Source of the DNA: Myxococcales bacterium
GTDB taxonomy: Bacteria; Myxococcota_A; UBA9042; JABWCM01
Assembly: GCA_013360285.1 (NCBI GenBank)
Contig: JABWCM010000016.1
Span: 1 to 43,447, forward strand
DNA: 43,447 nt
Direction of reading: 5' to 3'
Position 1 is the first letter of the stretch. The number at the start of each line of letters is the position of its first letter. A program made the position numbers and the translations under genes. Of this stretch, positions 1-43,447 are shown piece by piece. Below the pieces are notes generated by a model. That model saw only the letters and a list, made by a program, of their open reading frames with translations, was not told where the DNA came from and made no database searches.

Positions 1-35
1 AGGCAATATCGAGTATATGCCGCAAGGAGGGAATT

Positions 36-95
36 GGCCAAGGCAGCCTAAATTAGCCAATCAGGGCTCACTTATCTATTTCCGCTGACCCTCTC
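36..95 (+). repeat. R3 repeat, copy 1
   Basis: About 60 bases that recur at 35252-35312 with only about seven differences. The segment starts GGCCAAGGCAGCC and ends CCGCTGACCCTCTC. Its last 12-25 bases also recur inverted at 31818-31842 and direct at 32121-32145. Read on the minus strand the end is AGAGGGTCAGCGG, and its first seven bases are shared with the R2 elements. It is probably one end of a non-autonomous mobile element; no coding sequence is seen in it. Confidence 0.7.
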
Positions 96-126
96 AGATC
101 CTGTCGAATGGGGTTGGGTCTGGGGC

Positions 127-155
127 TTGCAATTGTGCAGAAAACGTAGTTATCT
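127..155 (+). promoter_or_regulatory. Candidate sigma70-type promoter for the 202-954 gene
   Basis: TTGCAA at 127-132, a 17-base spacer and TTATCT at 150-155. Spacing is ideal and both hexamers match consensus at about four of six bases. The predicted transcription start lies about 40 bases before the ATG at 202. This is motif reading only. Confidence 0.35.
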
Positions 156-201
156 CTCATCGGTAACAGCGAAACAATAACGCAACCGAAGGAGGTGAGG
201 A

Positions 202-954
202 ATGACTCTTGATGAAATTGATCAACGGTTAGGGCAGTATTCCGTTTCGCAACGCGAAGAACGGCTACGAATCGGGCGCGGATTCGGCTCGGATTTGACT
301 GTAGCCCAAGCCAACCAGACCTTAAATGGGTTGAAAAAATACAAAGCTGAGTTGGCAACACGGGGATTTCCGCAGTCCAATGTGGATGAGTTGATCTGGT
401 GTCGTGATGCCATCGGCATCTGTCTCGGAGGCCGGGGCGTTATCCAGGTGATCAACAAAGTCACCAACAAAGCGCTGATGGACAAAATGAAACTTGGGAA
501 AGCGATCCGGATGGAACTGCGGTCCGTATTTCAGGATGTCGCCGAGTCGTTGGAAGAAAAACCTGACGACGAAAGCGCCCAAGAGTTGGCGTTGACGGTC
601 CGAACGACTTTGGAAAAAACGTCATCGGCAGGTGCCGATCCACTCAAGTTGGCGGAACAGTTGGAACGATACTTGAATTTGGCGCAGCAGCCCACAGTTG
701 CTGCGTTGCTTTCTCAAAACGCGTCGGCGTTGGTAACCGAAGCCACAACTGTGGCCCAGGAAATCCGCGACTTGGAAGCGAAATCGGCGGGTCCGCGCGG
801 AACACCGGCCGAAAGCCAACGGCTCGATTTGGTGGATGGACGAATCGTCCAACTCGTTCGGAAAGCCAGGGCTTCCGCCCGCGCCGCAGCACGAAAGTTG
901 GGCGATGAGGCGATCGCCAAGGCCTTTGAATTAAGCGCCCTTTATCCGGAATAA
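202..954 (+). CDS. Hypothetical cytosolic helical protein, 250 aa
   Basis: I do not recognise the family. The ATG is chosen because a strong Shine-Dalgarno (GGAGGTGAGG) ends just upstream. There is no signal peptide, membrane span or Cys cluster. The N-terminal 110 residues include a Gly-rich patch (IGICLGGRGV, about residues 72-81). Residues 110-240 are Ala/Glu/Leu/Arg-rich and should be largely alpha-helical, ending in a basic helix with KARASARAAARK. The gene is followed after 69 bases by two paralogous genes on the same strand and may share a transcript with them. Function is unknown. Confidence 0.75.
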   Translation: MTLDEIDQRLGQYSVSQREERLRIGRGFGSDLTVAQANQTLNGLKKYKAELATRGFPQSNVDELIWCRDAIGICLGGRGVIQVINKVTNKALMDKMKLGKAIRMELRSVFQDVAESLEEKPDDESAQELALTVRTTLEKTSSAGADPLKLAEQLERYLNLAQQPTVAALLSQNASALVTEATTVAQEIRDLEAKSAGPRGTPAESQRLDLVDGRIVQLVRKARASARAAARKLGDEAIAKAFELSALYPE

Positions 955-1023
955 CTCCCATCATTCCCACCAGGACTGATCTCCACACCCCGACCCACTT
1001 GACACCTCGATTGAGACCACACC

Positions 1024-1869
1024 GTGCACGAACAATTTCAGCCAACATTAAAACAATGCGAACCCTACGTATTGGCCACACCACTGGTCGAACCCGGGTT
1101 AAATCTACACCCATTGGGGTTGTCGATACCGCCCCACTTACGCCTCAATCCGCAGCACCGGCGAAACGCAACCTTTCTGAACATGATCAAACGCCTCGAT
1201 GAGTTGACTTTTGGTCCGGTCGGGATGCCGATGCCCAAATGGGTATTTTATGACTGCGCTGTGATGCCCGGGGCGGTGTTTGGTCTGTGTTCTCCGGCCG
1301 CTGCGATGGAGTCATGGGTAAAACAATCGCTTGGTGTACCGGATGATTACGAAGGACCGGTACCGCTGAGTATGTTCATTGCCATTCCGATGTTGGATGA
1401 AGGGTCGTGGTTGGTTTATACGATTTGTGACATCAATGAAATCGCCCCGGGTGCTGCCCCGGGGGGCCTTGCCGAATTGACCATGGTGCTTGGGATCGCT
1501 TCGTTTCAAATCCAGACGTTGTGGGGAACCACCCAATGGCGGGCTCATAAGTTGCGGTTGCCGGCCCAGTTGGGACCGCTTACGCTGATGACCGCCTACA
1601 CCCCCGCGCATACGTTGCCGCGCACCTTAACTTACCGAACGATCATTGCACCGGACGGGTTGGCAGCGGTTTTAAGTGAGCCGGAAATTCACCCATTTTG
1701 CCCGCCCGCGACCCATGTTATCGACGCCGACGACGTATCTCAATTGAAGTGGTTACAAAACGAAATCGAACAACAGGTCCGGTGGCAAATAGTCGGTCCG
1801 CCGCAAAGGCGCGGAGCGTATACTTTGTTGCCGCTGCGACGCGAAGCCCCAACCAACCATACCAAATGA
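1024..1869 (+). CDS. Hypothetical protein, paralogue A of a tandem pair
   Basis: 281 residues from a GTG. There is no clear ribosome binding site, but the start is supported because homology with the next gene runs almost to the N-terminus (YVLATP here, YLVATP there). Shared blocks are LTFGPxGMPMPxWVFYDC (about residue 60), a Pro-rich stretch ending SMFIAIPM, a GTTQW motif (about 165) and LMTAYTPAHxxxRTLTY (about 190). No signal peptide, membrane span or known catalytic motif is visible. The stop is seven bases before the paralogue's ATG, so the two are almost certainly co-transcribed. I cannot name the family; the conserved Asp-Cys and Pro-Ala-His residues are the obvious candidates for functional sites. 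Confidence 0.8.
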   Translation: MHEQFQPTLKQCEPYVLATPLVEPGLNLHPLGLSIPPHLRLNPQHRRNATFLNMIKRLDELTFGPVGMPMPKWVFYDCAVMPGAVFGLCSPAAAMESWVKQSLGVPDDYEGPVPLSMFIAIPMLDEGSWLVYTICDINEIAPGAAPGGLAELTMVLGIASFQIQTLWGTTQWRAHKLRLPAQLGPLTLMTAYTPAHTLPRTLTYRTIIAPDGLAAVLSEPEIHPFCPPATHVIDADDVSQLKWLQNEIEQQVRWQIVGPPQRRGAYTLLPLRREAPTNHTK

Positions 1870-1876
1870 TGAGTGG

Positions 1877-2713
1877 ATGATGCTGTTTCCAAAACGAAGC
1901 GCCGATCTGTTGAGCCGACTAACCCCTTATCTTGTGGCAACACCCAACAATTTACGCCACTTGGACAGGAATCCGTTTGGTATCCGAATCAGCGACGAGA
2001 TGGTGATAAATCCGTTGTGTGTGTCCTCGGAGCCCTTTCTGGCTGCTCTGGAACGTCTGGATGCGTTGACGTTTGGTCCGGAAGGGATGCCCATGCCAAG
2101 GTGGGTATTTTATGACTGCTCCGAGCTTCCGGGGGCGATTTTTGGTTTGGGGGTAGCGGCACAAGATGTGCCCATATCCGTTCGGGAGGTGTATCGTATT
2201 TCCGATCACTACAAAGGATTGTTGCCGTTTTCGATGTATATCGCGATTCCGATGTTCCGCCGTGGGGATTGGTTTGGGCACAATTTGTGTTCTATTTCGC
2301 CGACATTGCCCGACCTGGGATTGGGGGGACTGGGCAGCGTGACCAAAGCCTTGGCGCTGAAATGTTTTCGGGTGCAACATTTTTTTGGGGCGACGCAGTG
2401 GGATTCGACCGCGTTGTTTATTCACACCAAATTTGGCGCATTGGACCTGATGACCGCGTTTACCCCGGCCCATTCCGAGGAAAAAACGTTAACCTATCAC
2501 TTTCCAGTCACCGATGAGCGACTGGCTTCGGCGATGGACACCACAAAAACAGATGCCGGTCGATCCGTTGCGGATTTCTACATCCACATCGACGACACCC
2601 CAGCGATTGTGGACCTTCAAGACCAGATCGAAGCCGGGTTTCAATTCCGCATCCCCGGTCCTCCGGAACCCGATTCAAACGGGGGCCTGCGTGTTCCAAT
2701 TGTTCGGTTATAA
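1877..2713 (+). CDS. Hypothetical protein, paralogue B of a tandem pair
   Basis: 278 residues from the ATG at 1877. It aligns with the preceding protein over its whole length: YLVATP near residue 19, the FGPEGMPMPRWVFYDC block near 70, SMYIAIPM near 118, GATQW near 172 and LMTAFTPAHS near 192. The pair arose by local duplication and has diverged strongly outside these blocks, so both copies are probably kept for distinct roles. The protein looks soluble and cytosolic, with no signal sequence. The C-terminus ends in a short basic/hydrophobic segment (RVPIVRL). Function is unknown. Confidence 0.8.
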   Translation: MMLFPKRSADLLSRLTPYLVATPNNLRHLDRNPFGIRISDEMVINPLCVSSEPFLAALERLDALTFGPEGMPMPRWVFYDCSELPGAIFGLGVAAQDVPISVREVYRISDHYKGLLPFSMYIAIPMFRRGDWFGHNLCSISPTLPDLGLGGLGSVTKALALKCFRVQHFFGATQWDSTALFIHTKFGALDLMTAFTPAHSEEKTLTYHFPVTDERLASAMDTTKTDAGRSVADFYIHIDDTPAIVDLQDQIEAGFQFRIPGPPEPDSNGGLRVPIVRL

Positions 2714-2804
2714 AGCAACGAACCAATTTCTGTAACCTCGTGGAGACACCAACGTCCTTTTGGTATGCTGCCGGTGTCGTTCCCGATGTTGGGGACAATC
2801 CGTT

Positions 2805-2818
2805 GGAGGTGGTTCTTG
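2805..2818 (+). promoter_or_regulatory. Ribosome binding site that decides a TTG start
   Basis: GGAGGT at 2805-2810 lies five bases before a TTG at 2816. From this TTG the protein begins MSIRCFSYKK, followed by a hydrophobic stretch and the lipobox LALGC, a textbook lipoprotein signal peptide. The longer ATG start at 2765 lacks a close ribosome binding site and would add 17 atypical residues. Confidence 0.65.
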
Positions 2819-5800
2819 TCTATTCGTTGTTTCAGTTACAAAAAAAACATTTTTTGGGGCGTGGTGTGGATGGGATTGGCGTTGGGTTGCGGGTCCGATG
2901 ACTCGTCCAATTCCAATGGCGGCACCAACGGAAATGACATCGCGGCCAGTGACGTCAACTCTGGGGACGGACAGTCCGGAGGAGATACCAAAGGAGATAT
3001 CCAAGCTGATTCGGGGTCACCGGGCACCGATACCGCCGATACCGGCGAATTCAACGACATTCAAAAAGGGGAATGTACCCCTGGACAAGCGGGATTTGAA
3101 TGCCCGTGTTCGACCAACACCGATTGTATAAGCGGGTTCTGTGTCGAGAGTACCCAGGGGCCAATTTGTACCATGACATGTCTTACGACCTGTCCGGACG
3201 GCTATTCGTGTAAAAGTGTTCTCAACACGTTGCCGGACGTGGTGTTTATCTGCATTCCCGATGCCTTAAAACTGTGTGCGCCGTGTCAGATCGACTCCCA
3301 GTGTGGTTCCGGGAAATGTATCGGCGAAGAAAACAACGGTTTCTGCACGCGGGATTGTAGTGTTGAAGCTTGTCCACCAGGGTATTTGTGCGCCGAAAAC
3401 AACGACGTGGCCAACGGTGGGTTTGCCAAACAATGTGTGCCGGATACCGGTGTTTGTGATTGTTCACCGGAATCGGCGGGATCGACCCGGTCGTGCAGCG
3501 TTGCCAACGAAATCGGCGAATGTTTTGGTTTTGAAACCTGCGATGCGACGTTGGGCTGGACAGGATGTACCGCGCTTCCGCCGGCGGTAGAAACCTGCAA
3601 CGGTCTTGATGACGACTGCAACGGTTTGGCGGACGACGGAATGTTGGACGGATTGCCGTGCACCAAAGAAATTCCCAACGTCGGTGCCTGCATTGGTGTG
3701 GAAATCTGTTTGGGACCGGGTGGATTGATTTGTGATGCCGCAGAACCTACTGCCGAGGTGTGTAACTTTAAGGACGATGACTGCGACGGCATCGTGGACG
3801 AAGAATTTGTCACCGAAGGCCAATATACATCGTTGGAGCATTGCGGCAGTTGTAACAAAAGCTGCATCGCCGGGTTTCCGAATGCGACCGCGAAATGCGA
3901 CAACACAAAAACCCCGCCGCAATGTGTTGTTGCGACCTGTGACGACGGATTTTTTAAGCTAAATGAGTTCCAATGTATCCCTTCGGCCACGAGTTTGTGT
4001 CAGGCATGCGGCAAAGACGAAGACTGCTTTTTCGAAAATGCGAAATGTATGCAGCTTGGAGACGGCAAATTCTGCGGGAAATCCTGTGTCAGTGCTGCCG
4101 ATTGCCCCGTAGGTTATTCGTGCTCGCAATACGATGGCAGCCTACAGTGTATGCCGGACAGTGGTACGTGTACTTGCGACGGCACCAATCCCAATCTGAA
4201 AAAAGGGTGTACGATTACCTACGTCGACCCGCTGGATCCCAATGCTCCCAGTTATACCTGCACCGGGGTGCAATCCTGCGAGCCGGGTGGTTGGGGGGCA
4301 TGTCAATTGCCCGAAGATGTATGTGATCAGTTGGACAATGACTGCGATGGGATTGTCGACGAAGGGTATCTGGATCCTGCCACAGACAAATACGGCACCA
4401 ATACCAACTGTGGTCAATGCGGGAACAATTGTGATCTGCTGACCTTTGCAAACGCCTTTGGTTCGTGTGATGCGACCAAAAAAATACCCGATTGCACCAT
4501 GGTATGTCAGGACGGGTTTTGGGATGTGAACCAAAACCCCAATGATGGCTGCGAATGTGGTTGGGGAGGCTCAACAGACCTTCCGGACGGCGCCGACACC
4601 AATTGTGATGGGGTGGATGGCGAAATCCAAAATGCGATTTTTGTTGCGAAAAACGGCTCGGATACCAACGTAGGTTCCATTACTTCACCGGTATTGACGG
4701 TCCAGAAAGCGATTAACTTAGCAATCGGCAAAAAACGGGATGTCTACGTGGCGACAGGCGTTTATCAGGAGTCCATTCTGTTGGCGGCAGCCGTTGGGGT
4801 GTACGGCGGTTATTCGTCGGACTTCAAAATTCGGAACAAAGTGCTTTACGAAACGGTGATCATCGGCTTGCCGCCGACCCAGCAGGCATTGGGTGCCGTC
4901 AACGCCGTTGGATTGGCTGGCGCTGCCGCACAAGCGACTGTTTTTGATGGGTTCACGGTGTTTGGGTTCGACAACAAAGCACCGGGAGCCAGTTCCTATG
5001 GGATTTACGTTCGTGATTGTGGTGACCAGCTTACTATTCGAAACAATACGGTTTTTGCCGGCAATGGCGGCAACGGATTGATCGGGAGTTCGGGTCAAGA
5101 AGGCGAAGACGGCGAGCCGGGCAAAGCGGGCGGTGCCGCCAAAGATGTCGGAAAATGTTCCGGAAACACCACCGCGGGCGGCAGCGGCGGAGTCAAAACC
5201 TGCGGTGGCACGTCGGTGTCCGGCGGCAAAGGTGGTGATTCGATTTGTCCCGATTATGACGAAAACGGAAGCCAACCCAGCTCCGATCCGGTGACGCAGA
5301 CGTCAAAACCTGCCGAATATGGTGGAAAAGGGTTGAACTCCGGCGGAAACGCGGGAGAGCCCGGTTGGGACTTTTTGACTTGGATTGGTCAAGGGTGCTC
5401 TACCTGTGTCATTCCACCGCAAAACCACGCCTGGAACGGGGCGGATGGGGCCGCGGGGCCGGAGGGAACCGCCGGGATATCGGGATTGGGTTGTGACGAT
5501 GCGGTGGGTGAAGTGGTTTCCGGGCAATGGTTTGGAATCGGCGGCGGCGGCGGTGTTGCGGGGTTACATGGCGGCGGCGGCGGCGGCGGCGGTGCCGGCG
5601 GCGGGGTGGAAATCTGGAGTTGTAACGGCGGCGACGATTTGGGCGGCTCCGGTGGCGGTGGCGGCTCCGGCGGCTGCGGCGGTTCCGGCGGAAGCGCCGG
5701 CACGGCGGGCGGTGGTAGTTTTGGTATCTTCGTGACGTGGGCCAATACCCCGGCAACCCTGCCGAAGATTTCGTTGAACACGATTCGGCGAGGAAACGGC

Positions 5801-6148
5801 GGGATTGGCGGAAACGGCGGTTTGGGTGGTATTGGCGGAATCGGCGGTTTGGGCGGAGCCGGCGGTGTGAGCGGGGCCACCAAACCGGAAACCTTCTGCG
5901 CGGCCCAGGGGGGATACGGCGCGAGAGGGGGTGATGGCGGTCATGGTTCGGGAGGCGGCGGCGGCTGCGGGGGCGTAAGTTTCGGAATTTTTACGAACGG
6001 ACAAGGCGGCAAAGATATTTCGTCGCTTAAGGCGCAAAATACTTTTATTCCTGGTGGTGCGGGTGGTGCCGGTGGTTTCGGTGGCGTGAGTCTCGGTAAC
6101 TTTGGAACCAACGGAAAAACAGGCGCTGCCGCAGAGACCAATTTTTAG
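2816..6148 (+). CDS. Giant Cys-rich MopE-like / beta-helix lipoprotein with Gly-rich tail
   Basis: About 1110 residues from TTG 2816 (an ATG at 2765 gives 1127). A signal peptide ends in lipobox LALGC (Cys25), followed by a Ser/Asn/Gly/Asp-rich linker. Residues ~65-600 are Cys-rich, with Dickkopf-like C-x-x-D-x-x-C segments and three MopE-type motifs: CNGLDDDCNG (~260), CNFKDDDCDG (~315) and CDQLDNDCDG (~501). These Asp-rich loops resemble metal-binding loops of MopE-type surface proteins. From ~605 (FVAKNGSDTNVGS, then VYVATGVYQESI) the sequence matches a right-handed parallel beta-helix of the DUF1565 kind. From ~755 to the end it is extremely Gly-rich (GG-x-GG runs) interspersed with beta-helix-like segments and paired Cys. 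It is likely anchored in the outer membrane and exposed as an adhesive or metal-binding stalk. Codon repeats of GGC make the 5540-5720 region prone to slippage. Confidence 0.85.
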   Translation: MSIRCFSYKKNIFWGVVWMGLALGCGSDDSSNSNGGTNGNDIAASDVNSGDGQSGGDTKGDIQADSGSPGTDTADTGEFNDIQKGECTPGQAGFECPCSTNTDCISGFCVESTQGPICTMTCLTTCPDGYSCKSVLNTLPDVVFICIPDALKLCAPCQIDSQCGSGKCIGEENNGFCTRDCSVEACPPGYLCAENNDVANGGFAKQCVPDTGVCDCSPESAGSTRSCSVANEIGECFGFETCDATLGWTGCTALPPAVETCNGLDDDCNGLADDGMLDGLPCTKEIPNVGACIGVEICLGPGGLICDAAEPTAEVCNFKDDDCDGIVDEEFVTEGQYTSLEHCGSCNKSCIAGFPNATAKCDNTKTPPQCVVATCDDGFFKLNEFQCIPSATSLCQACGKDEDCFFENAKCMQLGDGKFCGKSCVSAADCPVGYSCSQYDGSLQCMPDSGTCTCDGTNPNLKKGCTITYVDPLDPNAPSYTCTGVQSCEPGGWGACQLPEDVCDQLDNDCDGIVDEGYLDPATDKYGTNTNCGQCGNNCDLLTFANAFGSCDATKKIPDCTMVCQDGFWDVNQNPNDGCECGWGGSTDLPDGADTNCDGVDGEIQNAIFVAKNGSDTNVGSITSPVLTVQKAINLAIGKKRDVYVATGVYQESILLAAAVGVYGGYSSDFKIRNKVLYETVIIGLPPTQQALGAVNAVGLAGAAAQATVFDGFTVFGFDNKAPGASSYGIYVRDCGDQLTIRNNTVFAGNGGNGLIGSSGQEGEDGEPGKAGGAAKDVGKCSGNTTAGGSGGVKTCGGTSVSGGKGGDSICPDYDENGSQPSSDPVTQTSKPAEYGGKGLNSGGNAGEPGWDFLTWIGQGCSTCVIPPQNHAWNGADGAAGPEGTAGISGLGCDDAVGEVVSGQWFGIGGGGGVAGLHGGGGGGGGAGGGVEIWSCNGGDDLGGSGGGGGSGGCGGSGGSAGTAGGGSFGIFVTWANTPATLPKISLNTIRRGNGGIGGNGGLGGIGGIGGLGGAGGVSGATKPETFCAAQGGYGARGGDGGHGSGGGGGCGGVSFGIFTNGQGGKDISSLKAQNTFIPGGAGGAGGFGGVSLGNFGTNGKTGAAAETNF

Positions 6149-6157
6149 CGCGGATTT

Positions 6158-6173
6158 CCCCCGAGTTTGGGGG
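6158..6173. terminator. Small hairpin between convergent genes
   Basis: CCCCC-GAGTTT-GGGGG lies in the 25-base gap between the convergent genes at 2816-6148 and 6174-7331. The stem is only five GC pairs. It is followed by TTAAGTT on the plus strand, with no real U-run, so terminator function is uncertain. Confidence 0.3.
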
Positions 6174-7331
6174 TTAAGTTACCTTCGAAAACCAACTTCG
6201 CATCCTCGACCACAATGTAAATGGCGGCAAATCGTCGTCTTCTTCATCAAAATCAGCCAATGGGACGTCATCTTGGGGAGGTGTCTGGATTTTTCCGCCG
6301 GAAATGACCGCTTTTCGTATCGATACAAGCCACGGATCGTCTGCTCCTACCTCGGCTTCAAATGCCGCACCTTCTTTTTCCAACCAATCTTTTGCGGTGA
6401 TCGGGTCGTTGTTTCGTAACGCGCCTTCGATGAGATCCGCCGCACTTTCCAAAAACACCATTTTGGCATCGTTGGCGTATTTTCCGTCCGGGCGAACCTT
6501 TTTGGCCCATTCGACGGCTTTTTCCAATCGGCCTTGGGTGCGGGCATCCTGCGCTTTTTGTAAATAACGCCGGTCGAGGTCGTCGGGATTGGCGGCGATT
6601 TCCGCGGCGTGGTCCAATAGGGCTAAAATATCGGTATTTGTGCGTAATTCTTCCGGCAATGCGTCGATTCCTGCGGAAACATCGGCCAGTTTTCCCTCAT
6701 CGGCAAGCCGGGCAAGCTCCATGATCTCCGTTGCGTAACATAACGGTTGCATATCTACAGTTAAGGTTTCGGCGATGCCTTGGGCACGAAGGTGACCACG
6801 GATTTCTTCGATACGGAGTTCAGTTGATTGTGCCAGAACCTCCATCGTCCGTCGCCGATAAGCTGCACGTGCAGAAGGTGTGCCCCCGGTTCCGTGGAGG
6901 CGGCGTAACGTACCCACTTCCGTTGCAAGATCATGGGGAGACTGGGGCCAGGCATCGGAGAGGTCTATTTCCAGCAATTTTTCACCGGGAGCCCCGCTTT
7001 TGGGATTACGTACAAATGAAACAAAGGCTTCAAACCCATGTCCTTGGCCTGTGGGTCGGTCCAACAACACAAAAAAAGTGGCCACCGTTGCCGGTCCAGG
7101 TATCAGAAAGGTGACTTCCGGCAACTGCGGGCACGGTACGCCGTCGGCACCGGCGATAATATAAGCGCCGATGACCGAAAGACCGCCGGCGGGCCGGATA
7201 CGCAGAACGATTGCGTCACATCCTTTTAGCGACGACGGTCGTTCGGCCCACAAAAAACGAACGGCGGTGCGTTCGCGACCAAATACCGATACATGAAATG
7301 CTTCCCAATGGATGGAGCCCGATTCCGACAT
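6174..7331 (-). CDS. Hypothetical soluble protein with C-terminal helical repeats
   Basis: 385 residues. The ATG at 7331 is preceded by AGGA at good distance. There is no signal peptide. The N-terminal ~130 residues look like a beta-rich domain. Residues ~140-350 are a series of amphipathic helices of TPR-like character (for example RYLQKAQDARTQGRLEKAVE and ADLIEGALRNNDPITAKDWL). A very acidic stretch (DFDEEDDDLPPF, ~365) precedes a basic C-terminus, WSRMRSWFSKVT. It is the last gene of a minus-strand run after two giant lipoproteins, 72 bases downstream. No function is recognised; a cytosolic scaffolding role is only a guess. Confidence 0.75.
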   Translation of the reverse strand: MSESGSIHWEAFHVSVFGRERTAVRFLWAERPSSLKGCDAIVLRIRPAGGLSVIGAYIIAGADGVPCPQLPEVTFLIPGPATVATFFVLLDRPTGQGHGFEAFVSFVRNPKSGAPGEKLLEIDLSDAWPQSPHDLATEVGTLRRLHGTGGTPSARAAYRRRTMEVLAQSTELRIEEIRGHLRAQGIAETLTVDMQPLCYATEIMELARLADEGKLADVSAGIDALPEELRTNTDILALLDHAAEIAANPDDLDRRYLQKAQDARTQGRLEKAVEWAKKVRPDGKYANDAKMVFLESAADLIEGALRNNDPITAKDWLEKEGAAFEAEVGADDPWLVSIRKAVISGGKIQTPPQDDVPLADFDEEDDDLPPFTLWSRMRSWFSKVT

Positions 7332-7403
7332 CTCGATTTTTTCCTATGAATGGTTCCCCAAACCGGTATGCGCCGGACAGTTTGTGAAAAATCCGAGCTA
7401 CCT

Positions 7404-10298
7404 TTATTCCAAGGAGCCCATCGTGCCACAAGTGCGCCGGATGACAATATCATCAATAACCGGTCCGCCAAAGTCGTTGTTGAACGCATCAATGGTGTCA
7501 AACAGTAATCGAATTTGGACTAACTTACCTGAATAAGGGGTTAAGTCGACAGATACCGCGGTCCATTTTGCTCCGGAAGGGGTTCCATTTTCGCCCACAT
7601 TCCACCAAACCGGCGAACCCCATGCGGAGTCCCAAATCGTTTTGGGCGTACCCACGGGCGCTTTTTTTAAGTCCAGGGGAACGATGGTGACTTTGAGTCT
7701 ATCGAAGTCCGCGTTGGGGTAAGCCCCCATGGAGAATTCGTTTTCGAGATACAGTCGGAATTCCAATTCCGTAAATGCAAGTAATGGTGGGCGTAAATCG
7801 ACGGTGTTTTGGAAAGATCCGGATGCTTTTCCCGAGATTGTCGCATAATTGCCGGATTCTTCGTTTCCGAACCACATAGCAAGCGGAGGCGACAACGATT
7901 GTTGGGTGGAAGGATGCCACATTCCGCCGCCGGCCGAAGTGGGAGGGACCACCCCAAACTTGGGTGTTGCTGCGCCGGTGTCAAAGGACTCACCCAACAC
8001 TTCTTCTTTACAACACCCAGGTAAGTTAATGAGTTCGTAGCTGCACAAACCACCGTCGCAGGTCTCGGTTGTGCACAACTCGTCCTGATCGTTACAATCG
8101 TCGTCTGTGGCGCAGCATAGGTTGGGTCGAATACAGCCTCCGTCGATACAAATATCTACGGTACAGGGTTCAGAATCATTACAATCCTCGTCTTTCTGGC
8201 AACAGTCCACAATCGGCTTGTGCAGGCAGGGTGTTCCCGGGACCTCGCAGACATCTTGGGTACATGGTTTGCCGTCTTCGCAGCCCAATACGCCACCGGT
8301 TGGGGTGATTTCGCAGCAATTATAATTCCACTGTTGGGTACAAAAAGGTGTGGCCGCGGTTTTGAGACATTTGCCGGTGGTACACAAAAGGGTATCGACA
8401 CAATCGGTATCTTCGTTACAGCAGTATTTTAGGTCGGTATGGACACATTGATATTCGCCGCATACATCGGAGGTGCACGGGTTGTTGTCATTACAATCGG
8501 GTTGTTCGAAACAGTTTGCGGGGTTGAGTTGGTACAAACACACCCCTTCGGTACAGTGCTCAAGAGTTGTGAACAGGTTGTCGTTACATGCGGTGTCGGT
8601 TTCACACGCGGTGGGCAAACACTTGGATTTGACACGAAAACTGTCGATATATATCCCTTCGGTTTCGTTTTTGGATGCGTCCCAGGTATTAAAATCGAGC
8701 ACTACGGAGACCGTACGTCCGTTCCAGGCTGACAAATCGAGGGAAATCGGAACCCATTTGTTCAGCGTCCAAAAATTCTTTTTGGTCCAGATGATCGTGT
8801 TGGTGGTTGCCCCGAAATCATCTTTGGAGATCACCCGGACCAGCAGTCGGTCGGCATAGGTACCGGCTTCCACGCCGAGATACAGCGCAAATTCCAATGA
8901 ACTTTTGACCCCGGCCGGCAACACAAAAGGCGGGGAATGGGCGGTACCGTTGTTCGGCGCAGGAGAGGTCGAATAATTGAGTTGGGCGGGATTGCCGTAA
9001 TATAGGGTTCCACTGCCTTCAAATGCTTTGCCGCCGGTCAGAATGTGCCAACCCACCCCATTGGTTTGCCCGCTGAGAATCCATCCGTCGGCCGCACCCT
9101 CAAAAAATGTGTCGTAAATCGGTTCCTGGCAACATTCCGGTGTTTGTGACCCAACGTGGACGCATTTTTCTTCGAGGCAGAAGTCTTGGGTACAGTCGTT
9201 TTGGTCGTCACAATCCGAAGGAGACGTACAACAGATGTAATCGTGTATACAAAACGCGTTGGCACAGGATTCTTCGGTGCAGGGATTGTTGTCTTCACAG
9301 TCGGTGACGGCAATACAGCAGCCGCCGGTTGAAAGTGGTTGAAAAACACAATGGCCGGTCTGGCAGACGTCATTGGTACACTCGTTTTCGTCGTTACAAC
9401 CCGCGGACGTTTCACAACAATCGCCCACCTGCTGAAACAGGTGTTGACAAATACCTGAAACACAAGTGTCGACGTAACAAGGATCTCCTTTTTGGCAATC
9501 CGCATCCGAAAGACAACACAATTCCCCGATGGGATCGGGGATACATCCTTTGATTTTGTCGCATTTATCGAGCGTACATGGGTCGTTGTCGTCGCAGGAA
9601 ACCGGCGTGTTTTCGCAGTTTCCGTCGACACACTGATCGTCGGTGCAGGCGTCGACATCATCGCAGAGAATGGGTTTGTTGGAACATTCCAGGTCACCAA
9701 GGCAATAATCCGTTGTACACAAATTGCCGTCATCACAACTATAGGGCTGATGTGAGCAGCCCGTTTTGGGGTCGCATACGTCGTGGGTGCAGGGGTCGGA
9801 ATCGGCGCAGGACACGAGCAAATGAATACAGCCGTTGGCGATATGACAGGCATCGACGGTGCAGATGTCGCCGTCATCGCAACTGGCGGGGCAGGGCTCC
9901 GCCGCGGGGGCGTCGGTGGTGGTCTCGGTTGTGTCGGGTTTAACTTCGGACATATCCCATGGCTCTATCGGAACATCTGTTGGTGTGGCCACAACGTCGT
10001 CTGGTTGATTGGGTGCGTCATCAATGTCTAAACCACCTAGGTCCGGGTTTGTTGTGATATCGGTGCGTGTCGAATCCGCTGTAAAGGGTTCGGCTCCAGG
10101 CGCCGTGTCGTTATTGACGACATCGGCCACGAGGGGCGTCGGATCGGCGGTTTGTTCACAGGAGACCGACAGTGTAGTCACTAGGACCAGGAGCAGAATA
10201 GGTTTGAGGGAAATTTCCGGCACCGTTCGGACTATTCGATCAGCAGGCTCATCAAAATTCCGAAACACTGTCTTATTATTCGACAAATTCGTGGTCAT
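7404..10298 (-). CDS. Giant Cys-rich lipoprotein with slime-mold-type repeats and two jelly-roll-like domains
   Basis: About 964 residues from the ATG at 10298 (a TTG at 10316 adds six; a GTG nearer the hydrophobic core is also possible). The signal peptide ends in LSVSC (Cys47), followed by a Thr/Asp/Pro-rich linker. Residues ~134-391 and ~562-764 are arrays of CDDGDICTVDAC-like units (C-x-D-x-x-x-C-T-x-D-x-C), the pattern of the Dictyostelium CTDC repeat. Each array is followed by a roughly 170-residue beta-sandwich-like domain (starting FFEGAADGWILSG at ~397 and ESFDTGAATPKFG at ~775), both with a DRL-containing strand and an Asp-rich C-terminal strand, so the array-plus-sandwich unit is duplicated. 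Probably surface-exposed, with adhesive or ligand-binding domains. The start lies 61 bases after the stop of the upstream gene, suggesting co-transcription. Confidence 0.8.
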   Translation of the reverse strand: MTTNLSNNKTVFRNFDEPADRIVRTVPEISLKPILLLVLVTTLSVSCEQTADPTPLVADVVNNDTAPGAEPFTADSTRTDITTNPDLGGLDIDDAPNQPDDVVATPTDVPIEPWDMSEVKPDTTETTTDAPAAEPCPASCDDGDICTVDACHIANGCIHLLVSCADSDPCTHDVCDPKTGCSHQPYSCDDGNLCTTDYCLGDLECSNKPILCDDVDACTDDQCVDGNCENTPVSCDDNDPCTLDKCDKIKGCIPDPIGELCCLSDADCQKGDPCYVDTCVSGICQHLFQQVGDCCETSAGCNDENECTNDVCQTGHCVFQPLSTGGCCIAVTDCEDNNPCTEESCANAFCIHDYICCTSPSDCDDQNDCTQDFCLEEKCVHVGSQTPECCQEPIYDTFFEGAADGWILSGQTNGVGWHILTGGKAFEGSGTLYYGNPAQLNYSTSPAPNNGTAHSPPFVLPAGVKSSLEFALYLGVEAGTYADRLLVRVISKDDFGATTNTIIWTKKNFWTLNKWVPISLDLSAWNGRTVSVVLDFNTWDASKNETEGIYIDSFRVKSKCLPTACETDTACNDNLFTTLEHCTEGVCLYQLNPANCFEQPDCNDNNPCTSDVCGEYQCVHTDLKYCCNEDTDCVDTLLCTTGKCLKTAATPFCTQQWNYNCCEITPTGGVLGCEDGKPCTQDVCEVPGTPCLHKPIVDCCQKDEDCNDSEPCTVDICIDGGCIRPNLCCATDDDCNDQDELCTTETCDGGLCSYELINLPGCCKEEVLGESFDTGAATPKFGVVPPTSAGGGMWHPSTQQSLSPPLAMWFGNEESGNYATISGKASGSFQNTVDLRPPLLAFTELEFRLYLENEFSMGAYPNADFDRLKVTIVPLDLKKAPVGTPKTIWDSAWGSPVWWNVGENGTPSGAKWTAVSVDLTPYSGKLVQIRLLFDTIDAFNNDFGGPVIDDIVIRRTCGTMGSLE

Positions 10299-10358
10299 GG
10301 ATGCAAACCTGGTCAAAAATGACTTCTTTCGGGAGTCGAATACAGGTGCAGTTTTTGG

Positions 10359-13300
10359 TTACAGAAATTCCGTCTGAAAAATAGACCAGGACAAACGCCG
10401 GTAGATATTGAAGTTCAAGTTATTGTAACTGTTGATATTAAATTGTGTGTCGTCTTGACTTAAAGTGTGGGTGATGGCGACCCGAATCATGCCGGCGGGC
10501 CAATTGACGAGCCCCGACAAAACACCAAAATCGGGTAAATTGACACCGGGTTCGGAACCATTCACCACGATTTGCCAAAACGGTTTACCAAGGGAGTCGG
10601 CAAGAGATACAAACGTGTAATTGGGCACCAAATAAGGATGCAGCGTCCACTTCATCCATCCTCCAGGAAACGGGGTGCCCGGCGACGGGGTGACGATTTC
10701 GGGAAACGGCATAAATGGGCCGATCAGAAAATTGTATTTTCCAACGGCGAATAACGGATCAGCCGGGTTGGAGGTACCGACAAGGGCATGGATATCGACC
10801 GAGGTGGCGGAATCGGATTCGTTTTGCCATTCGGTTCCGTTCCAATGCAACAGGGTACCGGCGTCGCCGGCAACCCACATGTCCTGCGGGGTCCGACCCC
10901 AAATAGTACGAATTTGTTGGGTTGTTGGGATTTCAGTTGAAACCCAACCCGTCGCTGTTTTCTGAATCAGCGTGTTTTTCCCAGCAATCATGGCGGCATA
11001 GCCGGGTCCGTGGACCCAGACCGCGTGAAGAGGCGTGTTTTCGGCAACAAACGACGCAACCCACCCTGCATTGGTGTAGGACACCACTTTTCCATCCATT
11101 CCGGTGGCGACGATGTGGTTATCGCCGTCTCCGGATATCGCCACCAGGTTGTCGGTGTGCGCTAAGTCCAGTTGGGTGAGGTTGATGCCGTCATAGTGCA
11201 GAATTCCTACGTCTCCAACGATGTAAACATCATCGGAGGCACGCCCCCACACGTCGGTGAAGTTTCCGGAAACCGGAGACGGGAAAAGCGACCATGCAAT
11301 TCCATCAAAACGGAGGATGGTGCTGCTTTCTCCCACCGCCCAGACGTCGTTTTTGGCGCTACCCCAAATCGCCCGTAGATCGGTTTTGACGGGGGTTCCT
11401 TGGGGAAACCAACCGACGCCGTTCGAGTAGACGAGTCCGCCGGAAGGTCCGACGGCGTAGGCGGTGGTCGCGTCGGCTGCCCAGACGTCTGCCAAGTCGC
11501 GGGAAATACTGCCTTGAGGTGGTTGCCATTTCGGGGTTTTGTCGGTCAACGTCAAAATCGAATCCCCTTCGATGGATTCGATGTATTGCAGTAAGTTAAC
11601 AGAATAGGGGTTTGAAAACGGGTTGTTTGTGAAAATGGTCGTATAAAACGTATAGGTGGCTCCAAACAGGGGCCCGGTCAATGACGATGGGTATGGACCA
11701 AAAAGATAGGGCTCGGAAGTTGTCGACTGAGGGAGTTCGGGCATTTGAATGTATCCGTCTTCACCGTCAAGGCGCAGATTGATTCGAAAGCTGGGTACTT
11801 TGGTGCCAAGTGGGTGGATAGGCGGTTCCACAAGGCGTGCTCTTAGAGTGTAATTGAGTGGCACAGTTAACTCGACATCTTGTCCATCGAGAATCCCACC
11901 GGGGATCGGAAAAACGTGCCTGAGTACCCCCATCACAGTCGGAACAAAGTTTTGTTTGGCGTCGAGGAATCCGCCGTAACAGATGACGGCAACTTCGCCG
12001 TTTCGGCTTGGAATTTGGTAAATATCCTGGTCGTCCGCGTAGTTGGCTGGCCCGGGTAGCGCTTGAACCGCAAAAATGTTGGCTTTGCTAATAACACAAT
12101 ACGCCGCTTTCTGCGGAGGGGTGGGGTGGCATACCGAATCGGCGCCGGGCGCCCCACATACATAATCTTCGGGACAATCGTTGTTGTCGGCGCAGGCCAA
12201 GGTGCACCGTGGCTCCAGGACTCCGTCGGGTTGCAACAACGTGCCGCAAATCGAACCAGGAGCGGTACAATCGGCATCCGTGCTGCAGGAAACGCACAGC
12301 CCGGGGATTTGGCCGGCTCCGGCGACCGTGTCGCAATCGGTAGGGGGAACGATGACGTATTTGTCCATTCCGATTACTTTTCCGCGGACCGTTGCGGGTT
12401 CGGCCGAGCCGCCGCCGGGTGGTCCGGGAGGAAGGTCCGGATTGAGCAGAACTGTGACGTTTTCTGAATCAAAGTCGGACACGGTATAGGTACTGTAGCC
12501 GGTAGCCGATGCGCTTACAGATGCTGGGCCGGTTAATCCGGGACCGCTGAACGTGGTGAGGCCGTATTCATCGGTGGTATCGACCCATGCACCGGCGCCG
12601 GCGCCTAAAATGACCACGGCTGCTTCGATGGGCAGGGTGGTGGCGGCATCCAACACCGTGACATTGATGGCGCCGTCGATGGGTTCGCCCCAGGTGCCGC
12701 CTTTGGAGTTGGTTGGATTAAAGTAGGTGTACGCATTGGTAAGAGATGCCGCCAAACCATCGGAAACAACTACGATATCCACCGTAGAGACCGGTCCGCC
12801 CGGGCTTATGGCCGCCAGTTGAACCGCGGAAACAAATTCGACGGCCACTGCGGCTGTATCTCCGAACCACACTTGGGAATCGGGGGAGAACCCGGTGCCG
12901 TAAATTTCGACATAAGTACCGCCGGCCATCGAACCTTTCATTGGGTCAAGGGCAAACAAATTTAAGCCGCTTGGGCCGGTATAAACAAACGCGTCGGGTG
13001 CTGTAACAGAGGCAAAGTCGGTTGTAACGGTTACGTCGACGGGTCCTATCGTACCCGCCGGAGTTACGCCGCTAAGCACGGTAGGTGAAGTAACAACCAC
13101 GTTGGACGCCGGCAGAGCCCCGATGCGTACAAAGGTTGTACCGGAGTGGAAACCTTTTCCTTGTAAGATAAACGACGTTCCACCCTGCTGCGGTCCCGAG
13201 GTTGGGCTGATGGCGGAAATAGTGAGATCGGGAGTGTAGGTAAAGGTTTTCGGCAAGCTGGAGGTTTGTCCGGAGACGATAAGGTCCACGTTCACCACTT

Positions 13301-14558
13301 CGGGTGTTTTGCCCTCTGGGGTAGTCACAATCACCAGGTGTTCGGTTGGCAGCACCTGTTGTACAATAGCGGAAACATTTCCAAACAGAACCGCGGTGTT
13401 TTCCAAGGTGGTTTCCGCTGGTAAATGTGCGGTAAGATAAACAGTTGTGCCTCCGGAAAGCGGTCCGGTTTTCGGCCAGATGTTGACGGCTTGGAGGTCG
13501 GTTTGGGGCCCGAGATAAGTAAAAACACCTTCGGCCAGCAGCGAGCCGTCCGACGTTTCGATTTCTACGTCGGCGGGTCCGATGGGACCACCCGGGGTAA
13601 CGATTCGTAACGTTGTACCATTGCCGGGCTCGACAACAAGGCACTCTTTTCCTGCGATTCGAACGACAGTATCTTCCCACAGCGCCGTTCCGAAAATGTC
13701 GACGGGTTCACCGCCGGCAGCCGTGCCGCTCCAGGGCGATAACTTTTCCAACGTAGGAGGGGCCTGGTATCGAAAACCATGGGAGAGGTGTGCAAAGGCG
13801 GTGGGAGTCGATGCTTGGACATCGATGTAGCCAGGCAAACCTCCGGGCGTGATCGCTACAATTTGGGAACTGTTTGTGACCGACATCGAAATGGCAGGTT
13901 TTCCGCCGAACAACAAGACGGTTTGTGAATCGAAGCCGTTTCCCTCCACGATGACGGGGGTGCCGCCGATGGCTGGGCCGAAGTCCGGAGAAACTTTGGT
14001 GATCTTCACGTTGGTTTCGTAATAATATCCGTTTTTTACAACCGCGGAAAACCCGTCGCCGCGTTCTACGGTGATGTCGACAAATCCGGGGGGATGTGCG
14101 GGTGCAAGCACCAAAATTGTGGTTTCACCTTCGACATAAGGGAGTTGCCCCGCCATGTCGCCGAACCATACCTTACAATCCGTGGTAAACCCTTCCCCGA
14201 TGATCGTCACGATGTCTCCGCCAAGTTCCGTTCCGATCATGGGGGTGACGGAGAGGATCTGGATCGGCGAATCGCCGGAATCTGCTTCGTGGATATCCGT
14301 TGTGGAGTCTTGGTCCGGTATGCCGATGTCAGTCGAGGTATCCGTCGAAGTTCCAAAAGTGTCCGTTACGTCAACAGTGGTCTCGATGTCATTGCCGGTT
14401 GTGGTTGTGTCCGTGGCTATCGTGTCGGTATCCGGTGCCAAACTCGATCCATCGATGATATCCGCTGAGAGTTGAGGTGTGTTTGTTTCCGAACAAGCAC
14501 CAAGGCCCATCCATGCCAGGGCGGCGACCAGAATAAGCCACTTTTTAACAATCATCAT
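10359..14558 (-). CDS. Giant lipoprotein with six IPT/TIG domains and a propeller
   Basis: 1399 residues. The signal peptide ends in LGAC (Cys22), followed by a Thr/Asp-rich linker to ~95. Six consecutive IPT/TIG immunoglobulin-like domains (~98-611) each start with a V-x-P-x-x-G or I-x-P-x-x-G motif and contain a GGTxVxIxGxGF-like strand. Next comes a carboxypeptidase-regulatory-like beta domain (~620-710), then a Dickkopf-like Cys cluster (CVSCSTDADC, ~750). After a beta-rich stretch, residues ~1023-1270 hold repeats of the form DVWAVGESSTILRFDG and DMWAVGDAGTLLHWNG, a propeller-like array common in myxobacterial surface proteins. Likely an outer-membrane-anchored adhesin or glycan-binding protein. 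It appears to be the first gene of a minus-strand transcript with the next giant lipoprotein. Confidence 0.85.
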   Translation of the reverse strand: MMIVKKWLILVAALAWMGLGACSETNTPQLSADIIDGSSLAPDTDTIATDTTTTGNDIETTVDVTDTFGTSTDTSTDIGIPDQDSTTDIHEADSGDSPIQILSVTPMIGTELGGDIVTIIGEGFTTDCKVWFGDMAGQLPYVEGETTILVLAPAHPPGFVDITVERGDGFSAVVKNGYYYETNVKITKVSPDFGPAIGGTPVIVEGNGFDSQTVLLFGGKPAISMSVTNSSQIVAITPGGLPGYIDVQASTPTAFAHLSHGFRYQAPPTLEKLSPWSGTAAGGEPVDIFGTALWEDTVVRIAGKECLVVEPGNGTTLRIVTPGGPIGPADVEIETSDGSLLAEGVFTYLGPQTDLQAVNIWPKTGPLSGGTTVYLTAHLPAETTLENTAVLFGNVSAIVQQVLPTEHLVIVTTPEGKTPEVVNVDLIVSGQTSSLPKTFTYTPDLTISAISPTSGPQQGGTSFILQGKGFHSGTTFVRIGALPASNVVVTSPTVLSGVTPAGTIGPVDVTVTTDFASVTAPDAFVYTGPSGLNLFALDPMKGSMAGGTYVEIYGTGFSPDSQVWFGDTAAVAVEFVSAVQLAAISPGGPVSTVDIVVVSDGLAASLTNAYTYFNPTNSKGGTWGEPIDGAINVTVLDAATTLPIEAAVVILGAGAGAWVDTTDEYGLTTFSGPGLTGPASVSASATGYSTYTVSDFDSENVTVLLNPDLPPGPPGGGSAEPATVRGKVIGMDKYVIVPPTDCDTVAGAGQIPGLCVSCSTDADCTAPGSICGTLLQPDGVLEPRCTLACADNNDCPEDYVCGAPGADSVCHPTPPQKAAYCVISKANIFAVQALPGPANYADDQDIYQIPSRNGEVAVICYGGFLDAKQNFVPTVMGVLRHVFPIPGGILDGQDVELTVPLNYTLRARLVEPPIHPLGTKVPSFRINLRLDGEDGYIQMPELPQSTTSEPYLFGPYPSSLTGPLFGATYTFYTTIFTNNPFSNPYSVNLLQYIESIEGDSILTLTDKTPKWQPPQGSISRDLADVWAADATTAYAVGPSGGLVYSNGVGWFPQGTPVKTDLRAIWGSAKNDVWAVGESSTILRFDGIAWSLFPSPVSGNFTDVWGRASDDVYIVGDVGILHYDGINLTQLDLAHTDNLVAISGDGDNHIVATGMDGKVVSYTNAGWVASFVAENTPLHAVWVHGPGYAAMIAGKNTLIQKTATGWVSTEIPTTQQIRTIWGRTPQDMWVAGDAGTLLHWNGTEWQNESDSATSVDIHALVGTSNPADPLFAVGKYNFLIGPFMPFPEIVTPSPGTPFPGGWMKWTLHPYLVPNYTFVSLADSLGKPFWQIVVNGSEPGVNLPDFGVLSGLVNWPAGMIRVAITHTLSQDDTQFNINSYNNLNFNIYRRLSWSIFQTEFL

Positions 14559-14663
14559 CGTCGATGTTCCAATGGTTCAAGTCGGTTACGTTCATCGGCC
14601 AACAGATTACGAAATCGGCATATCGCGCGCTGTTTAAGTGTAGTCATTTTGCCGTTAAATGAG

Positions 14664-14691
14664 ATTATAAAGCCGCTATTTAGATGGTCAC
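14664..14691 (-). promoter_or_regulatory. Candidate promoter for the TIG lipoprotein transcript
   Basis: Read on the minus strand: GTGACC, a 16-base spacer, then a perfect TATAAT. The predicted transcription start is about 100 bases before the ATG at 14558. The rest of the 291-base gap to the neighbouring gene shows nothing else I can identify. Confidence 0.45.
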
Positions 14692-14849
14692 GCTGAAAAA
14701 GACGTCCACCGTCCAAATACAATGGTACCGGACGTGGAAGTGCAGTCAACAGATCTTGCGGCAACAAGGCTGAAAGCCGGCGATTTGTCTGGGGATTACG
14801 GGCATGATTGACAACTCCGCGGCGTCAGCGTGTTGTCTTTACGATCACC

Positions 14850-15638
14850 TTAATCAAGCGAGGGGAGGGCGATACCGGGAACGTTGAGTTCGTAAAGCAG
14901 ACGGTCGAGTGATTTTTGTGCCTGTTCGTGAGACCATTCGGGGGTGGTTTTCAGCGGAGAAAACAAAGAACGCATCTCTTCCCGCATTTCCAGAGAACCG
15001 TATTCGGCATAAACCCGGGCTTCATCCAGAAAGCTGCGTACCAACAACATCAGGTTGCGGGCCACTTTGACTTCTTCGGATGATTTTCGCTGCAGTTTGT
15101 CGATTTTTTCTTCTTTGTGTTTGATTCGGCCGGCGGCTTTGTTTTCTTCATTTTGGGTTTTGACGGTGTTGAGGCCCGCTTCTCCAGTTTGGCGTATTTT
15201 GTCGGCGATAGGCAGAATTTGCTGAATTGCGCTGTGGATCTGCGGTGGAGCGGTTTTTAGTTTTTCCGGACGTTCGTCCCACTGAAGCCGTTGCGCTTCG
15301 GTGATGAGCTTCGAGACGTCTTGCTGCAAATCTTCGGGCAGCGTCATAAACAGTTGATAGATTCCTTTTCGTTCTTGGCGAATCGATTTGATGTCGGCCG
15401 CGCCGCTGGTCGCAAGAAGTTGCAGAGATTGCCTGCTGGGGCTTGCCTCGGGTTCCGTACGTTGTTCGTTTTCTTTTGTGGACGGTGACTTTTCCTGCGT
15501 GTCTTGGGCGACAGCGACCGGTTCGGAAGCCCGGGGGGAGGTGCCTGTGCTATCGGCGTTAACTGGGGCTGGCGCCTCTTTTTTGCACGCGGCAAATATC
15601 AGAAAGAGTGCCATGGCGGCTATTGTCACTCGGCTCAT
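14850..15638 (-). CDS. Small Lys/Glu-rich lipoprotein, helical
   Basis: 262 residues from the ATG at 15638, which has GGAGACGAC immediately upstream. A longer frame from 15800 has no signal sequence and is rejected. The signal peptide MSRVTIAAMALFLIFAAC gives a lipidated Cys18 followed by Lys-Lys-Glu. Residues ~20-75 are a Ser/Thr/Pro/Glu-rich spacer. The rest (~85-262) is predicted long alpha-helix with a highly charged coiled-coil-like segment (RIKHKEEKIDKLQRKSSEE, ~180-200). It could be a periplasmic spacer or chaperone-like lipoprotein; no family is recognised. It is divergent from the PqaA-like lipoprotein gene at 15849. Confidence 0.75.
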   Translation of the reverse strand: MSRVTIAAMALFLIFAACKKEAPAPVNADSTGTSPRASEPVAVAQDTQEKSPSTKENEQRTEPEASPSRQSLQLLATSGAADIKSIRQERKGIYQLFMTLPEDLQQDVSKLITEAQRLQWDERPEKLKTAPPQIHSAIQQILPIADKIRQTGEAGLNTVKTQNEENKAAGRIKHKEEKIDKLQRKSSEEVKVARNLMLLVRSFLDEARVYAEYGSLEMREEMRSLFSPLKTTPEWSHEQAQKSLDRLLYELNVPGIALPSLD

Positions 15639-15848
15639 GTCGTCTCCGTTGGTCGTGGGGTGTTGACCCCGATTTGGTGCCACTACATCACAAGCATTCG
15701 ACCGGATGCAATGTCGGAAACCGGCGACACCACAAAATGGAACCGGAAGGGTCGGTGCTTGAGGCTTCAGGGGTCTTGGTATATGACTTTGTGGCGGCAT
15801 TTTAATGGGGAAAGTCGTTATGAATGAGAATCCAAGTAGGTAGATAGA

Positions 15849-17408
15849 ATGGCTTATCCATCCGGGTATTGGCGACTGTTGATGAGACTTCGGTTGGGTG
15901 TGCTGTGTATTTTGGCCGCGGGATGTGCCGACCAGGATTCCCTGGCCCCGTCCGACAATCCCCTACCCGCCGATACAACGTCCGATCCGAATGGCAACGA
16001 CTCCGGAGAGGTTTCAGTAACCGATTTTGATGCGACGTTTGATGTGACAACGCTGTTTGATTTGGAAAAACTGCGGTCACCGGACGGGATCAACCTGCAA
16101 GTGAAAAAAGACGTGATCCGGTGGAACGAATCCGAACAGGTCTGGTTGGTTCCGTTTGCATTCCGTAGCCAGATTTGGCACGGAAACGCCTGGGATCATC
16201 CGTCGTTGTTGTATGTGCCGAAAAACCTGAACCCGGCGTTTGCGGGAACGATTGCGATGATACAGCAAGGCACGACGGATTTGGACACCGGGCTGAGTAT
16301 GGACTTCGATTTTGGTTCGAAAACAGCCGCGATGTTGGGGGTTCCGGTGGCCGTACTCGCAAAAATTCCCCATCCCACGGTGTTTAGTGAACAAGAAGAC
16401 CTCGACCTTGCCGATACTTACCCGGAATGTTTTGGCGTGTCGTTGGTGGAAAATGAACTGGAGGCGTGCGGCAACCGATTGGTTCTCGCGTCGGAACAGG
16501 TCAAGTGGAGTTTACAGATCGCCATGGTTCGCGCGGAAATTCGGGCGATTACCGCTATTTCTCTTATTCCGGACAAGTTAAGTGAGATTGGCGTCGTTGA
16601 CGTTCCAAAGTTTACCGCCAAAAGTGCCGTTATCGGTGCCGGTGGTAAACGTGCGCGTGTTTTGTGGCTTGCTGCAGTTGTTGATGATCGTATCGCGGGT
16701 ATTTGGCTTGCAGCAGCAGATATGGCGAATTTTGTGCCATTTTATCAGAATATGGTGAAGGCTTGGTCGAAGGACTATCCATTTGGTGAACCGGAGCAGC
16801 AAATTGCATTTTTTTCGACTGGTTTTGGCAAAGACTGGCGTTCGATTATTGACCCTTATGGGTATATGGAACGGCGCCCGGACATAGACGTGATGATTGT
16901 CGCCGGTACAAATGACGCGCTCTATCCTTTGGGGAGCTACGGGGTGTATTCAAAACGCCTCCCGCCGGATTGGTCGTTGCTGCATGTGCCCAACTATGGC
17001 CATGGAATGGCTTCCGAGGCGCATCTGGATGCTTGGAGAGCGTTTATCGCTCGGGTTGCCGGAAATCGTCCGTTGTTGAAGCCGTTGGTGACCTATGACG
17101 AACAGTCGGGGACCATTGTGGTGGGTGTCGTGCTGGAAGGAAGCCAAGAGAGGGTGCTTGATGTCCAGGATGTCACCTTATCTTACACGTCAATGCAAGT
17201 GATGAATGCCGACCGCGATTTACGTGATGCGGTTTGGGAACACACGGCATTGTCGCCGGCCGGTGTCGACGAACAAGGGCGACAGCGATACTCCGGCGCC
17301 TTTACACCCACGTTGGATGACTGGGGTGCTTATGTTACCGTAGACGAAAAGGACAGTGCAGGGTTGTCGGGAACAAGTTCGAGTGTTGTCCGCCTGTCGT
17401 GGCAGTGA
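15849..17408 (+). CDS. PhoPQ-activated pathogenicity-related (PqaA)-like alpha/beta-hydrolase lipoprotein, Ser apparently lost
   Basis: 519 residues. The signal peptide ends in LAAGC (Cys26), then a Pro/Asp/Thr linker. The core resembles the PhoPQ_related/PqaA family: an aromatic-rich N-terminal region with FRSQIWHGNAWDHPSLLYVP (~100), an IQQG strand, then VIGAGGKRARVLWLAAVVDD (~260) at the nucleophile-elbow position. An Asp-bearing loop VAGTNDALYP (~350) and a His loop NYGHGM (~382) follow. In PqaA-like proteins the elbow usually reads GASKRGW; here GAGGKR has no Ser, so hydrolase activity is doubtful. The C-terminal ~120 residues look like a beta domain. A secreted, outer-membrane-anchored protein; assignment rests on motifs read by eye. 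Confidence 0.7.
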   Translation: MAYPSGYWRLLMRLRLGVLCILAAGCADQDSLAPSDNPLPADTTSDPNGNDSGEVSVTDFDATFDVTTLFDLEKLRSPDGINLQVKKDVIRWNESEQVWLVPFAFRSQIWHGNAWDHPSLLYVPKNLNPAFAGTIAMIQQGTTDLDTGLSMDFDFGSKTAAMLGVPVAVLAKIPHPTVFSEQEDLDLADTYPECFGVSLVENELEACGNRLVLASEQVKWSLQIAMVRAEIRAITAISLIPDKLSEIGVVDVPKFTAKSAVIGAGGKRARVLWLAAVVDDRIAGIWLAAADMANFVPFYQNMVKAWSKDYPFGEPEQQIAFFSTGFGKDWRSIIDPYGYMERRPDIDVMIVAGTNDALYPLGSYGVYSKRLPPDWSLLHVPNYGHGMASEAHLDAWRAFIARVAGNRPLLKPLVTYDEQSGTIVVGVVLEGSQERVLDVQDVTLSYTSMQVMNADRDLRDAVWEHTALSPAGVDEQGRQRYSGAFTPTLDDWGAYVTVDEKDSAGLSGTSSSVVRLSWQ

Positions 17409-17477
17409 CCCATGAAATTGGTCAACGAGAACGTTTGGGTCGGCAAACGACGTTTTTGTGGCAGGAAACCGGCTATA

Positions 17478-17637
17478 GAGTTTGGGAAAAAATATGGGGA
17501 CCGACTTGGGCGCGAGGATTTTGGTCCCGATGCACGGAAAAAAACCGAGTCATATCGGGAATATGGCGCAGGTTTTTTCTGGGCAGTGGGGCCAAAAGCA
17601 TCCGTCCAAGTTCGTTCAGCTATTTTTTCCCAAACTC
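17478..17637. repeat. Mosaic palindromic element: R2-like ends, R1-like core
   Basis: A 160-base element with perfect 17-base terminal inverted repeats (GAGTTTGGGAAAAAATA at 17478-17494 and its complement at 17621-17637). The flanks CTATA and ATAG extend the symmetry with one extra base. The middle carries the R1 core, GAGTCATATCGGGAATATGG. The ends resemble R2 (AGAGGGTGTTTGGGTAAAAA) with a GGTG deletion. No transposase is present. Together with R1 copy B it fills the gap 17409-18070; an open frame at 17412-17702 crosses it but is not supported as a gene. Confidence 0.8.
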
Positions 17638-17793
17638 ATAGTGCGTTTTGGCAAACCGAAATGGTTACAACGACGGGTTTTGCGGAATGGCCGGTTTGTT
17701 GAAACAGGCGCGGTGTTGGTGCTACAGTGAGTTTCGCCGTGCAGACGGCAGCATGTGGCAAAGTGAAGAAGAATAGGCCGTGCCGACTGGCAA

Positions 17794-17959
17794 CTAGGTG
17801 TCTGGTGTTTTTTAGGGGAATTTTTGGCCAGCGGAATTTGAGCCGGATCTTCCGAAAAAATCCTGAGTCATATCGGGAATATGGCGCAGGGATTTTTACG
17901 GGCGAGACGGACAGGGGCGGCTAGGACAAAAATTTCATCAAAAAACACCAGACACCTAG
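17794..17959 (+). repeat. R1 palindromic element, copy B
   Basis: 166 bases from CTAGGTGTCTGGTGTTTTTT to the exact reverse complement of those 20 bases. The centre is an imperfect hairpin (CCTG, CATAT, GGGA, ATATG, CAGG) preceded by an A-run and followed by a T-run, so it could act as a bidirectional intrinsic terminator. Between here and the lipoprotein at 18071 there is a short hairpin (GTGGC/GCCAC, about 17985-18001). Confidence 0.85.
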
Positions 17960-18070
17960 GGTATGGATGGCACGGTCTTTTGATGTGGCATAAGCCGCCA
18001 CATGGTTGGAATGTTGTTCTTTGGGAAACACACCCGGTAATTGGGATGCATGTTTGGGTGAGGTAATTCA

Positions 18071-19276
18071 ATGCGTACTTGGCTGATTTCGGCGGCGACA
18101 ATTCTTTTTTTGACGGCAACGTTTACGTTTGTCGGTGCTGGTTGTGGCGGCGACGATGACGAAAACGGTGGTATCGTTGTGCCGGACACCGGTACAGACG
18201 AAGACACCGGAGGTAGTTCTGACACCGGAAACGGCGGTGGTGATCTGGTCATAACGGATATCGACGAAGAAGACACGTCGACGACCGATACCGGTGTAGC
18301 GGAAGATATCCAAGATCCCCAGGATGTTGTTGATACCCAGTCGAATGACACTGCAATACCGGACGCCGAGTCGGACAGCGGTACCGATACCGTGGACGCT
18401 CAAGACGAAGATTCGGGCGGAAAAGATGAAGATACCCAGGACACCGAAGATGCTGTTGTCGTGGATTGTATTGAAACCTGTAGCGATACGTATGCGCCCT
18501 TGTGTTGTGATGGGAAAGGATTTGACAACGACTGTTTGGCCGGCTGTGCTGGTTTTGATGTAAGTGCGTTTCAAGACGGTACGTGTAAAAAAGGCAAATG
18601 CAACACTTGTCCGTGCGTAGATGAGCAAGATCAGTGTGGCGGCAAAGGGGTTTGTGGAAAAAACAACAAATCCTACACGCAGTGGTGTGATTTTCAGTGT
18701 GATCCGGAAATCAGCGACGTCGTGTTGGACAAAAAGAACTGCGGGTTGTGTAAGGCCAGCGACAACTGCAGCAAATGTCAGGATCCGTACTATCCGAAGT
18801 GTGGTTCGGACGGATTTACTTATGATTCGCCGTGTAAACTGGAACATTGCGCTCCCCAAACAACGACCCTTGCATGTGACGGCTTATGTCCTGCTAAGTT
18901 TGTTGATATTCCGGCTTGTGATGCCTGCGACGATACGTGTGAACCGGTTTGTGGTTATACGTTTGATGGTGACATTACGAGTTTCCGCAACGCGTGTTTT
19001 CTGGAATGTGCCGGTGGAACTGTGATTCACACCGGTGCATGTTGTGACAGCCCGAAAGACAAAGCTCCCGTGTGTGGTAAAGACCTCAAGACCTATCCCA
19101 ACTCGTCGTTTGCCACCTGTGCGAATACCACCATTTTTTACGAAGGTACGTGTGTTTGTGACTGTGACATGAACGTCACGGAACCGGTTTGTGGAATCGA
19201 CGGGATTACTTACCAGAATGAGTGCGCAGCCGCGTGTGCGAAAGTGGAAGTGCTCAGTCAGGGTGTGTGTAAGTAG
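18071..19276 (+). CDS. Kazal-type Cys-rich lipoprotein
   Basis: 401 residues. The ATG is preceded by GAGGT at good distance. The signal peptide ends in VGAGC (Cys25), then an about 100-residue Asp/Thr/Ser/Gly linker that is almost purely acidic. Residues ~134-401 hold about six Cys-rich units of Kazal/follistatin type. The clearest are PVCGIDGITYQNECAAAC near the C-terminus and PKCGSDGFTYDSPCKLEHC near 245, with the C-G-x-D-G-x-T-Y-x-x-x-C signature. Known Kazal domains bind and inhibit serine proteases, so a surface protease inhibitor or protein-binding role is plausible but not proven. R1 copy B lies about 110 bases upstream. Confidence 0.8.
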   Translation: MRTWLISAATILFLTATFTFVGAGCGGDDDENGGIVVPDTGTDEDTGGSSDTGNGGGDLVITDIDEEDTSTTDTGVAEDIQDPQDVVDTQSNDTAIPDAESDSGTDTVDAQDEDSGGKDEDTQDTEDAVVVDCIETCSDTYAPLCCDGKGFDNDCLAGCAGFDVSAFQDGTCKKGKCNTCPCVDEQDQCGGKGVCGKNNKSYTQWCDFQCDPEISDVVLDKKNCGLCKASDNCSKCQDPYYPKCGSDGFTYDSPCKLEHCAPQTTTLACDGLCPAKFVDIPACDACDDTCEPVCGYTFDGDITSFRNACFLECAGGTVIHTGACCDSPKDKAPVCGKDLKTYPNSSFATCANTTIFYEGTCVCDCDMNVTEPVCGIDGITYQNECAAACAKVEVLSQGVCK

Positions 19277-19460
19277 TAGATAGATTCGGGGGGCTTCGAG
19301 AATTCTATCTCCACTTGACGGTACGTGCTGGATGCCGCCGCGATGCCGCACCGAGACTTCGATGCGGGTTCGCCATACATAGGTCAAAACACAACGCGAC
19401 ATTGGTATTTTGTGTGTCCTGCCGGTTAAAAAACTTGGAATTCAGTTGCCCCCCTTTCAG

Positions 19461-19489
19461 TTGACCCGCGTGCCGGCCTCATCTACTAT
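19461..19489 (+). promoter_or_regulatory. Promoter for the vWA lipoprotein gene
   Basis: TTGACC at 19461-19466, a 17-base spacer and TACTAT at 19484-19489. Both hexamers match consensus at five of six bases. The transcription start is predicted about 60 bases before the ATG at 19559. Nothing else is recognised in 19277-19460. Confidence 0.6.
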
Positions 19490-19558
19490 CTTTTCTGACG
19501 ATGCTGTGCGCGACTGTGATGGGCGGCGAAGTCGGGTAAACCAAGGAGGAAGTTGTTT

Positions 19559-21106
19559 ATGTCGAAACATGGAGTGAGCGTGTCGATGCTCTTGGTGGCT
19601 GGCCTTTTGATTGGAGGATGTAATGAGACTCCCGTCGGTGGCGTTGTGGATACGCTGACGATTACGGTTGCTGACATAACAAATACTACTGGTAAGATAA
19701 AGCTGGATATTGTTTGGGTTATCGACAACTCGGTGTCGATGTGTCAGGAACAAAACAGCTTGGCGAACAACGTGGACACGTTTGTCGAGAAATTTGCCGC
19801 GTTGAATCTCGATTTACGGATGGCGGTCATTACAACCGACGTATTGACGGAAGCCGAACAAGGGAACTTTCATTGTAAGTTACCAGGGCAATTTCCTCCG
19901 AACTGCATTGAGCGAGAGGTTCACAAATGCCTCAAGGATGAAGATTGTTCAGGTAAGTTTGGACCCCAATGGGTATGTGACGAGCCGACAAACGGGGCGA
20001 TCAATCTGACCAACCTGAACGGATCGATCAATTCAAAATGCCGTTACCTGTGCGACGGCAATGACCAATGTTCCGATTTGTACGGGGATCCCGATTATAA
20101 GTGTACAACTCCGGGCAATGATGCCGCCGAACGGGGATGTATTCTTCCGCCGGATATTGCGGGTTGCCCTACGGATTTACCTTGTGTTCTGACAACGGAA
20201 GACGGAAACATCGATTTGTTTCGATGCGTTGCCATTGTGGGTGCAGAGCAAGCCCCAAATCCTCAATTTGAACAAGGGTTAAACGCGGCGTTGTGGGCGT
20301 TGGATACCAATCCGTCTCCGGGAGTTCCGGATCGCTCTCTGCAAGCGAAGAATTTCATTCGAAAAGATGCCTATCAGGTTATCATTTTTATCACGGATGA
20401 AGATGACTGTTCGCTTGCCACCGGTGTATCGTTAAAAAAAGACGACTGGAACCGGTGTGTGTGCTTAAAAACAACCGACGACGGTGGCCCGTTGGAGCCG
20501 GTAAGTAACTTTGTCAACAAACTTAAGTCGATCAACGCCGATTCGTCCAAAGTGCTGGTTGCAGCAATCGTTGGAGATGTTTCGGTCGGCAGCCAAGATT
20601 CTTTGGGTTGCCCAGATGACGACCAGTTGGATCAATGTTTGAAGGACAAACGGGAATTGTTTCAAAAATCGAAATGTGGCCCGTCGGCTTACGCCAAAAA
20701 CTCCTACGTTTGTGAAAGTGTCGCCGGGCAAGCGGAATGGGGCAGTCGTTACCTTGAGTTGGTGAACCGATTTGGGGTCAACGGGGTTGCGGCAAACATT
20801 TGTAATGACGCTGGTTTTGGGCCGGCGCTTGATCTGATCTCCGAAAAGATATTAACCCGTGTTGTGCGGGTTTGTTTACCACGACAAGTGAAACCTGGAA
20901 CCGAGCTGTATGTTTCAAAGGTGCTTCCCAACGGGGAAACAACCCAACTCGTGCAAAATGCAGAAGACGGCTTCACCGTTGAAACCGCTACGGATTGTCC
21001 GGCGTTGGGTCCGGATATTGGCGGAAAAGCAGTATTTCTCAAAAAAGTATTGGCTGCCGGTGAACAGTTGGAAGTTCGTTACGAGGCGCCGATTGTAGCC
21101 GAGTAA
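19559..21106 (+). CDS. vWA-domain lipoprotein
   Basis: 515 residues from the ATG at 19559, which has AAGGAGGA upstream; a TTG six bases earlier is less likely. The signal peptide ends in LIGGC (Cys21). A von Willebrand A domain starts at about 48 with the metal-ion-dependent adhesion site D-N-S-V-S (56-60) in VWVIDNSVSM. An inserted Cys-rich block (~110-215) interrupts the fold, and QVIIFITDEDDCS (~276) provides a later strand of the domain. Additional Cys residues at ~300-400 suggest several disulfides. The C-terminal ~85 residues look beta-rich. Myxobacterial-type secreted vWA lipoproteins are common and of mostly unknown ligand. It has its own promoter. Confidence 0.8.
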   Translation: MSKHGVSVSMLLVAGLLIGGCNETPVGGVVDTLTITVADITNTTGKIKLDIVWVIDNSVSMCQEQNSLANNVDTFVEKFAALNLDLRMAVITTDVLTEAEQGNFHCKLPGQFPPNCIEREVHKCLKDEDCSGKFGPQWVCDEPTNGAINLTNLNGSINSKCRYLCDGNDQCSDLYGDPDYKCTTPGNDAAERGCILPPDIAGCPTDLPCVLTTEDGNIDLFRCVAIVGAEQAPNPQFEQGLNAALWALDTNPSPGVPDRSLQAKNFIRKDAYQVIIFITDEDDCSLATGVSLKKDDWNRCVCLKTTDDGGPLEPVSNFVNKLKSINADSSKVLVAAIVGDVSVGSQDSLGCPDDDQLDQCLKDKRELFQKSKCGPSAYAKNSYVCESVAGQAEWGSRYLELVNRFGVNGVAANICNDAGFGPALDLISEKILTRVVRVCLPRQVKPGTELYVSKVLPNGETTQLVQNAEDGFTVETATDCPALGPDIGGKAVFLKKVLAAGEQLEVRYEAPIVAE

Positions 21107-21359
21107 GTTTACGAGCACTTTTTTGAATTTATCTGTCGCTCCCTGCCGTTAAACACAACCTTTCTCTTTCTCCATGGGTAACGAGTTCCACACAAGCCTC
21201 CTCTTGGTAACCTCCGGATTCAATAAATGTGGATAGGATCTAGTGGACCGATCGACTTTCGTGGATTGTGCGATGAGTAAAAATGGAAACTTATGATTCC
21301 GGAGCCGTCAATGTGGCGTCCCTTCAATTATTTCATGTAGTTAGAAGTATTTGCGCCAC

Positions 21360-21387
21360 TTGACATCAACTGTCCTCCAGGTATCAT
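21360..21387 (+). promoter_or_regulatory. Promoter of the baseplate module
   Basis: A perfect TTGACA at 21360-21365, a 16-base spacer and TATCAT at 21382-21387. The expected transcript start (about 21394) falls after the GTG at 21389, so the first gene must start at the ATG at 21443. The preceding 21107-21359 shows nothing I can identify. Confidence 0.6.
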
Positions 21388-21442
21388 CGTGCGGCTCCAA
21401 AGGGTTTTTCCTTTGATTGTTTCCGATTGGCCTACGAAACCG

Positions 21443-21631
21443 ATGAATGATCAAGACTACGAATACTTCGATCTTCTCCAAGACATTCTGGAAGAAGTGA
21501 TCAACGGCCGTACCGATCACCATAAGTGCCCGTTTTGTCGGAAAGGTGAACTGGAGGTGACGGTGGATGAGGCGTATGTCCATATGGAGTGCCCGCACTG
21601 TGGTAAAACATTTGATGGACAATATGGCTAA
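21443..21631 (+). CDS. Small zinc-ribbon protein
   Basis: 62 residues from the ATG at 21443; a GTG at 21389 would lie upstream of the predicted transcript start. The N-terminal ~25 residues are acidic and helical (NDQDYEYFDLLQDILEE). The rest is a treble-clef or ribbon-like CPFC (~30) and CPHC (~53) pair with an intervening beta-hairpin. It starts the baseplate transcript, 13 bases before the gp25-like gene. Possible roles are assembly factor or regulator. The absence of a clear Shine-Dalgarno leaves some doubt. Confidence 0.6.
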   Translation: MNDQDYEYFDLLQDILEEVINGRTDHHKCPFCRKGELEVTVDEAYVHMECPHCGKTFDGQYG

Positions 21632-21644
21632 CCGGGGAGCGTAG

Positions 21645-22046
21645 ATGAAAAAAAACTTTCTTGGGCGAGGTTGGGCGTTCCCTGTCGGTGTCGACGCGAC
21701 CGGCGTCATTGCTCTGAGCGAATTTGAGCGCAATATTGAGCAATCTTTGCTGCTTATTCTCGGTACGGCTCCAGGAGAGCGGGTCATGCGACCGGATTTT
21801 GGCTGCCGTATTCACGAATATGTGTTTCATCCGAACAACGCCAACACCGCGGCGTTGGTGGCGTATCATGCCCGAGAAGCGCTTGTTAAATGGGAGCCGC
21901 GTGTAGACGAGGTGATTGTGCAGGCGTATCCCGATTCTCAAAATGACAATGTACTGTTGGTGGACATCAAATATCGGGTTATCCGCACCAACGACCTAAA
22001 GAATATGGTCTACCCATTTTACCTGCGCCGGGAGCAAGATCTATGA
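21645..22046 (+). CDS. gpW/gp25-family baseplate wedge protein
   Basis: 133 residues, preceded by GGGAGCG. It has the lysozyme-like gp25 fold of contractile-tail baseplates: ILGTAPGERVMRPDFGCRIH (residues ~45-64), then a helix and strands ending VDIKYRVIRTNDLKN (~108-122). In T4, R-type pyocins, T6SS (TssE) and extracellular contractile injection systems, this protein is a wedge subunit that helps start sheath assembly. Here it overlaps the next gene by four bases (ATGA), indicating coupled translation. Length fits the family. Confidence 0.85.
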   Translation: MKKNFLGRGWAFPVGVDATGVIALSEFERNIEQSLLLILGTAPGERVMRPDFGCRIHEYVFHPNNANTAALVAYHAREALVKWEPRVDEVIVQAYPDSQNDNVLLVDIKYRVIRTNDLKNMVYPFYLRREQDL

Positions 22047-25000
22047 TTCCCAGTCCAAACCTGGATGACCGTACCTGGCAGGACATCGTCGAGGAAGCGA
22101 AACGGCTCATACCCCAATACTGTCCGGAGTGGACAAACTTCAATACGGCCGACCCGGGTATTACGCTCATAGAGCTTTTTGCCTGGATGACCGAGATGAC
22201 TTTGTACCGGCTAAACAAGGTGCCGGACAAAAATTATATCGCATTTCTTGAACTGATGGGGGTGCATCTACAACCTCCGCAGCCCGCGCGAACTTTGTTG
22301 CAATTTAAGTTAAGCCAGGCTGCGGATAACTTTGTGGTGCCGGCGGGAAGTGCGTTCTCCACTGTGGCAAGTGGCGGTGGTCGCCCCATATCCTTCGAGA
22401 CCGACGAAGATGTTACCGTGGTCACATCGGTGATAACGCGTTGTGTTTCGCAAGTCCATGACCCCCACACCCAGAAGACGCTTGTGGCGGACCATACCGA
22501 AGATTTGGTAGTTGGGGTCACGAGACCCGTCGAGCCGTTTTCCGGTGTGCGCGCTGTTGATCGGTACCTTTACCTTGGGGATTCAAGACTTCAAAACTTC
22601 GGCGAAAACGCGATTCTGACGATTCGGATCGAGACACCGGAGCAGTGGGAGAGGCCATTCAAAAAGCTGTTGGAGTGGGAGTATTGGAATGGCGAGATGT
22701 GGCGGGAATTGACCGAATCCGTTATTGAGGTCGACAAAAAAACGATCGCCTTTAACGGCCCTCCGGCGATCAGCACTGCCATAGTCGGTGATGTAGAAAA
22801 TTACTGGATTCGTGCGCGTCTGGTTGAGGTTCCGACATCATCCAACGAAACCATGGTGGACACGATTCGTGCGAAGCTGGAAGTGCTGGGTGAGGGTATT
22901 GTTCCGGACAAAGCACTGGTCAACGTGGAGTCGGATCTCTTTTTAACCCGCGACCTCGACAAAAATTTTCATCCGTTTGACCGCGAACCCAAGATCGACA
23001 CGACGTTCTATGTCGCCTGCGAAAGCATTTTGTCACAGCAAGATGCTTTGGTGCGGCTTGAAATTCAACTTTCCGATCCCTCGGTTGCAAATCCGCCGAA
23101 TCCTGCTGCGGATTTATTGCTCCGTTGGGAATACTGGAGCGGCAAGAAGTGGACTTTGATTGGTCGAACGACTGCGGCTGGGGTTCCGGAAAACGAACCA
23201 GGGCGGTTTGGACTGAAGGATGATACTTACGCGTTTACGAAATCCGGCGTTCTGGAATTTGTTCGGCCGCGAAATATGGAGGCGTGTAAGGTATACGGCG
23301 ATCAAAGTTACTGGCTGAGATGCCGCATTGAAGCGGGAAACTATGGTGTTCCCGGTTCTTACGAAAATGTGGATGACCGTTGGGTTTGGAAAGACGAACA
23401 CCCGCTTAGACCTCCGATGTTGAAGTCGATCACTTTCAAGTCTTCGGAGGAACCACGGGCGTTTGAAAAAGTGTTGACATTTAATGACTGGACGTATTCC
23501 GACATGTCAGCGGTGGCGGCGCAGGACTCCAAACCATTTCAGGCTTTTGCACCAATCCCGGAAGAAAGTCCGGCATTTTACCTTGGCTTAAGTGATCCGT
23601 TCCCGCCCCAAACTTGCCAGATTTATTTTCAGCTTGAGGACGAAGGACGTGGGGCGTCGTTTCCTTCCATCGATGAACGGGAACGGGCGTTGGCGGGTCG
23701 GGATGGCGAGGGAGCCGAGCAGAGTGTTGTTTGGGAGTATTGGGCCGGAAAACACTGGCAAGCGTTGTTGCCAAGGGACTACACAGGGCATCTGACACAT
23801 AGTGGGTTTTTGCGGTTTGTGGGGCCGAAAGATTTTCGTAAAACCAAAAGATTTGGCGACGAGCTGTTTTGGATTCGTGCCCGGCTGGAGATGGGCGGAT
23901 ACGATGTCCCACCGCGGATTCAAAGTGTGCTTTTGAACTGTGTTTCGGCTTCCAATATTACGACCTTTCGCGACACCATTCTTGGAAGTAGCCAAGGTAC
24001 ACCCAACCAAGTATTTCGGTTTAACCGAGGCCCGGTGCTGAGAGGGCAACAGATCGTGATTCGGGAAAGGGACGAACCCGGTCCTACCGAAATGAAGGCG
24101 ATTTTGGCCGAATCCGGTGAGGATTCGGTGAAGTTAGACCCGGAGCACCCCGGCGAATATTTGGTACGGTGGAAAGAAGTAGATTCGTTTTTTGAAAGTA
24201 CGTCATCAAGTCGTCACTATGTCAAAGACATCGTGACCGGCGAGCTTCGATTTGGCGATGGTGTACATGGAATGATTCCACCCAAAGCCGACAGGAATAT
24301 TGTGTCGACATTTTATCAGGTGGGTGGCGGTGAAGATGGAAATGTTGCCGCGGGGATGATCACGGTTTCGCGGCAAACCTACGCGTATATCGAGGCGGTA
24401 ACCAATCCTTTTCCGGCTACCGGCGGATGTGATCTCGAGACTGTTGACGAGGTTAAGTTACGTGGACCTCATATGCTCAAGAGTCGAAATCGTGCCGTCA
24501 CCGCTGAAGATTTTGAGTGGTTGTCCATAGAGGCGTCCAATAGCGTTGCGCGGGTTCGTGCATTGTCGAGCGTGGAGAGGGAGGGGGAGGTAACGGTTGT
24601 TGTGGTTCCCAAGGTGCCCCGTTTGCCGTCGGGAGACATTGATTTACGTGAAAAACCCATTCCTTCTACGGAATTGTTGCGGCGAGTCCGACGCTATCTG
24701 GATGACAGAAGATTGTTGACGACTGTCGTTCGTGTGAAAAAGCCGCGATACGTAGAAATGTCGGTTGAAGTGCGTATTGTGCGTCATGCACACGGGTCCA
24801 GCGACAGAATTAAGCGAGAAATCGACAAAAATCTTCGACGGTTCCTGAATCCGCTTGTTGGGGGGCGCGACGGGCGCGGGTGGCCATTCGGTCGAAGTGT
24901 TTTCAAAGTCGACCTGTACCACGTGATTGAGGGGGTTGCTGGAATCGATTTTGTGGATTCTGTTCGAATTATTGACGCAGAGCGAAAACAGGAATGTGAT

Positions 25001-25081
25001 CAACTGCGATTGAGGTCCGACGAGTTGGTCTATTTGGTCAATGTGGATGTCGCTGAGATAGCGCACGAAAAGATTATCTAA
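22043..25081 (+). CDS. Baseplate J/gp6-like assembly protein of contractile injection systems
   Basis: 1012 residues, longer than P2 gpJ (about 300) but in line with baseplate J proteins of eCIS such as the Afp11/Pvc11 class. The N-terminus (DRTWQDIVEEAKRLIPQYCP, then FNTADPGITLIELFAWMTE, ~35-52) is the signature seen in that class. The middle (200-640) carries repeated beta-rich inserts that each contain WEYWxGxxW and a following FWIRARLE or YWLRCRIE element. The C-terminal ~300 residues (LRGPHMLKSRNRAVTAEDFE, ~812) match the conserved gpJ end. It starts within the stop codon of the gp25 gene. Function: wedge ring connecting hub and sheath. Targeting or effector functions are not evident. 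Confidence 0.85.
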   Translation: MIPSPNLDDRTWQDIVEEAKRLIPQYCPEWTNFNTADPGITLIELFAWMTEMTLYRLNKVPDKNYIAFLELMGVHLQPPQPARTLLQFKLSQAADNFVVPAGSAFSTVASGGGRPISFETDEDVTVVTSVITRCVSQVHDPHTQKTLVADHTEDLVVGVTRPVEPFSGVRAVDRYLYLGDSRLQNFGENAILTIRIETPEQWERPFKKLLEWEYWNGEMWRELTESVIEVDKKTIAFNGPPAISTAIVGDVENYWIRARLVEVPTSSNETMVDTIRAKLEVLGEGIVPDKALVNVESDLFLTRDLDKNFHPFDREPKIDTTFYVACESILSQQDALVRLEIQLSDPSVANPPNPAADLLLRWEYWSGKKWTLIGRTTAAGVPENEPGRFGLKDDTYAFTKSGVLEFVRPRNMEACKVYGDQSYWLRCRIEAGNYGVPGSYENVDDRWVWKDEHPLRPPMLKSITFKSSEEPRAFEKVLTFNDWTYSDMSAVAAQDSKPFQAFAPIPEESPAFYLGLSDPFPPQTCQIYFQLEDEGRGASFPSIDERERALAGRDGEGAEQSVVWEYWAGKHWQALLPRDYTGHLTHSGFLRFVGPKDFRKTKRFGDELFWIRARLEMGGYDVPPRIQSVLLNCVSASNITTFRDTILGSSQGTPNQVFRFNRGPVLRGQQIVIRERDEPGPTEMKAILAESGEDSVKLDPEHPGEYLVRWKEVDSFFESTSSSRHYVKDIVTGELRFGDGVHGMIPPKADRNIVSTFYQVGGGEDGNVAAGMITVSRQTYAYIEAVTNPFPATGGCDLETVDEVKLRGPHMLKSRNRAVTAEDFEWLSIEASNSVARVRALSSVEREGEVTVVVVPKVPRLPSGDIDLREKPIPSTELLRRVRRYLDDRRLLTTVVRVKKPRYVEMSVEVRIVRHAHGSSDRIKREIDKNLRRFLNPLVGGRDGRGWPFGRSVFKVDLYHVIEGVAGIDFVDSVRIIDAERKQECDQLRLRSDELVYLVNVDVAEIAHEKII

Positions 25082-25178
25082 GTGCTGTGATTCCTTAAAT
25101 TAAATTTCACGATGCGTGTGCTGCCGCGCAACGCTGCTGGGCCGTCGGACCGCGAAAGCGAATGTATTCTGGGAGTTC

Positions 25179-26069
25179 ATGTCAAAAGCCCTGACTAAAC
25201 TTAGAAAGTTGGTGATTCCCGATCTTGCGGGACTCAAGGTTGCCGACGCTCACGTCGTGCTTCGCAATTTGGGGTTTGTCGACGCAACGGAGTACTTTGT
25301 CGACGCTTACGAGGCGGAAGGCACGATTGTCCAGACCGATCCTCCACGTGGTCAGATGGTATCCGGCGATACGATTGTCAAACTGTTCGTGTCGCGTGCA
25401 AGCTACGTCAGGTATCTTCCTACAATCTATCAGGCTCCATCCAGTCCCGTCGACGTTGATTTCCTAAGACGATTTCTCAGGATCTTCCAACACGTCAACC
25501 ATGGGGTTCGCGAACGTATCAACACGATGGCGTCGTTGTTTCGTCCGTTGGAAACCGAACCCGAATTTCTGCCTTGGTTAGCTGGGTGGCTTGCGCTTAC
25601 TCTCGATCCGGATTGGCCGTTGGATAAGAAACGGTTGTTGATACGGAGTGCTGCCCGATTGTACGGTATTCGAGGCACATCCAGAGCGCTTGTCGGGATG
25701 CTGGAAATTTTCACGGGGGTTCGGCCAAAATTATTGGAGAATGAGTGGCCTTACAGAGGATTCAGGGTGGGTGTCGCCTCGACGATTGGTATTGATACTA
25801 TCGTGTTGCCTCCGATGAACCTGAATCATTGTTTTGTGGTCAAACTGCCGTTAAGTTACGACGCGATCGGCGATGAAATGTTGATTAAGATTCACACGAT
25901 TATACAAAACGAGAAACCATCGCATACGACCTATTTTCTGCAGTTCCAAGACGAAGAAGGCGTAACGTTACAGCGTTCGTTCATGCAGATCGGTATACAA
26001 TCGCGAATTGGTGACGATGAGGGGGAGGCGGAGCCTACCGCTGACGGAGGAGAATTGAATGGCACCTGA
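25179..26069 (+). CDS. PASTA-domain fused tail protein I
   Basis: 296 residues from the ATG at 25179, with GGGAG just upstream; an in-frame upstream start at 25116 would add 21 poorly coding residues. Residues 11-73 match a PASTA domain: VIPDLAGLKVADAHVVLRNL, then EGTIVQTDPPRGQMVSGDTI. From ~77 the sequence follows the phage tail protein I family: RYLPTIYQ, FLRRFLRIFQ, PEFLPWLAGWLALTLDPDWP and KKRLLIRSAARLYGIRGTSR. Tail protein I contacts the baseplate periphery or fibre region. PASTA domains otherwise occur in peptidoglycan-sensing kinases and penicillin-binding proteins. The last 11 bases overlap the next gene. Confidence 0.8.
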   Translation: MSKALTKLRKLVIPDLAGLKVADAHVVLRNLGFVDATEYFVDAYEAEGTIVQTDPPRGQMVSGDTIVKLFVSRASYVRYLPTIYQAPSSPVDVDFLRRFLRIFQHVNHGVRERINTMASLFRPLETEPEFLPWLAGWLALTLDPDWPLDKKRLLIRSAARLYGIRGTSRALVGMLEIFTGVRPKLLENEWPYRGFRVGVASTIGIDTIVLPPMNLNHCFVVKLPLSYDAIGDEMLIKIHTIIQNEKPSHTTYFLQFQDEEGVTLQRSFMQIGIQSRIGDDEGEAEPTADGGELNGT

Positions 26070-27597
26070 GAATGGTTTTTTTAAGCGAATCAACTTCTTC
26101 CGCGGGTTTTTGACCACGGAACACGATTGGAATGATGCCGAAGCTTATCATTTCGAAAAGCAGAAGCTTCACAACAAGATGTTTCACGGTCCCGGTGTAG
26201 TGGGTCACTACGGAGGTGCCTTACGTGTAACCGCTAGGGGCCGCAACGAGTTGGCGGCAGAAATCGCTACGGGTTACGCAATCGATGGTCGTGGGCACGA
26301 TATCTGGGTACCTGAACCGGAAATCAAGTTGGTGATCCCAAAGGACTTTAAGCTTCCGCAGACCGTTTATTTGGTCCTTCGGTATATTGAAGAACCAACG
26401 GATTACGTCGCTTATAAAGAGAATCCGGAATATAAGGGTCATAAAAGGATAGAAGAAAAATACAAGATCGATTTTACCAACATCCCCCCGGATATTGAGC
26501 GAGAGATTGAACTTTGTCGCATTGCGTTGACCGACGACCCGAGGAGGATCTCGGATGCCCGTGATCCCATGAATCCGGGTCCCAACGAAATTGACTTACG
26601 GTTTGTTCCGTTTGCTGGTGTTGTGGGTCCGTTTCTGGATCCGATGGTTTTGTTTCGAATTCGTCGTATGGTCGATTTGTGTCGGGGAACGTACGCATTT
26701 TTGTTTCACGATTTGGACATCCGACGTGCCGGCGACGTTCTGTACTGTTTTTATACCCTAGACATGCTGATTCTCATTCGGCAGGTTGATATTCGAAGCT
26801 TCATTGAAATGAATGCTTCCATTATGGAACTTCAGCAGGAGTTGATCGCCGAATTGGATGAACGTCATCCACAGCACGCTAGCACGAGAGAATTTCTTAA
26901 TTTTAAAAACCCGATTCGTTACTTAGAACAGCTTTATGGTGAAGATAAGCCGGAAAGAGAACTGGTCGAACATATTATTGGTTACCAAACCAAAGCATGT
27001 GAAGCTTTGGAAGGGCTCCACGCACCTCGTATCGAACGTCATAAGCCCGGTCAATTGGAGGCGGCGTCGCCGGAAGCCCTTTGGGAACAGGTGAAAATCC
27101 GAAGCCAACCGTTCGAAAAAGAGTTGGTACTCGATACCAATAAATTTCTACTGGCCGACGAAGTGGACGTGTTGCACTCTGAATCCGAAAAAGGACATGG
27201 CTTCGAGATACGTGAATACAAAGATATGTATCGATCACGTCAGGCGTTCAAGTATCCTGATACCGAGGAAGGAACGGTTGTTCGTGATGAAGGCATTGCG
27301 TTTGAAGGTGGATTTGCCGAGTTCACAATTCACAATGTGAAAGTAAAAAGGCAACTCATTTTGGTATTTCGTATCGACTACACCCATGGAGAATGGCAAG
27401 CGGGCATGCTTTTGAATGGTAAAAAAGCCGCCGACTGGGTGGTTACGGGTCGAGATCGAAAATTCAGGTGGAGAAATTGGCCGTTTATTATCCCCGGCGA
27501 CTCTGTCGAGGAGGACACGGTGCATGTTCGAATCGAATTTAAGAAAGCTGAACGAGATGTGAACATGTTCCATATTTGGGCATATCAGCCCGCATAG
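26059..27597 (+). CDS. Tail-cluster protein of unknown function, 512 aa
   Basis: The ATG at 26059 has GGAGGAG upstream and overlaps the preceding gene. The N-terminus follows a pattern seen in proteins of contractile-tail-like clusters: RINFFRGFLTTEHDWNDAE, then HNKMFHGPGVVGHYGGALRV (~35-55), with a following GYAIDGRGHDI strand. The middle contains acidic and aromatic-rich helices (~215-330). The C-terminal ~150 residues look like a beta-sandwich, possibly carbohydrate-binding. No catalytic motif is recognised. Its position directly after tail protein I suggests a fibre-attachment or baseplate-accessory role. I cannot name a family with certainty. Confidence 0.75.
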   Translation: MAPENGFFKRINFFRGFLTTEHDWNDAEAYHFEKQKLHNKMFHGPGVVGHYGGALRVTARGRNELAAEIATGYAIDGRGHDIWVPEPEIKLVIPKDFKLPQTVYLVLRYIEEPTDYVAYKENPEYKGHKRIEEKYKIDFTNIPPDIEREIELCRIALTDDPRRISDARDPMNPGPNEIDLRFVPFAGVVGPFLDPMVLFRIRRMVDLCRGTYAFLFHDLDIRRAGDVLYCFYTLDMLILIRQVDIRSFIEMNASIMELQQELIAELDERHPQHASTREFLNFKNPIRYLEQLYGEDKPERELVEHIIGYQTKACEALEGLHAPRIERHKPGQLEAASPEALWEQVKIRSQPFEKELVLDTNKFLLADEVDVLHSESEKGHGFEIREYKDMYRSRQAFKYPDTEEGTVVRDEGIAFEGGFAEFTIHNVKVKRQLILVFRIDYTHGEWQAGMLLNGKKAADWVVTGRDRKFRWRNWPFIIPGDSVEEDTVHVRIEFKKAERDVNMFHIWAYQPA

Positions 27598-27706
27598 GGT
27601 GTTCTGCGGCTGCGTTCGGCGCAAAAATTTTGTGGTGACGTAAAATTTGTCGTAGAAAACGATAATGTGACCCACATTCCGCCTAAACCCGCGATGGACC
27701 AGTCCG

Positions 27707-28444
27707 ATGATTATCGATTTTTTTAAGATGTTGGTGAGGGGGCGGGTTAGCAGTGTCCAGGCCCGTGTTCGTGGTAAGGTGTCGGGTGTCGAATCACGTG
27801 CAAAGTCGGTAGCATCTTCGAAATTCAACAATGCCATCGACAAACCGATGAACAAGGTAGGAGAAGCGGTCAAGAATAAAGAAAAGGCGCTCAAGGGTGC
27901 AATAAAGGGGCAAAAGCAGCCACCCGCAGCGCAGAATCAACAAGCATCCGGAGGGCAGTCACAAAAGGGAACGCCAGTTCAGGGGCGACCCAGCGGCAAT
28001 CAGAAATCAGCGGGCGGAAAAATGGGAATCTTCCGAAGAAACAAAGAAGTACAGCAGGTTGGCGGCCAAGCGCCGGCCGATGCGTTCAGCGACAATAGCA
28101 AGACGACCGTCGTGGACGTTTCGCAATTGCAGGACGATCGATCTCAGGATTGTGTAGGTTGGCTGGTTCCCCTCAGCGGAGCACAAAGGGGCCGGGATTT
28201 CAGGCTCATTACCGGGAAGAACGTGATCGGTACCGCGGCTGACAGTCACATCGTGTTGTATGACCCTTATATGTCGTCCAAACATGCTGCTATTCGTCAT
28301 GAAAACGGTGTGTTTACCCTGATTGACCTGGATTCCACCAATGGCACCTTCCTCAATGATCGGCGAATTTCCAAAGAAGAGCTGATCGACAACGATACTG
28401 TGCGGATCGGCCGAACAGAATTGAAATTCAAGTCACTGTACTAG
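27707..28444 (+). CDS. FHA-domain protein with basic N-terminus
   Basis: 245 residues. The N-terminal ~65 residues are basic and amphipathic (MIIDFFKMLVRGRVSSVQAR), possibly a membrane-associated helix. Residues ~66-125 are a Gln/Gly/Pro-rich linker. A KTTVVD motif (132-137) precedes the FHA domain (~152-243), whose phosphopeptide-binding residues are present: Gly175, Ser190-Ser191-Lys192-His193 (SSKH) and Thr211-Asn212-Gly213 in STNGTFLNDR. FHA domains bind phosphothreonine. The T-T-x-V-D sequence could itself be a phosphorylation site, as in GarA-type switches. The gene ends exactly at R1 copy C: the TAG stop is within CTAGGTG. It probably links kinase signalling to the baseplate module. 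Confidence 0.85.
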   Translation: MIIDFFKMLVRGRVSSVQARVRGKVSGVESRAKSVASSKFNNAIDKPMNKVGEAVKNKEKALKGAIKGQKQPPAAQNQQASGGQSQKGTPVQGRPSGNQKSAGGKMGIFRRNKEVQQVGGQAPADAFSDNSKTTVVDVSQLQDDRSQDCVGWLVPLSGAQRGRDFRLITGKNVIGTAADSHIVLYDPYMSSKHAAIRHENGVFTLIDLDSTNGTFLNDRRISKEELIDNDTVRIGRTELKFKSLY

Positions 28445-28606
28445 GTGTGTGGTGTTTTTTAGGGGAATTTTTGGCTAGCCGAATTTGAGCCGAATCGTCC
28501 GAAAAAATCCTGAGGAATATCGGGAATATGCCGCAGGGAATTTTGCGGGCGAGGCGGCCAAAGGCGGCCAGGACACAAATTTCATCTAAAAACACCACAC
28601 ACCTAG
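28441..28606 (+). repeat. R1 palindromic element, copy C
   Basis: 166 bases. Ends are CTAGGTGTGTGGTG on both sides (read inwards), differing from copy B at the same positions on both ends. Left end overlaps the stop codon of the FHA gene (TAG at 28442-28444). Core hairpin is present with changed bases. From 28607 to 28839 there is a further noncoding stretch; GAAATCCGGGTTAGT at about 28639 recurs near 32281 after copy E, so this flank may belong to a larger repeat. Confidence 0.85.
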
Positions 28607-28839
28607 TCGCAGTTTGGCGATCATCGCCGAAAGCGGGTGAGAAATCCGGGTTAGTGTTCGTTACCGAAATGGGCTTGAACGTGCCAATTTTGCGCCGGAT
28701 TGGACAGATGCGAAACCTAAGGCACGATGCCTAGGCCGCAAGTCCCGCATTGATCGGTTACCGATTTCCGCTGACGTTGTCCACCTCCTGATTTTTGAAC
28801 AACGCTGGCGGAGCGAACCGCCTTCCAGATCATAAGTTA

Positions 28840-30375
28840 ATGAAACGCATGCTAAACATACGAATCCCTTTCCCCATCGTTCTCGCCGTTGCCGTTTTTG
28901 GGTTTTGTGTTGCCGGTGTCTACCCGTCCTACGGGCAACAAACCATTCGGATCGATCAAATCGATGCGGCAAAGTTCAAATCGGATAACTTAATACGGTT
29001 TTTTGTTGACCTTCGCGAACGAGATGGGCAGCCGGTAAAGGAGATTGACACCAAAAGCCTGGCTGTCCTTATCGACGAAATTCCCATTCCCGGGTCCATG
29101 CGAGTAACACCGTTTTACGAAACCGGCGAAAAAATTTCGGCGGCGATCATTTTGGCGTCCCATTTTGACTGGCATGTGGAGATCGAGGGTGGTTTTACCC
29201 CATTTGAGATGGAACTCGAGGGTATGGCGAAGTTTGTGCAAGAACTGCGACCAATCGATCGTGTTTCTTTGTGGTGCTATAACGAAAGGGGACTCAAGCC
29301 CGTACTTGCGTTCACACAAGCCGGTCAAAAAACAGCCGACGATTTTCGCAAAGCGGCGAGCGATTCTTGTAAGCAGGTGGTTCCTGATACGATTGAAGAG
29401 GAAGGAAAGGCTCCGGAGTTACAGGCAACAACGAAAGTTGTACCACAGTTGTACACCGAATTGCTCAAAGCGTCTCGCGAGCGGTTACGTGATGAATTGG
29501 AGAAAGAGTCGCTTGCTCGGCACCGCTACGTCATCCTGATGTCTGACTGCAATGACCAGAATTTGAAGATGCCTCAGTCTGAGCAGAAGATTCAAACCTT
29601 GGTCGACGAGATAGCAGCAGAAATAAGCGAACTGGGGAAATTTTACTCCATCGCGTTCACCACGATGGAAACAGGTGGAATTCCATATTGTGCACAGTTG
29701 TCGCAAAAAACAAATGGCGTCCATCTGCAGTTACCCGACGTGCCTAAGTTACAAGACGGGGTCGCCGAGTGGGCAAAGATGGCCGCCTCGATAAACCGAC
29801 AGTTGGTGATCGAATTCCAACCGGAAGCGCTGGAGGGAGGGCGATCTGTTAAGTTCCAAATGTCCGCGGAGGTACAGGGGACAAAGATAAGTACAGTTGC
29901 CGAGCAGATGACGCGGCTTGAGGAGCGATCGCGGGATTGGAAACGGATTTTGATCTGGATCGGGTCGGTGCTGTTGGGGTTGCTGGTGCTGTTTGGTTTG
30001 TACAAACTCGTCAAGGCTTATATTAACAAGCCGAAAGCGCCCGATCCTGTATATATTGAGGTTCAGGGCGAGCCAGTTGGTGCAATGAAAGGAAAGTTGT
30101 CCGTGACGTCGGGGCCCGCTGTAGGTGAGGTTTATTATATTACCGAAGCCGTCACCACCCTGGGGAGCGGCGAGGGCAACACGATCGTCATTCCAGATAC
30201 GTCCGTGTCCAGGCGGCATGCCGGAATCAAGGTCGAGGAGATGCGTTTTGAGCTTGCGGATTTTGGCGCTCGAAATGGTGTGTATGTCAATGGTCGTAAG
30301 ATCAACAAGTTATTTCTGAAGGACGGTGACGAAATTAGAATTGGCAATACGGAAATGACTTTTTCTCTAAAATAG
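28840..30375 (+). CDS. vWA-like / single-TM / FHA membrane protein
   Basis: 511 residues from the ATG at 28840. The signal peptide (MKRMLNIRIPFPIVLAVAVF...SYGQ) is followed by a vWA-like domain (~45-290) in which no D-x-S-x-S metal site can be seen: the strand reads AAIILASHFDWHVEI. A second strand, RYVILMSDCND, fits the fold. A Trp/Lys-flanked transmembrane helix lies at ~370-392 (WIGSVLLGLLVLFGLYKLVKAYI), and an FHA domain at ~415-511 has intact GSGEGN, SVSRRHA (455-461) and RNGVYVNG motifs. Predicted topology: periplasmic vWA, cytosolic FHA. Such a protein could transmit a periplasmic state to a phosphopeptide-based cytosolic switch. It follows the baseplate genes and R1 copy C. Confidence 0.85.
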   Translation: MKRMLNIRIPFPIVLAVAVFGFCVAGVYPSYGQQTIRIDQIDAAKFKSDNLIRFFVDLRERDGQPVKEIDTKSLAVLIDEIPIPGSMRVTPFYETGEKISAAIILASHFDWHVEIEGGFTPFEMELEGMAKFVQELRPIDRVSLWCYNERGLKPVLAFTQAGQKTADDFRKAASDSCKQVVPDTIEEEGKAPELQATTKVVPQLYTELLKASRERLRDELEKESLARHRYVILMSDCNDQNLKMPQSEQKIQTLVDEIAAEISELGKFYSIAFTTMETGGIPYCAQLSQKTNGVHLQLPDVPKLQDGVAEWAKMAASINRQLVIEFQPEALEGGRSVKFQMSAEVQGTKISTVAEQMTRLEERSRDWKRILIWIGSVLLGLLVLFGLYKLVKAYINKPKAPDPVYIEVQGEPVGAMKGKLSVTSGPAVGEVYYITEAVTTLGSGEGNTIVIPDTSVSRRHAGIKVEEMRFELADFGARNGVYVNGRKINKLFLKDGDEIRIGNTEMTFSLK

Positions 30376-30474
30376 CCGCCCTTTGTGCTGAAATTGAATA
30401 AGAAAGTGCCGACGCTCGTAGCAGAATTTCGCGTTTGCGTTGCGAATTGCAGTGTGACACAGCATAGTTAGAGC

Positions 30475-30641
30475 CTGGGTGGCTGGTGTTTTTAGATGAT
30501 TTCCACGCCCTGGCCGCCCTTGGCTGTCTCGTCCGTAAAAATCCCTGCGCCATATTCCCGATATGACTCAGGACTTTTCCGGACGATCCGGCTCAAATTC
30601 GGCTGGGTCGCGAAAACCCCTAAAAAACACCAGCCACCTAG
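30475..30641 (-). repeat. R1 palindromic element, copy D, inverted
   Basis: 167 bases, opposite orientation to B, C and E. Ends are CTGGGTGGCTGGTG (left) and CTAGGTGGCTGGTG (right, read inwards): the variable bases GC match each other. The right end stops about ten bases before the GGAGGA ribosome binding site of dctP, so the element is transcribed or terminates directly in front of the gene. Confidence 0.85.
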
Positions 30642-30662
30642 GTCAATGGTCTGGAGGAATCT

Positions 30663-31679
30663 ATGAGACACAAAAAAGTTGGTATTTGGAGCGTCCTCAT
30701 CATCCTTGTAGTAATGGTGTTGGGCGTCTCCAATTTTGCTGTAGCGCAGGAATTTACTGTACGAGCAGGTACTGTAGCACCCGAAGGAACTCCGTGGTCG
30801 AAGTTACTTACAGATATCGCAAAACGAATTGAAACCGAATCCAACGGGCGAATTAAATTTAAGTTGTATTTTGGTGGAAAGTTGGGCGGTGAAGATTCGT
30901 TGGTTCGTCGTGCGCAAAACGGAACACTTGAGATGATTGGGGTATCAACCGGGGCAATGACGGGTGTGGTACCGGAACTTGACACGCTGGAGTTGCCGTA
31001 TCTATTTGATAACTATCGACAAATCGATCATGTGCTGGACAACGTGGTTAACGACGACTTTAGAAAACTGCTTTCGGCAAAGGGATTCTATTTGTATGTG
31101 TGGTCCGAAAATGGATGGCGAAATATTGCTACAAAAGACCGATTTGTAAAAACCACCGGTGATCTTGCAGGGCTAAAGATGCGATCTCAGCCCAATCCAG
31201 TTCATGTCGATATGTGGCAGGCGTGGGGGGCGAATGCTGTACCGATCGCCGTGCCGGAAGTGCCGTCATCGCTGCAAAATGGTGTGGTGAGCGGTTACGA
31301 TAATACCCTGCTCTTTGGATACGCGGCGCAATGGCACCAAGCTATTAAGAAAGTGACGCTTAGCGAGCATATTTATCAGCCTGCGGTAGTGGTCTTTAAT
31401 CAACAATGGTACGACAAACTTCCTCAGGATCTTAAAGATATTATCAACCGAAATGTTGCTGAGGACACAAAGAATGGGCGTCATGCAATTCGTAAGTTAA
31501 CAAAACACCTTGTTAAACAATATCAAACGGCGGGGATTGAGTTTTATCAGCACACCGCCGAAGAAAAAAGTAGTTTCGCGGCAAAAGCGCGCCCAGTCTG
31601 GGACAAATTTCGGGCACGATCGGCTACTGGCTCCAGACTATTGGACAAAATCCTCGAGGCAAAGAAGCAATCGAAGTGA
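30663..31679 (+). CDS. TRAP transporter solute-binding protein (DctP family)
   Basis: 338 residues with GGAGGA at the start. A signal peptide (MRHKKVGIWSVLIILVVMVL...AVAQ) is followed by the mature protein, which begins EFTVRAGTVAPEGTPWSKLL. The conserved DctP arginine is in LKMRSQPNPVHVDMWQAWGA (~177-196), and the aromatic/Gln-rich C-terminal lobe includes WHQAIKKVTLSEH. It captures an organic acid in the periplasm and hands it to the DctQ-DctM permease. The substrate cannot be read from sequence. Between this gene and dctQ is an 787-base repeat-rich gap, unusual for a TRAP operon. Confidence 0.92.
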   Translation: MRHKKVGIWSVLIILVVMVLGVSNFAVAQEFTVRAGTVAPEGTPWSKLLTDIAKRIETESNGRIKFKLYFGGKLGGEDSLVRRAQNGTLEMIGVSTGAMTGVVPELDTLELPYLFDNYRQIDHVLDNVVNDDFRKLLSAKGFYLYVWSENGWRNIATKDRFVKTTGDLAGLKMRSQPNPVHVDMWQAWGANAVPIAVPEVPSSLQNGVVSGYDNTLLFGYAAQWHQAIKKVTLSEHIYQPAVVVFNQQWYDKLPQDLKDIINRNVAEDTKNGRHAIRKLTKHLVKQYQTAGIEFYQHTAEEKSSFAAKARPVWDKFRARSATGSRLLDKILEAKKQSK

Positions 31680-31817
31680 TTGCTCCGCCGGTGTTTCCCA
31701 ATACCGCCCCGATCACAAACGGCCGCGCGCCCCTAACGGCGCTAAATCGTGTGAAGTCGGTTTGTTGCGGCGATTTACATCGATCAAATGATTGGTTGGG
31801 TGGAACGCCGCCCCCGG

Positions 31818-32145
31818 GAGAGGGTCAGTGGAAATAGACAAGCTTCCTGGATCGGCCGCTTTTTGGCCGGCTTGTCCAGTCCCGGCCTTGCGGAATATTC
31901 CCGATATTCCTGGGTCCGGCTCCGGAGCACCCGACTCAAAATGGCTCGGCTAGGTGTGTGGTGTTTTTTAGGGGAATTTTTGGCCAGCCGAGTATGAGCC
32001 GGATCGTCCGAAAAAATCCTGAGTCATATCGGGAATATGGCGCAGGGATTTTTACGGGCGAGACGGCCACAGGCGGCCAGGACAAAAATTTCATCAAAAA
32101 ACACCAGCCACCTAGGGTCCCTTCCTTATTTTCGCTGACCCTCTG
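31818..32145. repeat. R3-bounded composite element carrying an R1 copy
   Basis: Inverted R3 ends bound this stretch: GAGAGGGTCAGTGGAAATAG (31818) and TTATTTTCGCTGACCCTCTG (to 32145). Inside lie a GC-rich hairpin (TCGGCCGCTTTTTGGCCGG, about 31852-31870), a diverged inverted R1 core (GAATATTCCCGATATTCC, about 31898-31915) and R1 copy E. Upstream (31680-31817) and downstream (32146-32466) no gene was recognised. Confidence 0.6.
31950..32115 (+). repeat. R1 palindromic element, copy E
   Basis: 166 bases. Left end CTAGGTGTGTGGTG, right end (read inwards) CTAGGTGGCTGGTG, so this copy alone shows unmatched variable bases. Core and flanking sequence are almost identical to copy B. Confidence 0.85.
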
Positions 32146-32466
32146 GGCGATGTCGTGGGCAAACGATATCGCTTCTGTACATCGTTCTCCCTTTTCTTTT
32201 GGCCAACAGTTTTTTTATCGCCGCTGAGGCCGGTTGCTGTTGCTTTCGACCGGCCCTTCTCATACCCGTTCACGTTGTGACGGAAATCCGGGTTAGTTGT
32301 AAACCGGGTGAATTCCCTGCTAATCTGCCAATGGTTCGAGTTCATTGTCGTTTTTGACGCTGTGTGATTGGACTCCGTTGGGGTATTACCAATTCGCTCA
32401 AATAGTTGTTGTTTACTGAATTTCCGCTGGATGCTGCCTGCTTGAGGCATAATTACGGGATTTTGC

Positions 32467-33435
32467 GTGGCCAACCTTCCAAACATCTCCAAAAGTGTTT
32501 CGCAACCGTCGAAGCCAAAGACATGGCTTCATCGCGTAGACGACGGGATTTATTTGCTGGAAAAGGGAATCGTAACGTTTGCGCTGTTTGCTATGGCGTT
32601 AACTTACTTTCTCGATATTGCCCATCTCGAGTTTCTGGCCAAGGACAACGCGCTCGATAGGCTCATTTACCGGTTTATGGGTATCGGTTCAAATGAACGA
32701 CCATCAGACAGTCTTCATGACCGAGTTCATGGGTTCTGGTCGCCGCTTATTCTGGTTGTTGTCGCATTATTGCTGGCATACGGAGCGATCACCGCCCGTG
32801 ACAAAGAAGGGAAGCTCAAGTTTGGCGGAAAGGCGGCACGGGCGCTCGCTGTTGTCGGTTGTATTGGGTTGTTTGTTGCCACAATTGTCTATGTACCATC
32901 AAATTGGGTGATGATTGGCTTTTTTTGTGTTATCGTGGCCATTTATGGCCGGATCGCACTTACTCAGGCGAAAACAACCCTGATTACGTACGTTATCGTT
33001 TGGGTCATTGCCGCCTATCCCATACTTGCTGTCATCTATTCGGTGGGAACTGGATATGCATGGAGTACGGACGTAGCCAAGATCATGATCATGTGGGTTG
33101 GTTTTTTGGGCGCAAGTATGGCGACAAAAGAGCAAAAACATATCCGAATTGACTTCATTCGAAAGGCTGTGCCGGATGCGTATCGGTCGATGTATAACGC
33201 GTTTTCGCACTTTGTGACCATTATATTTTGCCTCGTCTTACTGGTGCTCGCCGTCGTTTATTTACAACAGCGGATCAATTTGGGGGCGATTCTACCATCC
33301 ATTCATTTGAAGGCGTGGTTAATTGTTGCGCCGATTCCCGTTTCGATTGCTCTAATGGTTGCCCGGTTTACGGGACGTTTCGTCGTTGCGTTACGAGGCG
33401 GTGAAGTGGGTACCGAGACGACGGGGGTGTCATGA
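32467..33435 (+). CDS. TRAP transporter small permease (DctQ-like), enlarged
   Basis: 322 residues from a GTG. DctQ proteins usually have about 160-200 residues and four spans; here about eight hydrophobic segments are visible (about 36-52, 92-108, 127-143, 148-164, 173-191, 204-220, 247-266, 283-300). The C-terminal half carries the DctQ signature MWVGFLGASMATKEQKHIRID (split here: MWVGFLGAS, then KHIRIDF). The extra spans lie between the first helix and the signature. The gene's stop overlaps the start of DctM by four bases (ATGA), so the two permeases are translationally coupled. With DctP it forms a Na+-coupled TRAP transporter. Confidence 0.8.
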   Translation: MANLPNISKSVSQPSKPKTWLHRVDDGIYLLEKGIVTFALFAMALTYFLDIAHLEFLAKDNALDRLIYRFMGIGSNERPSDSLHDRVHGFWSPLILVVVALLLAYGAITARDKEGKLKFGGKAARALAVVGCIGLFVATIVYVPSNWVMIGFFCVIVAIYGRIALTQAKTTLITYVIVWVIAAYPILAVIYSVGTGYAWSTDVAKIMIMWVGFLGASMATKEQKHIRIDFIRKAVPDAYRSMYNAFSHFVTIIFCLVLLVLAVVYLQQRINLGAILPSIHLKAWLIVAPIPVSIALMVARFTGRFVVALRGGEVGTETTGVS

Positions 33436-35069
33436 GCGGTATATTACTGATTTTGTTGCTGCTCGTGCTGTCCGGTGTGCCGCTATTTGTGGTGATCGGG
33501 GGTATTACGCTCGTCTGTTTTGCGTTTTATCCGCAGGTTGGTAGCGAAAACTTCCTAAATGATTTTGAAGCGTTTGTTCGCAACTTCAATGTGATGGAAA
33601 AAATGGTTGCGCTTGCCGACGAGCCGACGTTGGTGGCGATTCCGTTTTTTATGATTGCCGGCGCGATTATGACGAGGGGAGTGATTGCCCGGCGTCTTGT
33701 AGGACTTGCTGAAGCGTTATTTGGGTGGCTACCCGGAGGAATGGCCATTTCCGCGGTGTCGGCATGTATGCTTTTTGCGGCGATTAGCGGTTCGTCTCCT
33801 GTCACCGTTATTACGATAGGTGCCATCATGTTGCCGGCGTTGCACGCTGCCGGCTACAAAGAAAACTTCAGTCTGGGGCTGGTAACGTCCGCGGGATCTC
33901 TTGGAATCGTGATTCCCCCGTCGATTCCTATGATTATCTATGCCATTTTTGCCTCCAGTGCGGGTGCCTCTGTAAACATAGAAAACCTGTTTATTGCGGG
34001 GATCGGACCAGGTTTGCTTATTGGAGCCTGCCTTGCGTTTTATTGCGTTCTTATCGGGAGGCATGCTCCACGCGAAAAATTCAGTGCGGCCAAGTTGGTT
34101 GCGGCTCTCAAAGATGGGTTCTGGTCCCTTATGTTACCATTATTTGTTCTGGGTGGTATCTACACCGGCGTATTTAACGCTACGCAGGCCAGTGCAATCA
34201 GCGTCATTGTGGCGTTTGTAATAGAGTGGTTTGTACACAAAGAACTCAAAATGGAGGACCTTCCGGATCTGCTTCGCGAAAGTGCGACCCTGATGGGCAG
34301 TATCCTGATTATCATTGCGTTGGCGTTCGGATTTAGCGAATTTTTGACGTTTCAGGAACTACCGGAAAAACTCCAAGCTTTGTTGGTGGAATGGGAGCTT
34401 TCGCCGATTGCATTCGCCTTGGTTCTCAATTTGATGTTGCTCGTTATTGGATGCCTAATGGACATCATCAGTGCAATTATTTTGTTTGTACCCCTTATCA
34501 CTCCGATTGCACTTGAACTTGGGTTCGATCCACTCCATCTGGGCCTTATTTTTATCGTGAACCTGGAAATCGGCTATCTTACCCCCCCATTGGGCCTTAA
34601 CTTATTCGTCGCGGCTGGTTACTTTAATAAGTCGTTCGGCCAGGTTGTCCGATCGGTGGTTCCATTTATTGGCATGATGATGGTTGCGTTGGTGGTGATT
34701 ACTTATGTTCCATGGGTTTCCCTGCAATTTGTGGCATTGCGAGACGAAAATGCCGTTCGAATGGAATTTCCGACGGGCGCTCCAGTTGAACGGGCACCAG
34801 GAACTCAGGAAAAGAGTGTCCAGGAGATCATGCAGCAAATTGATGAAGCTCCGGCGCCGAAAAATAGTGGATCTGAAGAAGAGGGTTACGACGACTACGG
34901 TTATGGACTTGATGAAGGGGAAGATGAAGGTAACACCAACGGAGAGATGGACCCAATACCGCCCATTGAGCCTTCGGCGCAGGGGTCCGACGGCGATGAG
35001 CCATCGGAAATAAATAGTGATGTCGGGCCTATACCCGAAGGTGAAAATCCATCCAAAATCCAAAAATAA
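33432..35069 (+). CDS. TRAP transporter large permease (DctM) with acidic C-terminal tail
   Basis: 545 residues. Residues 1-~440 follow the DctM/ion-transporter superfamily: ADEPTLVAIPFFMIAGAIMT (~57-76), AAISGSSPVTVITIGAIMLP (~115-134), GSLGIVIPPSIPMIIYAIF (~152-170) and EIGYLTPPLGLNLFVAAGYF near 380-400. The final ~105 residues are an added cytosolic, acidic, Pro/Gly-rich tail (GYDDYGYGLDEGEDEG) ending NPSKIQK; typical DctM proteins end soon after the last helix. The tail's function is unknown. The start overlaps DctQ by four bases. Confidence 0.9.
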   Translation: MSGILLILLLLVLSGVPLFVVIGGITLVCFAFYPQVGSENFLNDFEAFVRNFNVMEKMVALADEPTLVAIPFFMIAGAIMTRGVIARRLVGLAEALFGWLPGGMAISAVSACMLFAAISGSSPVTVITIGAIMLPALHAAGYKENFSLGLVTSAGSLGIVIPPSIPMIIYAIFASSAGASVNIENLFIAGIGPGLLIGACLAFYCVLIGRHAPREKFSAAKLVAALKDGFWSLMLPLFVLGGIYTGVFNATQASAISVIVAFVIEWFVHKELKMEDLPDLLRESATLMGSILIIIALAFGFSEFLTFQELPEKLQALLVEWELSPIAFALVLNLMLLVIGCLMDIISAIILFVPLITPIALELGFDPLHLGLIFIVNLEIGYLTPPLGLNLFVAAGYFNKSFGQVVRSVVPFIGMMMVALVVITYVPWVSLQFVALRDENAVRMEFPTGAPVERAPGTQEKSVQEIMQQIDEAPAPKNSGSEEEGYDDYGYGLDEGEDEGNTNGEMDPIPPIEPSAQGSDGDEPSEINSDVGPIPEGENPSKIQK

Positions 35070-35251
35070 GCCGCTCTGTTTGTTCAAAAAACGAATAATC
35101 TCAAGCATATTTTATTGTTTCCGGTGGCGAAAAATGATGTACGCCGGTCGTACTTCGTATTGGCACTCAATCGCCTGAGAAAGCTAATTAAGAGCTGAAT
35201 TGGCCGGGACCCGACTGAGGCTATATCAAGTAGTGTCGTACCGCCGGGTGT

Positions 35252-35312
35252 GGCCAGGGCAGCCTAAATCAGCCAATCACGGCTCGCTTTTCCATTTTCC
35301 GCTGACCCTCTC
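35252..35312 (+). repeat. R3 repeat, copy 2
   Basis: 61 bases, near-identical to 36-95. It abuts an R2 arm at 35313-35344, so an R3 and an R2 end are fused back to back. The upstream stretch 35070-35251 shows no gene or recognisable site. Confidence 0.7.
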
Positions 35313-35344
35313 GCTCACCGGTAATTTTTTCCAAAACACCCTCT
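35313..35344 (-). repeat. R2 element arm, fused to R3
   Basis: Read on the minus strand: AGAGGGTGTTTTGG, then AAAAAATTACCGGTGAGCG. This corresponds to the left arm of the R2 element at 38683 including its CCGGTGAGCG segment. Confidence 0.6.
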
Positions 35345-35446
35345 TGGCAAACACGAACGACTAAACCGCAATAGTTGCGCTGAAGTCGTCGCGACTGCTG
35401 GACGAATTTGGTATAGTGGCGCTGGGGATGAACTGGAGGAGTCCGA

Positions 35447-38400
35447 ATGGTCCTAAGAGACGATAATAATTTGACCTCGACTGCGTGTTGGTTTTGGCTC
35501 GGGATATATGTGGCCGCGTTGTCGTTAAACTTAGGTTGCGGTGCATCAGACGGCGGCGGTGGTAACAGCACGTTGCCCGTGTTTGATATTGGGAACACGG
35601 ATACAGTTGGAGGCAGCGATATCGGAGAATCAGATTTCGAGCCTCCTGACGATACAGATGCGTCGGAGGTGACCACTCCGTTTGTCGTTCTTTCACCCAT
35701 TTCGGGAGATTGTATCGGTGGCTTGGCGACCGTGAGGGTTGCCGTAGGCAATTTCGGTAAGATTACTTCGATTTCGGGTTATCTTGCGGAGGAGAAGTTT
35801 CCGTTTGTCCAAACGCCTGAAACGGGCGAGTATACATGGACTGTTGATACTACCGAGATGAAAGATAATGAGCTGAAACTGATAGTTAAGGCCGAATTCG
35901 AATCTGGAGATACAGCCCAAGAAACGATCGATGTGTTTGTCGACAACACGCCGCCCAAGGTTGACCTGCTTAAACCACTCGATGATCAGCTTGTTTTGGG
36001 TGAACTCCAGATCAAGGGCACTGCAACCGATACGAGCGCCTGTGGATTGTCGCGAGTTGAAGTGACGTTGGACGATACATCTATCATGCTTTTTGATTTT
36101 GAGGACGAACAGCCGAGTCAGGAAAAAACATTTGGTGACAGTGTTGACACGTCGGCGATGCCCACCAGTAAGAGCACTGTTGTTGTCACTGTGTACGATG
36201 GTGCTGGGAACGCAGCCTCTACCTCTTTGGTAGTGTACATTGTCACTCCAGTATGTTTTGTGAGTGCGGTCTCAACCGAGCAGGTGTCTGGTCTACAGTT
36301 TTCGCACCTTCGTGTAGCCCAGTACGACAACGATGACCTTGATGACGTGTTGCTTATCGGCAATTCCGGCATCTATCTCTCCAGTGCGCGTGACGACGGT
36401 ATTTTTGGAGATCTGGTTCCATTGCTCACAAACAAGATTTCGTTCGCCGAGCCATTTGACTTAAACAATGATAATTTGGTCGATATTGTGGCAATTGAGC
36501 CAGGAAATAAGACTCCTCCTATTGCTTCAATATATACTCGCAAAGTGTCAGGTGATATTACCAGTAGCCAAAACATACCGTTGGACAAAGACGTTGATAT
36601 TACTGACCTTCTGATCGTTGATGTGACAGGAGATATTCGGCCGGACATCGTGTTTTCGACTGATAACTCGTCCTATTCGTTGGGGGTATTAGTCGGTATC
36701 AAACCAGAAGATGGGCATTATTTTGAAACCACCGTTCGGTGGTCAACGGGCGTGTCAAGTATCACGGATATTGAGGCGGGAGACTTCGACGGTGACGGTT
36801 ATTCGGACGTGGTTGTGGGGTCTTTGGGCACATCTAAGGTGAGCGTGTTTCGCAGCGACGGTGAAGGGCAGTTTTTTGCTGCTTTTGATACGGTGGTGGA
36901 AGAGGACCCTGCTGTTGTGCAACCAGGATTATTTAACGGCGACAACCACTTAGATCTGGTTGTTGCAACCAAATCAAAAGGGCAAGTTTGGTTTTTGTCT
37001 GGCTACGGCAACGGCTATTTTAAGGTAGAGCACGCGCTTTCCCAGGGTGGAACTCCAACCGACTTGGTTGCGGGGGACTTCGACAACGATCAGAATCTCG
37101 ACGTGGTTACTTCGTTTCTGGCGACAAACGAAGTGTCAATCAGTTACACAGCCTATGTTGACTTGGTAGCCGACAAATACATCGTTGGTCCGGAACCGAA
37201 AGGTCTCGCTGTTGGACGGTTTGCAAAGGCCGCCGGTGACGACGGGCTGGATATTGTGGCTTACAACGGGGGGACACAGTTTACTTTGCTACGGGGATAC
37301 GGGAGCAACCGGTACTTTCACGGTGCACCTGGATTATGGAGTCCGACCGAGCCAAAGGGGCAATCCTGTGTAACGGGGTTTTGGACTCCGGTCTCGCTTT
37401 TAGATATCGCCGTTGGTCAGTTCGATGGTAAGCCTGGTTTGGATCTGGTCGGTATCACCGAAATTTACAAAGATTGCACTAAATTCGATACTCAGGGATA
37501 TGAGATCTACATGTATCCATCCGATGGAGCTCATCCCACGTCGCAATTTTCTCGAATGTGGCTTGATGCCGCATTCGTGAGTCCACACACGGGTCCGTCC
37601 GGATCCACATTCTTGCGTGGTAAGTTACTGCGGGTGGAAAGAGGAGACTTCAACGGTGACGGCTTTGACGATGTTGTGGTTGGGAACGGAATGACCCACC
37701 CCGTAAAAAAGGAGATTGAAGAAGATAACCCCATTGCAATCAACGCCGACGTCTGGATGAACAGTGGTGTGGCGTTGGGCTTTGATAGGGGAGTCTGGGT
37801 CGGTTTGGACCCTGGTAAATTTGAGCCGGAGGGAGATTATCAAAAGAAAGCGGCCATTAAAGACCTTCACGTTGTCGACTTAGATAAGAATGGTATAGAC
37901 GATATTGTGACAGCAACACCGTACTTCGCCGACAAAAATACGGGCGAAAAGGAGCCCGCGCGTGTGAACCCGTGGCTCACCCTGAAATCAGGGAATTTGT
38001 CGCCCGTGGATGCCTCACAGGTTTCGGATCCGGTTTCGGATCCCGGGGTGTCCGTTGTGCGTAGCGGGGACGTGGACGGAGACGGCAATATTGACGTGCT
38101 TACCGTTAACTCAAAGGTGGCAAGTGTAGGTATCCACTATGGACTTGGTGGAGGCAGTCTTGATGAGGCCGCCTACTTATACTCGGCGTTGGCACCGGGA
38201 ACCAGTGTGGCGGAGCTGCGGCAACTCAATGGCGACCAGGATCTATTGCCGGATCTGATTTCCGTCGGCAGCAACAAAGTATTTATTGCGTATGGTTATC
38301 CTCACAAAAAGGGCGAATATCCATTCTTGACGCCGTCTGTGAGCAATTATCCCGGTACCTCAGCGACGTCCATCGATGCGTCGGACTACAACGACGACGG

Positions 38401-38623
38401 ATTATCAGACGTCATTATCACCGACTCCAAAGAAGACGTTGTCTACCTGTATCTGAATATCGGAAACCGCGCGTTTGCGCCCAATCCGGTAAATATCTAC
38501 ACAGCGGCAGAGCCGGGCAAGGTTGTCGCTTCTGACCTAAACGAAGACGGCTGCGCGGATTTCGCAGTAATGGCAAAAAGCGGAGTTACGATCCTCGAAA
38601 ACTGTGTTTGTAAGAAGAAATAG
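35447..38623 (+). CDS. FG-GAP/VCBS-repeat lipoprotein
   Basis: 1058 residues, preceded by GGAGGAG. Signal peptide with lipobox LNLGC (Cys31), then a Gly/Asp linker. Residues ~85-265 are Ig-like (TPPKVDLLKPLDDQLVLGEL, ~167). From ~285 to the end lie about ten FG-GAP-type repeats, each with a calcium-binding-like D-x-D/N-x-D/N-G-x-x-D motif: DFDGDGYSDVVVG (~447), LFNGDNHLDLVV, DFDNDQNLDVV, DFNGDGFDDVVVG (~735), DVDGDGNIDVLTV and DYNDDGLSDVIIT. The repeats form a seven-bladed-type propeller, as in integrin alpha chains, and usually bind Ca2+. Probably a surface adhesin anchored in the outer membrane. It follows the R2/R3 cluster. Confidence 0.85.
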   Translation: MVLRDDNNLTSTACWFWLGIYVAALSLNLGCGASDGGGGNSTLPVFDIGNTDTVGGSDIGESDFEPPDDTDASEVTTPFVVLSPISGDCIGGLATVRVAVGNFGKITSISGYLAEEKFPFVQTPETGEYTWTVDTTEMKDNELKLIVKAEFESGDTAQETIDVFVDNTPPKVDLLKPLDDQLVLGELQIKGTATDTSACGLSRVEVTLDDTSIMLFDFEDEQPSQEKTFGDSVDTSAMPTSKSTVVVTVYDGAGNAASTSLVVYIVTPVCFVSAVSTEQVSGLQFSHLRVAQYDNDDLDDVLLIGNSGIYLSSARDDGIFGDLVPLLTNKISFAEPFDLNNDNLVDIVAIEPGNKTPPIASIYTRKVSGDITSSQNIPLDKDVDITDLLIVDVTGDIRPDIVFSTDNSSYSLGVLVGIKPEDGHYFETTVRWSTGVSSITDIEAGDFDGDGYSDVVVGSLGTSKVSVFRSDGEGQFFAAFDTVVEEDPAVVQPGLFNGDNHLDLVVATKSKGQVWFLSGYGNGYFKVEHALSQGGTPTDLVAGDFDNDQNLDVVTSFLATNEVSISYTAYVDLVADKYIVGPEPKGLAVGRFAKAAGDDGLDIVAYNGGTQFTLLRGYGSNRYFHGAPGLWSPTEPKGQSCVTGFWTPVSLLDIAVGQFDGKPGLDLVGITEIYKDCTKFDTQGYEIYMYPSDGAHPTSQFSRMWLDAAFVSPHTGPSGSTFLRGKLLRVERGDFNGDGFDDVVVGNGMTHPVKKEIEEDNPIAINADVWMNSGVALGFDRGVWVGLDPGKFEPEGDYQKKAAIKDLHVVDLDKNGIDDIVTATPYFADKNTGEKEPARVNPWLTLKSGNLSPVDASQVSDPVSDPGVSVVRSGDVDGDGNIDVLTVNSKVASVGIHYGLGGGSLDEAAYLYSALAPGTSVAELRQLNGDQDLLPDLISVGSNKVFIAYGYPHKKGEYPFLTPSVSNYPGTSATSIDASDYNDDGLSDVIITDSKEDVVYLYLNIGNRAFAPNPVNIYTAAEPGKVVASDLNEDGCADFAVMAKSGVTILENCVCKKK

Positions 38624-38682
38624 CGGAGATCATTAACGGAAATAAACGTACCATGTTCGCTAATTTAAACGGCCGTGGTGCT

Positions 38683-38813
38683 AGAGGGTGTTTGGGTAAA
38701 AATTGCCGGTGAGCGAGTCTATGGCCGTAGCGAGGCGGTCTTGCCGACCGAGGCAAAATCGGCGTAGTAGGCCAGTGGCTCGTGTAACGTAATTTTTTAC
38801 CCAAACACCCTCT
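38683..38813. repeat. R2 palindromic element, complete copy
   Basis: 131 bases with perfect 20-base terminal inverted repeats, AGAGGGTGTTTGGGTAAAAA and its complement ending at 38813. The inside has GCCGGTGAGCG and a GCGAGGCGG...GCCGACC palindrome. No open reading frame of note, no transposase. The right end abuts the half R1 copy directly. Confidence 0.8.
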
Positions 38814-38883
38814 CAGGATTTTTTCGGACGATTCGGCGAAAATTCGGCTTGCCAAAAATTCCCCTAAAAAAACAGCACACACC
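38814..38883 (-). repeat. Half of an R1 element
   Basis: From CAGGATTTTTTCGGACGATT, the R1 centre, out to AACAGCACACACCT at one R1 end. The other R1 half is missing. The junction with R2 is exactly at the R1 centre, suggesting insertion followed by loss, or recombination between elements. Remaining gap 38884-38948 has no recognised feature. Confidence 0.7.
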
Positions 38884-38948
38884 TCGGTGTGTGGTTGACA
38901 TGGCCATTTTCGGCTTGAAGCTAACCTGATGAGACTCGACGCTCGACA

Positions 38949-39869
38949 CTACTGAGCGACTTGTTTTGTCTCCTCTTTGGAATCTTCCATCGTTGCCTTC
39001 AGATTCGCCAGTTTGTTCTGAATCGCCTGTTTGGCACTGACTTCCAAGACGTTGATCTTGGTGCCGTCGCCGGAAGTTCGGTTAGCGGTAAGCAGTGTTT
39101 CGTGCAGATCCCTCGCAGCGGCATAGGTTGTAAACGCTTTCTCCCGTTCCATCGTGGGTAGATTCTTGTAGGCGGTTACAACTGCTCGGTAATGATCGCC
39201 AGATAGTAGGTTGTGCACTGCATCTGTGGCCGGTGGTTTTTCCGCCGCCAACAGCTCCTGGACGCTGGATTCGAATGTAGCGAGCGACGTCACAAAACGG
39301 TCGTATTTTTCGTTCGACACTACAGCTTCGTCCGATACAGTTGGGTTTGCTTTTGGACCAGAATCGCTGTCCAACGTAAACATTTCGGGATAGAAAGTCC
39401 GAAGAAGTAATGAAACGGTTACCAATAGAAACATTTCGAAAGCAAATTGACGGATTTTCACTCGGGGCAGAATGGTGACCAACAACCACAATCCGCTGGC
39501 GCCAAAAAACAGCGTGATGGCGTAGGGATAAAACGCTTTAAACACCGAGCCATTGACGTACATCAACACCGCGATTCCGAGCAGCACCAAACCCGCAGCC
39601 ACGCGTATCGTTTGGGCTAACTTACCGATGCGTTGTTCTAGTATATCGATGGGTCGGTCAGTAGTCCTCTCGTGTAAGGGCGTGGCGGGGACGCCACCAG
39701 GTGCTGGGTCCGGTGGCGCACCATGTGGCATACCGTTTGTAGTCCTTTCGGTGGGCGTTTGGGCTTCCGGGTGTCTGGCCAAAAACTTTTGAAACACGAT
39801 TCCACAATGTGCGCATTCGTCTCGACTTGGTCCGACCGGCTGAGTATGGCCGCAGTGTGGGCAATTCAC
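38949..39869 (-). CDS. Zinc-ribbon membrane protein
   Basis: 306 residues from a GTG preceded by AAAGGAAAA. An N-terminal rubredoxin-like zinc ribbon has Cys3, Cys6 (CPHC) and Cys19, Cys22 (CAHC). A Pro/Thr-rich linker leads to three hydrophobic helices at about 87-105, 111-133 and 142-160, followed by a soluble, mostly helical C-terminal domain (~175-306) rich in Lys/Glu/Thr. The topology would put the zinc ribbon in the cytosol. No family is recognised. Its promoter contains a perfect palindrome between the -35 and -10 boxes, so regulation by a dimeric repressor is likely. Confidence 0.75.
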   Translation of the reverse strand: MNCPHCGHTQPVGPSRDECAHCGIVFQKFLARHPEAQTPTERTTNGMPHGAPPDPAPGGVPATPLHERTTDRPIDILEQRIGKLAQTIRVAAGLVLLGIAVLMYVNGSVFKAFYPYAITLFFGASGLWLLVTILPRVKIRQFAFEMFLLVTVSLLLRTFYPEMFTLDSDSGPKANPTVSDEAVVSNEKYDRFVTSLATFESSVQELLAAEKPPATDAVHNLLSGDHYRAVVTAYKNLPTMEREKAFTTYAAARDLHETLLTANRTSGDGTKINVLEVSAKQAIQNKLANLKATMEDSKEETKQVAQ

Positions 39870-39936
39870 TTTTATTTTCCTTTATTTTTCGTCAAATTTG
39901 CGTGTTTGCATGATGAGATAGATGTTTTCTCACTTC

Positions 39937-39966
39937 ATTGTACTAAACATTCTTGTTTAGTCTCAA
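39937..39966 (-). promoter_or_regulatory. Promoter with operator-like palindrome in the spacer
   Basis: Read on the minus strand: TTGAGA, an 18-base spacer, TACAAT. The spacer is the palindrome CTAAACA-AGAA-TGTTTAG, which extends one base on each side (39942-39961). A dimeric DNA-binding protein sitting on it would block the polymerase. The predicted transcript start is about 60 bases before the GTG at 39869. Confidence 0.6.
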
Positions 39967-40216
39967 CATCCGCACATTTATTGCGGTGTAAGTTGTTCAG
40001 CCACCAGCGTTCACGTTCACCAGTTTGTTGAAACACAACGAGATTCGCAACTTAATGTAGTCCCATTGCAGGTCTCATTGAACGGCGGATGTGGCCGGTT
40101 TGACCACGATCCACGACCAGTAATTTCGCGTTAGTGTACATTATCTCCACAGATGTTGACAAAACTGTCCGCTCGTCAAGCGCTTTCCTCCCAATTGGAC
40201 GCTGTTTCGCCGCTGA
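39967..40216. other. Rest of the intergenic region
   Basis: Between the promoter of the zinc-ribbon gene and the stop of the NFACT gene. A TTGACA at about 40157 is on the plus strand, where no gene follows. Nothing else recognised. Confidence 0.5.
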
Positions 40217-41701
40217 TTACCGTGTGTTTACGTCTTCGTGATTGCCGAACAGTCGTGACAACCGGGTCGAATCCAATGTGACCCAAATAGTTTTGGCTTG
40301 GCTATATGTGACTGTGCCTGGTGCGGAGTGTTTGACCTTTCGAACATACTTTCGGTACGTCCAAGCAACTTCAACGCCGCTGTCGTTTTGTCCCCCTTCG
40401 CAGTAGTGTGCTGCAAGCAAAGCTGCGTCGGCCAATGACTGCGGTTCCGGAATCTGATTTTTTTCAATCCGGAGTACCACGTGTGCGCCTCGGCGGCCGG
40501 TCGCGTGGAGCCAGATGTCGTGACTACGTGCAAATTTTACCGTGAGCGTATCATTATCTGTCGCAGACTTTCCTACCCAAATCTTGTGGTCGCTCTCAGT
40601 AATAAATTCCCGATAACATTGTCGAATTGGCGTGCGATTGTCGTTCTTTTCTGTGGAGCACGGAGCTTTGAGCAAGCCCATGCGCCTCAGTTGGTGCGTT
40701 TCTTCGTCCAAATCACCGTTGTATTCTTTTGAGAGCAACTGCTGTCGAATACTTTTTAAGAGATCCAGATCGCCGGATACCTTGCTTAGGCGATTGTCGA
40801 TCAAGTTCCTAGCCGCTTTTAACCTCTTTGCCTGATGAAACATGTGCGCAACGTTGGCCTGAGGATCGATAGTCGGATTCAGAGGGATGACGACCTGTTT
40901 TAATTCGGGGTCGTACCAGTCGGTGACCGTCACAGAGTCTATGTTTTTCCTTAACAGTGGGAGTACCGTCTTGACGAGTTCGGCCTGTTTGATCAGCTCG
41001 TCTGCGCCTGAAGCCCGTTGTGCGTCTCCCAATACCTTGGTGAACGTGGTCTGCATTTTACGAATGGCCGAATTTGTGACGCGTAGTAAGTTATTCCACT
41101 GGTCGTGTCTAACATTGGCCGCGGATTTCAATGAGTAGAGAGACTCAATGGCCGTCGAGATGTCTTCGGCCCTCGTCTCGGCCAGTCGGTTTGTGGCGTT
41201 CGTATTCCCAGTCGGCATGGGTCGTTCGTAAATATAACCCGGTCGTAGTGTACGCTTATGTGAGTGGCTTGGAAGCATCTGCGTAAGGATCATGCCTGAG
41301 GGATCCACCAAAAATACATTGGCGTGATGGCCACTCAGTTCACATAGCAGGATGTGTTCGGAATATTGTTTGTCTTTAGTGAGCAGAGAGAACTGCAAAG
41401 TTACTAATCTATCCGAGGACGAGCAAACGATTCCTAGCAGTTTAGCCCCTACGAGTTCCTTACGCAGTTTGGAGACAAACCCCGTCGGTATAGGAGCGTT
41501 TGGCCACTTGACCGAGGTTATACATATTCGCGATTGACCTGGCCCAATATGAACCAACATCTCGTACGTATGTCCTGGTACCCTTATTTGGAGTATCAGC
41601 GCGTCGGCACTAGGATGGCGAACTTCCTGCACGCGTCCACTCGACAATATTGAATTCAAGATGTTACAGGTTAGTTGTAGCTCACTTAGTGACAGGCTCA
41701 T
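40217..41701 (-). CDS. rqcH: NFACT/RqcH-like ribosome-associated quality control protein
   Basis: 494 residues from the ATG at 41701, which has AGGA about nine bases upstream; a longer frame from 41743 is less likely. NFACT-N domain residues ~1-200 contain Asp97-Arg98 in SSSDRLVTL, the D-R pair that RqcH needs for tRNA-Ala binding. A coiled-coil middle (~195-345) contains AKRLKAARNLIDNRLSKV. The NFACT-R domain (~370-480) contains HDIWLHATGRRGAHVVLRI. RqcH and its eukaryotic homologues recruit tRNA and extend stalled nascent chains on the 50S subunit with Ala tails. The gene overlaps moaC upstream by 20 bases and is probably co-transcribed with it. Confidence 0.8.
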   Translation of the reverse strand: MSLSLSELQLTCNILNSILSSGRVQEVRHPSADALILQIRVPGHTYEMLVHIGPGQSRICITSVKWPNAPIPTGFVSKLRKELVGAKLLGIVCSSSDRLVTLQFSLLTKDKQYSEHILLCELSGHHANVFLVDPSGMILTQMLPSHSHKRTLRPGYIYERPMPTGNTNATNRLAETRAEDISTAIESLYSLKSAANVRHDQWNNLLRVTNSAIRKMQTTFTKVLGDAQRASGADELIKQAELVKTVLPLLRKNIDSVTVTDWYDPELKQVVIPLNPTIDPQANVAHMFHQAKRLKAARNLIDNRLSKVSGDLDLLKSIRQQLLSKEYNGDLDEETHQLRRMGLLKAPCSTEKNDNRTPIRQCYREFITESDHKIWVGKSATDNDTLTVKFARSHDIWLHATGRRGAHVVLRIEKNQIPEPQSLADAALLAAHYCEGGQNDSGVEVAWTYRKYVRKVKHSAPGTVTYSQAKTIWVTLDSTRLSRLFGNHEDVNTR

Positions 41702-42290
41702 CCGAATATTCCTGGTCCGAGAGGGATAATCGACGCGCGGCACCGCTGACTACACGCGGTTCTTCTGGGCGTGGGTCATGATAAAGTTGTCCGCTGATTC
41801 CACCATCTTTTTGCACAACACGGAGCGCATCAATCACCATGGTTCGGTCGACACCTTTTGCCATGTCGTATAGGGTTAACGCCGCGACGGATGCAGCAGT
41901 CAATGCCTCCATTTCCACTCCGGTGGGTCCGATACAGCGAACATTGGCCTCGATTCTCACAACGTTGTGTTCCAAGTCGATATCAAGATTGACGGTCACG
42001 GACGTCAACTGAAGTGGATGGCACAGCGGAATTAACCTCGAAGTTTCCTTTGCTGCCATAATTCCGGCGATTCGAGCCGCCGCAATCGCATCTCCTTTCG
42101 ATAGGGAGTTCTTTTCGAGTAAAATCAAAGTTTCTCGCATCATCCTGATCACCGCGCATGCGGTAGCTTGGCGTGTTGTAGGGGATTTGTGCGAAACATC
42201 CACCATATGGGCCGCACCGGTTTCGTCAACGTGAGTCAAACCGTTTCGAGTGGATGGAGTAGGTGAAGTGGTGGAAATGGACGGGGTCAT
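41682..42290 (-). CDS. moaC: Cyclic pyranopterin monophosphate synthase (MoaC)
   Basis: 202 residues from the ATG at 42290; an in-frame upstream extension to 42374 is not needed. MoaC converts the MoaA product to cyclic pyranopterin monophosphate in molybdenum cofactor synthesis. Diagnostic residues are present: HMVDVSHK (~28), KETSRLIPLCHPL with Lys81 and His91, GPTGVEMEALTAASVAALTL (~121-140), DMAKGVD with Asp142 and Lys145, and Lys161 in VQKDGGISG. The C-terminal ~30 residues are an extension beyond the usual ~160. The gene is first in a minus-strand pair with the NFACT gene. No other moa genes are in the window. Confidence 0.92.
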   Translation of the reverse strand: MTPSISTTSPTPSTRNGLTHVDETGAAHMVDVSHKSPTTRQATACAVIRMMRETLILLEKNSLSKGDAIAAARIAGIMAAKETSRLIPLCHPLQLTSVTVNLDIDLEHNVVRIEANVRCIGPTGVEMEALTAASVAALTLYDMAKGVDRTMVIDALRVVQKDGGISGQLYHDPRPEEPRVVSGAARRLSLSDQEYSDEPVTK

Positions 42291-42420
42291 CACGATCTGC
42301 GTACTCCGTTGAAGTATTAATATTGCAAGTTGGAGCAAGGGGGTGTGGTCATTCCGGTCCTCGCGTGCCGACAATCGTATTCCATGACGCGGAAAACGTC
42401 GAATTTGGGCTAGATGTGCC

Positions 42421-42576
42421 GTGTTAAATAGGGGTTTTCATGATCTCGCCGAATTTGAGCTGGATCGTCCGGAAAAATCCTGAGTCATATCGGGAACATG
42501 GCGCAGGAATTTTTACGGGCGAGGCGGCCAAAGGCCGCCAGGACAAAAATTTCATCAAAAAACACCAGCCACTTAG
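42421..42576 (+). repeat. R1 element, copy G, left arm degraded
   Basis: The right arm and core are nearly identical to copies B and E (AATCCTGAGTCATATCGGG, and CACCAGCCACTTAG at the end). The left arm has decayed: TAAATAGGGGTTTTCATG replaces the usual TTTTTTAGGGGAATTTTT. An open frame at 42440-42646 is repeat-derived. Confidence 0.75.
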
Positions 42577-42706
42577 CGAGCCGGCTTTTGCCGACCAAGT
42601 TTCGTCGGATGCGTACCCAGAGGCATATCGACGGTGGGCCGACTGACGCAAAACAGGCGAAGTAGGCGATAGGTACGCGCAGCAGGAATAAATTCTAAGA
42701 CCCTCT
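42577..42706. repeat. Diverged R2-like element
   Basis: Resembles R2 at 38683: TAGCGAGCCGG...TTGCCGACC at the left, and GCAAAACAGGCGAAGTAGGC leading to GACCCTCT at the right end (42699-42706). It abuts R1 copy G, as at 38813. The tail to 42880 shows no other recognised site except the ribosome binding site of the next gene. Confidence 0.5.
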
Positions 42707-42880
42707 TATATCCTCGTCAGGAAAGGTAGGTCATGTGGCACGATTGTTTTCGTAGAATCTCAACTCGCGTATCGGTACACTATTCCATGATCGCAGGTCG
42801 CATAAATCGTTCGTGCGAGCGGCATTTGTTGTGTGGTGATGATAACCAACTTGGTACGAGGCAATCAACGTGGAGGATTT

Positions 42881-43237
42881 GTGGGACGTATTTTTGTACT
42901 TCTGGCGATCGGGGCAATGCTGTTTCCGGCACTTGGTGGCTGTGGCGAAGACGAAGGCAGCGATATTACCGATGACGCTGGGGTGACATCTTCCGACATC
43001 AAGCCGATATTTGCTGACGTGGCGGAAGAGGGCGGGTTATGTCCTGGTTACAAGGAAAAAAACACCTATCCTGAGTCATATCAGGAATTTTGTAAGGAAT
43101 TCATTACAGATGACAAAATTGCCCTTGGTCAAACTTGTTTTGAAGTACCCGATAACCCGGATCTTGAGGGCTGCTACTGTAAGATATGTGCCATTTACGG
43201 AATAGAAGAGCGATGCGTATTTGAAGTCTGTAACTGA
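42881..43237 (+). CDS. Small Cys-rich lipoprotein containing an R1-core-derived segment
   Basis: 118 residues from the GTG at 42881, preceded by GGAGG four bases before; upstream starts in the same frame (42833, 42839) would add non-signal residues. The signal peptide MGRIFVLLAIGAMLFPALGG precedes Cys21. The mature part is acidic and has eight further Cys residues, several in a C-x-C-x-x-C pattern (CYCKIC) near the C-terminus. Residues PESYQEF (~64-70) align with PESYREY, the peptide encoded in the same frame by R1 elements. The protein is of unknown function; domain content is too small for a family call. Confidence 0.7.
   Translation: MGRIFVLLAIGAMLFPALGGCGEDEGSDITDDAGVTSSDIKPIFADVAEEGGLCPGYKEKNTYPESYQEFCKEFITDDKIALGQTCFEVPDNPDLEGCYCKICAIYGIEERCVFEVCN
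43068..43087 (+). repeat. R1-core fragment within the lipoprotein gene
   Basis: ATCCTGAGTCATATCAGGAA matches the R1 core (ATCCTGAGTCATATCGGGAA) at 19 of 20 bases, inside the reading frame of the lipoprotein at 42881-43237. Similarity continues imperfectly to GGAATT. Confidence 0.6.
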
Positions 43238-43322
43238 CCCGAACTCGTGTTGGGGACGATTTCTTGTCGAAAAATGGGGGTGCTCCCTGTCATAAACTAG
43301 GACAAATTTACAGCAAAGTCTG

Positions 43323-43340
43323 AGAGGGTGTTTAAATATT
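43323..43340 (+). repeat. R2-type end fragment
   Basis: AGAGGGTGTTTAAATATT resembles the R2 terminus (AGAGGGTGTTTGGGTAAA). It lies 40 bases before the next gene and has no partner arm in the window. Confidence 0.45.
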
Positions 43341-43379
43341 AATCGCATTGTGCTAGAGTACCTTCCAATTGGAGGTGCC

Positions 43380-43447
43380 ATGCTGGAGAATCATCCTACA
43401 GTCGAATCGACCCCAAGCGTACGCAGGTCTGGTCGCCCGTGCAAGCT
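43380..43447 (+). CDS. Start of an unknown gene, cut by the window end
   Basis: An ATG at 43380 preceded by GGAGGTGCC. The 22 visible residues (MLENHPTVESTPSVRRSGRP, then CK) are basic and disordered-looking. The protein continues outside the window, so no function can be assigned. Confidence 0.55.
   Translation, partial: MLENHPTVESTPSVRRSGRPCK

What the first reader, a model, noticed from the sequence alone, without database searches (positions are those of the whole stretch)
21360..30375. Baseplate module without sheath or tube, linked to FHA and vWA signalling proteins
gp25, baseplate J, tail protein I and a further tail-type protein form one transcript-like block after a strong promoter, followed by two FHA proteins, one of them a membrane protein with a periplasmic vWA-like domain. 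FHA proteins control T6SS assembly through Ser/Thr phosphorylation; here the equivalent wiring is found with an eCIS-like baseplate. Sheath, tube, spike, tape and AAA+ genes are missing from the window. This is the best candidate for an undescribed system: a minimal or dispersed contractile machine under phospho-control.
Basis: partly seen in the sequence, partly recalled or inferred. Interest (0 to 1): 0.75.

Follow-up and report, generated by a model that had tools for sequence, protein, structure and literature searches.

The report
Injection-machine baseplate with membrane FHA partner
The genes build the base of a phage-tail-like injection machine whose sheath and tube genes lie elsewhere in the same genome, and in its relatives the base genes are usually followed by a pair of FHA signalling proteins, one of them in the inner membrane, which may dock or trigger the machine there.

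Summary
The genes are real: zinc-ribbon, gp25, baseplate J, PASTA-fused tail protein I, a 512-aa Cis13-like protein (P5), FHA1, and FHA2 (signal peptide, vWA, TM, FHA). "No sheath or tube" holds only for the window. The genome (a Myxococcota MAG) carries the cap, two sheaths, two tubes, a tape-sized ORF, the LysM adaptor and the hub on contig C126, without baseplate genes, and an FHA-AAA-DUF1257 cluster on C186. In relatives these parts are contiguous: LysM-hub-Zn-gp25-J-I-P5-FHA1-FHA2. C126's sheath is 80-88% identical in 21 of 22 tested P5 genomes. The FHA link is not accidental: an FHA gene follows P5 in 49/70 loci; in one lineage FHA2 sits in the sheath operon instead; in others FHA1-FHA2 is a free pair. 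In one seven-locus lineage a Ser/Thr kinase ends the cluster. This is a dispersed, complete contractile injection system, nearest to the Streptomyces CIS among solved structures, with an FHA/vWA membrane module not found in the open-access papers searched. Best mechanism (inferred): P5 and the baseplate dock on the inner membrane through FHA2. Canonical phosphothreonine control is weakened, because the FHA phosphate-contacting arginine is mostly absent.

The parts
21360..21387 (+). sigma-70-like promoter match TTGACA-16-TATCAT (candidate only)
   Evidence: 11 of 12 consensus, but promoter-like matches in the region are fewer than in shuffles
21443..21631 (+). small zinc-ribbon protein (CxxC...CxxC), conserved just upstream of gp25
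   Evidence: family found upstream of gp25 in most relatives
21645..22046 (+). gp25/Cis9 baseplate wedge protein
   Evidence: PF04965 3e-26; 9gtp_V Streptomyces CIS gp25 1e-32, second only to 2ia7
22043..25081 (+). large baseplate J / Cis11 protein (1012 aa)
   Evidence: PF04865, TIGR02243; best PDB match 9gtp_1K, Streptomyces CIS, 3e-89
25179..26069 (+). tail protein I / Cis12-like wedge protein with N-terminal PASTA domain
   Evidence: PF09684 and PF03793; PASTA in 17 of 21 aligned homologues; CIS12_fam 6.5e-23, below its cut-off
26059..27597 (+). P5: Cis13-like protein (beta domain, helical region, beta domain); fold resembles TssK and phage receptor-binding proteins
   Evidence: NCBIfam CIS13_fam 1e-11 over res. 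8-154, below its cut-off; AlphaFold model pLDDT 82.5, pTM 0.48; Foldseek top hit TssK 7.5e-7, low TM-scores
27707..28444 (+). FHA1: cytoplasmic FHA protein with a conserved Thr (T133) before the FHA domain
   Evidence: PF00498 6e-19; alignment A4
28840..30375 (+). FHA2: signal peptide, periplasmic vWA-like domain, TM helix, cytoplasmic FHA domain

Best explanation
The window holds the baseplate half of a complete contractile injection system (CIS) that in this genome is spread over three loci: C126 (cap, sheaths, tubes, tape-sized protein, LysM adaptor, hub), the window (baseplate, FHA1, FHA2) and probably C186 (FHA protein, AAA ATPase, DUF1257). Shown by gene content, orthology and gene order: the parts, their contiguity in relatives, and the conserved FHA1-FHA2 association. 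Inferred: the particle assembles in the cytoplasm; its baseplate, through the peripheral Cis13-like protein P5 and/or the PASTA-tagged wedge, binds the inner-membrane protein FHA2 directly or through FHA1. FHA2's periplasmic vWA domain would sense or bind an envelope ligand, and the contact licenses firing, as proposed for CisA in Streptomyces and for membrane-anchored CIS in Anabaena and haloarchaea. Phosphorylation may tune this in lineages with a linked kinase.
For: C126 has cap, 2 sheaths, 2 tubes, CIS_tube/LysM and hub but no baseplate genes; in relatives the same LysM-hub pair runs straight into Zn-gp25-J-I-P5 (28 of 43 loci with >=9 kb upstream). Sheath1 of C126 is 80-88% identical in 21 of 22 P5 genomes, versus 39-49% to the genome's other CIS sheaths. 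Other Baseplate_J genes belong to other systems. FHA follows P5 in 49/70 loci against about 0.3% by chance; FHA2 lies within 4 kb of P5 in 30 of 37 genomes, and 37 of 39 strong-FHA2 genomes have P5. In G104 FHA2 is instead directly upstream of sheath2-tube2-tape-LysM-hub (L250). C186 encodes FHA(658 aa)-AAA-DUF1257, 57% identical in the AAA to the gene ending the same cluster in Polyangia-like relatives. J and sheath1 match Streptomyces CIS best in PDB; there the membrane protein CisA/Sco4242, encoded just downstream of baseplate genes, is needed for firing (PMC12237407, PMC10066040). P5's N-terminus matches the Cis13 family, whose Anabaena member anchors the CIS in a membrane (PMC8894136).
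Against: No physical interaction shown. FHA2's domain make-up differs from CisA's. P5 has no TM helix and its fold also resembles phage receptor-binding proteins, so it could be an ordinary tail fibre. 21 of 70 loci have no FHA gene within 1.5 kb of P5, although FHA1-FHA2 pairs were found elsewhere in five P5 genomes examined. Two genomes have strong FHA2 without P5. Nearly all data are from draft MAGs; the three-locus assignment rests on one binned assembly plus relatives.
Confidence: 0.55

Rival explanations
1. An ordinary released eCIS: P5 is a tail fibre that binds prey or host cells, and FHA1/FHA2 regulate its production, loading or release from the envelope rather than docking the baseplate.
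For: P5 model resembles phage receptor-binding and tail-fibre proteins; Cis13 means tail fibre in AFP/PVC-type systems (PMC12210884); Myxococcota eCIS clusters have been interpreted as predation weapons (PMC11937823).
Against: FHA2 is an inner-membrane protein by prediction; its gene sits directly after the baseplate genes or within the sheath operon; closest solved CIS (Streptomyces) acts inside the cell.
Confidence: 0.3
2. A T6SS-like phospho-switch: a Ser/Thr kinase phosphorylates FHA1 (for example the conserved Thr before its FHA domain) and pThr binding by the FHA domains starts assembly or firing.
For: Kinase in the same downstream position in 7 of 7 loci of one lineage; T133 invariant in the 19-sequence FHA1 alignment and a [KR]T motif in 38 of 49 FHA1 proteins; SxxH and N-G motif residues kept.
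Against: The GR arginine is R in only 3 of 51 FHA1 and 17 of 86 FHA2 hits (regex count); no kinase in the window or adjacent in most lineages.
Confidence: 0.25
3. The FHA genes are accidental neighbours of a CIS baseplate.
For: About 30% of loci lack FHA next to P5; FHA genes are numerous in Myxococcota.
Against: 49/70 adjacency against about 0.3% expected; FHA2 also next to the sheath operon where baseplate and sheath are split; co-occurrence Fisher p about 1e-28, not corrected for relatedness.
Confidence: 0.05
4. A minimal machine without sheath or tube.
For: None of these genes is in the window.
Against: A highly conserved sheath-tube-hub cluster lies on C126, and 21 of 22 tested P5 genomes have its sheath.
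Confidence: 0.02

Closest known systems
Cytoplasmic CIS of Streptomyces coelicolor (CISSc, subtype IId) with membrane protein CisA
   Same: J and sheath1 match it best among solved structures; LysM/hub/gp25/J/I set; a membrane protein encoded just downstream of the baseplate genes (PMC10066040)
   Different: CisA has a disordered cytoplasmic N-terminus, a TM and a periplasmic sugar-binding-like domain; here periplasmic vWA, TM and cytoplasmic FHA plus a second FHA protein. FHA, PASTA and kinase are not mentioned in the two CISSc papers searched. PASTA-fused wedge and large P5 here
Thylakoid-anchored CIS of Anabaena (tCIS) and haloarchaeal T6SS-like CIS
   Same: Cis13-type protein at the baseplate; membrane attachment through baseplate/fibre parts or an extra membrane protein (PMC8894136, PMC11566945)
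   Different: P5 has no TM helix; anchor candidate is an FHA/vWA protein not described there
T6SS with TagH/Fha1 and PpkA
   Same: FHA protein and (in one lineage) Ser/Thr kinase linked to a contractile machine; PpkA likewise joins a periplasmic vWA to a cytoplasmic signalling domain (own knowledge); P5 fold resembles TssK
   Different: No TssK family hit in this genome; sheath/tube/hub are CIS-type; profile comparison P5-TssK not significant
Myxococcota eCIS (PLTS-like) clusters of seamount MAGs
   Same: CIS clusters in uncultured Myxococcota, with a highly expressed tube gene (PMC11937823)
   Different: FHA is not mentioned in the main text; whether they are the same lineage as this system was not tested

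Membership tests
Contractile injection system (eCIS-type core) | Cap, sheath, tube, CIS_tube/LysM adaptor, hub/spike, gp25, J, I | tested here: met
   C126 plus window together carry all of them; contiguous in relatives
Contractile injection system (eCIS-type core) | AAA+ ATPase (Cis15) in the cluster | tested here: inconclusive
   No AAA found in window or C126; C186 AAA is 57% identical to the cluster AAA of some relatives, but its closest NCBIfam models are CDC48/FtsH, below cut-off
Released eCIS | Particles released and bound to target by tail fibre | not testable with these tools
   P5 fold is compatible with fibre or connector
Streptomyces cytoplasmic CIS (IId) | CisA membrane protein | not tested
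   No CisA sequence search was run; FHA2 occupies the equivalent gene position
Thylakoid-anchored CIS | Cis13 with transmembrane helix | tested here: not met
   P5 has no TM segment by hydropathy
Type VI secretion system (i-iii) | TssK | tested here: not met
   PF05936 has no hit in G000; P5-TssK profile comparison not significant
Type VI secretion system (i-iii) | TssJLM membrane complex | not tested
   not searched
Phosphothreonine-binding FHA domain | GR arginine plus SxxH and N-G residues | tested here: not met
   S, H and N kept, but Arg replaced by T (FHA1) or S (FHA2) in the window proteins and mostly so in the family; binding itself not testable here
Prophage tail | Relatives in viral contigs | tested here: not met
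   No P5 relative in IMG/VR contigs; pattern-based scan

The most novel reading that the evidence does not exclude
A membrane-docked class of CIS in Myxococcota in which an inner-membrane vWA-TM-FHA protein and a second FHA protein hold and gate the baseplate, with a PASTA-tagged wedge reading peptidoglycan: T6SS-style envelope control built independently onto an eCIS-type machine.
Probability: 0.3. Interest if true: 0.75.

Novelty: new variant of a known kind. Interest (0 to 1): 0.52.

Why it matters
How free-floating contractile machines are brought to, and fired at, the right membrane is open: CisA, Cis13 and a haloarchaeal anchor are the few known answers. A conserved FHA/vWA pair tied to a widespread CIS of environmental Myxococcota would be another, and would link CIS firing to Ser/Thr signalling and envelope sensing. 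It also warns that scans for contiguous clusters will miss CIS whose sheath, baseplate and control genes sit in separate loci, as in this genome and several related families.

Tried and rejected
Prophage remnant: rejected; no viral relatives, no capsid family among the window proteins scanned, broad conservation in the phylum. PADLOC defence system: no hits. P5 by sequence: no Pfam or PHROG family at the thresholds used, no PDB sequence relative; NCBIfam CIS13 gave the lead. P5 = TssK homologue: Foldseek top hit, but TM-scores 0.2-0.4, unrelated folds at similar E-values, and hhalign profile tests not significant, although a local match fell in register at the N-terminus (GFLTTEHDWNDAEAYH / GLFITQHHFQQLDAYH); kept only as a structural resemblance. 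TssF at the J N-terminus: 3 of 19 members, below Pfam's cut-off; Afp11 shares that region, so not T6SS-specific. Chen 2019 eCIS survey not held in the library.
Full report
What is there. The block 21443-30375 (+) encodes, in order, a small zinc-ribbon protein, gp25, a 1012-aa baseplate J, tail protein I with an N-terminal PASTA domain, a 512-aa protein (P5), FHA1 and FHA2. J and P5 overlap the gene before them and I starts about 100 bp after J; FHA1 follows P5 by 110 bp and FHA2 follows FHA1 by about 400 bp. FHA2 has a signal peptide, a vWA-like fold, one TM helix and a C-terminal FHA fold, supported by a model of mean pLDDT 79.9 and Foldseek matches to vWA and FHA structures. The genes on either side that were used as queries (vWA-like lipoprotein 19553-21106, Kazal protein, PhoPQ-related protein, TRAP solute-binding protein) had no match in the 20 related neighbourhoods first fetched, so the module's edges are 21443 and 30375.

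Where the rest of the machine is. The genome holds sheath and tube genes on C126, C271 and C13. C126 reads cap (Pvc16_N), sheath1, tube1, sheath2, tube2, a 1809-aa tape-sized ORF, CIS_tube/LysM adaptor and GPD-type hub, and then no baseplate genes. The other Baseplate_J genes are on C73 (with its own adaptor, spike and I), C13 (with its own sheath and tubes) and C83 (prophage-like by gene content). So C126 lacks a baseplate and the window lacks a sheath. In relatives the two halves are one cluster: LysM-hub-Zn-gp25-J-I-P5, with cap-sheath-tube-sheath-tube upstream where that DNA was fetched. Of 43 loci with at least 9 kb upstream of P5, 28 have the hub gene there. Sheath1 of C126 is 80-88% identical in 21 of 22 P5-bearing genomes and only 39-49% identical to the own genome's other CIS sheaths. 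Split arrangements like this one recur: in family f3 the sheath cluster, the baseplate and FHA1-FHA2 sit in three places.

The FHA link. Among 70 named relatives with at least 1.5 kb after P5, 49 have an FHA gene within 1.5 kb on the same strand, usually within 150 bp; chance is about 0.3% per locus at 30 detectable FHA genes per 7 Mb. A search with the vWA part of FHA2 alone finds strong matches in 39 of 379 phylum genomes; 37 of them have P5, and in 30 of these 37 the two genes are within 4 kb. These counts are not corrected for relatedness. In genome G104, whose baseplate is elsewhere, FHA2 lies directly upstream of the sheath2-tube2-tape-LysM-hub operon (L250), and in G040, G016, G070, G191 and G031 FHA1-FHA2 is a free-standing pair. 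In 15 of the 80 named loci the cluster continues with further FHA genes and an AAA ATPase; this genome has the matching FHA(658 aa)-AAA-DUF1257 piece on C186 (the DUF1257 name for the last gene is my own reading of its sequence, not a database hit). In seven loci of one lineage the cluster ends in a Ser/Thr kinase after FHA1-FHA2 and two further genes (kinases recognised by catalytic-loop motif).

Mechanism. J and sheath1 match the Streptomyces coelicolor CIS best in the PDB, and gp25 matches it second best. That machine is cytoplasmic and needs the membrane protein CisA, encoded just downstream of its baseplate genes, to contract; CisA is predicted to contact Cis11, the J homologue (PMC12237407, PMC10066040). 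P5's first 150 residues match NCBI's CIS13 family, below its curated cut-off; Anabaena Cis13 binds the baseplate and anchors the machine in a membrane (PMC8894136), and Cis12/Cis13 plus a separate membrane protein are proposed anchors in haloarchaea (PMC11566945). I therefore infer that FHA2 is the membrane anchor or trigger and that P5 and/or the PASTA-bearing wedge is its baseplate-side partner. This step is inference only.

Limits on phospho-control. FHA1 keeps the SxxH and N-G residues, but the GR arginine is T in the window protein and non-R in most relatives; FHA2 has mostly S. The conserved Thr before the FHA1 domain resembles, from my own knowledge, the phospho-site of GarA/OdhI-type proteins, and NCBIfam OdhI/FhaB models do match both proteins below their cut-offs. 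Canonical pThr reading is thus possible but not favoured for these two; the FHA protein on C186 does carry a GR...SRKH motif.

Structure of P5. The model (mean pLDDT 82.5, pTM 0.48) has a beta domain, a helical region and a second beta domain. TssK is the first PDB match (E 7.5e-7) and five TssK chains are in the top 31, but TM-scores are low and unrelated proteins (GH115 enzymes, Cry toxins) score nearly as well. Viral matches include receptor-binding and minor tail proteins. Profile comparison with 22-24 Myxococcota TssK sequences was not significant. P5 may be a connector or a fibre.

Novelty. Ten open-access CIS papers searched for the term FHA (among them an eCIS survey, a metagenome landscape, the fibre catalogue, and the Streptomyces, Anabaena, Roseiflexus and haloarchaeal studies) do not mention it in the main text. 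Only one held paper joins the terms contractile injection system, FHA domain and baseplate, and it is a T6SS review. Myxococcota eCIS clusters have been reported in seamount MAGs (PMC11937823). I class this as a new variant of a known kind.

Noticed in passing
G000 contigs C271/C73 and C13: At least two further CIS in the same genome: C13 with its own sheath, two tubes and J, and a probable second one broken between C271 (sheaths, tubes) and C73 (adaptor, spike, J, I). C13's sheath is nearest to AlgoCIS and tCIS, unlike C126's.
   Followed up: partly
L178:7422-11415 (G000 C186): FHA(658 aa)-AAA-DUF1257-like cluster; the same order ends the CIS cluster in several Polyangia-like relatives (for example L069, L165). 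Role of the last gene is unexplained.
   Followed up: partly
window 25179-25400: PASTA domain fused to a baseplate wedge protein, in 17 of 21 aligned homologues; PASTA is usually found in penicillin-binding proteins and Ser/Thr kinases.
   Followed up: partly
window 21443-21631: Conserved small zinc-ribbon protein upstream of gp25, with no family assignment above cut-off.
   Followed up: partly
window 19553-21106 and 18071-19276: Lipoprotein with a vWA/MIDAS-like motif and a protein with three Kazal inhibitor domains just upstream; not conserved with the module.
   Followed up: partly
window 7404-14558: Large proteins with Dictyostelium-type CTDC repeats (970 aa) and six TIG domains (1399 aa).
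   Followed up: no
L274-L280 (G124, G108, G165, G229, G162, G058, G214): TssK family matches that cover only the first 316-386 of 429 model positions, in some genomes that also carry P5; possible divergent T6SS-like systems.
   Followed up: no
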